NCBI GenBank assembly: GCA_945860955.1
Contig: CAMATH010000003.1
Span: forward strand, 48,111 to 112,110
Length of the DNA: 64,000 nucleotides
Source of the DNA: Planctomicrobium piriforme
Lineage (GTDB): Bacteria > Planctomycetota > Planctomycetia > Planctomycetales > Planctomycetaceae
Reading direction: 5' to 3'
Shown here: one piece after another, positions 1 through 64,000 of the stretch
Layout of the letters: every line of letters begins with the position of its first letter
How positions within the stretch are numbered: the stretch's first letter is position 1
The notes under the pieces: model-generated
What the model was told of the DNA's origin: nothing
Databases searched by the model: none
What the model saw: the letters and a program-made list of their open reading frames with translations, nothing else
Translations under genes and position numbers: made by a program

Positions 1-7
1 AATGCGA

Positions 8-850
8 TTAACGGAGCAAAGGTGAAATCGTACCGACTTCAGGACTGGATGCGGTGGCGTACAACTTGCGCGGGATCCGACCCGATTGCGAAGCCAGCCG
101 GCCCGCGTAGACGCCGTACCGCATCGCGACCGCCATCTTCTTCGCGTCCGCGGCGCTGGCGATTGCGGTGTTTAAAAGCACGCCGTCGCAGCCGAGTTCC
201 ATCGCGAACGCGACGTCGCTCGCCGTTCCCACCCCCGCGTCCACGATCACCGGGTAACTCGCATCCCCTTCTTTCAGGTATTCGAGACAAATGCGAATGT
301 TGTTCGGGTTCAAGATTCCCTGTCCGCTTCCGATGGGACTGCCAGCGGGCATGACCGATACGGCCCCGGCATCTTTCAGCCGCCGCGCCGTGATTGGATC
401 GTCCGTCGTGTACACCAGAACCTGAAATCCATCCTTCACGAGTTCCTTGGTCGCTTCCAACGTCGCGACCGGATCTGGCAACAGTGTCTTTTTGTCACCC
501 AAAACCTCCAGTTTCACCCAGTCCGCTCCGGGGTTCTCCAGTCCATCGAGAATCTCCCGTCCCAACCGGGCGACGCGGACGGCGTCTTCCGCTGTAAAGC
601 AGCCCGCCGTGTTCGGCAAGATCGTGTATCGCTTCAGATCGATGAAATCGAGGATACTGCGTCCCTCTTTGTCGATCAGCCGTTCCCGCCGAACGGCCAC
701 CGTGATCACTTCCGATCCCGAGAGTTCCAGGCAGTCGCGCATGACGTCATACGTCGCGTATTTTCCCGTGCCAACAATCAACCGCGACGAAAAAGCGTGG
801 GTTCCGACCACCAGGGGTGCATCCGCCGCCAAAAACTCTGTCGCCAACAT
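8..850 (-). CDS. thiG: Thiazole synthase ThiG
   Basis: ThiG condenses 1-deoxyxylulose 5-phosphate, dehydroglycine and sulfur carried on ThiS-thiocarboxylate into the thiazole phosphate of thiamine, in the cytoplasm. The 280-residue protein has the expected length for a TIM-barrel ThiG. Lys113 in the KLEV motif fits the Schiff-base lysine, and the phosphate-binding loops ([11 protein letters not shown], then DAGVGTASD) are present. The open frame could begin at a TTG at 853, but the ATG at 850 is better: it overlaps the thiS stop by one base (TGATG) and an AGGAGG lies six bases upstream, inside the thiS end. It is therefore translationally coupled to thiS. Identification is secure; ThiF, ThiO and ThiH are not nearby. 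Confidence 0.96.
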
Positions 851-1065
851 CAACCGCCTCCTACGAGCGTCACAATTTCCACGCGGTCTTCCGCCTGAAG
901 CACACAGTCGGCATGCTGTCGACGCGGGATCAGCACCAGATTCCGCTCGACGGCGAGGTATCGCGGTTCGAGTTTCAGGTCGGCGAGCAACCGGGCGACG
1001 GTCAGGTCCGGGACCACGTCGCGCGGTTCGCCATTGATGTAGATCTGCACAGGAAGAACCTTCAT
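850..1065 (-). CDS. thiS: Sulfur carrier protein ThiS
   Basis: This 71-residue beta-grasp (ubiquitin-fold) protein carries sulfur as a C-terminal thiocarboxylate for thiazole formation by ThiG. It starts with [17 protein letters not shown], and the typical small-residue tail ends in Gly-Gly-Gly, giving the required terminal diglycine. The stop codon overlaps the thiG start by one base. No good Shine-Dalgarno sequence is visible before its ATG, and no TPP riboswitch was recognised in the short divergent region upstream. It should not be confused with the second ubiquitin-fold protein of this window near 39 kb, which lacks a terminal diglycine. Confidence 0.93.
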
Positions 1066-1240
1066 TGAGTCAGAAAATCTTAGGTCGGGCGAATCCGGGG
1101 CGTCAAGCAGGCGGGGGAACCAATCCCGTTTCCCGGATTTGACTCAACTGCTTTCGCCGATAAGATGATTCCGTGTTGTGAACTTCCCTCGAAATTCTGC
1201 ATGACCCCCGTGGAACATCCGGGGTACAGGCGATTGGTGC

Positions 1241-2692
1241 ATGGCCGCTCCCAAGGTTGACGATCTCTGCCGCCAACTGGTGCGTCTGCAATTGGTGCCT
1301 CAAAAGCAGATCGATCTCTGCCTCAGCGAGCTGGGACCACAAACGAAAGACCCCGAAGCGGTCATATCGTGGCTCGAAACCAAAGGCACGCTCACCTCGC
1401 TGCAATCGGGCAAAGTGCGGCGGGGAGAACTCGCCGATCTCGTCCTCGGGCCGTTTCGCCTGTTGTACCGCAACGCGACCGGCAGCTTCGCCCGCGTCTA
1501 CCGGGCGTGCGATGTGCGGACGGGGAAGATGGTCGGGCTGAAGGTTCTGCGACAACGCTATTGCGAAGACCGCGAGGCAGTCGAGGAGTTCCGTCGTGAG
1601 GCCGAACTAGGTAAATCGCTGCGGCACGACAATATCGTGCCAATCTACGAAGTCGCCGAAGACAAGGGGCAGCATTACATTTCGATGGAATTTGTCGAAG
1701 GGGGCAATCTTCGCGATTTCATCACCATTCGGAAAAAACTGGAGCCGCTCGAGGCGACAAAGTGCGTTCTGGACATGGCGGAAGGGCTGAACTACGCCCT
1801 CACGAAAGGCGCGACGCATCGCGACTTGAAAATGACCAATGTACTGATGAGCAGCAATGGGGTGGCCAAGCTGGTCGATTTCGGATTAGCGAGCATCAGT
1901 GAAGAGGGGGGTGAGACGGAGAGCGCTGCCCGAGCGCTGGAATACGCGACCCTCGAAAAAAACACCGGTGCGCAGCGCGACGATCCGCGGAGCGACCTCT
2001 ATTTTCTTGGGACGATTTTTTACGAACTTCTGACGGGTATCCCCCCCCTGCCCCGCACCCGGGATCGGAACGAGCGGAGTCAGTTCAGCCGCTACCTGCA
2101 TGTCCAGCCGATTCGTCAATTGGAACCGAGTCTGCCGCGGTCGGTCGCGAACGTCGTCGATCGCCTGATGCACTTGAATCCCAACCTGCGTTACCAGACC
2201 CCGGGAGAAGCGTGCCGCGATCTCAAACTGGCCCTTTCGGAACTGGCGAGTGGTGAGGGACTGGTCAAAGGCCTGGGGGATTCCTCTCCGTCGCAGCCGA
2301 TCTCAAATGAACCGCTGCTGACGGTGATGTGCCTGGATGATCGGCCCAAACACCAAGACCTGCTGCGGGAATATTTCTCGAAACACGGGTTTCGGGTGCT
2401 GGTTTTGTCTGACCTGCAGCGCGGCCTGAGCCGGCTCAATAATCAGCCCCCCGACTGTATGATTATCATGGGGGACGCGTTTGGCGACGACGCGGTCCGC
2501 GGTTACGTCGAAGCGGCTGCGGTCGCTGAGGCCCGCCAGGTGGGGGTTGTGCTGGTTTTAGCCGCCGAACATGCCGACCAGAAAGCGAGGCTGCCCGAAA
2601 CCGAGCATGCCCGGGTGGTCGCGCTGCCGGCGACGTTACGCGAACTGCGGCAGGTGGTGAAGAGCATTGTCTCGGGTTCCGATTGGGACTGA
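1241..2692 (+). CDS. Serine/threonine protein kinase with degenerate receiver-like C-terminus
   Basis: This 483-residue cytoplasmic protein has a short helical N-terminus (about 1-65), a Hanks-type kinase domain (about 70-335) and a receiver-like domain (about 360-478). The kinase keeps the ATP lysine (Lys101), the catalytic loop HRDLKMTN (Asp195, Lys197, Asn200) and DFG (213-215). The glycine loop is weak, with NATGSFARV in place of GxGxxG. In the C-terminal domain the acidic pair is present (Asp366, Asp367), but the position of the phospho-accepting aspartate appears to be Met410 and the conserved lysine is absent, so it is probably a pseudo-receiver. No membrane segment is seen, unlike many planctomycete kinases. 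Substrates are unknown. Confidence 0.9.
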   Translation: MAAPKVDDLCRQLVRLQLVPQKQIDLCLSELGPQTKDPEAVISWLETKGTLTSLQSGKVRRGELADLVLGPFRLLYRNATGSFARVYRACDVRTGKMVGLKVLRQRYCEDREAVEEFRREAELGKSLRHDNIVPIYEVAEDKGQHYISMEFVEGGNLRDFITIRKKLEPLEATKCVLDMAEGLNYALTKGATHRDLKMTNVLMSSNGVAKLVDFGLASISEEGGETESAARALEYATLEKNTGAQRDDPRSDLYFLGTIFYELLTGIPPLPRTRDRNERSQFSRYLHVQPIRQLEPSLPRSVANVVDRLMHLNPNLRYQTPGEACRDLKLALSELASGEGLVKGLGDSSPSQPISNEPLLTVMCLDDRPKHQDLLREYFSKHGFRVLVLSDLQRGLSRLNNQPPDCMIIMGDAFGDDAVRGYVEAAAVAEARQVGVVLVLAAEHADQKARLPETEHARVVALPATLRELRQVVKSIVSGSDWD

Positions 2693-2784
2693 CGCGGAAA
2701 GTTCGGGCGGCTGATCACTTGCTCTACCGTTCCCAGTCGTTACCCTATGCGACTGCACTTGCCCCCCGGGGAGGAATACCGACG

Positions 2785-3660
2785 ATGCGTGACTTCGAGT
2801 ACGAAGCTCCAGCCTCAGTTGCCGAGGCCGTGAGAGTTCTGAGCCAGCACAATGGCACCGCGCGGCCGTTGGCCGGCGGAACCGATTTGATTGATCAGAT
2901 TCGTGTCGGCCGACATCAGCCGGCGCTGGTTGTCGACATCAAGCGAATTCCCGAACTCAACGTTCTGGAAATGTCGACCGGCGGTTTGCGGTTGGGGGCC
3001 GCCGTCCCCTGTTACCGTGTTTACAACGATGCCGGCCTGAACAGTGCCTACACGGCGCTCGTGGACAGCACCCGGATCATCGGCGGGATCCAGATTCAGA
3101 GTCGTGGAAGCGTTGGAGGAAACCTCTGCAACGCCGGCCCGGCCGCCGACTCGATTCCATCGTTGATCGCTCTGGGAGCGAAAGCGGTCATCGCTGGCCC
3201 GAACGGCCGCCGCGAGTTGGCCGTCGAAGAATTTTGCGTTGGTCCGGGGAAAAACGCGTTGCAGGCGGGGGAAATGCTGGTGGAACTGAAGTTCCCCTCT
3301 CGCCCCGACCACAGCGGGTCGCACTATCGGCGATTCATCCCGCGCAACGAAATGGACATCGCGGTCGTGGGTGTGGGAGCGTCCGTCGTTCTGGACGCCG
3401 CGGGAGAGAAGATCGTTTCGGCCCGGATCGGGCTGGGAGCGGTCGGCCCGACACCGCTGTTCGCGAAAGAGGCGAGTGAACTGCTCGCCGGCAAGACCGC
3501 GGGCACCGAGGCATACGAACTCGCGGCCGCCGCTGCCCAAAAAATCGCGACGCCGATCGACGACATGCGCGGCACCAAAGAATTCCGGTTGCACCTCGTC
3601 GGAGTTCTGGTTCGTCGCGTGCTAGAAACGGCAGCCGAACGGGCTCGTAACGGCGTTTGA
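2785..3660 (+). CDS. FAD-binding subunit of molybdenum hydroxylase (CoxM/XdhB-like)
   Basis: This 291-residue medium subunit passes electrons from the iron-sulfur subunit to FAD in a xanthine dehydrogenase/aldehyde oxidase-type complex. It shows both family FAD motifs: AGGTDL near residues 29-34, and a stretch near residue 100 containing GGN, CNA and PAAD. The open frame extends upstream to 2683, over the kinase stop. The ATG at 2785 matches the family N-terminus and has a GGGGAGG ribosome-binding sequence just upstream. It is first of three collinear subunit genes. The substrate cannot be read from this subunit. Confidence 0.93.
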   Translation: MRDFEYEAPASVAEAVRVLSQHNGTARPLAGGTDLIDQIRVGRHQPALVVDIKRIPELNVLEMSTGGLRLGAAVPCYRVYNDAGLNSAYTALVDSTRIIGGIQIQSRGSVGGNLCNAGPAADSIPSLIALGAKAVIAGPNGRRELAVEEFCVGPGKNALQAGEMLVELKFPSRPDHSGSHYRRFIPRNEMDIAVVGVGASVVLDAAGEKIVSARIGLGAVGPTPLFAKEASELLAGKTAGTEAYELAAAAAQKIATPIDDMRGTKEFRLHLVGVLVRRVLETAAERARNGV

Positions 3661-3763
3661 ACGCGTCCCGCGCCAACACTCCACACATTTCCGTCACCCG
3701 CTGACCATCAGCGTTTGACTGGTGATTTTCAAAATTCACCGTTTCCCACCGGAAGTTTCCGCC

Positions 3764-4261
3764 ATGGCCAAGAAACGCGTCGTCGCCGCCACCATCAATG
3801 GCAAGCAGGTCGAATACCTGTGTGAGCCCCGCCAGACTCTGCTGGAGGTGCTGCGCGACAATCTCGATATGACCGGCACCAAGGAAGGTTGCGCAAACGG
3901 CAACTGCGGTGCCTGCACCGTGTTGTTGGACGGTCGACCGGTCGTCAGTTGTCTGGTTCTGGCGATGGAAGCCGAGGGGGCGTCGATCGAGACGATTGAG
4001 GGGGTCGCGAAGTGCGGCAGTCTCGATCCGATTCAGTCAGCGTTTCTGGAAGGGGCCGCCCTGCAGTGCGGGATCTGCACCCCGGGGTTCATCATGTCGA
4101 CGAAAGCGCTGCTCGACGAGAACCCGAATCCTACGGAACAGGAAGCGCGGTTCTATCTGGCCGGCAACCTGTGCCGCTGCACGGGATACGACAAAATCGT
4201 GCGGGCCGTCCTCGATTCGGCGCAACGCCGGCTCGCCGCGCAAGCGGAAGTCAAGAGCTAA
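3764..4261 (+). CDS. [2Fe-2S] subunit of molybdenum hydroxylase (CoxS-like)
   Basis: This 165-residue small subunit holds two [2Fe-2S] clusters. The N-terminal plant-ferredoxin cluster is bound by Cys43, Cys48, Cys51 and Cys63. The helical C-terminal cluster is bound by Cys102, Cys105, Cys137 and Cys139, in the CGxC and CRC motifs. The start is the ATG at 3764 (MAKKRVV), which gives the usual family length; the upstream GTG at 3722 adds an unlikely extension. It lies about 100 bp after the FAD subunit and about 115 bp before the large subunit. Confidence 0.95.
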   Translation: MAKKRVVAATINGKQVEYLCEPRQTLLEVLRDNLDMTGTKEGCANGNCGACTVLLDGRPVVSCLVLAMEAEGASIETIEGVAKCGSLDPIQSAFLEGAALQCGICTPGFIMSTKALLDENPNPTEQEARFYLAGNLCRCTGYDKIVRAVLDSAQRRLAAQAEVKS

Positions 4262-4375
4262 AGACTTCTCCCCAGACCACTCGGACGAACTCTTCAAAAT
4301 TCGATCAGCGATCCATCTACGAAGTTCGTCCTGATCCGATCATCCTTCGCATTACCCATCGATTCGAGAGCCGCC

Positions 4376-6661
4376 ATGTCGACCGTCGAACGCCCCGCAT
4401 CCACCGGCAATGGACGAACGCCCTATAAAGTCATCGGCACCCGCCCCGTGCGTCATGACGGGGTCGACAAGGTGACCGGACGGGCAAAGTACGGGGCCGA
4501 CATTCATCCCACCGGGTTGCTGTACGGCATCGTCCTCCGCAGTCCGCACGCTCACGCGCGAATTCGCTCGATCGACACGACGAAAGCGTTGGCGGTGGAG
4601 GGCGTTCGGGCAGTGATCACCAACAAGGATCTGTGTGATCCGGGTGACCGGATGCTGGAGCTGGGTGAAGGGGCCGTCAATCTGCGGCACCTGAATAATA
4701 ACGTTTTGGCGGACGACAAAGTCTATTATCGCGGACACGCGGTCGCCGCTGTCGCCGCCGACTCAATCCACATCGCCGAACAGGCGGCGGCGCTGATTGC
4801 TGTCGATTACGAAGTCCTGCCAGCCGTCACCGACATTCAGGAAGCGATGAAGCCCGGCGCACCGTTGCTGCACGCCGACCTGATGACCGACGAACTGGGT
4901 AAACAGGGAACCACGCCAAGCAACATCGCCAAACATTTTCGGTTCGACAAGGGCGATCTGGCGGCCGGGTTCAAGCAGGCGAAAATCGTCGTCGAACGCG
5001 AGTTCAAGACGGCGACCGTGCATCAGGGGTACATCGAGCCGCAAAACGCGACCGCGATCTGGAACGCCGACGGGCACATCACCGTCTGGTGCAGTACGCA
5101 AGGCTCGTTTACGGTTCGCCAGCAGGTGGCCGAACTGGTGGGTGTCCCCGTTTCGCACGTCAAGGTCGTGCCGATGGAGATCGGCGGCGGATTCGGCGGT
5201 AAGATTCGCGTCTACCTGGAACCGATCGCCGCCATTTTGTCGAAAAAGTCGGGCGCGCCTGTGAAAGCAGTGATGTCGCGGGCCGACGTTTTTGAAGCGA
5301 CCGGCCCGACTCCCGGTTCGTACATGAAGGTCAAGATTGGCGTCGATGCGGCGGGGAAAATCACGGCCGCTGAGGCATCGATCGCGTTTGAGGCGGGGGG
5401 TTACCCAGGGTCGCCCGTCGGGGCGGCGGCGATGTGCGTCTTCGCCTGTTACGAGGTTCCCAACGGACGGGTCGACGGGTACGACGTCGTGGTCAACCGA
5501 CCGTACATGTCGGCGTATCGCGCTCCCGGGGCCACCCAAGCGGCGTTCGCCGCGGAAACGGTGATCGACGAGATCTGTGAACAACTCAAGATCGACCCGA
5601 TCGAATTCCGACTGAAAAACGCCGCCAAGGAGGGAACCCGCCGGGTCGACGGACCGGTCTTCCCCAAAATTGGCATGATCGAGTCCACAGAGGCGGCTCG
5701 CGATTCCGAACATTACAAGGCGTCCCTGGGTGGCAAGCACCGGGGTCGGGGTGTGGCGAGCGGGTTCTGGTTCAACATCGGACTCAAGAGCGTCGTATCT
5801 GCGACGTTGAACCAGGACGGAACCGTGTCGTTGGTCGAAGGCTCGACTGACATTGGCGGTTCGCGTGCTTCGATCGCGATGCAACTGGCCGAGACGTTGG
5901 GGATTGCCGCCGAAGATGTGGTTCCCACGGTCGCCGACACCGATAGCATTGGCTACACCGACATTACCGGGGGCAGCCGGGTGACGTTCGCCACCGGATG
6001 GGCGGCGTACGAAGCGGCGCTCGACATTCAGCGTCAGCTCGTCGCCCGGGCTGCGGATGTGTGGGAAGTCGAAGCCAGCCAGGTCAAATACGAAAACGGC
6101 GGGGTCACCGGCCCCGGTGGCAAGCGTATGGATTTCAAGCAACTCGCCGCGGAAGTGCAAAAGGCGGGGGAACCGGTGATCGGCAAGGGCGCTGTCGACC
6201 CCGAGGGGTGTGGCGGAGCGTTCGCCACGCACGTGGTCGATGTCGAGGTCGATCCGGAAACGGGCAAGGTCGACATCATCCGTTACACGGCGACCCAGGA
6301 CGTCGGGACGGCGATTCACCCCAGTTATGTCGAAGGACAGATCCAGGGGGGTTCGGTTCAGGGGATCGGCTGGGCCTTGAACGAAGAGTACTTCTACGAC
6401 GACAAGGGAACGATGCGGAATTCGACATTCCTCGATTACCGCATGCCCACCTGCTACGACCTGCCGATGATCGACCCGATCATCGTTGAAGTTCCGAATC
6501 CCGGACACCCGTACGGAGTGCGTGGTGTGGGCGAAGTGCCGATCGTCCCTCCGCCGGCCGCGATCGCCAACGCGATTTACCACGCCGTGGGGGTTCGGAT
6601 GACGGAGCTGCCGATGTCGCCTCCCCGGGTTCTGCGCGAGATTCTGAAAAAAAAGAAGTAG
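4376..6661 (+). CDS. Molybdopterin-binding large subunit, xanthine dehydrogenase/aldehyde oxidase family
   Basis: This 761-residue catalytic subunit binds the molybdenum-pterin cofactor and hydroxylates its substrate. Family motifs are GGGFGGK at 270-276, AYRAPG at 380-385 and GVGE at 717-720, where Glu720 corresponds to the catalytic glutamate. The AYRAPG loop is that of xanthine dehydrogenase/aldehyde oxidase-type enzymes, not the cysteine-bearing loop of form I CO dehydrogenase, so carbon monoxide is an unlikely substrate. No Tat signal is present, which suggests a cytoplasmic enzyme. The subunit order FAD, FeS, Mo is typical. The actual substrate (a purine, aldehyde or N-heterocycle) cannot be decided. 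No XdhC-like maturation factor is nearby. Confidence 0.95.
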   Translation: MSTVERPASTGNGRTPYKVIGTRPVRHDGVDKVTGRAKYGADIHPTGLLYGIVLRSPHAHARIRSIDTTKALAVEGVRAVITNKDLCDPGDRMLELGEGAVNLRHLNNNVLADDKVYYRGHAVAAVAADSIHIAEQAAALIAVDYEVLPAVTDIQEAMKPGAPLLHADLMTDELGKQGTTPSNIAKHFRFDKGDLAAGFKQAKIVVEREFKTATVHQGYIEPQNATAIWNADGHITVWCSTQGSFTVRQQVAELVGVPVSHVKVVPMEIGGGFGGKIRVYLEPIAAILSKKSGAPVKAVMSRADVFEATGPTPGSYMKVKIGVDAAGKITAAEASIAFEAGGYPGSPVGAAAMCVFACYEVPNGRVDGYDVVVNRPYMSAYRAPGATQAAFAAETVIDEICEQLKIDPIEFRLKNAAKEGTRRVDGPVFPKIGMIESTEAARDSEHYKASLGGKHRGRGVASGFWFNIGLKSVVSATLNQDGTVSLVEGSTDIGGSRASIAMQLAETLGIAAEDVVPTVADTDSIGYTDITGGSRVTFATGWAAYEAALDIQRQLVARAADVWEVEASQVKYENGGVTGPGGKRMDFKQLAAEVQKAGEPVIGKGAVDPEGCGGAFATHVVDVEVDPETGKVDIIRYTATQDVGTAIHPSYVEGQIQGGSVQGIGWALNEEYFYDDKGTMRNSTFLDYRMPTCYDLPMIDPIIVEVPNPGHPYGVRGVGEVPIVPPPAAIANAIYHAVGVRMTELPMSPPRVLREILKKKK

Positions 6662-6715
6662 TCCAGCATGCTGACTCCGGTCAATCGTGCCGGGTCACCG
6701 TCTGACATTGATTCG

Positions 6716-6754
6716 AAACAGCGCGTTCCTTGTTCAACAATGGTCGCGCTGTTT
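6716..6754 (+). terminator. Rho-independent terminator after the molybdenum hydroxylase genes
   Basis: A perfect 10-bp stem, AAACAGCGCG (6716-6725) with CGCGCTGTTT (6745-6754), encloses a 19-nt loop and is followed by TGTTG, so the right arm leads into a short T-rich stretch. It sits 55 bp after the large-subunit stop codon and before the next gene on the same strand. Confidence 0.6.
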
Positions 6755-6883
6755 TGTTGCGCCCCAAGTCCCCATTGACTCCGCGCTGCATATTCCGAGA
6801 ATCGGCAGCGACAGGTTGCCTCCGTTTGTTTTGGAACTTACCAAGTCGTCCGCTTCAAGATTCACTTTGCCAAAGGCTCGATC

Positions 6884-7627
6884 ATGCCAGTCCTCTCCCG
6901 CCGATCTGCCGCGCTTTTGCTTCTGGGATCTGTCATCGCGTTGCCGGGCACCGCGTTTGTCACAGGACATTCGGCCTGTGGGGCCGATGAATCGGAAAAC
7001 GTCAACCGCCTCACCTCCGAAGAGGCGGAGGCCGGGTGGAAGTTGCTGTTCAATGGAAAAGACCTGTCGGGCTGGAAGAACAGCAACGATCAGCCGAGTA
7101 AACGCCCGGTGGAAAACGGCACGTTGAATCCCCACAAGTGCGGCGGATACATGCTGGTCCACGAGACGATGGTCGAGAACTTTCAGCTCGCCCTCGACTT
7201 CAAGATCAGTCCGAAATGCAACAGCGGAGTGTTCTTCCGCACCTTCTCTTTGGACCCGGCCCCTGGACGTGATGTGGGATTCAATGGACTGGAGATCGCG
7301 ATTGACGACACAAAAACCGCGGGCTTCCACGACACCGGCGCGATCTATGATCTGGTCGCGCCCTCGAAAAACGCGATGAAGCCGGTGGGTGAGTGGAACC
7401 ACCTGGTGTTGACCTGCGACGGCCCCAACGTGGAAATCGAAATCAATGGGGTCGTCACCACCAAAATGGACTGCGACGAATGGACCGAAATCAATCGCCG
7501 ACCTGACGGCTCGGCACACAAGTTCGACATCGCCTACAGCAAACACCCCCGCAAAGGGTATATCGGTCTGCAAGACCACGGAGCCGATTGCTGGTACCGC
7601 AATATCAAATTGCGGCTGCTGAAGTGA
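6884..7627 (+). CDS. Exported DUF1080 (3-keto-disaccharide hydrolase-like) protein
   Basis: This 247-residue protein has an N-terminal export signal (basic MPVLSRRSA, then a hydrophobic stretch to about residue 25) followed by one DUF1080 beta-sandwich domain. The domain is recognised by WKLLFNGKDLSGWK near residue 45 and by the SGVFFRT and GLQDHG motifs. The family has a concanavalin-like fold and includes 3-keto-disaccharide hydrolases. It is greatly expanded in planctomycetes, where members usually act on sugars outside the cytoplasm. It stands alone between a terminator and a convergent gene, so its substrate is unknown. Confidence 0.88.
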   Translation: MPVLSRRSAALLLLGSVIALPGTAFVTGHSACGADESENVNRLTSEEAEAGWKLLFNGKDLSGWKNSNDQPSKRPVENGTLNPHKCGGYMLVHETMVENFQLALDFKISPKCNSGVFFRTFSLDPAPGRDVGFNGLEIAIDDTKTAGFHDTGAIYDLVAPSKNAMKPVGEWNHLVLTCDGPNVEIEINGVVTTKMDCDEWTEINRRPDGSAHKFDIAYSKHPRKGYIGLQDHGADCWYRNIKLRLLK

Positions 7628-7652
7628 GATCCGGCACCAGAGGGACGACGAT

Positions 7653-8264
7653 TCATTTTTTAACGGGCGGAGTATCCCTCAATCGACTCGCTTCCGGAGG
7701 GGGATTGGTTGCTGTCAGCGGTCCCATCCGTGAAAACTCCACGGTGTCCACCTTGCTGACGTCGCCATCAGCAAACAGAACGAATCCCCCCTTCTGTGCA
7801 GCGCTTGATTCGTAGCCGATGTAAACCCGCCGGCCGCCAAAGTGTGTGCCCGGTGACGTGTTCCAGACGATTACGACATCGCCCGTTCGAATCGCGGCGG
7901 CGGCCGTCGCGATGGAACTTTTCGGATCAGTATAGTAACCCTTTCTCGCGGTCCGGGAATACGGCTTGGGAAGCTGGCTGGCGGCTTCCGGTGACGACAC
8001 GATTCGCTGAAACACCTCGACTTCCTCGAGATCGCAGGGCGATCGTCCGAAGTGTTGCTGGAACTCGAAGTACAATCCGGCGAACGCGGCTAGTTGTGTG
8101 CGCAGTTCCAGGCGCGAACGCAAAGGGCGGACGACCGTCACGTACCCCCCGATCATCCCCCAGGCCAGTACGATCAGAATCACCATCCGCCAGATGCGAA
8201 ATCGAGGACGCTTCGCGACCGGCTTCGCCGTGGAGATTTCATGAAGCAACGCGGCGTTCGACAT
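7653..8264 (-). CDS. Single-pass membrane protein of unknown function
   Basis: I do not recognise this 203-residue protein. It has a basic cytoplasmic N-terminus, one membrane helix at about 24-45 and an extracytoplasmic domain. Near the C-terminus is a GFVLFADGDV stretch that resembles the FADG-H motif at the end of planctomycete DUF1559/prepilin-like proteins, but there is no prepilin cleavage site. The longer frame to 8360 would run into the chromate transporter gene; the ATG at 8264 leaves a 58-bp gap after it, so the two may be co-transcribed. Confidence 0.6.
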   Translation of the reverse strand: MSNAALLHEISTAKPVAKRPRFRIWRMVILIVLAWGMIGGYVTVVRPLRSRLELRTQLAAFAGLYFEFQQHFGRSPCDLEEVEVFQRIVSSPEAASQLPKPYSRTARKGYYTDPKSSIATAAAAIRTGDVVIVWNTSPGTHFGGRRVYIGYESSAAQKGGFVLFADGDVSKVDTVEFSRMGPLTATNPPPEASRLRDTPPVKK

Positions 8265-8322
8265 GCGGGACTCCGAACAGAAAATGCGAGGGGATTCTGA
8301 AGCGACGATTCCGAAAGGGAAT

Positions 8323-9684
8323 TCACACGCAGAGGCAGGCGAGCCACCCGAGGATGGCACACGCCCCCAAAACCCAGAGGAGATTCACATGATACCGGAT
8401 CAGCGCGACTCCTGACGCGACCGCGATCAAAATCGCCGCCAGATCCAGCCGGGGCAAACCACCGACCGAGATCTGAAACACGTTGTGGGTGGGTTGTTCC
8501 AAAGGAATCACCAGCGTCTTGAGAGCGAACCAGACGGCCAGATTCACAACGACTCCGACGACTGCAGCGGTGACCGCCGACAGAGCGGTACTCAACAGCT
8601 TGTTGCCGCGCAACCGCTCGATCCAGGGGGCACCCACAAAGATCCACATGAAACTGGGTGCGAATGTCACCCAGGTGGTGATCGCCGACCCCAAAACGCC
8701 CCCCGTCAGTGGCGACAGCGATCCCGGATCACGATACGCCCCCAGGAACCCCACAAACTGCAGGACGATTATCAACGGCCCCGGCGTCGTTTCCGCCATC
8801 CCGAGACCATCCTGCATTTCACCGACCGTCAGCCAGTGATGTCGCTCCACCGCCTCCTGCGCGACAAACGGAAGAACGGCATAGGCCCCACCAAACGTCA
8901 CCATCGCCGCCTCACTGAAGAAGACCCCCTCCGCGACATACACGCTGTTGGGGCCAAACGCCTGCACACAAATCGCCACCGGTGCCCACCACACCACCAG
9001 CCAGGTCAGAATCGTCATCAGCGTGCGGGACAGTGTCGGGACCGCGCCGGCCGCCGGCGAGCGGTCGGAAATCAGATACTGTGATTCGACATCCGAATCC
9101 TTGGCCCCGGTGCGGGGCTTGACGATGTAGAACAGATCTTCACGAACACGGCCCCCCACGAAACCCAGCAGCGCGGCAATGCCGATGATGAACGGAAAGG
9201 GGACACGGAAGAAATAGATCGCGACAAATGAAGCGATGGCGATCGCGATCATCACAGGGTTCTTCAACACCCGCTTACCGATCCGGATGACCGCCTCTAC
9301 GACGACCGCCACGACCGCCGCCTTCAATCCGTAAAAGATCCCCTGCACGGCACCGATGTGCTGATATTCAACGTATACCACCGACAGTGCCAGGAGTGAA
9401 ATCGCCCCCGGCAGGATGAAGAGCAGCCCCGCGACCAGTCCCCCCCGCAAGCCGTGCATCAACCAGCCAGTGTACGTGACCAGTTGATGCGCCTCGGGAC
9501 CGGGCAACAGCATGCAATAGTTGAGTGCATGGAGAAACCGGTTGTCGCTGATCCATTTGCGTTCCTCAACCAGCAGCCGATGCATCACCGCGATCTGACC
9601 GGTCGGTCCGCCGAAGCTTAACAGCGCGATTTTGATCCAGACGCGCAGCGCATCGCGAAATGTGACGGGACCGGGTTCCGACAT
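8323..9684 (-). CDS. chrA: Chromate transporter family protein (ChrA, two-domain form)
   Basis: This 453-residue integral membrane protein has the long-chain CHR layout: two homologous halves, each opening with a FGG signature. The first is SFGGPTGQIAVMH near residue 25 and the second TFGGAYAVLPFV near residue 255, and each is followed by a PGP motif. The family exports chromate, probably by proton-coupled antiport, and some members move sulfate. The chosen ATG has a CGGAG eight bases upstream; the GTG nine bases earlier would overlap that site. It stands alone apart from a downstream unknown gene, so physiological chromate resistance is only an inference. Confidence 0.93.
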   Translation of the reverse strand: MSEPGPVTFRDALRVWIKIALLSFGGPTGQIAVMHRLLVEERKWISDNRFLHALNYCMLLPGPEAHQLVTYTGWLMHGLRGGLVAGLLFILPGAISLLALSVVYVEYQHIGAVQGIFYGLKAAVVAVVVEAVIRIGKRVLKNPVMIAIAIASFVAIYFFRVPFPFIIGIAALLGFVGGRVREDLFYIVKPRTGAKDSDVESQYLISDRSPAAGAVPTLSRTLMTILTWLVVWWAPVAICVQAFGPNSVYVAEGVFFSEAAMVTFGGAYAVLPFVAQEAVERHHWLTVGEMQDGLGMAETTPGPLIIVLQFVGFLGAYRDPGSLSPLTGGVLGSAITTWVTFAPSFMWIFVGAPWIERLRGNKLLSTALSAVTAAVVGVVVNLAVWFALKTLVIPLEQPTHNVFQISVGGLPRLDLAAILIAVASGVALIRYHVNLLWVLGACAILGWLACLCV

Positions 9685-9765
9685 GTGTGACACTCCGTTG
9701 CGGTGGGATCTGTTGCGGCGGGATTGTAGCGGTTTCCCGCACGGTGAACGACGGCGATTCCCGTC

Positions 9766-10890
9766 TCAAACGATTTCACCGTTCGCGCCAAACGTGATGG
9801 ATTCATTCTGCCAACGCAGAGGGGAGGCCACGGGTTCATACCCCAGAATTCGCTGCGCCAGTCGCCATCCCCCCGAGGTCGCCAGATCGGGTGTCCCGAT
9901 AATCGTTGCGGGTTCGGCGTCGACCAGCCGTCTGTATCCCAGATAGCTGGTCGTCAACCGGGGATTGATTTCGACCACAGCGACACTCGCCGACGCTGCA
10001 TCCGCGAGCAGGTCGACCCCGACATACCCCTTCAATCCACCGACCGCCCGACACGCCGCGACCGCCGTCTCTTGAACGGACGCCGCCAATTCTCCCGTCA
10101 ACGGCAGAGATCCGCCGAGATACTGAAATCGTCCGTCAGAACTCAAACACTGCCGCGCCACGGGAAGCGGCTCATACCCATCGCGCTCTCCATCGCACAC
10201 CACAGCGACCGACACGGGAGTTCCCGCCAAAAATGGTTGCCAGATCGCCGACTCGAGCATTGGTTCTTGGGCCCATCGCTGCGAGAGATCACGCAATTGT
10301 CCCTCATTGGCGATCAAAAACGTACTCTGAGATCCAGCTCCAAACCGCGGCTTGACGACGATAGGGAACCTGGTGATTCCCACTGAAACCGCGTCAACGA
10401 ATCGCGTCTCGTTTGGATCCTGGCGTGCCCATTCGAATGGTCGCGTTGGGATGGTGGGAATACCGCGCTCGACGAACCGCTTGGCCAGCGCGAGTTTGTC
10501 TCCGCACAAGGCCACCGCGTCGGACCCCGGTCCCGCCAGCGGCTTTCCCAGTCCCTCCACGATTCGACAACGCGTTTCGAGGATGTCGTCAAATTCCGGC
10601 GCGATCACCCAGGTCGCGTCGGCTGCGCGCGCAAGCTTATCGAAAAGCAAACGTTCATCGGCCGTCGAATGGGCGATATGAAACTGGACACGTTCAATCG
10701 CCCGCGGCGAACCGACAAATGGCGAGCCCAGCCGGGCGTCCCAGGTCGAACCGACGGTCACCCCGGGAACCATCGCGAGATCGACCAGCAGGGCGGTCAG
10801 CATGGCCCGTCCCTCGATGGCCAGCGAGCCGGCAATCACCGGCTCGGGCCAGCCGCCACCACAGACATACTCGGAGACGAAAATCCGCAT
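9766..10890 (-). CDS. ATP-grasp ligase, MfnD-like
   Basis: This 374-residue protein begins MRIFVSEYVCGGGW. Its ATP-grasp core spans roughly residues 95-310: RFPIVVKPRFGAGSQ is the nucleotide-binding loop, and VEINPRLTTSYLGYR carries the metal-binding Glu and Asn. ATP-grasp enzymes join a carboxylate to an amine or thiol through an acyl phosphate. The N-terminal motif recalls tyramine-glutamate ligase (MfnD) and related proteins tied to methanofuran/tetrahydromethanopterin cofactors, which planctomycetes often possess. That specific role is an inference, since no other C1-cofactor gene is nearby. The 6-bp gap to the ChdC-like gene upstream suggests one transcript. Confidence 0.72.
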   Translation of the reverse strand: MRIFVSEYVCGGGWPEPVIAGSLAIEGRAMLTALLVDLAMVPGVTVGSTWDARLGSPFVGSPRAIERVQFHIAHSTADERLLFDKLARAADATWVIAPEFDDILETRCRIVEGLGKPLAGPGSDAVALCGDKLALAKRFVERGIPTIPTRPFEWARQDPNETRFVDAVSVGITRFPIVVKPRFGAGSQSTFLIANEGQLRDLSQRWAQEPMLESAIWQPFLAGTPVSVAVVCDGERDGYEPLPVARQCLSSDGRFQYLGGSLPLTGELAASVQETAVAACRAVGGLKGYVGVDLLADAASASVAVVEINPRLTTSYLGYRRLVDAEPATIIGTPDLATSGGWRLAQRILGYEPVASPLRWQNESITFGANGEIV

Positions 10891-10896
10891 CTGGAA

Positions 10897-11754
10897 CTAC
10901 GACGTGATCTGCACCTGCTTGAGCGCCGCTTCGGGGGACATGATGTAACTCAAGTAGAACGGCCCGAAGGCTCCGTAGTTCGCCGATGCTTCGTCAAACC
11001 GCATCGTGTAAACGATTTCCTTGATGAAGGCCGGCTCCTTACCCCACAGGGTGACGCCCCATTCCCAGTCGTCCAATCCGGTCGACGCCGTAATCACCTG
11101 CATCACCCGGCCGCCGAATTTCATTCCGCTCTTTCCATGCTCGGTCATCATCTCCATCCGGTGACTGAATGGAATGGTGTACCAGTTCGCGTGAGGATCG
11201 CGAATCTTGTTCATGGGATAAAAGCAGACAATCGGCCATTCGGGAAAATCCGGAAACAACCGCTGTTTGCGCATCGCCACTTCGCGATCTTCGTACATCT
11301 TCAGCTTGACGCCAAACGCCGGGCTGGCGGGGTCGGTCCCTTCCGCCTTGAGCCGTTCGCCATACTGTTCGACCGTCGGAACGTATTCCGAGACTTCGGT
11401 GATCGAAACATACGAGTAGACCAGTTCGAGCGCGACTCCCAACGCCGAGGTGCGGATCGAGTGCCGCAGGCTGTCGAGAACTAGGGGATTTTCGTCCATC
11501 GCCAGAATTGCCAACTCCGCCTTATGGCCGACGACCACAGAGGTCAGCAGCCGAATGGGGGCACCGGTCCGTTTCGGATCCAGGATCTGGCACAACTGCT
11601 GCGCCCCGGCGGCGCGATCGGCCGGGCTCAGCCAATTGAGCGCCGACTGATTGATGCGATAGTACAGGTGCAGGCAGTGCCATCCCCCCTTCATTAGAAC
11701 GGTGGGTTCCGAAGCGGCAGCGGGGGGATGTGAGGGTCGGGCGGGAGCATTCAC
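10897..11754 (-). CDS. Chlorite-dismutase-family heme protein, coproheme decarboxylase-like (ChdC/HemQ)
   Basis: This 285-residue protein belongs to the chlorite dismutase family and most resembles coproheme decarboxylase, the last step of heme synthesis in the coproporphyrin route. Motif YPMNK (Tyr179, Lys183) matches the reactive tyrosine and lysine of ChdC. The MTEHG motif holds the proximal heme ligand His206. GLDDWEWGVTLWG and the RFDEAS motif further mark the family. The start is uncertain: GTG at 11754 (MNAPARPS) is chosen, an ATG at 11694 would give 266 residues, and the frame stays open to 11949. No other heme gene is adjacent. Confidence 0.88.
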   Translation of the reverse strand: MNAPARPSHPPAAASEPTVLMKGGWHCLHLYYRINQSALNWLSPADRAAGAQQLCQILDPKRTGAPIRLLTSVVVGHKAELAILAMDENPLVLDSLRHSIRTSALGVALELVYSYVSITEVSEYVPTVEQYGERLKAEGTDPASPAFGVKLKMYEDREVAMRKQRLFPDFPEWPIVCFYPMNKIRDPHANWYTIPFSHRMEMMTEHGKSGMKFGGRVMQVITASTGLDDWEWGVTLWGKEPAFIKEIVYTMRFDEASANYGAFGPFYLSYIMSPEAALKQVQITS

Positions 11755-12078
11755 GAGGGGACGAGTCCTGAAAGTAGAGCGATGATCGGAAGGAGATTTT
11801 CGGGTGACGATTCCACGCGAGATTTCAGCCTCCAAACCGCAGTATAACGGACAGGATCGACAGGGGAAGGATCGGTATGCTCCACGCGTCCAAGAACGAA
11901 CTGCGGGACGCAGGGGCCAGACGCCGCCCCGCTCGCCTGAGGGCGTCAATGGTCGCCCAGCCTGCGCCGCTTATCAGCGCCCCCCTCTGTCTGGTAATAT
12001 ACAGCGGTTCCTCCCTGCCTGCGGCCTTGCTGGACCGTGCGCCCGGAGCCGATTCTTCCTGTCTGAAAGCGTGTTGAG
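11755..12078. other. Intergenic region between divergent genes
   Basis: This stretch separates the ChdC-like gene (minus) from the giant exported protein gene (plus) and presumably holds both promoters. The only promoter-like pair I see on the plus strand is weak: TTATCA at 11971 and TAATAT at 11995 with an 18-bp spacer, four of six matches each. No RNA gene or coding signal was recognised. Confidence 0.4.
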
Positions 12079-15000
12079 ATGCCTGTTCGTTTCTGGTTGC
12101 TGGTCGGCCTGCTGGCCGCGTTGTCGTTTGAACAACCAGCGGCCGCCCAACCTCCCGCGCCGGCGAACCCAGCCAAACCCTCGCCCCCCCGCCGGATCTA
12201 CGTTCCCTTCGACGAACTCGACACAATCGTCGGGGGCGACGCGGTTGGCGTGTTGATTCCCAAAGCGGACTACGACGCGCTGGTCGAACGAGCCCAGGGG
12301 AAGCAACCCGACGGCACCCCCGCTATCGTCGGCACCTCGGCGGCCTATCAGGTCCAGATCGTCAACGAACAGCTTGTCGTCGACGCCCAGCTTGAATTCA
12401 CACAATCACAACCGGGTCCGTCGGTCTGGGATCTCCCCTTCAAGAACCTCGCTGTCGAGTCGGCGCAGCTCGACGACGCCCCGGCGGCCGTCGCCCGGGC
12501 TCCCGGCGCGGGGCGCGAACTGATGTTGTTTTCGAGCGGCACCGGCCGACATACGCTCAAACTCACGCTCTCCACTCCGCTGGCTGTCGTGGGGAGTGAT
12601 CAGCTCGCGTCGCTGGGAATTCCCGCGCTCCCCACCGGGACCGCCGATTTGGAGATTCCCGCCGGCAAGTTCCTGCAATGGGGTGACGCCACTCTCGAAC
12701 GCCCCGCGCCAATCGACCAGCCGGCCAAATACACGCTCGCCGTCGGTGGTCGCAAAGAGCTGTCGCTACGGATCACCGATCGACGCGCCGACCAGTCGGC
12801 GCAATCTCTGGTCTTCGCTGCCTCGGCGATTGGGCTGCATGTCGCCCCGGAAGAACAGACCTGGCGCGCGGTGACGGCACTCAATGTGTTCGGCCAGCCG
12901 ATCGACGCCCTCACCGTGCAGGTTCCGTCCACGCTGCAAATCGTCTCGGTGGAATCGATTGGACTCGACCGCTGGGAAATCGTCGAGGAACAAGGAGTCA
13001 GCACGCTCCGGCTCACCTGGCGGCAGCCGTTCAACGAGAGTCGTACGATTGTCTTTCAGGGAATCAGCGGAAGTGTGTTGGGGCAACAATGGAGCGTTCC
13101 CCGGCTGCAGATCCTCAAGGCAGCGGCACATCAGGTGGGGGTGCTGGTGCAGTCACAAGCCGGCTTGAGGCTGAAGATGGTCGAGGCGGCGGCGGTGCGA
13201 CGGGTTGGAGCGGGGGAGGCGGCGGCCGCCGGTCTGCCCAGCACCCCCGACATGACCATTCAGGTCGCCGAAACCCAACAGTTGCATTACGCCGCCTGGC
13301 GCGACGATTTCACACTGGTGTTTGTCACTCAGCCCAGGTCGCGAGAGCTGTGGTCGACCATCACGACCAGTGTGGCGGTGGGGGTGCCCGAATTGCGACT
13401 GGAATCTTCGATACGTGTGCAACCCAAGCACGGGGCGCTGTTCGATTTCGACTTGGCGCTGCCCGCCGACTGGATCGCGCAGGAATTGCTCGTGAACGAC
13501 AAACCGACCGAGTGGCGTTTGTTACCCTCCGAGCCGGGAAGCAACCTGATGCGGGTCATGTTCGATCCCGCGATCCCTTCGGGAGGATCGGTCAATTTGA
13601 GGTTGACGGCCGCTCACACGCCGGGTGAAAACTGGCCTCCCGAAACGACGCCGTTGCTGATCGCCCTGCCCGAAGTTCAGCTTCCCGCGTCGACCGCGAC
13701 CGTGGGGCGCTACACGGTGGTCTCGGGCAGTGACCTGGAGGTGACTGCACAGGAATTGACGAACCTCGACCCGGTTCCGCTGAATACCGCCGAGTCGGCC
13801 GGGTCGGCTGGGACGACGCTTGCCTGGGAACATCAGGACGCCCGTTACTCGGGACAACTGAAAATCGCGCGGCGGCCTGTGCGGTTGTTCGCCCGCACGC
13901 TGGCGTTTCATCGACTGGGGCGCGAGACGGTATCGACGCGGTGGGAATTGCAGCTTGTGGCGCAAGGGGGAGGGGCTCGCCGGGTGCAGATCGCGCTTCC
14001 AGAGAAGTCGGGGGGGGACTTGCAGTTTCAACTGCTGTTGGCGGACGGACGGAACGCGTCGAACGGACTGGCGATCACCGAACAGTCGGCCGCCACGCCG
14101 GCCAACGGAGAACGGGTCTGGACGATCAGTTTTTCGCAACGGGTACTAGGAACCGTTCATCTGGGGGTCGATCTGGAGCAAGCCCGACCCAGTGAGTCAG
14201 ACGAGATCGCGCTACCGGGATTTCGCGTGTTGAATTCGGAGCGTCAGTTTGGACAGGTCGCGGTCGAGGCGGCCCCCGATCAGCGGCTGGAAGTCATCGC
14301 TCGGGACGAAAATGGACAGCCATTGCGGGAGATCGACGCGGCGGACCTGCCCCATCCTGACGGATACACCCCCGCGGAACGAGTCGTCGCGGCGTTTGAG
14401 ATGCTTCGGCCAGGAGAGCGGTTGCGGGTGCGTGAGGAACGATATTCTCCCGGAAGTGTCCCAACTGCGATCTGCGAAAAACTACGGATGACCAGCGTGC
14501 TGGGATCGACGGGCGAGTTGCAGCACCGCGCCGAGTTTGTGTTGCGCGCGGTGGGGGTGCAGAGTCTGCTGGTGCAGCCGCCGGGGGAGGCGGAATTGTG
14601 GGCGACGTTGGTGGATGGCCAGCCGCTGGAAGTCCGGCGGGATCAAGCCCGCCCCAGTGAGGCGGCGACGTACTTCGTGCCATTGCCCGCGGTCGACCCA
14701 CCCGATCGACCGCGCGCGATTCGACTCTACTATCGAACCCACCGTGCGCAAGCGGGAGGTGTGCGATCGCTGTATGAACTTCCCCCGAGAATCAGTGTGT
14801 TGACCGGCGCGGGGGAGAAGCTCGCGGTCGACATTCTCGAACGGGACTGGGAACTGCATCACCCCGCGAATTCGAACATCATTCGTAGCAAGGGGAACTT
14901 CGAACCGGACCACCCACTGACCCGCAACAGCATTCTCGGCAGCGTTCAGCGTGATGTGTTCCGTTGGAACTCAAGCCACCTTATCACGCGGCTGGTGATT

Positions 15001-18000
15001 CTCGCGGTGATTTTTGTGGGTGTCACAAGTTTCTCGGCGCTGTTGCGAATCCGCGTGGAGAATCCGTGGAAGGTCTTCGCAGTGATCGGGGGAGTGATGT
15101 TGGCCGGGTTCTTCCTGATGATCATTATCGTCTCCAATTTATCGCGGACGATGTTCACACATATCGGCTCTGAAATGGCACCCAAAAACGCGGCACCTCC
15201 TACCGGAATGACGGCGCAATCGACCTTGGAATTCCGCGACGAGTCTGGTGTTGCGGAGACGACCAGGTCTAAGGACATGGCCCCCGGGAGAACTCCGGTC
15301 GGGCCGACGGTTGCTGGTGCGAAGGGAGGCGGCATGATGCCGGGAGCGACCGCTAGCCCGGTTCCACTGCCCGTCCAACCCCCCGGGATGGCACCCCGAG
15401 AGGCGGACATGGAGTTCGATCTCCCCAAACTCGACGCGAGCGAGATGCCCGCTGATCCGAATCAGGCACCGCTTCCCGATCCCGCCGACGCGGCGATGCC
15501 GGAACCGGCCGCCAAGCCGGGGAACGACCCGTTCAACCCCGCGGTCCCGCAGGTCGCCGACCCCTTTGGGCCGGCTCAAAGGCCCGCCTTGTCCTCGAAA
15601 GCGTCCAAAGGCCGACTCTCGTTGTCGATCGATCTGCAGATTCCTCCAGAGTCTGCCAGCACCCGACTGCGATACGCGGGTGTGTCGGCGGGGCCGCAGG
15701 AACCCTCTTTGGAACTGGAAGTGGTCGACGAACGCGAGGCGCAATCGGGGTTGCTCGCCTGGCTGGTGGGAATGGTGGTGCTGTTTTGGATGCTCCGCCG
15801 CGCCTCGTGGCCGCTCCGAACGGTGATCGGCATCATCGCCCTCGCGCTCCCCTGGGCGCTGCTCCCCGTGATGCGGCTCGATTTCCTTCCGGTGCTGGAC
15901 GGAATTTTTCTGGGGGCGTGTTGTGGCTGGTTGTTGTGGGGAGTCGTCGAACTGGTCGGCGTCCTGCAAAGTCGCACGCTCTTTGCTCGCGGGTCGGCGC
16001 GGGTTGGAATTCTGGGACTGGGACTGGGACTGGGACTGACTCTGGTCACCTCGTCTCAACTGGTCGCGCAAGAGACCCCGCCACCAACCACCCTGTTGCC
16101 CGAAAACACCATCGTGTTGCCGTACGACCCGGCCGAGGGGGCGGGTGGGGCGGACCAGGTGTTTGTTCCCTGGAATCAGTACCTGCGGCTGAAACAGCCT
16201 GACGGCGTGGGAGGAATTCCCGCGGGGGGCGCGAATCCCACCATCGCCGCGGCCCGGTACACCGTGCGACTTCGTCCCGCCGTCGCCGGCCGGTCGTCTG
16301 TCGCCAGCGTCACCGCGCAATTGACCATTCACTCCCGCGACGATCGCCAGGCGTCGGTCCCCTTGCCATTCCGTGGTGTCTCTCCCACCAGCGCGGAACT
16401 CGATGGCAAATCGGCACCGCTCGTTTCTCCCGAGGCGGCGGACGGTGCGCTGCACGTTCTGATCGACGCTCCTGGCCGACACGATTTGATCATCGAGTTT
16501 GACATTCCCATTGAAGCAAACGGACCGACCGGAAATCTCACACTACCGTTGACCGATTCCGCCACCGGTTGGGTGCGGTTTGTGTTGCCAGCAGCGGAGA
16601 CCTCGCTGCGGGTGTCTGGAGCGGCTCGCGGATTTCGTAGAACGACAGTCGACAATGAACCGACCGCGTTGATTCCTCTGGAAAACCCAGGAGCGGTGAC
16701 ATTGGCCTGGGGATTGGGACGAGCCCGCGAAGCCGGGCAGGATGTCGTTCACACGCAGACCACCGCGGCACTGTCGCTCTCGGATTCCGGTGTTCGGTTT
16801 ACCGCCCACTACGCGGTCGACGTTCGAAAAGGTGCAGTGACCGAGGTGGCGTTCCGCGTCCCCGAGGGCTGGCTCGTGCGGCAGATCGCCGGCGTCGACC
16901 TCGCGGGTTGGGAACTGGCCGATGCGGGGGACACCCAGCGTTTGCAAACGCGGCTGAAGCGGTCGGTCACCGATACGACCGCGCTGACGGTTGACCTGTT
17001 CCGTCCGCAGGTGATAGGCGAAGAGACGGCGACCATTGCCGTACCAGACTTTGCCCCCCTGGCGGCGGTTCGCGAGACCGGGTTGATTGGTGTCTTCGTG
17101 GGGGACCAGTTCGCGATTTCGTCCGGGGCCGCAGCCGGTGTTTCCCAGGAACAGGTCGCGCTATTTCCCGCACCCAATAGTGATGTGGGACGACTGCTTG
17201 CGCCGACCGTCGATTCCCGACCGGTGCGGGTCTACCGCTATGCCTCGCGCCCCATGGAATTGCAGTTTCTGGCGGCACGGCAGCGACCGGTCTCTCGGGG
17301 TGTCGCCGAACATGCATTGCTGATCGCTCCCCGGAGACTGACGGTCTCTTCTCGTTTCGCACTGCAACTGGCCGGCGCGCCTCGATCGGAAATCTCGTTC
17401 CAGCTCCCGGAAGGATTTCTGTTGTTCGATGTCCATTGCGACGAAGTGGGGGACTTCTGGGTGACGGGAGCCGAGGAAGGGGGCGCCGGGGTGCTGCATC
17501 TGGAATTGCTCGCCCCGAAAACCGGGGCCTTGGAATTAACCGTCGACGGTATGGTGCAGCGGCTGCCGGACGATCCGGTTGCGATTCTCGTTCCGCCCGC
17601 GCCGAACGACATTGGCGAACTCCGTTCCACCGCGGCGCTGTGGGTCGACCCGGCGTTCACCGCGCGGGTGGAGGACAGCACGGGCTGGAAGTCGGCCGAT
17701 CCCAGCGCCCTGCCCGCGACTCTCCCCCGACTCAAAACCGAACCGGCTCGATTCGCGTTCACGTCGACGCTGCCCGGCACACAGCCCATGGCGCTGTTGC
17801 TGGACCCCGCCGAGGTGCGGGTTTCGACCGACAGTCTGTCGCAGATTCTGGTCCGCGACACCGCCGTGGATTATATGCTGTACTTGCGATGGAACATCAC
17901 AGCGGCCGCCGCCCGGCGTGTCGCGTTCACCGTTCCCGAGTGGATCGCCGACCGGCTGGAATTGACGCCCGCGCAGGCCACCGTCCGCATTCGCCAGACC

Positions 18001-20136
18001 AGCTCGGAAACCGTTCCCGGAAATCGTCGGCGGTTCCAGATTGAACTGGAAGAACCGCAATCGACCGAGTTGGTATTCACCGGTGTCGCGTCATTCGCCA
18101 TTCCCGAATCGGGAAGGTTGTCGGCACCGCTGGTGACTTTCGAGCAGCCGATTGAGACGGAAGGAGTTCGCCAGTATCGCCCGGTCGATACCCATCGTGG
18201 CTTCGTGGTCCTGGTCAACCAGAGTTGGCAGCGGGCACAGGGACAGGGAGTGGAGGCACTCGAGACAGTTTCCGCCGACGATCTGCCGATCCGACTTCCG
18301 GACGAATTGCGTCGGCAGGCAACCGGATTGTGGCGGGTGCGCGATTCCCGGGCTGATGTCGCCTGGCAACTTGAGTCGGCGGCGACCGTGCGGGCGCTCG
18401 GGGCGGCGGTGAATTACGCCGGCCTGACCCAGGTTCTCACTCCCGATGGCTCGTGGCGGATGATCGCCGAATATCGAGTGATCAATCGCGCCCGACAGTA
18501 CCTGCCTCTCAGAATTCCCGCTGGCGCGCGGATTTTGTCGGTCTTCGTTGACGGACGTCCTGATCGCCCGATTGATCCCACACGGGAGGGAAATGCCAAT
18601 GTGGTATTGATTCCGCTGCCCCGGACGGCGGCGGGGGATCTGGCGAGTACGATTCAGGTGGTCATGCAGGGACGGCTGCCGCGGGCGTTACCGCGGGGAG
18701 TGCAGTTCACCCACACCACCATCGATCTTCCCGCTCCCCAGGTGGTCTCGGCCGAAGAGGATCCGCAGCATGGCTTGCCCGTCGCCGCCACGGAATGGAA
18801 TGTCTACGTTTCCGATCGCCTGCATGTGAAGCGGATCGATGACCCCGACCGGACCAATGTCGCCGAGACTGCCGCCGGACTGGACAAGGGGATCGCGGCG
18901 TATCAGGAATGGCTGGAGTTGTATCGGTTGCTGGGGGATCCGACGCTGAACGACGCCGCCTTGACGCGATGTACTGACAATCTGAACCTGCTCGATGCGC
19001 AGTTGACGAACTATTACAACGAGGGAATGCGGCAAAGCGCGACCGCAAACCCGCGGGTCGCGGAGCAACAGCGAGAGTTGGCGGAATTGCGACAACGGGT
19101 GGCGGAAGCGAAACAGCGTTTGCCCGAAACGCTGCGCTCGATGTCGTTAAAAAACCAGTTGAGCAATGTCACGGTGCAGCGCGAGCTGGTCGCGGCGAAT
19201 TCCGCTCCGCAATCGGCGACCCCCGTCTCGGGTGACCAACTCATCGGGCGGTTCGGCGAATCCAAGCCGGCAGCGGTGAAGAGCAGGGAAAGCGCACCCG
19301 GGAAGAGGCAACGGGGTGGGCGAGCCCAGTTGAACTCGCAACTCGAAGAACAGACAATCCTGGACTCGTCTCGCCGAGGGGGAAAGCAAGTGCTGATGGA
19401 TGGGAAAAAGGCCGCCAAAAACAGCACGCAGGAATCCGGGCAACTGCTGAACGACCCCGTCTTTGAGGGCAGAGTCGGCCAGCAGCAGGTCGAGGAGCTG
19501 GAGCAGGGGATAGGGCGGCAGTCGAATCCGCAGAAGCGACAAAATCGGGGACAGAATGCCCTGCAAGGCCCCATGGGAGGCCAAGCTACCGGAATGATGG
19601 GTGGCGGCGGTGGAGCCGCCTCCGGAATGATGGGTGGCCCTGGTGGAATGATGGGGGCCCCCGGTGGCGGTCCCGCCCCGGCCTTCCAGGGCCAGGGGGG
19701 CGAACTCGCGGCCGGTGGACTGGTTCTGGATGGACAGGGAAACAATGGCCAGGAATTCGTCGGCGGTGTGAATGTCCGGGCTCCGACCGGGCTCTCGTTG
19801 AAGGTCGACATTCCCAAAGAATCGCAACGGCTAACATTCACCAAGTCGGGGGGACAACCGCGGCTCGCGCTGGGATTGCGGCCGCAGGATTCGATGGATG
19901 CCGGTTGGGGCCTGCTCTGGGCGTTCGGCTGGCTGGCGGTCGCCGGTCTGGTGACGGCCGTGCTGGTGCGCACCACGTGGCGACCCGCGTTGATCCGCCT
20001 CGCGCCGTGGCTGGCGATTGTCGCGGGGGGATTCTGGTTCCTGTTTGTCCCCGAGGATCTGATTGGACTGGCCCTGTTTGTCGTCGGACTGTGCATCGTC
20101 GTCTGGCGACGTCATCGGTTGAGCCAGCCTGCCTGA
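12079..20136 (+). CDS. Giant exported membrane protein, 2685 residues, two homologous halves
   Basis: I do not recognise a named family. The protein starts with a signal peptide (about 1-24, ending AAAQ). Half 1 (about 40-960) is a beta-rich extracytoplasmic region, followed by membrane helices near 967-1024 and 1223-1297. Near 1308-1329 comes a second signal-peptide-like segment with alternating Gly-Leu that ends LVAQE. Half 2 (about 1335-2400) repeats the beta-rich architecture; both halves open with an IV-P-D-x-G type motif and share a VPLPF or DLPFK motif, then a GRHDL or GRHTL motif. A charged coiled region (about 2260-2330), a Gly/Met-rich linker (about 2494-2538) and C-terminal membrane helices (about 2608-2675) follow. 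A surface or envelope scaffold role is an inference. Confidence 0.85.
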   Translation: MPVRFWLLVGLLAALSFEQPAAAQPPAPANPAKPSPPRRIYVPFDELDTIVGGDAVGVLIPKADYDALVERAQGKQPDGTPAIVGTSAAYQVQIVNEQLVVDAQLEFTQSQPGPSVWDLPFKNLAVESAQLDDAPAAVARAPGAGRELMLFSSGTGRHTLKLTLSTPLAVVGSDQLASLGIPALPTGTADLEIPAGKFLQWGDATLERPAPIDQPAKYTLAVGGRKELSLRITDRRADQSAQSLVFAASAIGLHVAPEEQTWRAVTALNVFGQPIDALTVQVPSTLQIVSVESIGLDRWEIVEEQGVSTLRLTWRQPFNESRTIVFQGISGSVLGQQWSVPRLQILKAAAHQVGVLVQSQAGLRLKMVEAAAVRRVGAGEAAAAGLPSTPDMTIQVAETQQLHYAAWRDDFTLVFVTQPRSRELWSTITTSVAVGVPELRLESSIRVQPKHGALFDFDLALPADWIAQELLVNDKPTEWRLLPSEPGSNLMRVMFDPAIPSGGSVNLRLTAAHTPGENWPPETTPLLIALPEVQLPASTATVGRYTVVSGSDLEVTAQELTNLDPVPLNTAESAGSAGTTLAWEHQDARYSGQLKIARRPVRLFARTLAFHRLGRETVSTRWELQLVAQGGGARRVQIALPEKSGGDLQFQLLLADGRNASNGLAITEQSAATPANGERVWTISFSQRVLGTVHLGVDLEQARPSESDEIALPGFRVLNSERQFGQVAVEAAPDQRLEVIARDENGQPLREIDAADLPHPDGYTPAERVVAAFEMLRPGERLRVREERYSPGSVPTAICEKLRMTSVLGSTGELQHRAEFVLRAVGVQSLLVQPPGEAELWATLVDGQPLEVRRDQARPSEAATYFVPLPAVDPPDRPRAIRLYYRTHRAQAGGVRSLYELPPRISVLTGAGEKLAVDILERDWELHHPANSNIIRSKGNFEPDHPLTRNSILGSVQRDVFRWNSSHLITRLVILAVIFVGVTSFSALLRIRVENPWKVFAVIGGVMLAGFFLMIIIVSNLSRTMFTHIGSEMAPKNAAPPTGMTAQSTLEFRDESGVAETTRSKDMAPGRTPVGPTVAGAKGGGMMPGATASPVPLPVQPPGMAPREADMEFDLPKLDASEMPADPNQAPLPDPADAAMPEPAAKPGNDPFNPAVPQVADPFGPAQRPALSSKASKGRLSLSIDLQIPPESASTRLRYAGVSAGPQEPSLELEVVDEREAQSGLLAWLVGMVVLFWMLRRASWPLRTVIGIIALALPWALLPVMRLDFLPVLDGIFLGACCGWLLWGVVELVGVLQSRTLFARGSARVGILGLGLGLGLTLVTSSQLVAQETPPPTTLLPENTIVLPYDPAEGAGGADQVFVPWNQYLRLKQPDGVGGIPAGGANPTIAAARYTVRLRPAVAGRSSVASVTAQLTIHSRDDRQASVPLPFRGVSPTSAELDGKSAPLVSPEAADGALHVLIDAPGRHDLIIEFDIPIEANGPTGNLTLPLTDSATGWVRFVLPAAETSLRVSGAARGFRRTTVDNEPTALIPLENPGAVTLAWGLGRAREAGQDVVHTQTTAALSLSDSGVRFTAHYAVDVRKGAVTEVAFRVPEGWLVRQIAGVDLAGWELADAGDTQRLQTRLKRSVTDTTALTVDLFRPQVIGEETATIAVPDFAPLAAVRETGLIGVFVGDQFAISSGAAAGVSQEQVALFPAPNSDVGRLLAPTVDSRPVRVYRYASRPMELQFLAARQRPVSRGVAEHALLIAPRRLTVSSRFALQLAGAPRSEISFQLPEGFLLFDVHCDEVGDFWVTGAEEGGAGVLHLELLAPKTGALELTVDGMVQRLPDDPVAILVPPAPNDIGELRSTAALWVDPAFTARVEDSTGWKSADPSALPATLPRLKTEPARFAFTSTLPGTQPMALLLDPAEVRVSTDSLSQILVRDTAVDYMLYLRWNITAAAARRVAFTVPEWIADRLELTPAQATVRIRQTSSETVPGNRRRFQIELEEPQSTELVFTGVASFAIPESGRLSAPLVTFEQPIETEGVRQYRPVDTHRGFVVLVNQSWQRAQGQGVEALETVSADDLPIRLPDELRRQATGLWRVRDSRADVAWQLESAATVRALGAAVNYAGLTQVLTPDGSWRMIAEYRVINRARQYLPLRIPAGARILSVFVDGRPDRPIDPTREGNANVVLIPLPRTAAGDLASTIQVVMQGRLPRALPRGVQFTHTTIDLPAPQVVSAEEDPQHGLPVAATEWNVYVSDRLHVKRIDDPDRTNVAETAAGLDKGIAAYQEWLELYRLLGDPTLNDAALTRCTDNLNLLDAQLTNYYNEGMRQSATANPRVAEQQRELAELRQRVAEAKQRLPETLRSMSLKNQLSNVTVQRELVAANSAPQSATPVSGDQLIGRFGESKPAAVKSRESAPGKRQRGGRAQLNSQLEEQTILDSSRRGGKQVLMDGKKAAKNSTQESGQLLNDPVFEGRVGQQQVEELEQGIGRQSNPQKRQNRGQNALQGPMGGQATGMMGGGGGAASGMMGGPGGMMGAPGGGPAPAFQGQGGELAAGGLVLDGQGNNGQEFVGGVNVRAPTGLSLKVDIPKESQRLTFTKSGGQPRLALGLRPQDSMDAGWGLLWAFGWLAVAGLVTAVLVRTTWRPALIRLAPWLAIVAGGFWFLFVPEDLIGLALFVVGLCIVVWRRHRLSQPA

Positions 20137-20233
20137 GATGCACGCGTAATGGGGCCATGAATATTCGGAGTCCGGCTCAGGTTCTCAGGATCTCCCTTGC
20201 CAACCGGAGCGTTCTACTCAACACGAGTCAACC

Positions 20234-20758
20234 ATGCCCCCGCGCAAGACAGACAAGAATTCCAAGCCCACACCGCGGAAGTCGGCCAAGCGATCGGTCA
20301 CACAAGGCGATGCGGCCACCATGCTTCCGGAATCCATGCTCACCGGCAAAGCCAGTCCCGCGAAAGCAGCGGACGGTGACAAGCCGGCCTTGGCCTACAT
20401 TGCAAGCCTGCCGCAACCGCAGCGCGGCATCGCCGAGCGAGTCGATGCCCTAGCGGCCAAGACGCTGCCCGGCCTGCAGCGCTCCGTGAAGTGGGGAATG
20501 GCGTACTACGGCGTCGGCGATGGCTGGTGTTTCTGTTGTGGCGGTTTCGCGGGGCACGTCAAGCTCATGTTTGTGAATGGCGCGACGCTGGTTCCGGTAC
20601 CACCGGTGACGCCGGTGGCGATGGGGAAGTCGACGCGGGGCGTGGAGCTGACATCGGTTGATGAACTTGACGAGCGCCAGATCGCGGCGTGGATGACACA
20701 GATTACGTCCGTGCCTGGTGTCGGCGGGAAAAAGAAATCGGTCCGTCCGCCGACTTGA
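20234..20758 (+). CDS. DUF1801 (YdhG-like) domain protein
   Basis: This 174-residue cytoplasmic protein has a Lys/Pro-rich, basic N-terminus (about 1-45) and a DUF1801 domain (about 52-160). The domain is recognised by the YIASLPQPQR start, the VKWGMAYYGVG motif near residue 90 and the LMFVNGA strand. The fold is compact and is found in iron-related and stress-related proteins, but its biochemical role is unknown. It lies about 100 bp after the giant protein gene on the same strand. The basic tail could bind nucleic acid, but nothing else supports that. Confidence 0.8.
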   Translation: MPPRKTDKNSKPTPRKSAKRSVTQGDAATMLPESMLTGKASPAKAADGDKPALAYIASLPQPQRGIAERVDALAAKTLPGLQRSVKWGMAYYGVGDGWCFCCGGFAGHVKLMFVNGATLVPVPPVTPVAMGKSTRGVELTSVDELDERQIAAWMTQITSVPGVGGKKKSVRPPT

Positions 20759-20930
20759 ATACGACAAATTTCAACCACCCGCCTGAATTGCAGAAGGGTT
20801 CCACGGCCAGCGCCCAACGAGACTCGGCCGTGCGAGTGTCAACTGACGCTGCCACCCGAAACTCTGCCGATTTTGGTATTCCAGCGGGCGGTTGACAAAT
20901 TTGTCCCCAACAAGGGACGCGGCAAGTCGG

Positions 20931-22328
20931 TCAGCTCGGCATGTCGGGAGCGACTGGTCGATCCGCTTCGGCGGAATCGCGACTTTCGACACGGGTTTCG
21001 GTGGCGACATCTTCCGGCTGCAATTCGTCGCGTTCGATCCGGATCTCGGCGGAAGGTTCACCTCCCTGCGGACGATCCGTGGGACGCGGTCCTTCGGATC
21101 CCCGTTCCCCATCTGGCCGTTGGGGGCGGTTCCCGCCGTTCTCCCCGTCGGGCTGCCGACTTCGACGGCCTGGGGCACCTCGCCGGGGAATCGCGTTCGG
21201 AAAAGGACCGGCATTCGGTCCCCGACTGGCATCCGGGCCATTGCCGAAGTTGGGACCAAAATCCCCCCCGGGCCCACGGTTGCCGTCTGGGCCACGCCGA
21301 CCGTCTGGTCCGGGATTTCCCTGGGGACCACTATTCCCACCGGGACCGCGATCATTCCCCGGGCCACGATTCGAATCCGGGCCACGACCGAAGTTGGGAC
21401 CAAAATTCCCCCCAGGTCCACGATTGCCGTCCGGACCCCGCCGACCGTCCGGTCCAGGATTTCCCTGGGGACCACCGTTTCCACCAGGACCACGATCATT
21501 CCCCGGGCCGCGATTCTCATCCGGGCCGCGACCGAAGGTGGGACCAAAATTCCCCCCAGGTCCACGATTGCCGTCCGGCCCCCGCCGACCGTCCGGTCCA
21601 GGATTTCCCTGGGGACCACCGTTTCCACCAGGACCACGATCATTCCCCGGGCCGCGATTCTCATCCGGGCCACGGCCGAAGTCGGGACCAAAATTCCCCC
21701 TAGGTCCACGGTTGCCGTCCGGACCACGTCCCTCAGGGTCAAACCCAGGTCGAGCCAGCCGAAATTCCTGACCCGGAGGACCGCCAAATCCGGGACCGAA
21801 GGGTCGGCGGGCGAACGGTGGACGTGCCGTGTCTGGGTGGTTGCTTTGCCTGTCCTTCGGCGGACCATTTCGTCGCGCGAATGGTGGCCCTCCCATGGGG
21901 CCTCTCATTCCTGGACGGCCTTGACGGTCCCGGCCCGCGAAGCCCCGGCTCCGTGGCCCCCGTTGCGACTGATTCCTATCCGACTGACCCCGACCGACAC
22001 CCCCGCCGCCGCGCATTTCGTCCCGTGTCACCCGGCCATCGCGATTCCGGTCCAGATGCCAGAGTGCTTCTGCCGCCCGTTGGATTTCGTCCGCCGACAG
22101 TTCGCCATCGCCATTGCGGTCGAGAGCGTCGATCAGCGCGGGGCGACTGCGTCCTCCCGAACGATCTGTCTCGGGACGCGGACCATTCTCGACATTCCGC
22201 CGTCCACCCGGCCCTCTCCCACTCGGGCCGCGATTTCCACCCCCTCCCCACGGACCCTGAGCCCAGGCTCCGGCGGGAACTAGTAACGCTCCTAACGCGA
22301 CAATGACGAGCGCACGATGTCGCAGCAT
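20931..22328 (-). CDS. Exported EF-hand protein with collagen-like 48-residue repeats
   Basis: This 465-residue protein has a signal peptide (MLRHRALVIVALGALLVPAGAWAQ), then two EF-hand-type calcium loops near 67-80 and 92-105 (DRNGDGELSADE, DRNRDGRVTRDE). A Gly/Pro/Arg-rich region follows, including tandem 48-residue repeats (about 198-363) made of GPxGNRGP-type triplets. The C-terminus is acidic. The Gly-x-x periodicity is collagen-like, with many Asn and Asp. It is probably a secreted or surface calcium-binding protein of the planctomycete EF-hand type. The start at 22328 is supported by the signal peptide. It is transcribed away from rnpB. Confidence 0.82.
   Translation of the reverse strand: MLRHRALVIVALGALLVPAGAWAQGPWGGGGNRGPSGRGPGGRRNVENGPRPETDRSGGRSRPALIDALDRNGDGELSADEIQRAAEALWHLDRNRDGRVTRDEMRGGGGVGRGQSDRNQSQRGPRSRGFAGRDRQGRPGMRGPMGGPPFARRNGPPKDRQSNHPDTARPPFARRPFGPGFGGPPGQEFRLARPGFDPEGRGPDGNRGPRGNFGPDFGRGPDENRGPGNDRGPGGNGGPQGNPGPDGRRGPDGNRGPGGNFGPTFGRGPDENRGPGNDRGPGGNGGPQGNPGPDGRRGPDGNRGPGGNFGPNFGRGPDSNRGPGNDRGPGGNSGPQGNPGPDGRRGPDGNRGPGGDFGPNFGNGPDASRGPNAGPFPNAIPRRGAPGRRSRQPDGENGGNRPQRPDGERGSEGPRPTDRPQGGEPSAEIRIERDELQPEDVATETRVESRDSAEADRPVAPDMPS
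21240..21735 (-). repeat. Tandem 144-bp repeats coding for 48-residue Gly/Pro-rich units
   Basis: The sequence GGGACCAAAATTCCCCC (with small changes) recurs at 21252, 21396, 21540 and 21684, exactly 144 bp apart. The spacing is a multiple of three, so copy number can change without breaking the frame. Two central units are nearly identical at the nucleotide level, which points to recent duplication or gene conversion. Confidence 0.92.
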
Positions 22329-22413
22329 GTGTGGTATCCTTCGATGCAAGTGGAACTCCCCCATGAACATTGAACACCGTTGCCCCCGGGCAGGATTCGC
22401 GCCGGTTTCCTGA

Positions 22414-22443
22414 TAGACGCATGTGGACCACGATCGGTACAAT
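22414..22443 (+). promoter_or_regulatory. Sigma-70-type promoter of rnpB
   Basis: A TAGACG -35 element (22414-22419, four of six matches) is followed after 18 bp by TACAAT (22438-22443, five of six). Transcription would start about seven bases later, at 22450, which is exactly where the 5' strand of RNase P helix P1 begins. Confidence 0.65.
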
Positions 22444-22449
22444 TGGTCC

Positions 22450-22853
22450 GCGAAGTAAACTAGGCGATCGCTCGTTGTGGAAACATGGCGGGAGGAAAGT
22501 CCGGGCTCCACAGGACGCCGTGGTGGGTAACCCCCACCGTCCGCGAGGACCGGGAAAGTGCCACAGAAAACAAACCGCCACGGTGTCCGGTGACTGCGCG
22601 TGCAGAATCGGCCGTCGTGGTAAGGGTGAAAAGGTGCGGTAAGAGCGCACCGCGGACCGGGTGACCGGTCTGGCAGGGCAAACCCCACGGGGAGCAAGAC
22701 CAAGCAGGGAGAAGTCGTTGACGGTTCGCTGTCGGCGACTCGGGTCGGTTCGGCCCGGCACCACTCCCGGGTAGGTTGCTACAGGTGCCGGGCAACCGTC
22801 ACCGCAGAGAAATGATCGTCCACGACAAAACCCGGCTTACCGGTGGACTTCGC
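22450..22853 (+). ncRNA. rnpB: RNase P RNA (bacterial type A)
   Basis: This is the catalytic RNA of RNase P, which trims the 5' ends of tRNA precursors. Conserved blocks are visible: GAGGAAAGTCCGGGCTCCA from 22492 (helix P4 5' strand region), GGTAAGGGTGAAAAGGTGCGGTAAGAGCGCACCG around 22618-22652, the AGAGAAATGATCGTC block at 22806-22820 (P4 3' strand) and AACCCGGCTTAC near 22829. Ends are set by helix P1: GCGAAGT (22450-22456) pairs with ACTTCGC (22847-22853). The length of about 404 nt and the AGGGCAAACCCC loop (P15 region) fit the common A type. A promoter and a terminator-like hairpin flank it. Confidence 0.97.
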
Positions 22854-22860
22854 ACTTTTT

Positions 22861-22890
22861 GCCAGCCGACTGGTCCGCCAGTCGGCTGGC
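22861..22890 (+). terminator. Terminator-like hairpin after rnpB
   Basis: A perfect 13-bp stem, GCCAGCCGACTGG and CCAGTCGGCTGGC, with the four-base loop TCCG lies eight bases after the RNase P RNA end. The downstream T-tract is poor (GGCTTTACATTT), so termination efficiency is uncertain, although position and stem strength are right. Confidence 0.6.
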
Positions 22891-23305
22891 GGCTTTACAT
22901 TTCAACGGCCCGCGACAGCCGCCTAATCAATCTTGTCCATCCTTTTAATCCCTGTCATCCTGTTTAAAAAAGATCGTCTGAACTGCGAAATGAGGTCCTG
23001 CGGTTCGAAGAACGGATCGGACGGAAAGAATTTGACAGGATGAAGAGGATGAGCAATTTCGAGTAAATCCATATGTTCAGGTAATTCCTGGGTAGTGATC
23101 ACCGGGCGATTCGGGATTGGTCAAGCTCTAACGTTTGTTCCGTCGATACATGAATTGACGATTGTGTCGGCCGAGGTGTGCCGCGCGCTGTGATTTCAAT
23201 CTCCCGAACGGAGATGGAGTTCACATCGCGTCGCGCTCCCGTCACCAATCCAGCCCCAACCGGTTTCATGCCGGCGCGAGTTTCATCGCCTTCGACAGGT
23301 TCGCC
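22891..23305. other. Intergenic region with imperfect inverted CATCCTGT/ACAGGATG motif
   Basis: No gene is evident between the rnpB terminator and the TolC-like gene. CCTGTCATCCTGTTT near 22955 and TTTGACAGGATGAAGAGGATG near 23030 contain inverted copies of a CATCCTGT core, about 75 bp apart, with A/T-rich flanks. The sequence looks like an intergenic repeat unit, but its function is unknown. Confidence 0.35.
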
Positions 23306-25468
23306 ATGCTCCGACATTCAACCTCCACCCGTCGAGAAAAGTGGAAGAAGTGGCTGTGCCTCGCTCTGGCCGGGGCGATGCTGCCTGGGTGCACAGGAGC
23401 CGAGAAACGGCTGTCGTACCTGGGTGATAAGGGGGACTATGAGTATGTCACCGAGTACGAAGACACCGAACTGAAGATCGAACACTCCGATACGGCATCC
23501 GCGACGCTCGATCAGCCCCTGGTCGCCGAACAGCCACGGAAGCTCGGAGACCAGTCGAAAGACGAGATTCGCGACATTTCGTTGTCGGAAGCGATTCATC
23601 TGGCGCTGGTCAACAATCGGATCATCCGGACCCGGGGAGATTTCCGCAGCGTTCAAACGCAGGTGTTCGCGAACGCCGACAATATTCCCTCGATCTACGA
23701 TCCGGGGATCCGGAATTCGGGTGTGTTGTTTGGCGGGCAGGGTGTCGAGGCGGCGCTCTCGCAGTTTGATCCGCGGTTCAACAGCAGTCTGGTCTGGGGT
23801 GCGAACAGCGCTTATCAGAACAACTCCCTGCTGGGGGGTGGGGTGGGTGAAGGAACGGTCCTGGATCAGAATACCGCCCAATTCCAGTCGGGCCTGTCCA
23901 AGCAGATGGCATACGGTGCCAATCTCTCCTTGGGACATAACTGGAACTACAACTGGTCGAACCAAAACTTCCAGCTCTTTCCGTCCGCCTACGCGGGAAA
24001 TCTCGGACTCAGTTACACTCAGCCGTTGTGGGCCGGTGCGGGGACCGACTTCACCCGCATCGCCGGCCCGTTCAATCCCGGGCTTTCGGGGATCACCGGG
24101 GTGAGCCAAGGGGTAGTGATTTCGCGGATCAACACGGACCTCACGATTGTTGATTTCGAGGTCTCCGTCCGCAATATGTTGAAGGATGTCGAAGACACCT
24201 ACTGGGATTTGTATCTCGCCTACCGCACCTACGACGCCGCGTGTCAGGCGCGTGACAGCTTTCTCGAGTCGTGGCGGTTCGCCTCAAAATATCAGTTGGG
24301 AGGCCGGTTCAGCGAACTCGACGAGCAACAGTCCCGCGAAGCGTACTACGACGGTCGGTCGCGAGCCGAGAACACCCTGCAGGAAATCTACAACCTCGAG
24401 ACCCATCTGCGTCGCTTGTGCGGGCTGCCGAGCGCCGACGGACAGATTCTACGTCCCTCCGACGACCCCACCATCAGCGAGTTCGTTCCCGACTGGAACA
24501 TCAGTCTGGCCGAGGCGCTCACCCGACGAGAAGAACTGCGCAAGCAGAAGTGGAATATCAAGAGTCTCGAGTTGCAATTGTCTGCGGCTCACAGCCTGAC
24601 GAACCCACAGCTCAATTTCGTATCGAGCTATCAGCTCAACGGGTTCGGCAACAACCTGTTCGGCGCGGAAGGTGACCCGGGAACTCCCGGTGCCAGTCTC
24701 CAAAGCGCCTACCGCACGTTGTTCCGGGGGGACACCACCGGCTGGTCGGCCGGCCTGCAGTTTTCGGTGCCCCTGGGTTTCCGATCCGCTCTGTCGCAGG
24801 TGCGAAACTACGAATTGCGTCTCGTGAAGTCTCGCGAGGTGATGGCGCTCCAGGAAAAGGAGATCACTCACGAGTTGACGAAAACGTTCCAGGATCTGGC
24901 GTGGCGGTACCAGACCGCCCAGACCGCGTACAACCGCTGGCAGACCGCAGAGGCTCAAATTGGTGGCCGCGAGAGTCGTTACAAACTCGGTGTCCCCAAC
25001 GTCGAAACCAGCGTGTTGCTCGACCAGTTCCTGCAAACGCGCCGCCGGGCGGCGGAAGCCGAAGTCGCGTTCTACAGCGCCGTCATCGAATACAACAAGG
25101 CGCTGTGCGACCTGCACTTCCGCAAAGGAACGCTGCTGGAAATCAACAATGTCCATCTCGGTGAAGGAGCCTGGACCGCGGAAGCCCAGAAGGACGCGAT
25201 TCGCAAAGCCTGGGCCCGCACTTTCGCGTTCGACGCCTCGGACGTCGACCCGGTACATACCGAACCGGAAGCATTCGCCAACGACCTGCCTCCGGGGGAA
25301 CTCGATTTTATGGGTGGCCCCAGCCGAGGCGGAATGCCAGGGACCACGCCCGACGGCGTGCCTCCCCAGCCGACGCCCGCCAACATCCACAGCAAGTCGG
25401 GACCATTGCGACTGCCCGGCGTCGTCCCACCCGCCCCGCCGCAGCTTGGCGGAGCGGATGGACAGTAG
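23306..25468 (+). CDS. TolC-like outer membrane efflux lipoprotein
   Basis: This 720-residue protein has a basic N-terminus and a lipoprotein signal with a plausible lipobox ending LPGC near residue 29. Long TolC-type helical regions and beta segments follow. The family start is recognised by ISLSEAIHLALVNN near residue 95, and the second half shows the repeat typical of OEP proteins (about 395-625). It probably forms a trimeric outer-membrane channel for a secretion or efflux pump. The C-terminal 80 residues are Pro-rich. No inner-membrane pump or adaptor is adjacent, which is common for planctomycete TolC paralogues. The frame extends to 23162, but the ATG at 23306 gives the signal sequence. 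Confidence 0.88.
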   Translation: MLRHSTSTRREKWKKWLCLALAGAMLPGCTGAEKRLSYLGDKGDYEYVTEYEDTELKIEHSDTASATLDQPLVAEQPRKLGDQSKDEIRDISLSEAIHLALVNNRIIRTRGDFRSVQTQVFANADNIPSIYDPGIRNSGVLFGGQGVEAALSQFDPRFNSSLVWGANSAYQNNSLLGGGVGEGTVLDQNTAQFQSGLSKQMAYGANLSLGHNWNYNWSNQNFQLFPSAYAGNLGLSYTQPLWAGAGTDFTRIAGPFNPGLSGITGVSQGVVISRINTDLTIVDFEVSVRNMLKDVEDTYWDLYLAYRTYDAACQARDSFLESWRFASKYQLGGRFSELDEQQSREAYYDGRSRAENTLQEIYNLETHLRRLCGLPSADGQILRPSDDPTISEFVPDWNISLAEALTRREELRKQKWNIKSLELQLSAAHSLTNPQLNFVSSYQLNGFGNNLFGAEGDPGTPGASLQSAYRTLFRGDTTGWSAGLQFSVPLGFRSALSQVRNYELRLVKSREVMALQEKEITHELTKTFQDLAWRYQTAQTAYNRWQTAEAQIGGRESRYKLGVPNVETSVLLDQFLQTRRRAAEAEVAFYSAVIEYNKALCDLHFRKGTLLEINNVHLGEGAWTAEAQKDAIRKAWARTFAFDASDVDPVHTEPEAFANDLPPGELDFMGGPSRGGMPGTTPDGVPPQPTPANIHSKSGPLRLPGVVPPAPPQLGGADGQ

Positions 25469-25495
25469 GAACCTTTCCAAACTCTGACCGGTTAC

Positions 25496-26605
25496 TCAGG
25501 ACTTCCACAAATCCCGGGTCAACTTCACTCGATCGGTCATCCCCTGCTCGGCCGCCTCCGCCGCGAACGTGGGGATCGCACCGGTCGGTTCCAGATCCCC
25601 CTGGATCTTTCCTTGAGCGTCGCGCCCCTTCATTTTCATGACGAAAATGTCGCGGAACTGGAACTTGTCCCCCTCCAGGCCATGTGCTTCGGTGATCCGC
25701 GTGATTCGGCGTGAACCGTCTTCCGAAAAACGCGACAACTGGACGATGATGTGAATCGCCGACGCGACCTGCGCCCGGGCGACGTAAATCGGAATCTCGA
25801 CGTCCGACATCAGCGACAGTGTCTCCAGTCGCACGAGCGCATCGCGCGGAGTGCTGGCATGCACCGTAGTCATGCTCCCCGAGTGACCCGAGAGCATCGA
25901 CTGAATCATGTCGAGCGCCTCGCCGCCGCGAACCTCACCCACCACGATTCGATCGGGACGCATGCGCAGCGATGCCCGGAAGAGATCGCGAATGGCCAGC
26001 CCGCCCCGGCCTTTGGTGTCGGCCTGCTGCGATTCCAGGTACAGCGTGTGCGGCTGTTTGAGCCGCAATTCCGAGCTGTCTTCGATCACCACAATCCGCT
26101 CCTCGGCAGGGATCGCGGTGGAGAGCGCGTTGAGCAGTGACGTTTTCCCCGTTCCGGTCCCGCCGGCGACGACGAGATTCTTATGCAGGCGGACGCAGAT
26201 CTCGAGAAACTCGCGGGCGGCGGGAGAGATGCTCCCCAGACGGATCAGATGATCGAGGTCCATCACATCGCGGGAGAATTTGCGAATGGTCAGGTAGGTT
26301 CCGAGTCGGGCGCTGGGGGGAATGACCGCGTGAACGCGTGATCCGTCGGGCAGGCGGGCGTCGAGGACCGGGCGGTCGGCGTCGATTTCGCGTCCCACGT
26401 ATTGGGCCACGTTGTGAATCGCCGTCAGCAGGGCGTCTTCACTCACGAACCGGGCATCCGTGTGGTACAGCCTCCCTTTGCGTTCGATATAGACCGACGC
26501 GCAACCATTGACCATCACCTCCGTCACCGTCGGATCTTCGAGAAACTCCCGGATCGGAGAGAGAAAGAACGCCAGGCTGGCCTCAAAAATGGCTTCGCGC
26601 GACAT
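25496..26605 (-). CDS. CpaF/TadA-type secretion ATPase
   Basis: This 369-residue protein belongs to the VirB11/CpaF ATPase family, which powers type IV/Tad pilus assembly or type II/IV secretion from the cytoplasmic face of the inner membrane. An N-terminal domain (about 15-125) precedes the RecA-like core: Walker A GGTGTGKTS at 148-156, an Asp box (VIEDSSELRL, 173-182), Walker B around Glu224 (IVVGEVRG) and a His box (HSGSMTTVHA, 241-250). All catalytic motifs are intact. No pilin, TadB/C or secretin gene is adjacent, so it may serve a pilus encoded elsewhere. It converges with the TolC-like gene, 27 bp away. Confidence 0.92.
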   Translation of the reverse strand: MSREAIFEASLAFFLSPIREFLEDPTVTEVMVNGCASVYIERKGRLYHTDARFVSEDALLTAIHNVAQYVGREIDADRPVLDARLPDGSRVHAVIPPSARLGTYLTIRKFSRDVMDLDHLIRLGSISPAAREFLEICVRLHKNLVVAGGTGTGKTSLLNALSTAIPAEERIVVIEDSSELRLKQPHTLYLESQQADTKGRGGLAIRDLFRASLRMRPDRIVVGEVRGGEALDMIQSMLSGHSGSMTTVHASTPRDALVRLETLSLMSDVEIPIYVARAQVASAIHIIVQLSRFSEDGSRRITRITEAHGLEGDKFQFRDIFVMKMKGRDAQGKIQGDLEPTGAIPTFAAEAAEQGMTDRVKLTRDLWKS

Positions 26606-26869
26606 GGATGACTCAGGAGGATCGGAAGGCGGAGAAAACGCAAGACTGGCAAAACGGAAGTGGATCGGACGCAAACTGACTGCTGACGCCGTGGGGATGC
26701 TCGATCCAGTCTACGGCGGTTCGCCGTGACGGTAAACCCGGACCGGGTTTCGACCGCTGGCGAAGATCGGCATCGACTCCGCTTGGTTTCCCTACCGGCG
26801 TGTGCGATAATTTCCAGAGGCGACACCGGAACCACAAACGTCGCCCGGTTGATTCCCTCCACGAAGCCC

Positions 26870-28195
26870 ATGCCCTCACCCCGCCCCACCGATTCTCCAT
26901 TAAGCCGTCGGCAGTTTCTGGGAAGCAGCGCCGCCAACGCGGCGGGGGTCGCCGCTGGCGTCGCGTCGGGGGTGGTTCCGTGGATGGATGAAGCATTGGC
27001 AGGAGAAGCGAGCCCGAGTGATGTCGTTCGGGTGGGAGTGATCGGGATCCGCAATCAGGGACGCCTGATCGCCGGGGAATTGCCCCGGATTCCCGGAGTT
27101 CAGGTGACGGGGCTGTGTGATGTCGACGGGAGTCTGCTTCCCGCGGTCGCGCGGCAGGTCACGGACTTGCAGAACGGCAAAGCTCCCCGGCTGGAACGCG
27201 ATTTTCGGTCGCTGCTCGACGACCCGGCGATTGATGCCGTTGTTATCGCGACCCCTGACCATTGGCATGCGCTGATGGCGGCGCAGGCGATGCAGGCAGG
27301 GAAGGACGTGTACCTCGAATCGCCGGTGACCCATACGATCGACGAGGGAATCCGTCTGGCGGAACTGGCGCGCCAAACGGGGCGAATCGTGCAGGGAGGT
27401 TTGCAGCAGCGGAGTGGTCGGCACTTTCATCAGGCGATTGAGTACGTCCGCGGCGGCGCGCTGGGACGGGTCCATTTGGCCCGTGCCTGGACGGTCCATC
27501 AGAAGAAAACGATCGGCGTGAAAGCGGAAGGGGCCGCCCCGCCCGATGTCGACTACGACCAGTGGCTCGGTCCGGCTCCTGCCCGCCCTTTTCAGCCCAA
27601 TCGCTTCCACCACAACTGGCGGTGGTTTTGGGAGTACGGTTCAGGAGAACTGGGAAACTGGGGCGTTCAGATGCTGGATGTCGCCCGATGGGGAATGGGG
27701 GTCGACTCTCCGCTACAAGTCTCCGCCAGTGGTGGCAAGTACCATTTCCAAGACGATCAGCAGACGCCAGACACACTGTCTGTCTCGTTTTCGTTCCCAG
27801 ACACGACGATCCTTTGGGAACATCGCTTGTGGTCCAATCACGCGCCGGAAGGACGCAGTTCCGCTGCTGCGTTTCATGGAGAGCGGGGGACGCTCATCGT
27901 GGATCGCGGAGGCTGGAAAGTCTATGGCGGTCCTGAGGCGAGTGGCGTCGGGTCAGGAGACTTGCTTGTGCCGCACCTCAGGAACTTCATCGATTGCGTC
28001 CGTTCGCGATCGGAGCCGGTCGCTGGTTTGGCGGTCTCCCAGCCGTCGAGCGCGCTGTGTCATTTGGGCAACATCGCCCTTCGGCTCGGCACAACGGTCA
28101 ACGTCGACCCGCAGACCGGCCAACCCCGGAACGACGCGTCGGCAAATCGACTTGCGGAGACGACGTACCGCGCACCGTGGCACTGGCCCTCATGA
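26870..28195 (+). CDS. Tat-exported Gfo/Idh/MocA-family oxidoreductase
   Basis: This 441-residue protein has a Tat signal (SRRQFLG at 12-18, then a hydrophobic Ala-rich stretch). A Rossmann NAD(P) domain (about 53-175) follows, with the nucleotide loop GVIGIRNQG, and then the C-terminal substrate domain. This class is widespread in planctomycetes and acts on sugars outside the cytoplasm. The usual EKP motif reads ESP (in YLESPVTH), so the conserved lysine is missing. The following QGGLQQRSGRHF motif is intact. The start at 26870 gives the Tat signal. The stop codon overlaps the next gene's start as ATGA, so the two are translationally coupled. Confidence 0.88.
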   Translation: MPSPRPTDSPLSRRQFLGSSAANAAGVAAGVASGVVPWMDEALAGEASPSDVVRVGVIGIRNQGRLIAGELPRIPGVQVTGLCDVDGSLLPAVARQVTDLQNGKAPRLERDFRSLLDDPAIDAVVIATPDHWHALMAAQAMQAGKDVYLESPVTHTIDEGIRLAELARQTGRIVQGGLQQRSGRHFHQAIEYVRGGALGRVHLARAWTVHQKKTIGVKAEGAAPPDVDYDQWLGPAPARPFQPNRFHHNWRWFWEYGSGELGNWGVQMLDVARWGMGVDSPLQVSASGGKYHFQDDQQTPDTLSVSFSFPDTTILWEHRLWSNHAPEGRSSAAAFHGERGTLIVDRGGWKVYGGPEASGVGSGDLLVPHLRNFIDCVRSRSEPVAGLAVSQPSSALCHLGNIALRLGTTVNVDPQTGQPRNDASANRLAETTYRAPWHWPS

Positions 28196-29412
28196 GCGGC
28201 CCGACTCGCGCCCTCGCCTTCACGGTGATGTGGGCCGCGCTGGCGCAGTCGGCCGCGAACGGGGCCGATCCGCCAGAAAACGGGGGATTTCATTCCGGGA
28301 AAGGGTTTCGACAGGCACTCGACCGAACCATCTCGGCCACCTGGGAACAGGTCGATCTCCGAACGATCACCCGGCGAATTGAAGAAACGCGGCAGATCGC
28401 GCTGTTGGTCGACCGTCGACTGGACCCCTCGCGTCCGGTCAAATTCGCAGCCCACGACGTTCGCCTGGGCGAACTGCTCGAGAGATTGGCTTCGGAACGG
28501 GACGCGGAAGCGATCGTTGTGGGTAACACGGTCTATTTGGGACCGAAGTTGGCGACGGAAAAGTTGCGAACCTTGATCGCACTGCGCACCCAGGAATTCG
28601 AGAGACTCAAATCGGCGCGACGATCTGGACTGAGTCCGTCCGACCTGCGCTGGGACGATCTCACAACACCGAGCGAACTTCTCAGTCGGCTGTCGCAACG
28701 CGATCGAGTCCGAATCGAAGGGGGCGACCAGGTTCCGCACGATCTGTGGGCCGCCGCGACCTTGCCCGACGTCAACGTGATTGAAGCGCTGTCACTCATC
28801 CTGATCCAGTTCGACCTGACGTTTCATTGGACCGACGGCGGCTCGGGTGTCGAGATCGAGCCGGCCCCCGAGAAAGTCGTCATTGAACGGCACCACGCGG
28901 TCCGGAAAGGGACGCTCGCTAAGAAAGGGGCGCATATCGCCTTGTTGGAGGAAGTCAAAGAACGATATCCGGGGCTTCCCGCGCGTCTGGCCGCGGAGGG
29001 AATCGAGGTCGGGGGAACGGTCGAGCAACACGAGGAAATCGAACGATTTCTCGGTCGCGGGGAGCCGGGTTTAAAGTCTCCGGATCGTGCTGGCTCCAAG
29101 ACCGCGTCCAAGGAGAAGAAGGCTCGAAAAGAGTCAGAAATCCGGTACACGCTGCGCATGCAAGACAAGCCGTTGGGCTCGCTGCTGAAAACGCTGGAAC
29201 GACCGGAACATGGTGACTGGAAGTTTGAGTATCGGAACGACGAACTCCAGCGGGCCGGCATTCGACTGGATCAGCGGATCACATTTGACGTGCGCGAAGT
29301 GGCGATCGCCGAGCTGCTAAAGAAAGCACTCGATCAGGCCGGATTGCAATTCGAGATTCAAGATCGCGTTGTTAGGCTGTCCCCGAAATCGACCGGGAAT
29401 ACGCCCGATTGA
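28192..29412 (+). CDS. Exported protein with STN/secretin-like short domains
   Basis: This 406-residue protein has a signal peptide (about 1-26, ending ANGA). It contains two or more segments resembling the STN (secretin/TonB short N-terminal) fold. One near 40-95 has a VKFAAHDVRLGELLERLA motif, and one at the C-terminus (about 365-400) has ITFDVREVAIAELLKKAL and a final VVRLSP strand. A Lys/Glu-rich linker lies near 295-320. No secretin channel domain is present. The ATG at 28192 overlaps the oxidoreductase stop by four bases. Planctomycetes have many STN-only exported proteins of unknown function. Confidence 0.65.
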   Translation: MSGPTRALAFTVMWAALAQSAANGADPPENGGFHSGKGFRQALDRTISATWEQVDLRTITRRIEETRQIALLVDRRLDPSRPVKFAAHDVRLGELLERLASERDAEAIVVGNTVYLGPKLATEKLRTLIALRTQEFERLKSARRSGLSPSDLRWDDLTTPSELLSRLSQRDRVRIEGGDQVPHDLWAAATLPDVNVIEALSLILIQFDLTFHWTDGGSGVEIEPAPEKVVIERHHAVRKGTLAKKGAHIALLEEVKERYPGLPARLAAEGIEVGGTVEQHEEIERFLGRGEPGLKSPDRAGSKTASKEKKARKESEIRYTLRMQDKPLGSLLKTLERPEHGDWKFEYRNDELQRAGIRLDQRITFDVREVAIAELLKKALDQAGLQFEIQDRVVRLSPKSTGNTPD

Positions 29413-29624
29413 TGGATCGAATTCGATTCGTCATCGCGGTCAAGACAACGCCCCCCTCTTGGGCTGTCGATTGAGGCGATCCGGTCGCGTGTTTGCCACA
29501 ACCGGAGCGACGCTGCAGAGCGTCGTCGCTACAAAACCGACAGCCCCCTCTCGCGGCAGCCGGAAACTGGAAGTAGAATTCCCACCGGTTGAGACGACCG
29601 TTCCACTTTTCAGGGTTGGTTCCG

Positions 29625-31262
29625 ATGCGCGCTCCGTCGAACTTCCATTTTCGCTGGCCGACGATTCTTGGATGGATGACCCTGTCACTTCTGGGGTTGC
29701 CCGGAATGTCGGAAGTTCCGGTCACCACCTCCGCCCCTTCACGTGCCGCGGCTGACGATGCGCCGGCCGTTCGGGGGACATTCGTGTTCAACGCCCGCAA
29801 GCGGGTTGAAACCTCCCCAGGGAGTGGTCGCTACCACGCGATCACCCAACGGGTCGAATGGGATGCCCGCAAGACTGCGGTGGTGATCTGCGACATGTGG
29901 GACGAGCATTGGAGCCGGCCCGCGACCCGCCGTGTCGCCGAGATGGCCCCCCGTATGAACGAAGTGGTCGCCGAGGCCCGGCGTCGTGGCGCGCTGATCA
30001 TCCATTGCCCCAGCGACACGCTCGACTTTTACAAAGACACTCCGCAGCGGGCACTCGCGAAGCAGGCCCCCGTCATCGAAACCAAGATCCCGCTCGAACG
30101 CTGGTGCCGCATTATCGAGGCGCAGGAGGGAAGACTTCCGATCGACGACAGCGACGGTGGCTGCGACAACGTCCCCCCCTGCAAGAATTACAAGGCCTGG
30201 AGCCGACAGATCGCCACGATTGAAGTCCATTCCCAGGACGCGATCACCGATAGTGCCGAGGCGTTTTACCTGATGCGTACGCGCGGCATCGACAATGTGA
30301 TCGTGATGGGAGTTCATACCAATATGTGCGTGCTGGGACGTCCGTTTTCCATTCGCCAACTGGTTCGGCAAGGGCAGAACGTCATGCTGCTGCGCGATAT
30401 GACCGACACCATGTACAACCCACGGATGGCCCCGTTCGTTCACCACTGCACCGGGACCGACCTCGTGATCGAGCATATCGAAAAGAACTGGTGTCCGACG
30501 GCGACCAGTGTCGATCTGATGGGAGGGAAGGAATTCCGTTTTTCGGAAGACCAGCGGCCGCACGTCGCTGTGCTGATGGCGGAAGACGAGTACAAAACCG
30601 AACAGTCGCTTCCCGCCTGGGGGGCGAAATTTCTGGGGAAGGAATTCCGCACCACCTATATCTTCGGTAACGATACAGACCGCAATGAATTGCCGGGTAT
30701 CGACGCTCTCGATCAGGCGGACGTGCTGCTGGTGAGCGTTCGCCGACGGGTTCCCACGAAAGGGCAGCTCGACATCGTGCGTCGGTTCATTGAAGCGGGC
30801 AAACCGGTGGTGGGAATTCGAACTGCCAGTCACGCGTTTTCATTGCGCGATGGAGCTCCGCCGCCAGAAGGTCACGACGCGTGGCTGACCTTCGATCCGG
30901 AGGTGCTGGGAGGACATTACACCGGCCACCACGGGGAAGGCTTGAAGGTGGCGGTGTCGGTGCCGGGGGAATCGCCCCATCCCATTCTGACGGGGGTCAA
31001 CGTGACCGAGCTGGTGGGGAATGGATCGTTGTATAAGGTGAATCCGCTGGCGATCTCGGCGACGCCGATTCTGATCGGTTCGATTCCCGACACACCAGTC
31101 GAACCGATCGCGTGGACCTACACCAACAAATTCGGCGGCCGGGTGTTTTACACGTCGCTGGGACACGTGGGTGATTTCGCGGAGCCGGCGTTTCAGCGCC
31201 TGCTGCTGAACGGCGTCCGCTGGGCCGCCGGGCTTTCTGTCGAGGGAGCGGGGACAAAGTAG
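29625..31262 (+). CDS. Exported isochorismatase-like hydrolase fused to a ThuA-like domain
   Basis: This 545-residue protein has a signal peptide (about 1-45), an isochorismatase-like cysteine hydrolase domain (about 75-300) and a ThuA-like glutamine-amidotransferase-fold domain (about 310-535). The hydrolase keeps the aspartate of AVVICDMWDEHW and the nucleophile Cys235 in GVHTNMCVLGRPF. The ThuA part shows VVGIRTASHAF, then GGHYTGHHGEG and the GRVFYTSLGH motif. ThuA-like proteins are linked to trehalose-related sugar metabolism. The fusion suggests one polypeptide acting on an exported carbohydrate or amide substrate, but no reaction can be named. The upstream TTG at 29589 is an alternative start. 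Confidence 0.85.
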   Translation: MRAPSNFHFRWPTILGWMTLSLLGLPGMSEVPVTTSAPSRAAADDAPAVRGTFVFNARKRVETSPGSGRYHAITQRVEWDARKTAVVICDMWDEHWSRPATRRVAEMAPRMNEVVAEARRRGALIIHCPSDTLDFYKDTPQRALAKQAPVIETKIPLERWCRIIEAQEGRLPIDDSDGGCDNVPPCKNYKAWSRQIATIEVHSQDAITDSAEAFYLMRTRGIDNVIVMGVHTNMCVLGRPFSIRQLVRQGQNVMLLRDMTDTMYNPRMAPFVHHCTGTDLVIEHIEKNWCPTATSVDLMGGKEFRFSEDQRPHVAVLMAEDEYKTEQSLPAWGAKFLGKEFRTTYIFGNDTDRNELPGIDALDQADVLLVSVRRRVPTKGQLDIVRRFIEAGKPVVGIRTASHAFSLRDGAPPPEGHDAWLTFDPEVLGGHYTGHHGEGLKVAVSVPGESPHPILTGVNVTELVGNGSLYKVNPLAISATPILIGSIPDTPVEPIAWTYTNKFGGRVFYTSLGHVGDFAEPAFQRLLLNGVRWAAGLSVEGAGTK

Positions 31263-31279
31263 GCCAGTCTACACGCTGC

Positions 31280-31319
31280 CGAAAACGCAGTTTTCGCAGA
31301 GCAGCTTCCGTAAGGAAGC
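31280..31319. other. Two small hairpins between convergent genes
   Basis: CGAAAAC-GCA-GTTTTCG (31280-31296) and GCTTCC-GTAA-GGAAGC (31304-31319) lie between the convergent ThuA-fusion and DUF2752 genes. Neither is followed by a good T-tract, so a bidirectional terminator role is only a possibility. Confidence 0.35.
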
Positions 31320-31352
31320 GGTCAAACAATACCGCATCCTTAAGGGCGTGAA

Positions 31353-31883
31353 TCAATGGAAACTGTTTGGCGGACTCGGCAAGGGGCTTACGCCCGCGCC
31401 GCTCGCCAGGGGGAGCCAGCCGAGGAGCCAGTTCACGATGAGGGCGATGATGAGGAAGGTGGCCAGATATTTGGGCCATTTGCGTCCTAATGGGGAACCG
31501 GTCGGGTGCGCGAGGGCCCAGAGGCGGTACGGTATTTGGGCGACCGTCGCCAATGCCAGCAGCCACCCCAGTCGATGAAACCGCCAGCCGGCTCCCCAGT
31601 CAAAATGCGCTAGCGAGACGAAGCTCCGGGTCAGGCCACAGCCCGGACACGGGATGCCAAACCACGTCCTGGAGAAGCAGCTCTCTGGAGCGGGAACACT
31701 CGGGAAAAACCAGAATGCAACTTTCTGTTCGTCCCGGACCACCAGCATCCCCGCCAGCGCGATCACCACCCCGGAGATCACCAGCATCAACCGGTGCCGT
31801 TCCCGCAGCGATCGCAAATCGGCGGCGACTACTCGTCCGTCGGAAACGCCGGGATCGCGATGATCGTCTGGCACTCTCGGCAT
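31353..31883 (-). CDS. DUF2752 membrane protein, last gene of the ubiquitin-like operon
   Basis: This protein, up to 176 residues, has three predicted membrane helices (about 32-50, 100-120 and 138-160). It carries the DUF2752 signature PCPGCGLTRS near residue 74, a conserved CxxCGxTR motif of unknown function. If it starts at 31883 it overlaps the E2-like gene by 55 bp; an ATG at 31790 would remove the overlap but also the basic cytoplasmic N-terminus. I keep the longer form with low certainty on the start. It is the distal gene of the nine-gene set, and the link to the pathway is by position only. Confidence 0.72.
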   Translation of the reverse strand: MPRVPDDHRDPGVSDGRVVAADLRSLRERHRLMLVISGVVIALAGMLVVRDEQKVAFWFFPSVPAPESCFSRTWFGIPCPGCGLTRSFVSLAHFDWGAGWRFHRLGWLLALATVAQIPYRLWALAHPTGSPLGRKWPKYLATFLIIALIVNWLLGWLPLASGAGVSPLPSPPNSFH

Positions 31884-32608
31884 CGGACTCGTTTCCCCGC
31901 CATGGCGGCTGGCACCCGGTATTTCTCACCACACTTGGGACACCGCAACGCCAACCCCTGTTCGGTGTCGACGGGAGGTCGCGTTGTCGCACTCGCGGCT
32001 GCGGCTGGCTGCGGACGCGAGGGTCGGTCCTCCGCTAGTGCCTCGGCCACGGGGCGACTGGGCGGTGCGGACCGCTGGGGCGCGGGGCTGGCCGGTCGCG
32101 CGGGGGCGTCGGTCTTCGGGACCGCGGCTTTCGCCCCCTGCGGGTTCATGTCGACCAGCATGCTCACCTTGTCGAGCGGGAGTTCTTCGGCGTTCTTCTC
32201 GGCCCACCGCGCTGCCTCGCCATTCAACGGGCTCTTTACGTTGTAACTCTGGAACGACAGCATCTCACCAATCCGCGCCACAATCGACCAGATCGGCTCC
32301 CCCGCGCTCCAGTGATCTCCCACACAAATCGCGTGCGGCGCGATGTTGGGATGAAACACCGGCGTCAACATTCGGCACTGCGGCGCGGTCCGGGGGTAAT
32401 CGCGGGGCAACACGATCTCGACCTGGTGGACGGCGATCTCCTTCAGATCGTCCCCCACCTGCCTGAGACTGCGGATGCGGTATTCGATCGCGTATCGCTC
32501 GGGCGGGTCACCGTCGGCCGCCAGCAGAGCGAGCCGGGGGTGGCGATCGATGAAATCGCTCAGCTTTTGAAAGTCGGCGGTCAATCGCCGCAGGCGGATC
32601 GTACTCAT
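31829..32608 (-). CDS. E2-like (UBC-fold) ubiquitin-conjugating protein with C-terminal zinc ribbon
   Basis: This 259-residue protein has a UBC-fold domain (about 1-140), a Pro/Ala-rich linker (about 155-215) and a zinc ribbon with Cys223, Cys226, Cys243 and Cys246. The UBC core shows the E2 landmarks in order: YPRTAPQC near 71-78, HPN at 86-88, the candidate catalytic Cys95 in AICVGDHW, and SPLNGEAARW at 126-135, matching the sPLN-EAA end of eukaryotic E2s. E2 enzymes take a ubiquitin-like protein from E1 as a thioester and pass it to a target. Its ATG overlaps the RING-protease stop by four bases (ATGA), so both are made together. Confidence 0.88.
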   Translation of the reverse strand: MSTIRLRRLTADFQKLSDFIDRHPRLALLAADGDPPERYAIEYRIRSLRQVGDDLKEIAVHQVEIVLPRDYPRTAPQCRMLTPVFHPNIAPHAICVGDHWSAGEPIWSIVARIGEMLSFQSYNVKSPLNGEAARWAEKNAEELPLDKVSMLVDMNPQGAKAAVPKTDAPARPASPAPQRSAPPSRPVAEALAEDRPSRPQPAAAASATTRPPVDTEQGLALRCPKCGEKYRVPAAMAGKRVRCRECQTIIAIPAFPTDE

Positions 32609-33921
32609 GGTGCGTTCAGGGGCGGGTTGCCCAACTCGCGGCGCAGAAAAGGGACGTCAAACGATACAAACGTCTCGAACGAAATGGCGAAACTCAAGCC
32701 TTCACCGACTCGTTTGTCGATGGTGGCGGTGTTGATGCCGATCAGACGCCCCTTGGCGTCGTAGAGGCCGCCGCCGCTGTTTCCATGATTGATGGCCGTG
32801 CTGGTTTGAATCATCCGCACCTGCCGGGCACCCTTCGGTTGCAGGCGAAACTGCGAGACCGTGCCCTGGGTATGCGTCCAACCCAGACCTTGCGGATTCC
32901 CGACGGCGAAGACGTTGTCTCCGATTCGGGGTTCGACTCCAGCGGCCCAATCAGCGGCCTGAATCTTGTCGGAAAGCACGGTCGTCTGCACCACCGCGAG
33001 ATCGACGCCATCGGGGGCGGTCCACAACACGGTAGCCGGCTGCGTTTTCTGATCGACCATTTTGACGCGAATCTCGCCGCGAAGCGCGTCTCCCCGGGCG
33101 GCGGTATTGGTTCGCTCGGTGAAGTCGGGATCCACGACATGGCGATTGGTGAGAATCCACGCCGACTTGTTTTCGATCTTCAGCACGATTCCCGAACCAA
33201 TGCTCGAACTGGCCATCCAACCCGATTTGTTGTGGCTCTCGATCAGCACATTCGCCTGCATCGCGCGCTTGAGTGGCGGGTCGAGATTCTCGAGTTCCAC
33301 CACGTCAACATTCATATCCTCCAGCGGCTGATCCTCGTGGATCGCCGGCCCCACGAAGTAGACAATCGCGACCCCCCAGGCGATGACGTCGAACCCGCCC
33401 AAAGCGACTCCCATGGCGGCCAGGCCAATTCCCCGCTGCTTCCGAGAACGCAATGACGCGACCGCCATCAGTCCCAGGACCACCGCCACAAGACCGGTCG
33501 CCAAGCCAAACAGCGGGATTCCCGCGAGCGCGGTCAGGAATGACGCGATCGCCAGCCCGCTGTACGGCTTCTTCGCGCTGGAACCACCTTCGCCGGAACG
33601 TCGTTCCGAATTCGAACTCCGCCGGGAATCTCCGTCGCCTCCCTGTGGGGTGATAATCCGCAACGGAACCGCGCGATCGAGATCGTTTTCAGAAATCGAG
33701 ATCACCGGCTCCTCTTCCGGCGTACTCGGGTCGCCAATCGTTCCCGCCGACCGCGATTTGCATTCCGGCATGCTGCAACCCGCCTCGGCCTGCCAGCAAC
33801 GCCAGTGGTGGATGCCGTTGCAATCGGGACAGACCGTCGTCTCTTGCCCCGGCATGATGCTCAATTTGCAACGGGCACACACCAGGGAACGGCGCGACGA
33901 CAGGCTCGGCTCAAAGCTCAT
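32605..33921 (-). CDS. Membrane protein fusing a RING-like zinc finger to a trypsin-like serine protease
   Basis: This 438-residue protein has an N-terminal RING-like finger with ligands Cys15, Cys18, Cys31, Cys34, His39, Cys42, Cys49 and Cys54 (C4HC3). An acidic/Ser-rich linker follows, then two or three membrane helices (about 122-192) and a trypsin-like domain (about 220-430) of HtrA/DegP type. The catalytic triad is His261 (LTNRHVV), Asp307 (GVDLAVV) and Ser382 (GNSGGG). No PDZ domain is seen. RING fingers serve as E3 ligases in eukaryotes. Here the finger would face the cytoplasm and the protease possibly the other side. The start at 33921 is seven bases after the upstream stop; the 3' end overlaps the E2 start. 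Confidence 0.85.
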   Translation of the reverse strand: MSFEPSLSSRRSLVCARCKLSIMPGQETTVCPDCNGIHHWRCWQAEAGCSMPECKSRSAGTIGDPSTPEEEPVISISENDLDRAVPLRIITPQGGDGDSRRSSNSERRSGEGGSSAKKPYSGLAIASFLTALAGIPLFGLATGLVAVVLGLMAVASLRSRKQRGIGLAAMGVALGGFDVIAWGVAIVYFVGPAIHEDQPLEDMNVDVVELENLDPPLKRAMQANVLIESHNKSGWMASSSIGSGIVLKIENKSAWILTNRHVVDPDFTERTNTAARGDALRGEIRVKMVDQKTQPATVLWTAPDGVDLAVVQTTVLSDKIQAADWAAGVEPRIGDNVFAVGNPQGLGWTHTQGTVSQFRLQPKGARQVRMIQTSTAINHGNSGGGLYDAKGRLIGINTATIDKRVGEGLSFAISFETFVSFDVPFLRRELGNPPLNAP

Positions 33922-33928
33922 GAGAGGT

Positions 33929-34642
33929 TCAATTCGCCATCGAGTAGGCACCAAATGCCAGTAACAACAGTGTATAGATCGCCGAGACGACTATGGAAGC
34001 ATAACCCAGAACCACGTACAGCGGGCCGGCCTTCTGCAGCTCCTTTTTCTTCATCGCCACCAGGATCCCCGAGACCAGCAGTGTCAGGGGGGCCGGGCAG
34101 CCCAGCACGCTCAGGATCAACAGGCCCGGCATGACGTACCGCAACTGTCCGGCCGCCGCTTTCTGCTCCCGCCGCTTTTTGAGTTCGCGGGGGGTCAGTG
34201 GCTCGGCGGTCTCGAACTTCACTCCGCAATGCCGGCATTTGAGAGCCGACGATTTGATCTCTTCACCACAACTGGGGCACTTCTTGAAATCGCCCCAGCC
34301 CCCCTGAGCCGCTCCCCCCGTGGGTGTCGACGACTTGGGCAAACTCGGTGCCTGTTTGCAGCCATAAGTTCCGCACCCGCCGATCGTCGACCAACACTCG
34401 ACGTGATGGAACTGATCGCACCCAGGGCAGACAATCGCCGGCTCGTCACCGCCGATGTCGGTCTGACAGATCGGGCAGGCGCAGCCAATCGCTTTGTCCC
34501 CCAGACGCGTCGACTTCAGAACGGTGGCGTCGATCGTCAGCGCGATCGCCATTTTGCAGACCGGGCAGCGGAAACTGCGGTTCGCCTTGTCTTCCGGCAG
34601 GCGGACGCGGGAACCGCAGTCGCAGGTGATAATCTCGGCCAT
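33929..34642 (-). CDS. Membrane protein with RING-like finger between two zinc ribbons (candidate E3)
   Basis: This 237-residue protein has a zinc ribbon (Cys7, Cys9, Cys26, Cys29) and a RING-like C4HC3 finger (Cys56, Cys59, Cys72, Cys75, His80, Cys83, Cys90, Cys95). A second ribbon follows (Cys122, Cys125, Cys136, Cys139), then two membrane helices (about 168-196 and 206-232). The finger spacing is identical, residue for residue, to that of the neighbouring RING-protease protein. Together with E1, E2 and a ubiquitin-like gene in the same operon, it is a natural candidate for a membrane-anchored E3-like adaptor. That role is inferred; no ligase activity can be read from sequence. Confidence 0.82.
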   Translation of the reverse strand: MAEIITCDCGSRVRLPEDKANRSFRCPVCKMAIALTIDATVLKSTRLGDKAIGCACPICQTDIGGDEPAIVCPGCDQFHHVECWSTIGGCGTYGCKQAPSLPKSSTPTGGAAQGGWGDFKKCPSCGEEIKSSALKCRHCGVKFETAEPLTPRELKKRREQKAAAGQLRYVMPGLLILSVLGCPAPLTLLVSGILVAMKKKELQKAGPLYVVLGYASIVVSAIYTLLLLAFGAYSMAN

Positions 34643-34719
34643 GGGGGGGCATCGTCAGTTCGAGGTGTTTGGCGACTCGCAGGCAATGGACTTCGGAATA
34701 CGCCGCACTGTGGCGTAAG

Positions 34720-35310
34720 CTACATATTGTTGCCGAGGGCACCAACAATCGCCCACAAGATGTTCCACAGGACGGAAAATCCGATCGACACGCCGATCAT
34801 GATTCCTCCCTTGGGCTTCCCTTGAATCAGGTAGACAATCCCCATGATGCAGGCGATGCCGCTGCACAGAATGCACAGCACCCAGTCGGAAGCCTGCATT
34901 TCATTGTCTTCGTTGCTGACTTTCTTTTTCTTCTTCTTGCCACCACCCACCAGGGACTCACCGCAATAGCGGCACTTCTTGGCGATCGCGTTGATCATTT
35001 CGCCGCACATGGGGCAGGGCTTGCGATCGACATCGTCGTCGGGTTCTTCCCGTTCGGCGCGGGACGACGATCGCGACGATTTCGACGAGGAACGGGCGAC
35101 CGGAATTTCGTCTTCCGGTGGCGCCTCCCAGTCTTCTTCGGCCGCCTGGTCGGAAACCTCTTCGGCTTCGTAGATTCTCTCTTCCGCTGGCTCCGGCGCG
35201 GGGACGGTGACCGACATGCTGCACGCCGGGCATTTCGCCGTCTTGCCAGTGGCGTTGTCTGGGGCGTTCAGGCGTTTCCCGCAGGCGGGGCATTCAAACT
35301 TGATGGACAT
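34720..35310 (-). CDS. Zinc-ribbon membrane protein of the ubiquitin-like operon
   Basis: This 196-residue protein has an N-terminal zinc ribbon (Cys7, Cys10, Cys27, Cys30), an acidic and Ser-rich linker (about 40-95), a second CxxC pair ribbon (about 98-118, CPMCGEM and CRYCGES) and a poly-Lys stretch. It ends with two hydrophobic helices (about 140-162 and 168-192). It has no RING-like finger. The layout of soluble zinc modules followed by membrane helices matches its two downstream neighbours. It starts seven bases after the FHA gene ends. Its function is unknown; a scaffold that brings conjugation enzymes to the membrane would fit. Confidence 0.78.
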   Translation of the reverse strand: MSIKFECPACGKRLNAPDNATGKTAKCPACSMSVTVPAPEPAEERIYEAEEVSDQAAEEDWEAPPEDEIPVARSSSKSSRSSSRAEREEPDDDVDRKPCPMCGEMINAIAKKCRYCGESLVGGGKKKKKKVSNEDNEMQASDWVLCILCSGIACIMGIVYLIQGKPKGGIMIGVSIGFSVLWNILWAIVGALGNNM

Positions 35311-35317
35311 GTCTGGG

Positions 35318-36385
35318 TTACTCCGCGTCCTTGACGGCGAATTCGAGAACTGTTTTTCCGAGGGTGATCTGGTCCCCCGTCTGCAACCGGTGTCGGTCGA
35401 TCAATTTTCCATTGACGAACGTGCCATCCGGGGTGTCGCAATCTTCGATCTCGTACCGGCCACCGCGATTGTGGATGATCGCATGCCGGGGTTCGATGGC
35501 GGGATCTTTGAAGAGGTAGATCTCGGCTTTGGGGGAACTTCCCAGGACGGTGGTTTCGCGGTGCATGATGAACTGCTTGCCGGCGAGCGGGCCTTGTTTC
35601 ATCAGGAGCCAGGCGGTTTTGGTCCAGCCTTCGATCAAGCCGACGAACAGCCCGACCATCAGACCGATGATCGTCAAGCCGATGGCGCGGCTGGCCGCCG
35701 CCTCGCCGTCGGCGGTGGAGAAGACGTGAAAGATCGGGTCAAACAACAGACCGCCGAGCAACCCCCCCAGGGCACTTCCCAGCAGGCCGTTGAGCGTGAC
35801 TTTCCATTCGCGGAGGGCGATTCCCTGACCGATTCCAGCCGGTATCGAAACAACCGCCCAGGCCACGGCCCGACCAATCATCCCCAAAAGAAACGGTAAG
35901 CCTGGTTTCAAGCCGCCGTCAACAACGCCCCCTCCCAATTCGACGGCGAACCCCATCGCTACGTTGTAGAAAAGGCCGACTGGAATGATGAGTACGAGCG
36001 CCCCGAGGAAGCCGACTAGTGTTCCGACGACCGCCGAGATGAGCGCCCGCATCGGATTGCGACACATCACCCCTTCGGCGGCCCCCAGAAACAGACCGAT
36101 GCCCCCCGCGACGGCGGGAAAGAGAAAGATGCCGACAAACCGGCTGCCCTCGTCGTCGTTGTCGGAAAAGAACGGCTCCATCGACGCCCAGGCGAGAAAC
36201 CCGCCCAAGCCACTGGCCAGCGACAGGTAGAACCAGTTCGAGAACAGGAGTCGCGCCCAAAGCGGCTGTGGTTCCGACTCGGCGAGATTCTGTTTGAGGT
36301 TCTCCTGCACCGACAGGTATTCCTCGACCTCGCTGGAAAAGAGATCACGCGAGTCGATACGAATCGGATCGTTCGGTCCGGCCAT
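35318..36385 (-). CDS. Multi-pass membrane protein with C-terminal FHA domain
   Basis: This 355-residue protein has a short cytoplasmic N-terminus, several Gly-rich membrane helices (about 45-255) and a C-terminal FHA domain (about 272-350). The FHA domain is marked by TVLGSSPKAEI, then EPRHAII and TFVNG. FHA domains bind phosphothreonine, so the protein probably reads Ser/Thr-kinase signals at the membrane. Planctomycetes have many such kinases, and one is encoded at 1.2-2.7 kb. Sitting between the JAMM peptidase and zinc-finger genes, it could tie protein tagging to phosphorylation; that link is inference. Confidence 0.85.
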   Translation of the reverse strand: MAGPNDPIRIDSRDLFSSEVEEYLSVQENLKQNLAESEPQPLWARLLFSNWFYLSLASGLGGFLAWASMEPFFSDNDDEGSRFVGIFLFPAVAGGIGLFLGAAEGVMCRNPMRALISAVVGTLVGFLGALVLIIPVGLFYNVAMGFAVELGGGVVDGGLKPGLPFLLGMIGRAVAWAVVSIPAGIGQGIALREWKVTLNGLLGSALGGLLGGLLFDPIFHVFSTADGEAAASRAIGLTIIGLMVGLFVGLIEGWTKTAWLLMKQGPLAGKQFIMHRETTVLGSSPKAEIYLFKDPAIEPRHAIIHNRGGRYEIEDCDTPDGTFVNGKLIDRHRLQTGDQITLGKTVLEFAVKDAE

Positions 36386-36491
36386 GAAACGGGTCTCGCG
36401 CGGGAGGGAATCGGGGGGAGCCAGGTGGTGGACTGTGAACTCAGGCGGCGATCGAAGGATTCACGATCTCCTCAGATCGGGTTGGCAGGGG

Positions 36492-37781
36492 CTATTTGTC
36501 AGTCGATTTCGGGGAGGATTTGTCCGCCGGTTTTTCACCGGCCGGGGACTCTTTGGATTTCACGGCGGGTTTCCCCTCCGTCGATTTTCCGTCGCTCGAT
36601 TTTCCGTCCGACGTTTTGGACTCTTTGGGTTTCTTGTCGGGCGTCAACTCCAGCATTCCCTTCGAAGACTTTTTGAGCGGGGCGGAATCTTCAGCTCCAC
36701 CAGATTTCCCTTCGCGGCGTGGATCGCGCCCCGAAGAATTCTGGCCAGCCAAGACCATTCGCATGATGGCCGCCTGTTCTTGAGGCGAAAGAGCGTAATT
36801 CCGTTCAATCGACCCCAGAATCTCGCCCATTCGCGAGACTTCTTCTTTCGCCCCTTTCCAAGTGGCTTTGAGGTCGGACTTGGAATCGTTCTCCTTGGAC
36901 TCCGCTTTCGGATTCGAGGCCTGTTCGATCTGGGCCATGCGATCCTTCAATTGAGACATTGTGATCCGGGCCTGTTCGACATGCTCTTCCAACCCCGGCC
37001 GCAAGATCTTCGCCTGGAAGAACTGCATCGCGATTGCTTCGCGCACGAGCTGTTCCTTTCGAGCGTCGGCCCAGCCCGCGAGCATGTAACCCAGCATCCC
37101 CGCCAGGAAGATCAAGCCGGTCGTCGTCAATGTCGACGTCCAATCGCCTCGATCGTCCGCGCGACCTCGTCCCGCCGACAGATCGGCCGAGTTCATGGCA
37201 GTTCCGGACACACCCGACTGCGCAGCGGGAGCCGGATCGGCCGGGCGGATCAGGAGTTTCGACCCGGCCCAGTAATGCGTCATCAGGGTCGGCTTGCCGG
37301 CGCGCCAACAAAAGACTCCCTCCAACCGACGGATCGGGTCGATCACCAGCGCGATCTGCCCCGCACCCGAGAAGAAGTGCTGGTGAATGAACACGTCGGG
37401 ATCGGACAGGAAGATGCCGAAGTCTGGATGCGAATGGTACCACCCGACAATTCGGCTGTCGGCGTACTTCGTGTCCATCTCCTGATTGATCTTGCCCCAT
37501 GCCTCGTGGGTGAATGTCACCTCCGCATGCCCGCTCTTGGCAGTGTCGCACTGGATGATGTGCTGCACCTCGACGTACGGCCCCTCGGCGTCACGCCGCC
37601 AGACCCCCACCAGTACACCACAAATCTCGACCGACTTGTTCGACGTCGCGTGCTGCCACGCCTGATCATGGGCCGACGGGGCGAAAAAGACCCTCAGATC
37701 CCCCCCGCCGCGTCCGGGAAACGCTCCCTGGGGAATTTCTTCTTGAGCCAGCAGCTTGACGTCGGGTTGGGATGAACTCAT
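36492..37781 (-). CDS. Membrane-anchored JAMM/MPN metallopeptidase (deubiquitinase-like)
   Basis: This 429-residue protein has an N-terminal JAB/MPN domain (about 30-170) with the full JAMM zinc site: Glu52 (VEICGVLVG), then HSHP with His116 and His118, Ser126 and Asp129. This is the E...HxHPx6SxxD pattern of isopeptidases such as Rpn11 and CSN5. One membrane helix (about 219-237) is followed by a coiled coil (about 243-290) and a Lys/Ser/Asp-rich disordered tail. The enzyme would trim or remove ubiquitin-like tags, on the cytoplasmic side if the N-terminus stays inside. Its ATG overlaps the E1 stop by four bases (ATGA). Confidence 0.9.
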   Translation of the reverse strand: MSSSQPDVKLLAQEEIPQGAFPGRGGGDLRVFFAPSAHDQAWQHATSNKSVEICGVLVGVWRRDAEGPYVEVQHIIQCDTAKSGHAEVTFTHEAWGKINQEMDTKYADSRIVGWYHSHPDFGIFLSDPDVFIHQHFFSGAGQIALVIDPIRRLEGVFCWRAGKPTLMTHYWAGSKLLIRPADPAPAAQSGVSGTAMNSADLSAGRGRADDRGDWTSTLTTTGLIFLAGMLGYMLAGWADARKEQLVREAIAMQFFQAKILRPGLEEHVEQARITMSQLKDRMAQIEQASNPKAESKENDSKSDLKATWKGAKEEVSRMGEILGSIERNYALSPQEQAAIMRMVLAGQNSSGRDPRREGKSGGAEDSAPLKKSSKGMLELTPDKKPKESKTSDGKSSDGKSTEGKPAVKSKESPAGEKPADKSSPKSTDK

Positions 37782-38980
37782 GACGACGCGCCCTGGGGCG
37801 AAAGGGTGTGATGCAGCGAGCCAAGAACACTCCTGGCGTCTCCCGCGAACTCATAATAACGATACGTCTGCCCCGCGCGGGCCGCGATGACATCCCACGC
37901 CGGCACGCCAATTGACTCGAGCGTCCGATCGAGGAATGATTCGCTCCCGGTCACCACATGGAATGTCCGCGGAGTGCGCGGAACCCTGCACTTCGGGCAC
38001 TGCCCCTGCGACTCGGAGACTTTGCCGAGAGAGGCGAACAGTTCGCTGCTCTCGCCGCACTGGGGGCAATCCAACCCCGCCAGCAAATCGCTGTTGAATT
38101 CCAGAATCGCCCCGTCCCCCAGATCGGCCCGCGCCTGAGTCAGCAGTTCCCGAACCGTTGTCGAACCCACCTGCCGATCCAGTGTTTCCACCGGGTCGTA
38201 GGGATCATGCGAAGGGCATTCCTCCCGGCGGGTGTAGTTGACCACGTAGCTCTGGTGCGACAATCCTTCAAAGACAAACCCTTTGCCCGACAATGTCTCC
38301 AGCCCATGCAGCCACTTGACCGCCTCCTGACACTGGATCCCCGCGATGATCGACGCGGTGGTCGGGGTGGTCGGGGTCTTTCCCTGGGTGATGTCATTGC
38401 GGGTCAGCAAGGCGCAACTGCGACGGGCGGCGAGCATCTTCCAGTCGTTTTCGCTCATCGTGCATTCGTAGCAGGGACCGCACGCCGGGTCGAACACTCG
38501 GGCCACACCATCAAGCCGCTCGATCGCGCCGTCGATCCAGACCTTGCCCGAGCGGGCGGCGGCCCGGTTGATCGAGACCCGCGCTTCGCGATTGTCGAGC
38601 CCCGCGATGACAATGTCGGCCCAGCGATAGATTCCCAGTCCCAAGTCGTAAACGACATTCCCCGCCCAGGGAACGACATGCAGCCCCGCATAGATTTCCC
38701 GAGCCCGCTCGGCGGCGATGACGCTTTTCGGACGCCCTTTGTCGTGTTCTCGAAACAGCACCGAGCGTGACAGGTTCGACTGCTCGATATGGTCCAGATC
38801 GCAGACAACAACCTGGCCGATCCCCAGTAGCGCGAGATTCTTGAGGATCTCGTTCCCGAGCGCGCCGGCACCAATGACGAGCACTCTGGCCCGGGCGAGT
38901 TTGTGCTGGTCCCACCAGCTCATCAGACGAAAACGGGCGAACCGATCGTCTTCCGCAGTCACTTGAAGGATGTCGCTCAC
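37778..38980 (-). CDS. E1-like ubiquitin-activating enzyme (ThiF/MoeB/UBA family)
   Basis: This 400-residue adenylating enzyme has the Rossmann ATP loop GAGALGNE (37-44), Asp61 and Asp63, then NLSRS with Arg72, and Asp80-x-Gly82-x-x-Lys85, all as in E1 enzymes. A CGPCYEC cluster (Cys167, Cys170, Cys173) follows, then Cys189 before TRNDITQGKTPTTPTTASIIAG, the candidate thioester cysteine. Beyond about 260 it has an extra domain with a zinc ribbon (Cys305, Cys308, Cys328, Cys331), which plain MoeB/ThiF proteins lack. E1 enzymes adenylate a ubiquitin-like C-terminus and pass it to E2. The gene lies 46 bp after the ubiquitin-like gene and overlaps the JAMM gene. Confidence 0.9.
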   Translation of the reverse strand: MSDILQVTAEDDRFARFRLMSWWDQHKLARARVLVIGAGALGNEILKNLALLGIGQVVVCDLDHIEQSNLSRSVLFREHDKGRPKSVIAAERAREIYAGLHVVPWAGNVVYDLGLGIYRWADIVIAGLDNREARVSINRAAARSGKVWIDGAIERLDGVARVFDPACGPCYECTMSENDWKMLAARRSCALLTRNDITQGKTPTTPTTASIIAGIQCQEAVKWLHGLETLSGKGFVFEGLSHQSYVVNYTRREECPSHDPYDPVETLDRQVGSTTVRELLTQARADLGDGAILEFNSDLLAGLDCPQCGESSELFASLGKVSESQGQCPKCRVPRTPRTFHVVTGSESFLDRTLESIGVPAWDVIAARAGQTYRYYEFAGDARSVLGSLHHTLSPQGASS

Positions 38981-39026
38981 GTCCAGACCCCCGCCAGCAC
39001 TGACTTATAATCCACTCGGGCGAAAT

Positions 39027-39368
39027 TCAGACGATGGGCACCGGCCGCCGTAGGACGGGGCTCTGACCCGACCGGAGGCGAATCGAGAGAAAATCGGTCG
39101 CGCCTGCGGTGATTTCCGGTTGCAGCCGGAGTACGTCTCCCGATCGGACGCCCGCGTTCGACAGCGTTTCGTCTTCCAGCAATTGCCGGCCCGAACCTTT
39201 GTGGTGGAACTTGTAACTCATCAACTGTCCGTCGGGGCTGTGACGGGGGAGGTTCATCTTGTCGACGAGAACCGCGATGACGCGATTCACCTCGGCATCC
39301 GCCGGCACTTCGACTGTCTGCCGTTTGTTGCCGGTGGCGTCCCAGACTTCGATTTGAATATTGCTCAT
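39027..39368 (-). CDS. Ubiquitin-like beta-grasp protein (YukD/EsaB-like)
   Basis: This 113-residue protein has a ubiquitin-like fold at about 1-86: two N-terminal strands (NIQIEVWD, RQTVEVP), a helix (VNRVIAVLVDKM), a strand (SYKFHHK) and the LLEDETLSNAGVRSGDVLRLQ segment, matching the L-D-TL-..GI-.GD.L end of ubiquitin and YukD proteins. There is no terminal diglycine. Where ubiquitin ends, the sequence reads ITAGAT and continues for 24 residues. It is the first gene of the operon, which makes it the likely modifier. The ATG at 39368 is chosen because the frame upstream of it (to 39449) has no family-like sequence. Confidence 0.78.
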   Translation of the reverse strand: MSNIQIEVWDATGNKRQTVEVPADAEVNRVIAVLVDKMNLPRHSPDGQLMSYKFHHKGSGRQLLEDETLSNAGVRSGDVLRLQPEITAGATDFLSIRLRSGQSPVLRRPVPIV

Positions 39369-39747
39369 GCGCCCGTCGTCCGCTGCGGTCGGTTGGTCTG
39401 GAGGGAAATTGCCGGTGGTCGGGTCCGGACAACCCGACATTCGAACCACACCATACGGTAGCCGACGCCGGGTACCTCACCAGTCTGGTACACAGAACGG
39501 GGGTTTTCAAGCCGGGCGGGACGGAATTTTCACGATTTGACAGTTGTCGAATCGGGCGGGTTGGAAAAATCGCGAAAAGACAGTGGCGGCCACAAACACC
39601 GGAAGGACTCGGGCGCCAGCAACGAAATAGAAAAAAAAGATCCCCACGAGTTCGTGGGGATCTTGAGAAGACCAGCCGCTGGAAGCAGCCTTACTTTCCT
39701 TTGCGTTGAGGTCACGAGACGAAACGTCCCGCCTCATCGCGAGTTCA
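39369..39747. other. Intergenic region: leader of the ubiquitin-like operon and L27 terminator
   Basis: This stretch separates rpmA from the ubiquitin-like operon, both on the minus strand. It contains the strong rpmA terminator (39631-39664). The promoter of the operon should lie between that terminator and 39368, but I see no convincing -35/-10 pair there. The plus-strand frames crossing it look like shadows. Confidence 0.5.
39631..39664 (-). terminator. Rho-independent terminator of rpmA
   Basis: On the minus strand, a perfect 13-bp stem (arms 39652-39664 and 39637-39649, around a CCCCAC core) closes a tiny loop and runs straight into eight T residues (complement of the A-run 39631-39638). 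It lies 84 bp after the L27 stop and isolates the ubiquitin-like operon from upstream transcription. Confidence 0.92.
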
Positions 39748-40032
39748 TCAGTTGCTGGCGGCGGCGGCAGCCGCGGCAGCGGCCGCTTCGTGCGAGATCA
39801 CGTTCACGCGACGACCTTCCTGGTCAAACTTCACCCGCCCCGGGACGAGGGCGAAAATCGTGTAGTCACTTCCCAATCCCACGCCTTTGCCGGGACGCCA
39901 CTTCGTGCCACACTGCCGGATGATGATATTTCCGGCGATGACTTCTTCACCACCGTATTTCTTCACTCCGAGCCGTTGACTGCGAGAGTTTCGACCGTTG
40001 CGGGTGGAACCTTGTCCCTTCTTGTGAGCCAT
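39748..40032 (-). CDS. rpmA: 50S ribosomal protein L27
   Basis: This 94-residue ribosomal protein sits near the peptidyl transferase centre of the large subunit. The N-terminal [16 protein letters not shown], then LGVKKYGG and CGTKWRPG motifs identify it. The N-terminus begins directly with the mature MAHKKG form, so no cleaved extension is present. Odd points are an alanine run of about ten residues at the C-terminus ([13 protein letters not shown]) and the absence of rplU (L21), its usual upstream partner. Upstream is a Tat-exported protein gene instead. A strong terminator follows. Confidence 0.96.
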
Positions 40033-40094
40033 GTCTTCCGATGCCTTTGCGCCTGGTGCAGCCGCTTGAGGATCCAGCCGTTTGTGAACGGCCG

Positions 40095-40835
40095 TTACTG
40101 ATAGAACCATTCCGGTTCGTCTTTGAACCGGATTTCCGTTTCGTCCTGGTTGAAGCGGTCACTGGGACGCCAGAACCGCTGTCTTACGACCCGTCGAGTG
40201 ACGGTCTCCTGGTTGTCGTTGTCGATCGCGACCTTGTAGCCGTTTGAGAAGCCGGCCATTTCAATCGCGAAGTAGTTGGTGTCGGGATCGATTCCCGTCC
40301 AAGTTGCCACCCCATCGAGAGTGGTGAACTTGCGTGACTTATCGGGTGTGATGGGGGGCAACGGTGCCACAACATCAACGGAACTCTTGTACTGGTGCTT
40401 CTCCCGCCGATTGATCAGCGGAATCGCCTCGGGAAAGACCCGGTCGGGGTAGGACCGACGGCGACTTTCGTCTTCAACAATCAACGTCAATTCCGGAACA
40501 AACAAAGGCCGTTCCGGGGTGTTTAACGACGCGTCGGGAAGTCGCGACGAAGGTCGCACAACCACACGGTACGCGAAGTACCACACCAACTGCTTCTTCA
40601 CTACGCCGGTCTTCGCGTCAGTCACCGGAGCGAAGATCATTCGCACCGGCTTGTAACGCACCTCAAGCGCCCAAATGTCTTTCTGGGCGGTCTGTTCCTC
40701 ACCGGAAATCAGCGGCGCCGCGAAATGTTCCAGATTGGGCAGCACATCCGCCGACGCCAACCCGGGGAGCAGAACCGCTCCCCCAATCGCAGTCATGGAT
40801 GTACTCAGAAACTGTCTGCGGTTCAAGGTTCGCAT
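40095..40835 (-). CDS. Tat-exported protein of unknown function
   Basis: I do not recognise this 246-residue protein. It opens with a Tat-like signal (NRRQFLS at 5-11, then a hydrophobic stretch to about 30). The rest has beta-rich features ([26 protein letters not shown]) and an acidic C-terminal part ending EPEWFYQ. Cytoplasmic folding before export is implied by the signal. It lies 62 bp upstream of rpmA on the same strand, so transcription may run into rpmA. Confidence 0.7.
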
Positions 40836-41219
40836 CGCAAATCGCTCCGTGGAATCTGGAGCCCAAGTCTCCCTCGATTGGGGACCGTCCCTGGCGCAGA
40901 AGGGGATTCTAGTCCGAACTGCTTCCAGCGGTCAAGTTTGCGCGACCGGAGACCCGTCGCCGCGCATTCTGTGCGTTCTCGCTTCCCGATTGTGTCTATC
41001 CAGTCGGGTGGCCTGCCATCCAACTTGAAGAGGATTCCCTACCCCCTCCACGATCCCCATCTCCCGACGACCTACTTTGACGCGAATGGCGATTGTGCCG
41101 ATTTTCCCCGGCGACAAGGAGTGTTCGGTTTCGCGTCTCAAAACACAACGACGCGGGCCTAAGAAAGTCTCAGGCCCGCGTCACGGTTACCGGTGGATGT
41201 TCTTGGGTACAGACGACGG
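40836..41219. other. Intergenic region with a terminator hairpin
   Basis: This region lies upstream of the Tat-exported gene and downstream of the DUF4114 gene, both on the minus strand. It holds the hairpin at 41150-41182. Nothing else was recognised; the promoter of the Tat-exported gene is presumably between 40836 and 41149. Confidence 0.45.
41150..41182 (-). terminator. Terminator hairpin after the DUF4114 gene
   Basis: GACGCGGGCCT (41150-41160) pairs over 11 bp with AGGCCCGCGTC (41172-41182) around an 11-nt loop. On the minus strand it is followed by GTTGTGTTTTG, a loose T-rich tail. It ends the exopolysaccharide-DUF4114 transcription unit. Confidence 0.65.
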
Positions 41220-42104
41220 TCAGGCCGCGACCACATCTTGCGTGGCGTTGCGGCGAGCACGGAACCGGGCGACCACCACCCAGCCCAGCGCGACCAGTCC
41301 ACCCCAGACCGCGGGGGGAGCGGGAACGGCGGCACCGGTGATCGCGAGAACGTTGCGAACGCCGACGTCGAGGGCGATCACGAGATCGTTATAGTCTTTA
41401 TCACCGCCACCACGGAGGTCTTCAATCCCCAGCAGCAGGTAGGGGCTGTTCGGAATCGCGGTCACCGTCATCAGAACGAAGTGTTCCAGACCGTCGGGAT
41501 TCTTTGAGGCGTAGGGAGTGTAAACGTCTTTCCCGCCGTTGGCACCGTTGGAAATCAGGAACGGATTGATCTGGGTTCCCGATTTCAATTTGCCCAGTTG
41601 AACGAAGTCACCGGGGAGCAGCGGTTCGCTCGAAGTGCGCTTCCCGGATCCACTTCCGAGGTAGGAGGCGGAACTCGAAGAGTCCGGAAAAATCAGCTTG
41701 GCGTCGGTAGCGGCGATCCCTTTTTTAGGATCGTAATCGGAGGTGTAGAAACCGAACGTGTTGTGGTAGCCAGCTCCTTCCCCGACGAAGTACGACCGCA
41801 CGTTGTAGTCGTAGTCGAGTTTCAGCAGCGAGGTGTCGATGCCGGGGTTGATTGAGTTTCGCCCCGAAGGAGTGTTGTTCTTGTTTTCTGGAACCCGATC
41901 ACGGGCGGTCTGGTTCATCGCCGGCAGGGCGTCGACCATGAACTTCTTCGAACGGCCATCCGAGCCCGCCAGCATCACGGGGCCCACCGTCTTCAGCCCC
42001 AACGGCCGCGCGGAGGACTGAACCGGGGAGACGGTCGCGGCTTCCGAAGAAACCGCACTCAAGGTGACTGTCGCAAAAAGTGTGGCAATTAGACTGATTC
42101 TCAT
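41220..42104 (-). CDS. Exported DUF4114 protein with PEP-CTERM-like sorting tail
   Basis: This 294-residue protein has a signal peptide (MRISLIATLFATVTLSAVSSEA), a central domain and a DUF4114 segment near 240-260 with GIEDLRGGGDKDYNDLVIAL, an acidic and probably calcium-binding motif. The tail has a VPAPP motif, a hydrophobic helix and the basic end RFRARR. This is the layout of PEP-CTERM proteins sorted by exosortase, which often occur with exopolysaccharide genes. It begins 11 bp after the Wzc-like gene, as the last gene of that cluster. The ATG at 42104 is preferred over TTG at 42119 because it has GAGAAG upstream and a cleaner signal peptide. Confidence 0.82.
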   Translation of the reverse strand: MRISLIATLFATVTLSAVSSEAATVSPVQSSARPLGLKTVGPVMLAGSDGRSKKFMVDALPAMNQTARDRVPENKNNTPSGRNSINPGIDTSLLKLDYDYNVRSYFVGEGAGYHNTFGFYTSDYDPKKGIAATDAKLIFPDSSSSASYLGSGSGKRTSSEPLLPGDFVQLGKLKSGTQINPFLISNGANGGKDVYTPYASKNPDGLEHFVLMTVTAIPNSPYLLLGIEDLRGGGDKDYNDLVIALDVGVRNVLAITGAAVPAPPAVWGGLVALGWVVVARFRARRNATQDVVAA

Positions 42105-42115
42105 TTTGAAACTTC

Positions 42116-43615
42116 TCAATTCTCGTCTCGTGTCAATTCGTCGTGGTCGGGTTGGTCCGGCTGAATCAACAGCCCCGGATCGCTACGGAGTGCGAAGTTC
42201 ATGACCGCCGTCGATCTGTGCGGGGCCAACTGCTGTAGAGCCTGAATGACAGGCTGAATCTGGCTCGTTTCGTCGCCGGCCGGTACAACCAGCACGACGT
42301 GATCTGCGAGGGCCACGCCCAACCGGGCGGCAGTCCTTTGTTCTAAAGGACCAAGATCCAACACCACCAGATCACACTTCTGCCTCACTTGATGCAAGAA
42401 CTGTGCCAACGCTTTGCGAGAAATATTGACATCCGACATCTTGTCGGAATTCCCCGCTGGCAAAATTCTTAACGAACTCAGTGAACTGGTCGAACGGTCA
42501 GGGAGCTGTCCATTCAGGTGTCCGGATAGCAGAACTTCGCGCAACCCTTCTTCGTTTTCCAGCCCGTACGCGGTGGTCAGTTTCCGCTGTGACAGGTCGG
42601 CGTCGACCAGTACGGTATTCACATGGGCGGACGCGAACGCCCGCGCCAATCCCAGCGCGATTGTGGAACTTCCCGCCTCCAGCCGCGTCCCGGTCACCGC
42701 CAGAACCTCCGTCGAGCCCACCCCCACCGAACGCAACTGCAAGTCGACCGTCAGCCGCTGCAATGCATGAAGGAACGCCGGCTGCTCATCCACTTTCCCT
42801 TCACCAAAATCGGGCAGAACTCCCACCAGCGGAAGCCACGGATGCCCACCCGAAAGATCGTCGCTGTAGCGATATCGCCGGAAGACCAAGCCCAGCGCCA
42901 CCACCGTAGCCAATCCCCCAGCCCCCCCAAACACCGCCCCCGCCAAGCCAAACATCATTCGCTTGTCGGCGGACGGCGCGATCGAAACCGCCCCGCGCGA
43001 GCGAATCTCCACCGTCCCGGGCAAGCTGTGCTGGCTTTCCACCCGAATCTGTTCCAGCGCCTTCCGCGTCTCTTCCAGCATCTTCATGGACTGCTCACGC
43101 TCTTTCGAACGCGATTCCAGCCGGACCATCCGCTCGTTCAGTTGCCGGGCCTCTTCCTGCAGAGCCGTGTGGCGAGCGACAAATCGATCGCGTAGCGCTT
43201 TGAGATCCGCCACCGATTCCGCGTTACTGCCGCCAGCTTTTGATAGCGCGCCAACCGAACCGAGCGTCGACAACTGCGTTCGGCGATCTTCAATCGCCTT
43301 GTCGATGATCTTGATCTTCGCGGTCTTCTCAACCACTTCGCGATGCTCTTTCGCATGCCGGCCTTCCAGATATTCCAAATCCCCCGCCAGCTTGCTCCGT
43401 TCAAACAGCATGTCGGCCATCGCGTGGTCGAGGACCATCAACCGCTTGATTTCCTGATCGCCAATATCAATGCTGCTTTCGTTTGAGTTCGCTTCTTTCG
43501 TAGCGATGCTCATCTCCAGCTCGGCGATCCGCTGGTCCACCTCTTCAGCCTGCGAGATCTTGCGAATGTGGGCACCGGTGATGGAAATCGCTCCGTATTC
43601 CCTTCCAATTTCCAC
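42116..43615 (-). CDS. C-terminal part of Wzc-like polysaccharide co-polymerase/BY-kinase-like protein
   Basis: These 499 residues hold a long coiled coil (about 15-200), a membrane helix (about 219-246) and a CpsD/BY-kinase-like ATPase domain (about 275-470). Walker A is degenerate (GTRLEAGSST, lysine missing). Walker A' (VLVDADLS) and Walker B (LVVLDLG) are recognisable, and there is no C-terminal tyrosine cluster. Kinase activity is therefore doubtful. The frame is continuous with the upstream Wzz-like gene: only an in-frame TAG and one ATT codon separate the upstream coding sequence from this GTG start. It is best read as the second half of one interrupted protein that controls polysaccharide chain length. 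Confidence 0.8.
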   Translation of the reverse strand: MEIGREYGAISITGAHIRKISQAEEVDQRIAELEMSIATKEANSNESSIDIGDQEIKRLMVLDHAMADMLFERSKLAGDLEYLEGRHAKEHREVVEKTAKIKIIDKAIEDRRTQLSTLGSVGALSKAGGSNAESVADLKALRDRFVARHTALQEEARQLNERMVRLESRSKEREQSMKMLEETRKALEQIRVESQHSLPGTVEIRSRGAVSIAPSADKRMMFGLAGAVFGGAGGLATVVALGLVFRRYRYSDDLSGGHPWLPLVGVLPDFGEGKVDEQPAFLHALQRLTVDLQLRSVGVGSTEVLAVTGTRLEAGSSTIALGLARAFASAHVNTVLVDADLSQRKLTTAYGLENEEGLREVLLSGHLNGQLPDRSTSSLSSLRILPAGNSDKMSDVNISRKALAQFLHQVRQKCDLVVLDLGPLEQRTAARLGVALADHVVLVVPAGDETSQIQPVIQALQQLAPHRSTAVMNFALRSDPGLLIQPDQPDHDELTRDEN

Positions 43616-43618
43616 AAT

Positions 43619-44293
43619 CTACCGATCGAGATCCTTCAGTTTCGCCAGCAAATCTTGTTCGCGATTTCCCAGTTCCCGTTCCCGCACCCGGTCCTGGTAC
43701 TGTAACTGCTTGTGGTACATTTCGAGGTACGCAGTCAGCACGCCGTTCACGATCGCGGCGGCGTCCTCGGCCTTGTCGTCCGACGCGGATACGAAAATCA
43801 ACCCCCCCTTGCGCTCCGCCGTCACGGTTCTCGACAGCTTTGAAACTCCCGTCATCCCGCTCGGCCAGCCGATCTGCGACAGGGTCGGCTGCTCGACCGC
43901 CAGTTCCAAGACCGGCGTACTCAGAAGGTACGACGTTTCGGCGTTCGCGAACGCGTCAAACAGCCGCAACCGGGAATCGTCGCGATCGTTGTAGAGAATA
44001 CTCGTTTTGTTCGGGAAGACCTGAACAATCCCAGTGCTGGAATAGGTCGGCTTCTTCGCCATGAACCCGCCCACCGCACCGATCGAACCGAGCATTCCCG
44101 CCAACAACATCGCGGGAATCATCCGCCCCCGCAATGTGCGGACGACCATCCCCACCGGGTTGACACCCGGAGTCTCCGCGTCCCCGTCCCCTCCCTCTCC
44201 GCCCCCCGACGATCCAATGCGCGCATTCACCCTCTGGGCGGTCAGCGCGTCGTCCACAGCCTGCTCTGGCAGTATCAGTTCCTGATCACTCAT
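43619..44293 (-). CDS. N-terminal part of Wzc-like polysaccharide co-polymerase (Wzz domain)
   Basis: This 224-residue piece has a cytoplasmic N-terminus (about 1-55), the first membrane helix (about 58-80), a Wzz-type periplasmic domain (about 82-195) and the start of a coiled coil ending LLAKLKDLDR. It stops at TAG (43621-43619), and the same frame then continues into the downstream gene. A complete Wzz/Wzc-like protein of about 726 residues would result if the TAG were a sense codon such as CAG. It overlaps the GT2 gene end by eight bases and belongs to the exopolysaccharide cluster. Confidence 0.8.
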   Translation of the reverse strand: MSDQELILPEQAVDDALTAQRVNARIGSSGGGEGGDGDAETPGVNPVGMVVRTLRGRMIPAMLLAGMLGSIGAVGGFMAKKPTYSSTGIVQVFPNKTSILYNDRDDSRLRLFDAFANAETSYLLSTPVLELAVEQPTLSQIGWPSGMTGVSKLSRTVTAERKGGLIFVSASDDKAEDAAAIVNGVLTAYLEMYHKQLQYQDRVRERELGNREQDLLAKLKDLDR

Positions 44294-45218
44294 CCGGGCT
44301 CCTCCGTGGTGCGGCCGGCTCGGCAGTGGTCCGACTCGACAGGTCGCGCTCCCATTGGGGATTCCCCTTGGCTAGCGTCTGGCGGGCTCGGACCGAAGTC
44401 TGCCACACCACATAAAAGTATACCGGTAACGCCGGCCATAACCAGGGGGCGCACACCAGTCGACTTAAAAATCGCCCCCGCGATGGACGCTGGGCCTTCG
44501 CCCGAACCGGTTGCAGCCGTTCCAGTTCCAGATTCCCCCGACGACTGCGGGTCTTGATTTTGATCAGGTCGGCCAAACCCCGCGGCGGAGTCACCAGAAA
44601 CCGACATTCGGCCAGTGTCGTTCGTTCCGAATCATCGAACAGTTGCCGTACATATTCATCATCTGCCGTCAGTTGCGGAAATTCCTTCAGCCGATCATGC
44701 CCCGCAGCGCTCAACGCATACAGCCCTGAACCGAGCCGCCCGGAATCGAAATACGGATGCTTGCGCCACACGGCGTAAAATGCCCGGACCGCCCAACTGC
44801 TGCGGGAAAGATCCCAGTCGATCGCTGGCGAGGCCGCCAGGTACTTTCCCGAACTCAGCACCGCGACCGTCTTGCGCAACGCGTCGATCGTCATCACCAC
44901 GTCGGCGTCGACGTAAAAACGGGGAAACGCGGTCGCACGCTGGTCACCGTAGTTCAAGGCGGCGATCTTCGACGCCACCGGACAATGCAGCACCTGAACC
45001 GCTTCGCCAAACCCTCCCGCGATTTCCGCCGTCCGATCAGTGCAGCCATTGCACACGACGAGAATCTCCAACTCGCCTGGGTTGGCTCCGTCGAGCAGAG
45101 CCGTCAGACAGCGCGCAATCACCGCCTCTTCGTTGTGGGCGGGGATCACAATCGACGCCCGCGCGACAGACCCGGCGGTAACAACTGAAGCGACATTGGA
45201 CGATTCTGGCGGCATCAT
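44286..45218 (-). CDS. Glycosyltransferase family 2
   Basis: This 310-residue GT-A-fold enzyme opens with VIPAHNEEAVIARCL near residue 23 (nucleotide-sugar site). It has the DxD-like motif DADVVMTID near residue 105, and a hydrophobic C-terminal segment (about 255-280) that may hold it at the membrane. It would add one sugar in the building of the exopolysaccharide repeat unit. It lies three bases after the acetyltransferase gene and overlaps the Wzz-like gene. Donor and acceptor are not readable. Confidence 0.87.
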   Translation of the reverse strand: MMPPESSNVASVVTAGSVARASIVIPAHNEEAVIARCLTALLDGANPGELEILVVCNGCTDRTAEIAGGFGEAVQVLHCPVASKIAALNYGDQRATAFPRFYVDADVVMTIDALRKTVAVLSSGKYLAASPAIDWDLSRSSWAVRAFYAVWRKHPYFDSGRLGSGLYALSAAGHDRLKEFPQLTADDEYVRQLFDDSERTTLAECRFLVTPPRGLADLIKIKTRSRRGNLELERLQPVRAKAQRPSRGRFLSRLVCAPWLWPALPVYFYVVWQTSVRARQTLAKGNPQWERDLSSRTTAEPAAPRRSPDE

Positions 45219-45221
45219 CGG

Positions 45222-45923
45222 TCAGCCCTGCGAGTTTCCTGAATCACCTGCCGGCGGGGTTGCCGGCACAACCAGCAGCGACTCCAGTTCGTTGATTCGT
45301 GATAGCCACTCATCGGCCGACATCATCCACCAAGCGCTCGCCGTGACACGAGCGGCCACTTCGGGGGGAAACCGATCACGAATCTTGCGTGCCGGGTTTC
45401 CCGCGACAATCGCGAAGTCGGGAACATCTTTCGTCACCACTGCCCCCGCGCCAACCACCGCGCCGTTGCCTACTCGATGACACCCCGGTGTGATGATCGC
45501 GTTACTTCCAATCCAGACGTCGTGACCGATTTCGAGCTTTCCGGGGGGAAGCGCAGCGGTCTCGGCGACACCGGGCTGGTGTTCGTACAGCAACGGATGC
45601 GTCGTGAGCCGATCGAGCGGATGGTTCTGCGTGAACATGCGGACGCCCCGGGCAACCGAGACGTACCGGCCGATTTCGATTCCCGGCGGCAGCAGCGCCG
45701 GATCGAAACACTCGCCGTAACTCCACGCGCCGATCGAAACTCCATGGTACTTCGCCATGAAGAACCGGGCGGTCGCCGAACGCATCGCCCCGCGTTCCAA
45801 ACGCATGGCCAGTTGCAGCAAGACCCGGGCGATTCGCCAGCGCCGTTTGCAATTCAGCACGCGATAACACCAGCGCAGGACCGGCGCGAACCGCGACTCC
45901 ACCAGATCGGGACCGTGACTCAT
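45222..45923 (-). CDS. Left-handed beta-helix acetyltransferase (WbbJ/maa-like)
   Basis: This 233-residue protein has a helical, basic N-terminus and hexapeptide-repeat turns (about 75-195). The active-site region contains FTQNHPLD, the active-site histidine loop of this family, and the VWIGSNAIITPGCHRVGNGAVVGAGAVVTKDVP coils are typical of galactoside/sugar O-acetyltransferases. It would acetylate a sugar of the exopolysaccharide, using acetyl-CoA. Its ATG overlaps the stop of the Alg13-like gene by four bases. Confidence 0.88.
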   Translation of the reverse strand: MSHGPDLVESRFAPVLRWCYRVLNCKRRWRIARVLLQLAMRLERGAMRSATARFFMAKYHGVSIGAWSYGECFDPALLPPGIEIGRYVSVARGVRMFTQNHPLDRLTTHPLLYEHQPGVAETAALPPGKLEIGHDVWIGSNAIITPGCHRVGNGAVVGAGAVVTKDVPDFAIVAGNPARKIRDRFPPEVAARVTASAWWMMSADEWLSRINELESLLVVPATPPAGDSGNSQG

Positions 45924-46438
45924 GGTGCAACCCCCCGCCGAGGTCTTGCCGACGCGAAAAACTCCCGGAGTTTGGCGATCAATTCCGGCGACGCGGAATC
46001 AGAAATCCGCCCCGCGCCATCCTGCGACTCCGTCGTCCCGAGTTCCAGTTCGTCGAGAATGCCAGCGATCGCCGTTTCGTCCCGGGCGACCCGCACCAGC
46101 GGCCGCACACCAAACCTTTCGGCCGTCGCAAGCTGATGATCGTTGCGATGTTCACCATGGGCGGCCAATCGCGGGAGCAACACAACCGGCTTGCCAATTT
46201 CGAGTGCCGAGAGAATCGTCCCCATGCCGGCGTGCGCCACGATGAATTGCGATTCCCGCACCAGCCGCTGAAATTCCGCTGGCTCGACGGTTTCCATACA
46301 GCGAATGTGGCGCGGTTCGTATGTTCCACGCCCCGTCTGGGCGACAACTTCGCGCCCCGGTTTTGCCCCGGCCCATTCGTCGACCGCGCGAATCAGGCGG
46401 TCGAAAGGCAACTGGGTTCCGATCGTGACGAAAATCAT
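45920..46438 (-). CDS. Alg13-like glycosyltransferase subunit (PssE/EpsF-type, GT28 C-terminal domain)
   Basis: This 172-residue protein matches the C-terminal, UDP-sugar-binding half of GT28 enzymes. MIFVTIGTQLPFDRL at the start and VAHAGMGTILSALEIGKPVVLLPR near 90-112 form the donor site. It works as a pair with the Alg14-like membrane subunit encoded just upstream, as in PssD/PssE of rhizobial exopolysaccharide synthesis and eukaryotic Alg13/Alg14. The two genes overlap by four bases, and so does the next one, so equal amounts are likely. Confidence 0.9.
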   Translation of the reverse strand: MIFVTIGTQLPFDRLIRAVDEWAGAKPGREVVAQTGRGTYEPRHIRCMETVEPAEFQRLVRESQFIVAHAGMGTILSALEIGKPVVLLPRLAAHGEHRNDHQLATAERFGVRPLVRVARDETAIAGILDELELGTTESQDGAGRISDSASPELIAKLREFFASARPRRGVAP

Positions 46439-46917
46439 ACGACCGCCCCCCAGAACTCCGGACCTTCCGGTCGGGCCAGGTCAGACCATTGAGTCAACGT
46501 CACGTGGGCTTTTTTCAAAGACAATCGGGCCGACATCGAGAGCTTTTCGGCGTTGGCGATGCTGTCAACAAAGACGGTCTTCGCACCCAACCAGCGACCA
46601 AACCGAATCGCCCAATAGCCCGGAGCCGCTCCGGTGGTGATCACCACGTGCGGCTGAACAGTCAGCACAATCCACGCCATCCGCAGCAGCAGCCACGCCA
46701 TCCGAAACGGGGTGCGGGCGTTGGCATCCGACACGAGTTTCAGTTTGGCACCACCCAGTATGCTTGCGTCACACGGCCCGACTGTCACGTACGTCACCTG
46801 ATACCCCGCGAACGCGGGACGGAGGCGGAGCATCTGAATCCAATGCCCCCCGCCGGAGGCAACCGCCAAAATCCGCACCGGCTCGCCGGACGCCAGAGTT
46901 CCAACAGGCCCGCTCAT
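46435..46917 (-). CDS. Alg14-like glycosyltransferase subunit (PssD-type)
   Basis: This 160-residue protein matches Alg14/PssD, the membrane anchor and acceptor-binding half of a split GT28 enzyme. It has AVASGGGHWIQMLRL near residue 17, the VVITTGAAPGYWAIR motif near 90 and the VFVDSIANAEKLS motif near 115. A hydrophobic helix lies near 72-92. The start at 46917 overlaps the stop of the GT4 gene by four bases; the longer frame to 47148 lies inside that gene and is not used. Confidence 0.9.
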   Translation of the reverse strand: MSGPVGTLASGEPVRILAVASGGGHWIQMLRLRPAFAGYQVTYVTVGPCDASILGGAKLKLVSDANARTPFRMAWLLLRMAWIVLTVQPHVVITTGAAPGYWAIRFGRWLGAKTVFVDSIANAEKLSMSARLSLKKAHVTLTQWSDLARPEGPEFWGAVV

Positions 46918-48167
46918 GATCGCGTTCTCCCGGTGGAATCGTCGAAACGGCTGTTGTCGATCACATCCTGATACAGGGCGAACATCCGGGCGATCTTGTT
47001 GGGCCACAACGCATAGTCCCGCGCGCGCTCCAGCGCACCGACCGACAACGAGTGTAACCGTTGTGGATCGGCCACCAGGTCGCGTATCGCCCGGGCCACA
47101 TCTCGCCCGAGCTGTTCCGGAGTCTCCGCCGGCACGCGGATTCCACACGAATCCTGCACGACAAACCCTGGCCCACCGAGGGTCGTGGTGATCACCGGCA
47201 GGCCGTGACCCAGCGCCTCGAAAATCACGTTTCCGCTCGGCTCGCGGAAACTCGGAAAGACGAACAAATCGCTTTGCTTGTACAGCGCCTCAACCGCGCT
47301 CCGCTCGATCCGGCCGTGAAACCGGATACGGTCGGCGACTCCCAGTTCATTCGCCAGTTTCTGGCACAACGGCAGATCCTCCCCCGCTCCCGCCGCGTCG
47401 AGCGTGATTCCGGGAAGATCCGCCAGCGACGCCATCGCCCGAACGACGTCCCGCAGTCCCTTCGTTCGGACTACGCGCCCCACGTACAACAGTCGGAGGT
47501 TCTGTGGATCCTGGACCAACGCATGTGGCGCGTCGGCTGTTTGCCAGACCCCGGTTTCGGCGGCCAGCTCAAACCGCTTCAGCCGAATGCTCGACAACAC
47601 CTCTCGAACATAGGGCGCGACCCCCACGACCATGTCCGCTTCCCGATAAGATCGCCGCAAGAGCGGGTCGATTCTCAACCGCAATCGGTCGAGACCGCGA
47701 AATTTGGTGTACCAGGCAGCACCAGCACATTCCCTTTGAAACCCGGGTGGTGTTTCCAGGCTGCCGGCCAAGGGGCCGAAGATCACGGGAATTTCCAGGC
47801 GGATCCCCGGGCAGGGGTAGCGCATTGCCAGGGGGCCGACCTGGTGGATCAAATCGAACTTGCGTCCGGCGCGGATCGCCGTCTTCAACCACCGCCGCGC
47901 CGAGCGATAGTACCGGATATAACCCGGCTTCAGCATGCTCGCCAGACGCTCCCACTTGCCCGTCAGCGGTAGGTCGTCCCACTCGACCACTTCGACTCCC
48001 TCAAGCTGCTCGGACGCGGGCTTTCGGCCAGGTCGACGGAGAGTCAGCAGGGTGATTTCACATTGTTCCGCCAAGCCGCGAACCCACTGGAAACAGCTCC
48101 AGGATTCCCCCACATCGGTCCCGTCGCAACCGGGGGCCAGTACCACAACTTTTGGTCTGTCGCTCAT
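46914..48167 (-). CDS. Glycosyltransferase family 4
   Basis: This 417-residue GT-B-fold enzyme has the retaining GT4 signature in its C-terminal half: LLYVGRVVRTKGLRDVV near 220, HGRIERSAVEALYKQSDLFVFPS near 278, then EPSGNVIFEALGHGLPVI with the EX7E glutamates. It opens MSDRPKVVVLAPGCDGTDVGES. It would transfer an activated sugar to a lipid-linked intermediate on the cytoplasmic side of the membrane. It overlaps its neighbours by four bases on each side. Confidence 0.92.
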   Translation of the reverse strand: MSDRPKVVVLAPGCDGTDVGESWSCFQWVRGLAEQCEITLLTLRRPGRKPASEQLEGVEVVEWDDLPLTGKWERLASMLKPGYIRYYRSARRWLKTAIRAGRKFDLIHQVGPLAMRYPCPGIRLEIPVIFGPLAGSLETPPGFQRECAGAAWYTKFRGLDRLRLRIDPLLRRSYREADMVVGVAPYVREVLSSIRLKRFELAAETGVWQTADAPHALVQDPQNLRLLYVGRVVRTKGLRDVVRAMASLADLPGITLDAAGAGEDLPLCQKLANELGVADRIRFHGRIERSAVEALYKQSDLFVFPSFREPSGNVIFEALGHGLPVITTTLGGPGFVVQDSCGIRVPAETPEQLGRDVARAIRDLVADPQRLHSLSVGALERARDYALWPNKIARMFALYQDVIDNSRFDDSTGRTRS

Positions 48168-49108
48168 GTGGCGTATTTCTCCCGTGTGGGCCAGAGTGAA
48201 CGATAATCCTTCAGAACTCCCCAGAAGTGATCGCGCCGTCTGCGGGCCGAGTCATTCCGGCGGACCAGCGAAACCAGCGACCAGTACACCCAACGGGTCG
48301 CCTGAAAGCCAGCCAGAATTCCCCACGCGAGCATCGCCTGGAAGCGACCGCCATGCTTGCGGTGGAGGTGAATCAATCCGTCAGTCAGCATCACATCGCG
48401 GCGATGGTTGCACTGGCGGCTGCTGAGACTGCCGAAATGGACGATTTCCCCAACCGGGGCGAATCGCATGATCCACCCGGCCTTTTTGAATCGCAGGCAC
48501 CAGTCGGTCTCTTCGCCGTAGCAAAAGAAGCTCTCGTCCAGCATTCCGACTTCGTCGAGCGCCTTGCGGCTTACAAACATGTAGCAACCGGTGACAGTTT
48601 CGACATCCATCTCGCAGTCGCGTTTCCAGTCGAGCATCTGGTAACGCCCGCAGAACTTCGGCCAGCGGAGGCGGAAGAGACCGCTGCTCAGGAGAAACAG
48701 ATTCACCAGCGAAGGATGCCGCCCGCAGGTGAGCTGGACGGTTCCATCCCCGTTCAGCACCCGGCAAGCCATCACACCGACTTCGGGATGCTGTTCGCAG
48801 TAGTTGAAAGAGGCAGGAAGAACATCCCCTTTGACGAGCGTGTCTGGGTTGAGGAGCAACACGTACTTTCCGGTCGCCAGCCGAATCGCCTGGTTATTGG
48901 CGGCGGCGAACCCACAGTTTTTGGTGTTCGCGATCAGTTGGGCCTGGGGGAACTCCTCCGCGACCATCTCCGCCGAGCCATCGGACGACGCGTTGTCGAC
49001 GAGGAATACTTCCGTCTTCAGTTGCCCGAGGTTGGCGAACACGCTCTTGAGGCAATCGCGTGTGACCTCACGCGTGTTCCAACTGACGATGATAATCGAC
49101 AGATCCAT
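48164..49108 (-). CDS. Glycosyltransferase family 2, rhamnosyltransferase-like
   Basis: This 314-residue GT-A-fold enzyme begins MDLSIIIVSWNTREVTRDCL, followed by VDNASSDGS near 37, LLLNPDTLV near 90 and FCYGEETDWCLR near 195. These are the marks of the COG1216-type GT2 enzymes that often add rhamnose. A hydrophobic C-terminal helix (about 258-282) suggests membrane contact. It is the first gene of the exopolysaccharide cluster; the long upstream extension of the frame (to 49360) lacks family similarity. Confidence 0.9.
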   Translation of the reverse strand: MDLSIIIVSWNTREVTRDCLKSVFANLGQLKTEVFLVDNASSDGSAEMVAEEFPQAQLIANTKNCGFAAANNQAIRLATGKYVLLLNPDTLVKGDVLPASFNYCEQHPEVGVMACRVLNGDGTVQLTCGRHPSLVNLFLLSSGLFRLRWPKFCGRYQMLDWKRDCEMDVETVTGCYMFVSRKALDEVGMLDESFFCYGEETDWCLRFKKAGWIMRFAPVGEIVHFGSLSSRQCNHRRDVMLTDGLIHLHRKHGGRFQAMLAWGILAGFQATRWVYWSLVSLVRRNDSARRRRDHFWGVLKDYRSLWPTREKYAT

Positions 49109-49658
49109 GGTTGCGGCCCAAACGACGGAAAACGAAGTGAAAGCGGCACGCCTAGAAGGAGTGTGGCAGAACGGAACAAGGCGACGGTACGATAGGCGTT
49201 TCCGCTCCCCATCATAAAGCAAACCGAGCGCCAATTCATCCTCGCGCACGAAAACCAAACAGAATCCCGCAAAATGAGTGATACCGTCCGCAGGCACAGC
49301 GGGAATGGGGACCGACCCATGAATTACTCGCATAATCACATCGACTAGCCCACAGTCCAATCAGTGGCTGCCGATGCGTTGATAGGCTTGCGTCGTCACC
49401 CCATTCGTACATTGGCGCGGTTGTAGAACTTACAAAGTCGGTCGGTCTGGAAACTGCGATCGCTCCGGATTGTAGTCAAATCAACCGTGTTGCCGCGAAC
49501 TCGCAATTCCTTTATGGCATGACGGTTATGGCGAAATTATTGGCGGGGATGGGCACGCGTTACCGCTTTGAATGCGTGCTGGCCCACGGTTTGCTTTGGA
49601 AGAATCGCAGTCGCACGGGATGTCGCGACTTCGTCAGTCACCAGCATCAAGGATGAAC
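49109..49658. other. Intergenic region between divergent transcription units
   Basis: This stretch of about 550 bp is upstream of both the exopolysaccharide cluster (minus) and the metallopeptidase gene (plus). It should carry their promoters and any regulator sites. No convincing promoter pair, repeat or RNA gene was recognised by eye. Confidence 0.4.
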
Positions 49659-51101
49659 ATGCGTATGCGCCGGAACTGGGTGTGGATCGCGGTGGGCGTG
49701 ATGTTCTGGGGCCTTCTCGCCAGCGAGAATTGCCCGGCGGCCGAATACACCACTCGCAACTTTCGGGTCAATGCCCCGACCGACGAGGTCGCGAAAAAGG
49801 TCGGCGAGGCGGCGGAGTTTTTCCGGAAGGAAATCGCCATCGAGTGGCTGGGCCACGAACTTCCCCGCTGGTCGCAACGCTGCCCCATCAAGGTGAAAGT
49901 GGGACAGATTGGTGCCGGCGGTGAAACCACGTTCAACTTCCACCCCGTCTCCAACGCTCCCGCGGAAGTGTGCGACTGGAATATGAAAGTGCAGGGGTCG
50001 CTCGAGCGGATTCTGGATTCCGTGATTCCCCACGAAGTGAGTCACACGATCTTCGCCTGCCACTTTCGCCGACCACTTCCCCGTTGGGCCGACGAAGGGG
50101 CGGCCACTCTGGTCGAGTGTGAGTCGGAACGCCGTATTCAGGTGCTGACCGTGGAAGAAGTGATGAAGACCCGCCGTCGCATTCCCTTCAAGCAACTGCT
50201 GGGAATGAAGGATTATCCCAAAGATCCTCAGGCGGTCCGCACGCTGTATGCGGAAGGCTATTCGTTGGCCGAACTGCTCGTTCAAGAGGGGGGCAAAGCG
50301 AAATACCTGCTGTTTCTCGACGACGCGAACAGAGCGGGCTGGGACAAAGCGATCAGCAAACACTATCCCTACGCGGGCGTCGACGGTTTGGAAAATCGCT
50401 GGAAAGATTGGGTCATGGCGGGCAGTCCCGAAATCTCCCGCAACCCGCAGACTCTGCTCGCGGATGCGGGTGTGGGTAAAGCGAAGATCACCCGGGGCGA
50501 ACCCGACCGCGTGACGGTCCGCGGCCAGTCGCCTGAATCCGACCAGCCCGCCGAGAAGTCCGTCGAGCGTTCGAAACTCGCCGGTCGAAACTCCACGAAG
50601 GGTCGCGACAATGAGACCAGCCGACTGGCGGCTCCCGCCCCCAAACGCAAGACCACCGGGGCCCGACTCGGTGACGACGAGGAGAGCGACGAAGACGTCG
50701 GTGCCGAACGAGTTGCGGAACTCGAACCCGCGCCCAAGACCCGCGAGCTTCCCCGCCGAACTCCCAAAACGGAATCCGAAGAACCCACTCCTCCCAAACG
50801 GAATTCGCGTGAACTGGCTCGCGCCGACGATCGCGCGTCGGAGGCCGATCTGGGACCGATCGCCAACAGCTTTGACGACGAGATGCCGTCACGCCGACGT
50901 TCCTCGGACGAAGAATCGGCCCCAACCAAAGGTCGGAATACCCGGGGCCGGATGAGTGAATCGCGGGACCAGTCGCCCGCCAAACCCAAATTGCTGGCCA
51001 GTCAGGCCAACGGGGTGGAACGTGGTCGACGTGTGAACTACTCCGAATTCCCCGACGACGCCCGACCCCAGGTCACGCTGCTGCCCAACGACCTGCGGTA
51101 A
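49659..51101 (+). CDS. Exported HExxH (gluzincin-like) metallopeptidase with long charged tail
   Basis: This 480-residue protein has a signal peptide (about 1-30, ending CPAAE) and a peptidase-MA-like domain (about 35-270). The zinc site is HEVSH (His125, Glu126, His129), with a likely third ligand Glu146 in WADEG, 17 residues later. From about 285 to the end the sequence is charged and low in complexity, rich in Arg, Glu, Ser and Pro, and probably disordered. ATG at 49659 is favoured by AAGGA five bases upstream; earlier ATGs at 49572 and 49620 give poorer signal peptides. The substrate is unknown. It is followed by corA. Confidence 0.78.
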   Translation: MRMRRNWVWIAVGVMFWGLLASENCPAAEYTTRNFRVNAPTDEVAKKVGEAAEFFRKEIAIEWLGHELPRWSQRCPIKVKVGQIGAGGETTFNFHPVSNAPAEVCDWNMKVQGSLERILDSVIPHEVSHTIFACHFRRPLPRWADEGAATLVECESERRIQVLTVEEVMKTRRRIPFKQLLGMKDYPKDPQAVRTLYAEGYSLAELLVQEGGKAKYLLFLDDANRAGWDKAISKHYPYAGVDGLENRWKDWVMAGSPEISRNPQTLLADAGVGKAKITRGEPDRVTVRGQSPESDQPAEKSVERSKLAGRNSTKGRDNETSRLAAPAPKRKTTGARLGDDEESDEDVGAERVAELEPAPKTRELPRRTPKTESEEPTPPKRNSRELARADDRASEADLGPIANSFDDEMPSRRRSSDEESAPTKGRNTRGRMSESRDQSPAKPKLLASQANGVERGRRVNYSEFPDDARPQVTLLPNDLR

Positions 51102-51138
51102 TTTCTCTGTCGGTCGCAACACACAGGATGTCCCCTCC

Positions 51139-52299
51139 GTGACCCGCCGCAAGACTCGATCTTCCCGCCGCCGTCTCAAGCCGCTGACCGCGCCCGGCGC
51201 TCCACCGGGCACGCTGACGATCGATCCCGACTCTCCCGCGCCGGCGATACACGTTCTGGCGTATGGCAAAGACGCCTTCGTCGAGAAGAATGTCGCCCGT
51301 ACCGCCGACTTACGCGAACTGATCGGCAAGTTCCCCGTGCTATGGGTCAACGTCGACGGACTGGGGGATCTTTCGGTCCTGGTGCAGCTCGCCGAGATGT
51401 TCGACCTGCATCCCTTGGCGATGGAAGATGTCGTCAACGTGCATCAACGGGCGAAAGTCGATCAGTTCGGCAGCCGAACGTTCCTCGTATCCCACATGGT
51501 GCGTATGGAAGAGTCGCTGGAACTCGAACAGATCAGCATGTTCGTGGGACCGAATTTCGTGATCTCGTTCCAGGAACGCCCGGGTTGGGATTGCTTGGAA
51601 CCGGTTCGCGAGCGAGTGCGAAAATGCGTGACGCGCGTCCGGGAGGCGGGGCCGGGCTATCTGGCGTATTCACTGCTCGACGCGGTGGTGGACCATTACT
51701 TTCCGGTACTCGAAGCGTACGGCGAACGGCTGGAAACGCTGGAAGACCAGATCCTGTTGCACCCCGACCGAGGCGCGGTCGCCGAGGTTCACGACGTCAA
51801 ACGCGAACTGCTGAACGTGCGTCGCTCGATCTGGCCGCAGCGCGAGGCGCTGAACGTGATGGTCCGCGACGACATCGCCAACTTCGATCCCGAAACCCGG
51901 CTCTACCTGCGCGACGTCTACGATCACGCGGTCCGAATCATCGATCTGGTCGAAACCTATCGCGAGATCTGTTCCGATCTGATGGATCTGTATCTGTCGA
52001 GCGTCAGCAACCGGATGAATGAAGTGATGAAGGTCCTGACGGTCATTTCGACATTGTTCATCCCGCTCACGTTCATCGCGGGCGTGTACGGCATGAACTT
52101 CGATCCCGACTCGTCACCGTGGAATATGCCAGAAGTCCGCTGGTACCTAGGCTATCCCTTGTGTGTGGGCTTGATGGTGGTTGTCTCAATCGCCCAGTTG
52201 TACTTCTTTTACAAGCGGGGCTGGATTGGAAGGGGCAAATGGGGAGCGCAACCGTTGTTCCCGCCGACGCCAAGTTCCAACCCGCCGGTGTCGCGATAG
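51139..52299 (+). CDS. corA: CorA-type magnesium/cobalt transporter
   Basis: This 386-residue protein has a basic N-terminus, a large cytoplasmic funnel (about 35-290) and two C-terminal membrane helices. The selectivity motif YGMNF is at 317-321, after the first helix (LFIPLTFIAGV). The second helix (about 338-362) ends with the basic FYKRGW segment typical of CorA. It forms a pentameric channel for Mg2+ and related ions in the inner membrane. The start is GTG, 37 bp after the upstream gene. Confidence 0.95.
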   Translation: MTRRKTRSSRRRLKPLTAPGAPPGTLTIDPDSPAPAIHVLAYGKDAFVEKNVARTADLRELIGKFPVLWVNVDGLGDLSVLVQLAEMFDLHPLAMEDVVNVHQRAKVDQFGSRTFLVSHMVRMEESLELEQISMFVGPNFVISFQERPGWDCLEPVRERVRKCVTRVREAGPGYLAYSLLDAVVDHYFPVLEAYGERLETLEDQILLHPDRGAVAEVHDVKRELLNVRRSIWPQREALNVMVRDDIANFDPETRLYLRDVYDHAVRIIDLVETYREICSDLMDLYLSSVSNRMNEVMKVLTVISTLFIPLTFIAGVYGMNFDPDSSPWNMPEVRWYLGYPLCVGLMVVVSIAQLYFFYKRGWIGRGKWGAQPLFPPTPSSNPPVSR

Positions 52300-52584
52300 G
52301 AACGCCGCAACGACAGACCGCGTTGATCAAATGGTGACGTCGCTTAGAAACCGTCCAGGATCTATACCGCGAATTCGCGTCGCGCGCCATATAGTGCAGC
52401 GCAATCAGCAGCGAGTGTTCGCAGCTTGGAATTTATTCGATTCGACTCTCCTCAAAGTGATTCGGGAGAGTCAGTTCGTTGCGCCCAATGGCGCGGCTCG
52501 CGCGAAATCACGGGGTGGATTTTGGACAGGTTCTAAACGCCGGTGCGCGCGCGGCACCGGTGTGACACGGGCGGCATTGCCCGG

Positions 52585-53214
52585 TCAGTGATCACACAAT
52601 GGACGCGTGAAGCCAAGCCCATCGCCACCGGGAGAGTCTGTGGAAACCAAGGCGATATGGCGGTAGATCTCGGCCATGGGGATTGCGATCCCCATGGATT
52701 CGAACGTCGCGTCGCCGTGCGGATCGGCCATTTCGCGAAACGTCCATTGGCCGTCGTCCCCTCGGACATACGATTCGACACTGAATCGATTTGTGGAGAT
52801 CAACACATATTCCCGCAATGAGCGGATCTGGCGATAGTGAGCCCACTTTTTGCCCCGATCGTACGCCTCGGTCGAGTCAGACAGCACTTCGACGATCAAG
52901 CGGGGGTTGGTGAGTGAATCGTGGTGGGCATCCTCGAACTTGGGTTGATCGCAAGTAACGGTGACATCGGGATAGGTGTAAAGTCCCGTCGCTTCAATCA
53001 AGACTCTGAGGTCGCTGGGATAGACCTCGCAGGGACGCCCCTTGAGCACGTTGCCGGCCTCGCGAATGACGTTGGCGACGATCAAATTGTGGACCCGCGA
53101 CGCGCCAGCCATCGCGAACATCTCACCGCGAAAATACTCGCTCTTGAAGGTTGCCTCGCGCTCCTGGCGGAGGTATTCCTGCGGCGTGAGACGCTGAACT
53201 GGTGCGGTGGACAT
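52585..53214 (-). CDS. Uma2-family (DUF820) PD-(D/E)xK nuclease-like protein
   Basis: This 209-residue protein has the Uma2/DUF820 restriction-endonuclease-like fold. RLTPQEYLRQER starts the domain. Catalytic-type residues are Asp in YPDVTV and Glu in LIVEVLSDST, followed by the lysine-bearing YDRGKKWAHYR segment. The family is very common in planctomycetes and cyanobacteria and often spreads in many copies; its target is not known. The chosen ATG gives the normal family start; upstream frame to 53388 is unlikely coding. It is a single gene between unrelated neighbours. Confidence 0.9.
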   Translation of the reverse strand: MSTAPVQRLTPQEYLRQEREATFKSEYFRGEMFAMAGASRVHNLIVANVIREAGNVLKGRPCEVYPSDLRVLIEATGLYTYPDVTVTCDQPKFEDAHHDSLTNPRLIVEVLSDSTEAYDRGKKWAHYRQIRSLREYVLISTNRFSVESYVRGDDGQWTFREMADPHGDATFESMGIAIPMAEIYRHIALVSTDSPGGDGLGFTRPLCDH

Positions 53215-53439
53215 TGCGATTTCGATCGGTCGAGGGACGGCATTCAGTCTGATGGCAACCGCGACGCCGGTCAAGCGGCGATACGCAATCGGTAGCCGTC
53301 TTTCTCCGAAAGACTGGCCCCGCTGTGCGTCCACCATCCAAACAACGCACTGGGGGCTGCCCCAGGACTCACAACAACGCCTCCGCATCCGACATCAACC
53401 AGTCGTTCACTACTTCGCGGGGACAGCACGGCGTCTCAC

Positions 53440-54306
53440 TCACTTCGCGGTCGCCTGCCGGACCAGATGCACTCCCCGCACATCAAACAGCGCGTTCTTC
53501 GCGATTTTCGCGGGCTGGATCCGCAGTTGGTATTGGCCGGCGGCCGTCACCTGGATCGATCCCAGATGATTCCAGCGGAAATTCTGGAAGTGGCCGGTGT
53601 CGATGGTGCGAAAGGGCACTTCGGCTTTCACCGCGTCAGACTGCCGAAGGGTGATGACCGCATCACTCCCCCCCTGCCCTTCCCCGCACCCTTGCAACAC
53701 CGCGACGGTGAACGTTCCCGGCTGATCAATCACGACATCCCAGGTCGCGTAGTCTCCCGGGACGACCCAATATCCAACGGTGTTTTTGAATGGCTGCGGT
53801 TCGTATCGGAGCTTCTCTCCAAACGTACTGGCATGATACGCCCAGACCATGACCGAACCATCGCCGCTCGCCACTGCTGGGGGGGAATCGCGGAGCGCCA
53901 CGGGGGGCGTGTCGAAGACCACTTCGATTACCGGATCCGTCGCCGGCGGCGACTTCCACGAAAAAATCCACTCCCGAGGCTCGGGCGAGAACTTCAGTTC
54001 AACATCGGGGTGACCTTTCCAGCGCATGGTCCGAATCGCGGCGGCGACCCGCGGAATCACCGCCTGATTACGCTCCAGAGCGGCTTTTTCCAGTTGCAGC
54101 CACAGCCTCTGGTCCAGCACATACGCGACCACCCCGTTGCCACCGAGCTCGGCGACAACCCGAGCGTTTTCGGGCACACCCACCGGCTTCGACTGTGCCG
54201 CGTGGGACCGCCGCGAGGCCGAATTCGCGGCCACCACGGAAACGACCAAAACCAGAGTCAACGGAATGAGCAGGAGTCGCCGTCGGAGCGGGGCGGAAGT
54301 TCGCAT
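53440..54306 (-). CDS. Exported protein with C-terminal carbohydrate-binding-like beta-sandwich
   Basis: This 288-residue protein has a signal peptide (about 1-38), a middle region and a C-terminal jelly-roll-like domain (about 155-285). The latter runs from YWVVPGDYATWDVVIDQPGTFTV to NALFDVRGVHL, the pattern of CBM6/35-like domains found at the C-terminus of fucosidases and other planctomycete exported enzymes. The middle part has no catalytic motif that I recognise. Binding of a polysaccharide in the periplasm or outside is likely, but no reaction can be named. Confidence 0.68.
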   Translation of the reverse strand: MRTSAPLRRRLLLIPLTLVLVVSVVAANSASRRSHAAQSKPVGVPENARVVAELGGNGVVAYVLDQRLWLQLEKAALERNQAVIPRVAAAIRTMRWKGHPDVELKFSPEPREWIFSWKSPPATDPVIEVVFDTPPVALRDSPPAVASGDGSVMVWAYHASTFGEKLRYEPQPFKNTVGYWVVPGDYATWDVVIDQPGTFTVAVLQGCGEGQGGSDAVITLRQSDAVKAEVPFRTIDTGHFQNFRWNHLGSIQVTAAGQYQLRIQPAKIAKNALFDVRGVHLVRQATAK

Positions 54307-54816
54307 GTGGATCAATGCCGCGGTCTGTGAGTGAAATTCGGAATGGAGACGCGAGACCGCCGGGACTGTCGTCTGGCCCGGTTGTGGATTGGACGATTCG
54401 GTCGCCCAATCACGACGGGCTTGATCGAGTGGGTCGCTGGCGGAGACTTCAGATTTGATCGACGAGAGGTGACAACCGCAAGTTCAACGGTGATTCGGAC
54501 TCGATGCCGACGGACGATCCTCCGTGACTCCGGGCCAACGATCTACGGAGTGATTGATTCGGCGGTCACGAGCAGAACCGGAACTCACGTGATCCCGATT
54601 CGTTGACAGTTTGATCCCGGGAGCATTTATTACTCTCTCGTTTTTCACACGCGGGGCGTTGCGGTTCCCAACCGTCGCGGCTGGGTACCGCGGTGCAGGG
54701 TCCCTGTGCGGGTTTCATCGCCTTTACCGGCGATCCCCCGGCGCTTACGATGCGACCTGACCGCTGGCGAACCAGCGAGAGATGACACTCGACTTCTTTA
54801 CAGAGGGAACAATCAC
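54307..54816. other. Intergenic region upstream of the YceI gene
   Basis: About 510 bp between divergent genes. It holds the sigma-70-type promoter at 54603-54631, and a small hairpin, CGCTGG-CGAA-CCAGCG, near 54770 in the YceI leader. No RNA gene was recognised. Confidence 0.45.
54603..54631 (+). promoter_or_regulatory. Sigma-70-type promoter for the YceI gene
   Basis: A perfect TTGACA (54603-54608) is followed after exactly 17 bp by TTTATT (54626-54631, four of six matches to TATAAT). It predicts a transcription start near 54638 and a leader of about 180 nt before the YceI ATG. Confidence 0.6.
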
Positions 54817-55401
54817 ATGCGAAAGTTTGCTTCGGCGTGGATTCTGGCACTCGTCACGGGATCGGCGATTCTGGCCTCGGGTCACCTGGCCGGTGCGGCC
54901 GACGAATACGCTTACGACCTGGTCCACTCGTCGGTGAGCTTCAAAGCGCGTCACCTCGATATCAGTTGGATCCATGGTCGATTCAATCAGGTCGAAGGAA
55001 AGTTCTCGCTCGACCGCGAGGATCCCACCAAGTCGACGTTTGAACTGAAGATTCACGCCGACAGCGTCGACACGGGGAACAAAGCCCGTGACGAACATCT
55101 TCGGCAGCCCGACTATTTCGACACCAAGCAGTTCCCGACGATCGACTTCAAGAGTACCAGCACCAAGGCGATCAAGGGGGGATACGAGGTGACGGGCGAT
55201 TTCACGATGCACGGCGTCACCAAGAAGGTCACCCTGGTCCTCAAGGGGGGCAAAGAGATCGAATGGAACAAGAAGAAGATCGTCGGCTTCTCAACGGAAG
55301 TCGCGCTCAAGCGGAGTGACTTTGGCTTCGACAAGTCGGCGATCGGACCGATCGGCGATGAGGCGTTGATCATCATCGACTGCGAAGGGATCCGAAACTA
55401 G
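54817..55401 (+). CDS. YceI-family periplasmic protein
   Basis: This 194-residue protein has a signal peptide (MRKFASAWILALVTGSAILASGHLAGA) and one YceI lipocalin-like beta-barrel. The family is marked by YDLVHSSVSFKARHL near 33, FNQVEGKFSLD near 55, the TGDFTMHGVTKKV strand near 130 and a final DEALIIIDCEG. YceI proteins bind polyprenoid or other amphiphilic molecules in the periplasm. A good ribosome site (AGAGGGA) precedes the ATG. A membrane protein gene follows after three bases. Confidence 0.95.
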   Translation: MRKFASAWILALVTGSAILASGHLAGAADEYAYDLVHSSVSFKARHLDISWIHGRFNQVEGKFSLDREDPTKSTFELKIHADSVDTGNKARDEHLRQPDYFDTKQFPTIDFKSTSTKAIKGGYEVTGDFTMHGVTKKVTLVLKGGKEIEWNKKKIVGFSTEVALKRSDFGFDKSAIGPIGDEALIIIDCEGIRN

Positions 55402-55404
55402 CGG

Positions 55405-56349
55405 ATGCCCGACCCTCTGCTGTATCTCCAGGCGATGGGAGTCGCCGCCATCGTCAGCGCGAGCATCGCGCTGGCGATGGTGACCGTGTGGCGTTCACAC
55501 GGCAAATCGTGGCCAAATTCGGCGTATGTTCTGGCGATCGGTTTCGGGATAGCGCTGGGCTGCCACTGGCTGGCGTTTCGCTGGCAATGGCCCCCCACAA
55601 ACGGCCTCAATCGACTCTTGATATGTGTACTCCCCGGGACAGGGGCGATCGAAATGGTCGCGGGTTGTTCCACGAAACTCACCCGTTTCGCGTGGCTCGC
55701 GCGCTTCTGTCTGGCGATCGCGATTCCCCGGATATTGCTTGACGGTTCGGTCTACCTGACCCCGGGCGGGCTCCCCGTACTGGAGCAACCGCTCGCGGGC
55801 ATCTATCTGATGAGTGGATTTCCACTCGCGGGATCCTGGTGGTTGCTAAACCGGCTGTCGCAACGTGCGGAGGGGACGGCCATCTCCCTCACCATTCCGC
55901 TCTCACTGGCGCTCGCGACATTGTGCGCGGGTTTGTCGGTGATGCTGGCAGGGTATCTCAAAGGGGGCGCGGCCGCTTTTCCGGTGGGTGGCACTCTTTT
56001 GGGAACGGTGGTCGCGGCGTGGCTCGTTTCCTGGCGTTCCGACAATCAGCCTGCCGTGCTTCGCCCCTCCCTCGTCCCTCCCGCCGTAGTCTCCGCCGGA
56101 GTTGTCGGACTGTTTGGATTGCTGCTCGTCGGCTGCGCGTTCGGCCGACTGCCTCTTGGCCGAGCTACGGTTATTCTGCTGGCGCCGCTCGCCTGCTGGG
56201 GGCCGGAATGGCGGCTCACTCGCAATCGGAACCCCTGGATCGTGGCGCTGATCCGACTGATTCTCGTGGCGATTCCGCTACTTGTCGCGGTCCTGCTCGC
56301 CAAACGGGAATTCGATCGGTCCATGGCCCCACTGTTAGGTGCGTCCTAA
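55405..56349 (+). CDS. Multi-pass membrane protein of unknown function
   Basis: I do not recognise this 314-residue protein. It has about eight or nine hydrophobic helices with short loops (for example 5-25, 38-58, 100-120, 155-180, 190-208, 226-250 and 270-295). The sequence is Leu/Ala/Gly-rich and without catalytic motifs. It begins three bases after the YceI stop codon, so the two are co-transcribed. A channel or lipid-related transporter working with the YceI carrier would fit, but is only a guess. Confidence 0.68.
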   Translation: MPDPLLYLQAMGVAAIVSASIALAMVTVWRSHGKSWPNSAYVLAIGFGIALGCHWLAFRWQWPPTNGLNRLLICVLPGTGAIEMVAGCSTKLTRFAWLARFCLAIAIPRILLDGSVYLTPGGLPVLEQPLAGIYLMSGFPLAGSWWLLNRLSQRAEGTAISLTIPLSLALATLCAGLSVMLAGYLKGGAAAFPVGGTLLGTVVAAWLVSWRSDNQPAVLRPSLVPPAVVSAGVVGLFGLLLVGCAFGRLPLGRATVILLAPLACWGPEWRLTRNRNPWIVALIRLILVAIPLLVAVLLAKREFDRSMAPLLGAS

Positions 56350-56367
56350 GTATCGCAGTGATCCTGG

Positions 56368-58923
56368 TCATTCCGGATTGACCAGGATTTCATCTAACAT
56401 CAGGTGCCCCAGAACTCCAGGCGATTTGTGCCACGCCGGAAGCTGCCCGTTGTTCTGGCAAACGATCTTCACATATCTCGCAGCGCGATCCACGTCGACT
56501 CCGATTTCCCTGACCGAGGTACCGTCGGCACCCCGTTCCTGCGGGACCGCATACTTTGCCGTATTTGCGAGGCGGAAGGATTGACCGTCTTCCGAGGTAA
56601 AAACATCCACACGCCGGGCAGGATAAATTCCCGCTTCCTGGCAGTGAATGAACCGCCCGACAACTCGCTGAATCACCTGACGTTCGCCCAGGTCAATGAC
56701 GGCCTCGAGATCACTTTGACCGAGTTGAACGACTTCTGGGGAGCCCCAATCGCCGTCACGTCCCAGGAAGCCGTCGACGAGTTGCTTCGCAGCTCCTTCG
56801 GGATCCTCCAGTTTCGTTGTGATGGTCATGACAACTGGCTTGTTGACCGCGGCGTGCTTGACGGTGGCGAGTTTCCGATAGGTTGCTGATGCCGCATTAC
56901 CGCGTCCAATGTTCTCCGTGTCGAACCACCGGGCGACCACCATTGCCGTGTCGCGCAGTACCACGGGTTCCGTAAACACGGGTGAATCTTTGTCCGGAGC
57001 AGAACCATCCAAAGTGTAGCGAATGGTTCCGGATTTCATTCTGGATACGATATTCAATTCCATTGAGTCCGCGAACCAGGAACTCTTCGGAAGCAACCGT
57101 TCCGGCTCAAGACTTAGAGGAGAGAACGTATAGGACTGATTCCAGGTGGAAGCCACCGGTTGGCCCTTCACCGAGAAAAGTCGGGCGCGAATCGTCGTGT
57201 TATCGGCGATCAAGATTGGTCCGGAATGCGGCGGGGAATCGTCTGTCGGTTCCGAACCGTCGGTAGTCACCCGGACTACGCCAAGCGAATCCCACGTTGC
57301 AAATTGAAGAGTCGTCGGAACCACAACGTTGCGGGAGGACAAACTCTCATCTGTCTCAGGGCTATGGCGGATAGCGAAACCATACAACATCCGATCAACA
57401 ACGGTATCGGTTTCATCGGAACGAATTTCAAACTCGCTGGGGTCGATGACTGTGTCTGGCCCCCAGGTCCGTTCCTGGCGTTTGGCCACACCAGTACGGA
57501 GCCAGCGCAGATTGACATCCCCCTTCTGTTCCCAGATCGGCAACATCGCACCAAGGACCGGATCTCCTCTCTTGAGTACGCTGCCGTTGCAGTGATACAT
57601 CGACCACTCGTGCCACGGAACCCCGGCCAGATTCCAGGGTACGGTGATGGTGGGAATCCCCTGTGCGATCAAACGCTCAGCAGTGCGGGCGTTGCCGTCC
57701 CAGGTCAGGTGAATGATCTCTTTCGAGACACCGTTCGCGGCTCCCTCCCAGATCATCGTCCGGCGCCCCCGCCTGGTCACCATTTCATCGACGCGACCGA
57801 TGAAGTAGGAGAGAAGTTCGTTCGCGTCCCGTAAGCCATTTCTTTTCATGAACTCCACAGCCTCTGGAGTCGACGCGACAACTCCCAGGCCAGAGACTTC
57901 GTCACAACCAATATGAAAATAGGGGGACGAGGCGAACACATCACACATTTCGCCTATGATCGAGTCCAGAGCGGGGTAGAGCTTTGGATTCGCGATATTC
58001 ATTGCCCCTTGTGGCTTTGGCTCGTTGGTTCCAGTTGGCACGTAGCCGAACACGTCTGGCAGGGCCGCACAACAGTGACTCGAATGCCCAGGCAATTCCA
58101 ATTCCGGAACGAGCGTCACGCCGCGTTGATTTGCGAACCGGACCAGCGCCTTGAGATCCTCAAGTGCGTATCGCTGGGGGACTGGTCCGCCGTGTGCGGA
58201 TCCGTTCACTGCTCCGAGTTTGGGAAACGTCGCTGACGGAAAAGTCCAGGCCTGATCATCCGTCAGATGGAGCTGCAGGTATCGAATTTTATACGCCCGA
58301 CAGACCTCAACACAGCGTTGAATGTCCTCGATCGTATTCAACTGCCGCGCGACATCGAGCATGACACCCGTGAAGTCCGCATGGGGCCAGTCGTTGATCG
58401 TCATTAAGGGAACGACAGCCACATCCCCAGTTCGTTCGACCGCTTGCAGGAAAGTCGCCGTTCCTTCGGCGACCGCCCTGTAGTCGAATCCTTCCAGCGT
58501 CATGACCTCGGCCACGGTCAAACGGTACGCTCCGTCGCGCGATCGAATGATCCGGCCATCGCGAACCATGAATATCTCGTCCCCAGCGCGAAGCTCGGGG
58601 TTCAGCTTCAGTACAATGTCCCCGTCGCGCGTCGGTCCATCACTCACCTTCAAATCCAGTCCCGCGACAAGACGCAATTCGTCCCGAAAAATGTCGGCGA
58701 GGGGCCGCAGGTCGGCATTCGCGACGACAATTCGCGCAGCGGGTCCGATTTTCATTGTCCCGGCGGACACGTCGACCGACTTGGGCCATGGCAGAAGTCG
58801 GACTCGTGAATTGGTCGGAACCGCATCAGCGGCGTTGGCCTGAGAAGCAATCACCCCGCCGAGCAGGACGAGACAGAGTACATGGCCTGACCAAATACTC
58901 GCAGAACGCTCCACCTTTTTCAT
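56368..58923 (-). CDS. Exported GH20 beta-N-acetylhexosaminidase with C-terminal F5/8-type domain
   Basis: This 851-residue protein has a signal peptide (to about 31) and a GH20b N-terminal domain (about 40-170). The GH20 catalytic barrel (about 170-480) contains the Asp341-Glu342 pair in HIGCDEVSG; Glu342 is the acid/base and Asp341 holds the substrate N-acetyl group. After a chitobiase-like beta domain with two similar DGS-motif segments (about 540-690), a discoidin/F5-8-type domain closes the protein (about 715-850). It would remove terminal GlcNAc or GalNAc from glycans. Its ATG shares one base with the DUF1501 stop (TAATG), so they are translated together. Confidence 0.93.
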   Translation of the reverse strand: MKKVERSASIWSGHVLCLVLLGGVIASQANAADAVPTNSRVRLLPWPKSVDVSAGTMKIGPAARIVVANADLRPLADIFRDELRLVAGLDLKVSDGPTRDGDIVLKLNPELRAGDEIFMVRDGRIIRSRDGAYRLTVAEVMTLEGFDYRAVAEGTATFLQAVERTGDVAVVPLMTINDWPHADFTGVMLDVARQLNTIEDIQRCVEVCRAYKIRYLQLHLTDDQAWTFPSATFPKLGAVNGSAHGGPVPQRYALEDLKALVRFANQRGVTLVPELELPGHSSHCCAALPDVFGYVPTGTNEPKPQGAMNIANPKLYPALDSIIGEMCDVFASSPYFHIGCDEVSGLGVVASTPEAVEFMKRNGLRDANELLSYFIGRVDEMVTRRGRRTMIWEGAANGVSKEIIHLTWDGNARTAERLIAQGIPTITVPWNLAGVPWHEWSMYHCNGSVLKRGDPVLGAMLPIWEQKGDVNLRWLRTGVAKRQERTWGPDTVIDPSEFEIRSDETDTVVDRMLYGFAIRHSPETDESLSSRNVVVPTTLQFATWDSLGVVRVTTDGSEPTDDSPPHSGPILIADNTTIRARLFSVKGQPVASTWNQSYTFSPLSLEPERLLPKSSWFADSMELNIVSRMKSGTIRYTLDGSAPDKDSPVFTEPVVLRDTAMVVARWFDTENIGRGNAASATYRKLATVKHAAVNKPVVMTITTKLEDPEGAAKQLVDGFLGRDGDWGSPEVVQLGQSDLEAVIDLGERQVIQRVVGRFIHCQEAGIYPARRVDVFTSEDGQSFRLANTAKYAVPQERGADGTSVREIGVDVDRAARYVKIVCQNNGQLPAWHKSPGVLGHLMLDEILVNPE

Positions 58924-60374
58924 TACGCCACCAGCTCTTCGATCACCCGCGCCTTGTACACATCGGTCAGACGTTCCTGCCGGCTGTTGTGAGGGAACGT
59001 GAGCGTTTCGTGTTCCAGTCCCAACAGGTGCAGAATCGTCGCATGCAGGTCGGCGGTCGACGTGCGGTTGATGACCGACCGGTAGCCAAAATCATCCGTG
59101 GCTCCATACGCCTGGCCTCCGCGGATCCCCCCGCCGGCAAGCCAGACACTGAATCCGTACGGATGGTGGTCGCGCCCTTCGTTCCCCCGCTTTTTGTTCC
59201 CGTCGCGCTGCTCGGCTCCCGGGGTGCGACCGAACTCGCCCCCCCAGTGAATCAGCGTCGAATCCAGTAAGCCGCGCTGTTTCAGATCGGTCATCAGGCC
59301 GGCGATGGGAAGATCGGTCTGGGCACAGCAGCTTCGGGTTCCCTCGGTGTTCGAAGTGTGCGTGTCCCACGGCTGCCCTTTCATGAACAACTGCACGAAC
59401 CGCACCCCGCGTTCAATCAACCGCCGGGCCATCAGACAGCGCCGGCCATAACTCCGCGTGACATCGTTATCGATACCGTACAATTTTTGTGTCGCCGCGG
59501 TCTCCTGAGTCAGATCAAGCGCGTCGGTCGCGGCCAACTGCATGCGAGCCGCCAGTTCGAATGTTGAGATTCGGGCGTCAAGTTCGAGTTCACCCGGATG
59601 CGATTGCTTATGACGGTCGTTCAGTTTTCGGAGCAGATCAAACCTTGTCTGCTCAATCGATGCGGCACGGGGCTGTTTCGGCTGCAAATGCAACACGGGC
59701 ATCCCTTCCGAGCGGATCGACGTTCCCTGATAGACCGGGGGGAGCCAGCCGCTCGACCAGTTGCGAGCTCCATCCGTCGGCAGTCCGGTCGGATCGGGGA
59801 GCGCGACATACGCCGGCAGATTCTGGTTCTCGGTCCCCAAACCGTACGCGGCCCACGCGCCGATATTCGGCCGACCCGCGACTGTCAGGCCGGTGTTCGC
59901 CATCCAGATCGCTTGTTCGTGATTGCGATGTTCCGAAAACATCGACCGGACGACTGCGATTTCGTCGGCATGACTGGCGATCCCGGGCAGCACGCTGGAA
60001 AACTCGAGTCCGCACTGACCATGTTTCGAAAACGGGAAGGGGGATCCCATCAGGTAGGACGTTCGCTTTTCGTCGTCGACAACCTCCGAAGGCGGAGCTT
60101 TGCCGTCGAGTTTGGTCAGTTCCGGCTTTGGGTCGAGCAGGTCGACATGACTGGGACCTCCATGCATGAAGAGCTGAATGACGGCCGTTGCCCTGGGAGC
60201 GTGATGCGCCGGTCGGGGCAGGACATTGAACGTCCCTCCCCCGGCCGCGTTCGCGACACCACTTGGTCGTGACATGAGAGTGGCGAGCGCGACTGCCCCC
60301 ATTCCCCCACCAAGGCGTGCGATGGCGTCACGACGAGACAGACCCGGTTCATTCCAGGGAGCGACAAATCGCAT
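58923..60374 (-). CDS. DUF1501 exported protein (sulfatase/alkaline phosphatase-like fold)
   Basis: This 483-residue protein has a Tat-like signal (LSRRDAIARL near 12, then a hydrophobic stretch). The DUF1501 domain is marked by FMHGGPSHVDLLDPKPEL near 70, SGWLPPVYQGT near 195, the GQPWDTHTSN motif near 352 and HWGGEFGRTPG near 392. The family belongs to the alkaline phosphatase superfamily in fold and nearly always sits beside DUF1549/DUF1553 genes in planctomycetes. Its chemistry is unknown. It lies 11 bp after that gene. Confidence 0.93.
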   Translation of the reverse strand: MRFVAPWNEPGLSRRDAIARLGGGMGAVALATLMSRPSGVANAAGGGTFNVLPRPAHHAPRATAVIQLFMHGGPSHVDLLDPKPELTKLDGKAPPSEVVDDEKRTSYLMGSPFPFSKHGQCGLEFSSVLPGIASHADEIAVVRSMFSEHRNHEQAIWMANTGLTVAGRPNIGAWAAYGLGTENQNLPAYVALPDPTGLPTDGARNWSSGWLPPVYQGTSIRSEGMPVLHLQPKQPRAASIEQTRFDLLRKLNDRHKQSHPGELELDARISTFELAARMQLAATDALDLTQETAATQKLYGIDNDVTRSYGRRCLMARRLIERGVRFVQLFMKGQPWDTHTSNTEGTRSCCAQTDLPIAGLMTDLKQRGLLDSTLIHWGGEFGRTPGAEQRDGNKKRGNEGRDHHPYGFSVWLAGGGIRGGQAYGATDDFGYRSVINRTSTADLHATILHLLGLEHETLTFPHNSRQERLTDVYKARVIEELVA

Positions 60375-60385
60375 TTCCGAGTTCC

Positions 60386-63046
60386 TCAATCGACGTAGAC
60401 GAATTCGTTGGATGAGAGCAGCATGTGACAAACGTCGGCGAGCGCCTGTTCGCGGGCGACCGCTTCGGTATTCCCCGTGGCGACGTAGTGCCCCTGTTGC
60501 GCCTGCCAAAAAGCCGCCAGTTCGTGCAACTCCACGGGAGTCGCGGGACGCGAGTAGGTCAACCAGACGGCGCGATCGAGAGGCTTCTCAGGAGCGTCGC
60601 GAAGAATTCGGCGGGCGAATTCACCGGCGGCCCGAACCAGCGTCTCGCTGTTGAGCAGCGTGAGCGCCTGGGTCGACACCGTCGATCGACTGCGCTTCGT
60701 GCAATTCGTTTCCATGATCGGTTGATCGAACGATTGCAGCAATGTCAGCGGGTGCGAACGGAGTACCTGCAGATAAATCGAACGCCGACGATCGTTCGCC
60801 TGGTCGGCCACGGTGACATCCCCATCCCCATGCCGGGCGACGGGGACGGGTGGGCCGTACATCCGATGTTCCAGCAGGCCCGCCGTGTTCAGGATCGAAT
60901 CGCGCACCGACTCGGCTTCGAGCCTGCGCAGTCGTTGCCGCCACAACAGCCGATTGTCGGGATCGGTCTCGCGAGCGAGGGCCAACTCCGGCGCGGCCCC
61001 TTCGGACCGCTGCCGATAGACGCTGGAAGTCAGGATCAGCCGGTGCAGTCGCTTCACGTCCCAGCCGCTCTCGACGAATTCCCGCGCCAGCCAGTCGAGC
61101 AGTTGAGGGTGACTGGGTGCCGAACCAATCGTTCCAAAGTCCTCGGGGGTGTTGACCAGTCCTTCGCCAAAATGCAGCAGCCAGACTCGATTGACGAAGA
61201 CCCGCGCGGTGAGCGGGTGGTCGGGCTGGGTGAGCCATTTCGCGAACGCGAGTCGACGACCACTGGTTGGGGCGTCGGCTGGGGGGGCGTTCCATTCGAA
61301 AGGCTGCGCGGTCGCCAGCGCCGACAACACCCCCGGCTCAACCGCGGGACCGGGGGTGAGCGCGTCTCCCCGACGCAGCACGGGAGTGGGAACCGATCCC
61401 GGCAGATCGTAGAGCGCCCGCAACTCGTCATAGTGTCGACGTTGCCGATCTTGGGCGGCGATCTCGGCGTTCTGCTCCTCCACCGACTTGCGGTAGTCGG
61501 GATAGGTCGTCGGCAGGGTTTTCGCCAGTGTCGCCTCATCGGGACGGAGCAGCGCGGTGAACTTCTCCGCGAGGTATTTTTGAATCTCCGTCCTTTGCGC
61601 CCCCTCGACCGCGATCGCCTGTTTGACATCTTCTCGAATGCTCTCGGGAAGGGTCTGCAAGCGGTCGGCGAACAGTTTTTCTCTCGCGTCCTTCAACAGA
61701 TCGGCGAGAATCTGTTTCCGCCGGGCGATCTCGGCGTCGAGCTTCGCGTTGTGTTCGTCGCCCGCCTTCTTTTGCGAGGCAGTCGCCACCAGAATTTTGC
61801 GGTCCATCTGTGGCACCCATTGCGTGGGACGCAACGCCGACATGAAGACCGCCTGCAACCGGTAGAATTCCGTCTGCGGAATCGGGTCGTACTTGTGGGA
61901 ATGACACCGGGCACATTGCACCGTGAGTCCCATCGTCGACGACGCGACGATTTGCATCGTGTCGTTAATGGTCGGGTAAAAATACTGGGCGTCGGCGTTC
62001 TTGATGGTGCTGAAGTCGGGTCGGCTGGAATCGGGGGCGCAGCGCAAATAGCCCGTCGCGATCACCCCTTCGATCACGTCCTCGGGCAGTTTTTCCGCCG
62101 TCGCGTAGGCGTTCCAATACCCGGTCAATTCGTCGCCCGCGAGCTGCTCCTGCAAAAACCGGTCGTAGGGCTTGTTAGAATTGAAGGCCCGCACCACGTA
62201 GTCGCGGTAACGAAACGCGTTGGGAATCGGGCGGTCCTCGGCGAGGACTCCGGCCGAGTCGGCGTAACCGGCCAGATCGAGCCAGTGCCGGCCCCAGCGT
62301 TCGCCATACGCCGGGCTGGCGAGCAGTTGGTCGATCGAGTGTTCCCAGGCACCGGGATCCTGGTCCGCGACAAACGCCTCGACCTGTTCTGGCGTCGGGG
62401 GAAGTCCTGTGAGATCGAACGCGAGTCGGCGGATCAGCGTTTCCCGACTGGCGTCTGGCGAGAGCGACAACCCGCGCGGTTCCAGTTCCGCGAGAATGAA
62501 GCTATCGATCGGGGTTCGTACGCGGTCCGAGGATTTGACATTTGGAACCGACGGTCGAACCGGCGCGCGAAACGCCCAGTGATCCGACGCGGTACTGTTG
62601 GGAACAGTGACCGGAGCGGTGGCATCGGCCGCGTCGTCCACTTCGGCAGCGGGGGCTCCGTCGTTGATCCAGGTTCGCAGCAAACCCTTTTCGTCAGCGG
62701 TCAGCGCGGGGCCACCAGCGGGCATTTCATTCGAGGCGAGTTTCTCCCACAGCAAACTCGACTCGGCGGCAGCGATCCGCAGCGCTGGTCCGGAATCGCC
62801 ACCACGGAGCAGATCCCGCCGGGAAGCGACGCGCAACCCCCCTTTCGGCTCGTCTCCCGAATGACACTTGGCACACCGTGCCTTGAGCAGCGGAGCGATG
62901 TCGGTTTCGAACGAGAGTTTGCGCTCTTTCGCCGCCGGCTCCTCGGCGGCCACACCGAATGTGCCGCCGCAGAATGTCAGAATCGGCAACATCGTCCAAC
63001 AGAATCGTTGGCGAGAAGAAGAGCGATTCGATGACAGAAGGTTCAT
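60386..63046 (-). CDS. DUF1549/DUF1553 protein with planctomycete cytochrome c (PSCyt1) domain
   Basis: This 886-residue exported protein has a signal peptide (about 1-34), a planctomycete-type cytochrome c domain (about 45-130) with heme motif CAKCH (Cys58, Cys61, His62), DUF1549 (about 165-375, including FDLTGLPPTPEQ) and DUF1553 (about 610-860, RRLAFAKWLTQPDHPLTARV and FVNRVW motifs). A coiled-coil segment (about 415-535) joins the two. These proteins are a hallmark of Planctomycetes and are thought to act in extracytoplasmic redox or polysaccharide processing, but their reaction is not known. It is the first gene of a three-gene operon with DUF1501 and GH20. Confidence 0.94.
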   Translation of the reverse strand: MNLLSSNRSSSRQRFCWTMLPILTFCGGTFGVAAEEPAAKERKLSFETDIAPLLKARCAKCHSGDEPKGGLRVASRRDLLRGGDSGPALRIAAAESSLLWEKLASNEMPAGGPALTADEKGLLRTWINDGAPAAEVDDAADATAPVTVPNSTASDHWAFRAPVRPSVPNVKSSDRVRTPIDSFILAELEPRGLSLSPDASRETLIRRLAFDLTGLPPTPEQVEAFVADQDPGAWEHSIDQLLASPAYGERWGRHWLDLAGYADSAGVLAEDRPIPNAFRYRDYVVRAFNSNKPYDRFLQEQLAGDELTGYWNAYATAEKLPEDVIEGVIATGYLRCAPDSSRPDFSTIKNADAQYFYPTINDTMQIVASSTMGLTVQCARCHSHKYDPIPQTEFYRLQAVFMSALRPTQWVPQMDRKILVATASQKKAGDEHNAKLDAEIARRKQILADLLKDAREKLFADRLQTLPESIREDVKQAIAVEGAQRTEIQKYLAEKFTALLRPDEATLAKTLPTTYPDYRKSVEEQNAEIAAQDRQRRHYDELRALYDLPGSVPTPVLRRGDALTPGPAVEPGVLSALATAQPFEWNAPPADAPTSGRRLAFAKWLTQPDHPLTARVFVNRVWLLHFGEGLVNTPEDFGTIGSAPSHPQLLDWLAREFVESGWDVKRLHRLILTSSVYRQRSEGAAPELALARETDPDNRLLWRQRLRRLEAESVRDSILNTAGLLEHRMYGPPVPVARHGDGDVTVADQANDRRRSIYLQVLRSHPLTLLQSFDQPIMETNCTKRSRSTVSTQALTLLNSETLVRAAGEFARRILRDAPEKPLDRAVWLTYSRPATPVELHELAAFWQAQQGHYVATGNTEAVAREQALADVCHMLLSSNEFVYVD

Positions 63047-63558
63047 GGGGGCACACTCTGTTCAGGAGGGACTCATCGGCATTGTAACATGTGAGCCGGA
63101 GCGGGGGAGTGTGTGCAGAGGAATCTCAGGAAGCCTGCCAGCGTGCGCCGATTGATTGTCGGCATGGGCGATGATGCCGAGCGCGGCGAATTGGGGGCTG
63201 CCGGTTTATTTCTCGCACGGCCGGAAACGAGACAATTTCGCGGCTCAATCTCGATCGTGTTGATTGGGAGTATTTCGATTTCTGCCACTTTTTCAGCGAG
63301 CAGGAATGGCGAGCAACTCCATGGAGTGCGGGGCCTTGTCCCCGCCTTTCGTTCTACCTCACTCCATCTCTCAACAGGCACACTGGAGGTAATCCGTCAC
63401 ATTTCGTTCCGTCTCAGCGAACTTTCACATAACCCTGGACGATCGACGCCCTTCCGGCAACGCACAATTTGAAATCGCCTCGGCAGAACGTCTCGTGTGC
63501 CTGCCGCAAGCCGAGGGAGGATGAGGGAAAGGCGGGATCGAGATCCCTCACTCCAGGG
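63047..63558. other. Intergenic region upstream of the DUF1549 operon
   Basis: About 510 bp between two minus-strand genes. It should hold the operon promoter and the end signals of the TPR gene. I see a perfect 12-bp palindrome, ACTCCATGGAGT, near 63316, which could be an operator but may be chance. No gene or RNA was recognised. Confidence 0.4.
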
Positions 63559-64000
63559 CTATTTCAACACCGTTCGAAACATCTCGATCAACGGCACGCG
63601 GTCGGGGGAGAGTCGGCCGGTTTGTTGGAGGAACAACAGAATCGCCAGGCCACGTTCTAGCGCGCGGCGGTCGGCCGGCTTTTCGCTTGTGGCGGTCTTG
63701 TACAACGAGATCACCAGATCGACCTGGTGGTCCGCTCGCTCTGGCTCCCCCGCCGCCAGACGCTCCCGGATCGACAGCGACTTCTCGTACGCCTCGCGCG
63801 CCCCCGCTCCGTCTCCCAACGCACCGTACATATCCCCCATTTTGTTGTACGACACCGACAGGTCGCGCTGGTAGTCCGCTCGCTCCGGCTCCCCCGCCGC
63901 CAGACGCTCCATGATCAAGAGCGACTTCCCGTACGACTCGCGCGCCCCTGCTCCGTCTCCCGACGCACGGTACATATCCCCCATTCTAACGTACGACACC
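63559..64000 (-). CDS. TPR-repeat protein, 5' part beyond the window
   Basis: This is the C-terminal end of a tetratricopeptide-repeat protein; the frame stays open through the right edge. It holds two near-identical 48-residue units (MGDMYxxxGDGAGAREsYxKSLxIxERLAAGEPERADxQxDLSVSYNK), each a TPR pair-type helix unit with an inserted GEPERAD loop, and then a unique tail of about 60 residues ending FRTVLK. In planctomycetes such repeats often sit at the C-terminus of Ser/Thr kinases or WD40 proteins, but the missing part cannot be judged here. The 144-bp unit repeats strongly at the DNA level. Confidence 0.85.
   Translation of the reverse strand, partial: VSYVRMGDMYRASGDGAGARESYGKSLLIMERLAAGEPERADYQRDLSVSYNKMGDMYGALGDGAGAREAYEKSLSIRERLAAGEPERADHQVDLVISLYKTATSEKPADRRALERGLAILLFLQQTGRLSPDRVPLIEMFRTVLK
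63690..64000 (-). repeat. Tandem 144-bp repeats coding for TPR units
   Basis: Near-identical DNA segments (for example GGTAGTCCGCTCGCTCC at 63871 and GGTGGTCCGCTCGCTCT at 63727) repeat with a 144-bp period and continue past the window edge. The period is a whole number of codons, so copy number can vary in frame. Confidence 0.85.

Follow-up and report, generated by a model that had tools for sequence, protein, structure and literature searches.

The window, a stretch of 64,000 nucleotides from Planctomicrobium piriforme, carries a nine-gene minus-strand run encoding a complete Ubl-E1-E2-RING-JAMM set whose predicted catalytic residues are intact. We consider it probable (about 0.78) that this run specifies a self-contained ubiquitin-like (Ubl) modification pathway, in which a JAMM enzyme would trim the Ubl after Gly89, E1 Cys189 and E2 Cys95 would activate and carry it, and membrane RING proteins would tag nearby proteins.

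Gene content and layout

All nine ORFs of the run proposed in an earlier sequence-only reading were present at 31353-39368, as were the four-base overlaps it described between the E1 and JAMM genes and between the RING-protease and E2 genes, and the seven-base gaps from the FHA to the zinc-ribbon gene and from the RING membrane to the RING-protease gene. The profile searches it had suggested were run and matched the Ubl, E1, JAMM, E2 and RING membrane proteins to YukD, ThiF, JAB, UQ_con and Prok-RING_1, respectively. The features are as follows.

39027..39368, minus: Ubl precursor of 113 aa with a YukD-like beta-grasp fold; matches Pfam YukD above cut-off (3.4e-11)
39102..39104, minus: Gly89, where the mature Ubl is predicted to end (...PEITAG); coordinates calculated from the start of the ORF
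39030..39101, minus: the 24 residues after Gly89, a tail that JAMM is predicted to remove; unconserved in relatives
37778..38980, minus: E1-like activating enzyme, ThiF fold plus C-terminal domain, GTG start; Pfam ThiF 2.5e-50
38414..38416, minus: E1 Cys189, predicted catalytic cysteine; invariant in a 36-row alignment
36492..37781, minus: JAMM/JAB metalloprotease, borderline membrane segment after the domain; Pfam JAB 3.2e-12
37395..37436, minus: JAMM motif HSHPDFGIFLSDPD; E52 and HSHP116..D129
35318..36385, minus: multi-pass membrane protein ending in an FHA-fold domain; Pfam FHA 7.9e-15, Yop-YscD_cpl 1.4e-12, hydrophobic segments
35357..35551, minus: FHA-fold domain, its usual phosphothreonine contacts missing; alignment column counts
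34720..35310, minus: zinc-ribbon protein with two membrane segments; sub-cut-off zinc-ribbon Pfam matches, hydropathy, place conserved in relatives
33929..34642, minus: RING membrane protein (RINGm), candidate E3, with C4HC3 cross-brace, zinc ribbon and membrane segments; Prok-RING_1 1.7e-8, above cut-off, ligand spacing, hydropathy
34358..34477, minus: RING cross-brace of RINGm, residues 56-95; ligand spacing
32605..33921, minus: fusion of RING, membrane segment (DUF4190) and HtrA-like serine protease (RINGp), second candidate E3; Trypsin_2 7.5e-25, DUF4190 4.4e-9, Prok-RING_1 3.7e-5 (below cut-off)
33760..33879, minus: RING cross-brace of RINGp, residues 15-54; Cys/His spacing as in RINGm
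31829..32608, minus: E2 conjugating enzyme carrying a zinc ribbon at its C-terminus; matches Pfam UQ_con above cut-off (1.9e-11)
32324..32326, minus: E2 Cys95, predicted catalytic cysteine, after an HPN motif; sequence motif
31353..31883, minus: DUF2752 membrane protein, accessory; Pfam DUF2752 5.5e-16, last gene in the six full-order relatives

None of the nine proteins reached an NCBIfam cut-off, and an Rfam scan of 31000-40000 returned no match. Hydropathy upheld membrane anchoring for several parts of the system, as had been claimed, but not throughout: the Ubl, E1 and E2 have no membrane segment, and that of the JAMM protein is borderline (hydropathy maximum 1.51). A TM-like segment above 1.6 was present in 70 of 76 related JAMM proteins.

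Predicted maturation of the Ubl and the conjugation enzymes

The Ubl does not itself end in Gly, but runs 24 aa past a conserved Ala-Gly, an extension missed by the earlier reading. In an alignment of eight Ubl sequences, 54 residues were invariant as far as G89, beyond which there were none, and 107 of 108 homologues examined share the Gly, after which comes an unconserved tail of 0-51 residues; two rows were left out of the tail count, L114 for its incomplete Ubl and L092 for its lack of the motif. Arg81 is likewise conserved, and trypsin should accordingly leave an LQPEITAG remnant on any tagged lysine. Because the Gly is conserved, the tail is variable and unconserved, and 23 of 93 distinct Ubl sequences have no tail and stop at the Gly, the window Ubl is very probably a precursor, predicted to be cut by the JAMM enzyme. 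A conserved Gly end, as expected of Ubl conjugation pathways, is present at the level of sequence, and in the window it would become available to E1 on removal of the tail. A search of solved structures with the Ubl profile at 0.01 gave no match.

Cys189 was retained in all 89 distinct E1s (78 by pattern, 11 by eye). The E1 structure model resembles NEDD8/SUMO E1s, with further likeness to ThiF/MoeB, and includes a confident C-terminal domain (residues 264-393). Whole-E1 structural alignments reached this domain with 9dqb_B (306 aligned, rmsd 3.7) and 2nvu_B (300 aligned, rmsd 7.6), in both cases to residue 381. For the E1 distance comparison, near-identical sequences were dropped, reducing the set from 54 to 46. 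The JAMM motif was kept in all 83 proteins examined. The E2 family profile matched 1jas (E2 B) in the PDB at 2.8e-11, and the operon E2 was the sole UQ_con match in the genome of the window. Four genomes whose only E2 is without the catalytic Cys also have no Ubl. The predicted catalytic residues are retained in nearly all recurring cassettes.

RING and FHA-fold proteins

The two RING fingers of the earlier reading were confirmed, RINGm by a match above the Prok-RING_1 cut-off and RINGp, which falls below it, by Zn-ligand spacing identical to that of RINGm. An ORF matching the RING profile with the eight-ligand pattern was found in 70 of 76 FHA-holding loci (loci not de-duplicated). RINGp carries the protease motifs H261, D307 and S382, and its best NCBIfam models were of HtrA/DegS type, all below cut-offs. 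Folded as a single sequence, it had a pLDDT of 38.8, with confidence confined to two long hydrophobic helices (122-155 and 160-193). Two membrane helices would place the RING and protease on one side; opposite sides are favoured by the flank charge pattern, the N flank being the more positive of the two in 29 of 30 relatives. Going by this charge bias only, the RING is probably in the cytosol and the protease outside. Such an arrangement is the reason that the fusion could couple tagging to envelope proteolysis.

Phosphothreonine contacts in FHA domains are made by an Arg after the first Gly, the Ser of SxxH and the Asn of NGT. At the Arg position, 72 of 77 aligned rows held Ser and one held Arg; at the Ser position, six of 78 rows held Ser; and at the Asn position, Asn was outside the six commonest residues (rows not de-duplicated in any of these counts). 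The proposal of an FHA reader was therefore not sustained, the replaced contact residues in the alignment columns arguing against phosphothreonine reading, and a structural scaffold is the more likely role for this FHA-fold protein.

Distribution of the gene order

The full nine-gene order recurred in six relatives of the family, and this conservation rules out a chance grouping of the nine genes. A six-gene core, Ubl-E1-JAMM-FHA-RING-E2, was found in records named Planctomycetota, Acidobacteria, Riflebacteria, Sumerlaeota, Deltaproteobacteria/Myxococcales, Spartobacteria and Bacillota, so the proposed planctomycete system is not confined to planctomycetes. The culturable Lacipirellula limnantheis strain I41 (L106) is among the hosts with all six core genes. 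Within the order, the cassette-type E2 was patchily distributed, occurring in 18 of 150 genomes including that of the window; the E2-region match in one genome (G128) was weaker (2e-6). Of the 29 Ubl-bearing genomes, 22 were examined.

Nine compact Planctomycetota clusters (L079, L086-L093) resembled the window in having a homologous Ubl and E2, with the Gly end present in eight. Seven held Ubl, E1, E2 and JAMM together; L079 was without a JAMM match and L092 without an E1 match. Unlike the window, they displayed other gene orders and no FHA gene match, and a RING match was found in L086 and L090 only.

Comparison with known systems

Complete E1-E2-RING-JAMM-Ubl sets were long considered eukaryotic or archaeal. 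Burroughs, Iyer and Aravind reportedly described in 2011 RING E3s, E1s with a UFD, and YukD-like Ubls proposed to be conjugated; among the features attributed to that work, the window has the YukD-like Ubl and an E2-linked Prok-RING that has all eight Zn ligands. Whether or not they were noted in 2011, the predicted Ala-Gly maturation site, altered FHA, RING-HtrA fusion and spread over other phyla were observed here in sequence. The kind of operon is itself not new: according to passages of a 2014 review citing Burroughs et al. 2011, related operons had been reported in Actinobacteria, Planctomycetes and Acidobacteria, and those RING/E1/E2/JAB operons have both operon kind and phyla (Planctomycetes, Acidobacteria) in common with the window (PMC4197634).

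The ubiquitin operon of Ca. Caldiarchaeum subterraneum likewise comprises a tailed Ubl precursor, E1, E2, RING and a Ubl-maturing JAMM protease, but is archaeal, with a small RING protein, a Gly-Gly end and a JAMM gene lying next to the operon; no membrane anchor, FHA fold or HtrA fusion is mentioned in the relevant passages of that account (PMC5654768). BilABCD, as described in passages of PMC11354881, also places Ubl, E1, E2 and JAMM in one operon, and its JAMM exposes a C-terminal Gly. In contrast to the window, whose 113-aa Ubl holds one YukD domain and whose 400-aa E1 holds one ThiF domain, BilA carries a tandem pair of Ubl domains and BilD is a double adenylation pseudodimer (inactive plus active); RING is absent from the four named genes (PMC11354881). 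Bub operons similarly encode a bacterial ubiquitination-like pathway, for which phage defence was not yet shown according to part of the source (PMC13373217). Our literature search found no experimental study of the present cassette; one may exist.

Alternative explanations

An anti-phage cassette of Bil, Bub or CBASS type, attaching its Ubl to phage or defence proteins, is an unlikely reading, though known E1-E2-JAMM-Ubl operons do have defence roles and the patchy distribution in the order would suit one. PADLOC E1 models matched in part, down to 6.9e-14, with matches covering only parts of the E1, JAMM and E2 models plus the protease domain. At 1e-5, however, none of ten neighbouring window proteins matched PADLOC, and 138 of 240 candidate flank proteins, drawn from 54 relatives, yielded seven PADLOC families at 1e-15 (a single three-member family and six singletons), as a raw count without baseline. 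Pfam assigned flank proteins to RecA, transporters and metabolic enzymes, and no neighbour recurred widely, the commonest cluster occurring at nine of 80 loci, all named Phycisphaerae, Phycisphaerales or Tepidisphaeraceae. A defence island was rejected on these neighbour scans and neighbour recurrence, which carry no baseline. Bil is also not known to have membrane anchoring or an HtrA fusion like those seen here.

A tag that sends proteins to a bacterial proteasome, as with Pup or UBact, would fit the way Ubl, ligases and JAMM recall the eukaryotic pathway, but PF00227 (proteasome/HslV) was unmatched in the genome of the window (98.9 % complete) and in G210 and G414. Thirteen genomes did match, 12 singly and G275 in two adjacent pieces, a pattern that would suit a lone HslV gene better than distinct 20S subunits. 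Since its genome has no PF00227 match, proteasomal degradation is very unlikely in the host of the window, and the coupling was rejected. The proposed link of tagging to proteolysis is weakened by the same result; the sole operon protease besides JAMM is the HtrA-type domain fused to RING. Slimmer still is the prospect of a type VII (ESX-like) secretion accessory with the Ubl as an unconjugated YukD/EsaB-type subunit. The Ubl does match Pfam YukD, and another contig of the genome carries an FtsK/SpoIIIE ATPase gene with a WXG100 gene close by; yet an unconjugated YukD would need neither E2, RING, JAMM nor a Gly-terminated core. This role was rejected on the grounds that WXG100 and FtsK were unmatched by Pfam in the nine operon genes and ten neighbours scanned, and WXG100 in four of eight cassette genomes tested (G008, G017 and G479 of these being single-contig). 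The E1 likeness to ThiF/MoeB could also point to a sulfur-carrier pathway, with E1 and Ubl serving cofactor or siderophore synthesis. We give this the lowest probability of all, as the genome holds two further ThiF-family genes and Pfam found no metabolic genes among the nine of the cassette; we know of no role for E2 or RING in sulfur transfer.

Proposed mechanism and significance

A self-contained modification pathway is thus the reading we prefer, drawing on the domains, catalytic residues, gene order and shared Ala-Gly end with its unconserved tail, and further on the likeness of the E1 model to NEDD8/SUMO E1s and on the absence of the E2 cysteine from genomes that have no Ubl. It would likely act on the cytosolic side of the cell membrane, where JAMM would trim the Ubl precursor after Gly89, the Ubl would be activated via E1 Cys189 and carried on E2 Cys95, and the membrane RING proteins, as putative E3s, would place it on nearby proteins. 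The membrane-anchored JAMM may then reverse the tagging. Our best guess at substrates is membrane or membrane-proximal proteins. More tentatively, and with only a modest chance of being right, the operon may represent an ERAD-like membrane ubiquitination pathway seated in the membrane across multiple phyla, in which the fusion of a RING through the membrane with a DegS/HtrA-like protease would make cytosolic tagging and envelope proteolysis a single coupled machine, built on an FHA fold that has lost phosphothreonine binding.

The operon would be a compact bacterial cousin of the ubiquitin system, its E2 recognisably close to eukaryotic enzymes and its E1 model like those of NEDD8 and SUMO. 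Ubl(1-89), E1, E2 and the RING domains are small, directly assayable pieces. A membrane-seated system whose order recurs across several bacterial phyla makes it testable whether ubiquitin-type control operates in bacteria outside phage defence, and likewise whether YukD-type Ubls are conjugated.

A nine-gene operon with intact catalytic residues

A sequence-only reading had described nine minus-strand genes of ubiquitin-like (Ubl) conjugation type, a description supported by Pfam domains and intact catalytic residues.

Features of the operon, with Pfam E-values (above cut-off unless stated)
39368 down to 31353, minus strand: nine-gene operon, including
Ubl: YukD 3.4e-11
E1: ThiF 2.5e-50
JAMM protein: JAB 3.2e-12
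FHA protein: FHA 7.9e-15
RING membrane protein: Prok-RING_1 1.7e-8
RING-protease: Trypsin_2 7.5e-25 and DUF4190 4.4e-9; Prok-RING_1 below cut-off
E2: UQ_con 1.9e-11
DUF2752 protein: DUF2752 5.5e-16

The JAMM motif was intact (E52, HSHP116 to D129), E1 Cys189 and E2 Cys95 were both present, and residue positions gave an identical eight-ligand spacing in the two RING proteins (C-x2-C-x12-C-x2-C-x4-H-x2-C-x6-C-x4-C). Searches of the whole genome containing the window (8.4 Mb, 98.9 % complete) returned the operon E2 as the sole UQ_con match, the two operon RINGs as the sole Prok-RING_1 matches and three ThiF family matches, operon E1 included. Overall, we consider the operon real and probably functional as a predicted Ubl conjugation system (probability about 0.78).

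With its -RRPVPIV terminus, the window's Ubl seems unsuited to conjugation. Alignment of eight Ubls revealed 54 invariant residues up to Gly89 and none beyond, whilst the tail past this glycine ranged from 0 to 51 residues over 93 distinct Ubls, being absent in 23 of the 93 and starting with any of 14 kinds of residue. Compact-type Ubls, from Planctomycetota clusters with other gene orders, displayed the same conserved-end pattern with -VAG; the glycine was missing from the Ubl of one locus, L092. A conserved glycine end with a variable tail is the pattern expected of a protease-cut precursor. JAMM would cut the precursor after this glycine, and the operon JAMM is the obvious candidate for tail removal; an archaeal JAMM processes a tailed pro-ubiquitin in this way, as described in PMC5654768.

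Loss of the E2 cysteine together with Ubl

Cassette-type E2 was found in 18 of 150 genomes of the order, the window's own included; in one of these, G122, E2 was split by contig ends and its cysteine was out of view. A Cys-less paralogue occurred alone in four further genomes of the 150, and the remaining matches listed in this search were nearly all to the zinc-ribbon tail. In five E2 paralogues (L049-L053, from genomes G079, G124, G001, G009 and G006) the cysteine after the HPN motif was replaced; those at L051-L053 were embedded among unrelated genes. No Ubl match was found in G124 (82 % complete), G001 (99 %), G009 or G006 (both 100 %), whose only E2 is Cys-less. In contrast, Ubl was present in 16 of 17 genomes with a Cys-bearing E2 seen (the window's genome, G008, G017 and G027 from the phylum Ubl scan, and 12 further genomes), as well as in G122. 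In G138, a fragmented assembly (89 % complete), Ubl was not found despite a Cys-bearing E2. The comparison of 16/17 with 0/4 indicates that the cysteine is kept where Ubl is kept. The Cys-less E2s may be pseudo-E2 remnants after cassette loss, or may have been repurposed.

Conservation and spread

The gene order was shared with relatives, with all nine genes in six loci (L033, L044, L045, L046, L047 and L048). L035 lacked FHA, zinc-ribbon and RING membrane protein matches between JAMM and the RING-protease, and L039 and L042 lacked a RING-protease match. In one genus (G146, G139, G100, G064) E2 and Ubl lay on separate contigs; at L036 and L037 (G139, G100) an E2-DUF2752 pair was surrounded by unrelated genes, the Ubl being on another contig. 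Across the phylum, Ubl profile matches occurred in 29 of 392 genomes, and 20 Ubl regions from 18 of those 29 comprised 10 of the FHA membrane type, nine compact (no FHA gene match) and one short fragment. In the compact cluster L090 (G480), JAMM and E2 were each encoded twice, with one of the E2 copies missing the Cys motif, together with a RING match, one Ubl and one E1.

A named-genome scan with the Ubl alignment found 202 relatives; the analysis continued with the 80 best. Under taxon names as deposited, most records being MAGs, these 80 included Planctomycetota, Riflebacteria, Sumerlaeota, Deltaproteobacteria and Myxococcales, Acidobacteria, Victivallales, Spartobacteria and one Bacillota MAG. 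All six core genes were present in 40 of these 80, 'RING' here denoting the best match to RING profiles, and the order Ubl-E1-JAMM-FHA-RING-E2 was kept in 38 of the 40. By these deposited names the system, earlier suggested to be a planctomycete one, is not limited to that group.

Examples of loci with the complete core in records named for other phyla
Riflebacteria: L124, L128
Sumerlaeota: L139, L144
Deltaproteobacteria, Myxococcales: L147, L165
Acidobacteria and Holophagaceae: L158, L162, L163, L167
Bacillota: L171
Spartobacteria: L173

At least 6 kb downstream of Ubl was available in 52 of the best 80 loci, and 40 of these 52 were complete. Among the other 12, an E2 match was missing in eight (L107 also without RING), L105 lacked FHA, L118 and L120 had Ubl alone, and L135 had Ubl and the FHA gene. 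The Victivallales locus had no E2 match up to its contig end. The RING ligand pattern proper was found in 70 of 76 loci holding the FHA gene.

Membrane layout, surroundings and the question of defence

Hydropathy indicated membrane segments in the FHA, zinc-ribbon, both RING and DUF2752 proteins, and a segment after the JAMM domain in 70 of 76 related JAMM proteins, the window's being borderline. The RING-protease carries an HtrA/DegS-type domain with H, D and S motifs; by strict pattern all three occurred in 26 of 32 relatives, the other six failing at the D motif. In 29 of 30 relatives its N-side flank was more positive than the C-side, a charge bias that speaks for a RING in the cytosol and a protease outside. 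A single-sequence model, which was poor, had two helices, and these would favour both domains on the same side. The FHA-fold domain, called a reader in the earlier description, is unlikely to recognise phosphothreonine: in 72 of 77 rows Ser stands where Arg is usual, and the customary Ser and Asn are missing as well. The domain nevertheless carries a conserved stretch of its own, GSSP-IYLFKD.

Genes of exopolysaccharide type formed a cluster upstream, a few kb from the operon.

42116-49360: exopolysaccharide-type genes, including AAA_31/Wzz-like and glycosyltransferase genes

A divergent gene, chain-length-determinant/tyrosine-kinase-like as read from sequence, lay upstream of Ubl in nine Phycisphaerae-type loci (L131, L140, L143, L145, L149, L151, L154, L157 and L166), within 2 kb except in L154. 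Downstream of the operon, on the opposite strand, a single protein combined isochorismatase-like and ThuA-like domains (29589-31262). At 12079-20136 the window also has an open frame that is very long, with 2685 codons.

That the cassette acts in defence appears improbable, and genomic context gives it no support: PADLOC had no match in ten window neighbours, 138 flank proteins of relatives gave few PADLOC model matches at 1e-15 and were mixed housekeeping by Pfam, and no gene recurred widely beside the cassette across relatives. Of the earlier proposal of tagging and proteolysis rather than defence, the doubt about defence stands. PF00227 (proteasome/HslV) had no match in the window's genome, which makes proteasomal degradation unlikely there; membrane substrates and coupling to the protease are guesses. 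On another contig of this genome (L182:4324-9720), a WXG100 gene, an unassigned gene and an FtsK/SpoIIIE ATPase gene (1364 aa) are consecutive. This run of genes resembles a type VII set, here in a planctomycete; the cassette Ubl profile had no match beside it.

Relation to earlier predictions

Burroughs 2011 reportedly proposed bacterial RING E3s and conjugated YukD-like Ubls. Iyer et al. 2006 (PMC1779556) described E1/E2/JAB/Ubl operon types 6a-6e, regarded RING E3s as seemingly eukaryotic innovations whilst keeping open the possibility of E3-like adaptors in bacteria, and pointed out the lack of conjugation of YukD in Bacillus subtilis. A 2014 review (PMC4197634), with Burroughs 2011 as source, placed related operons in Actinobacteria, Planctomycetes and Acidobacteria, terming them uncharacterized and sporadic. 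Given these descriptions, the window's operon belongs to a predicted kind. Relative to the pertinent passages of PMC1779556 and PMC4197634, our analysis adds the putative processing site, the joint loss of the E2 cysteine and Ubl, a core order held in several phyla, the altered FHA domain, and the predicted membrane and protease layout.
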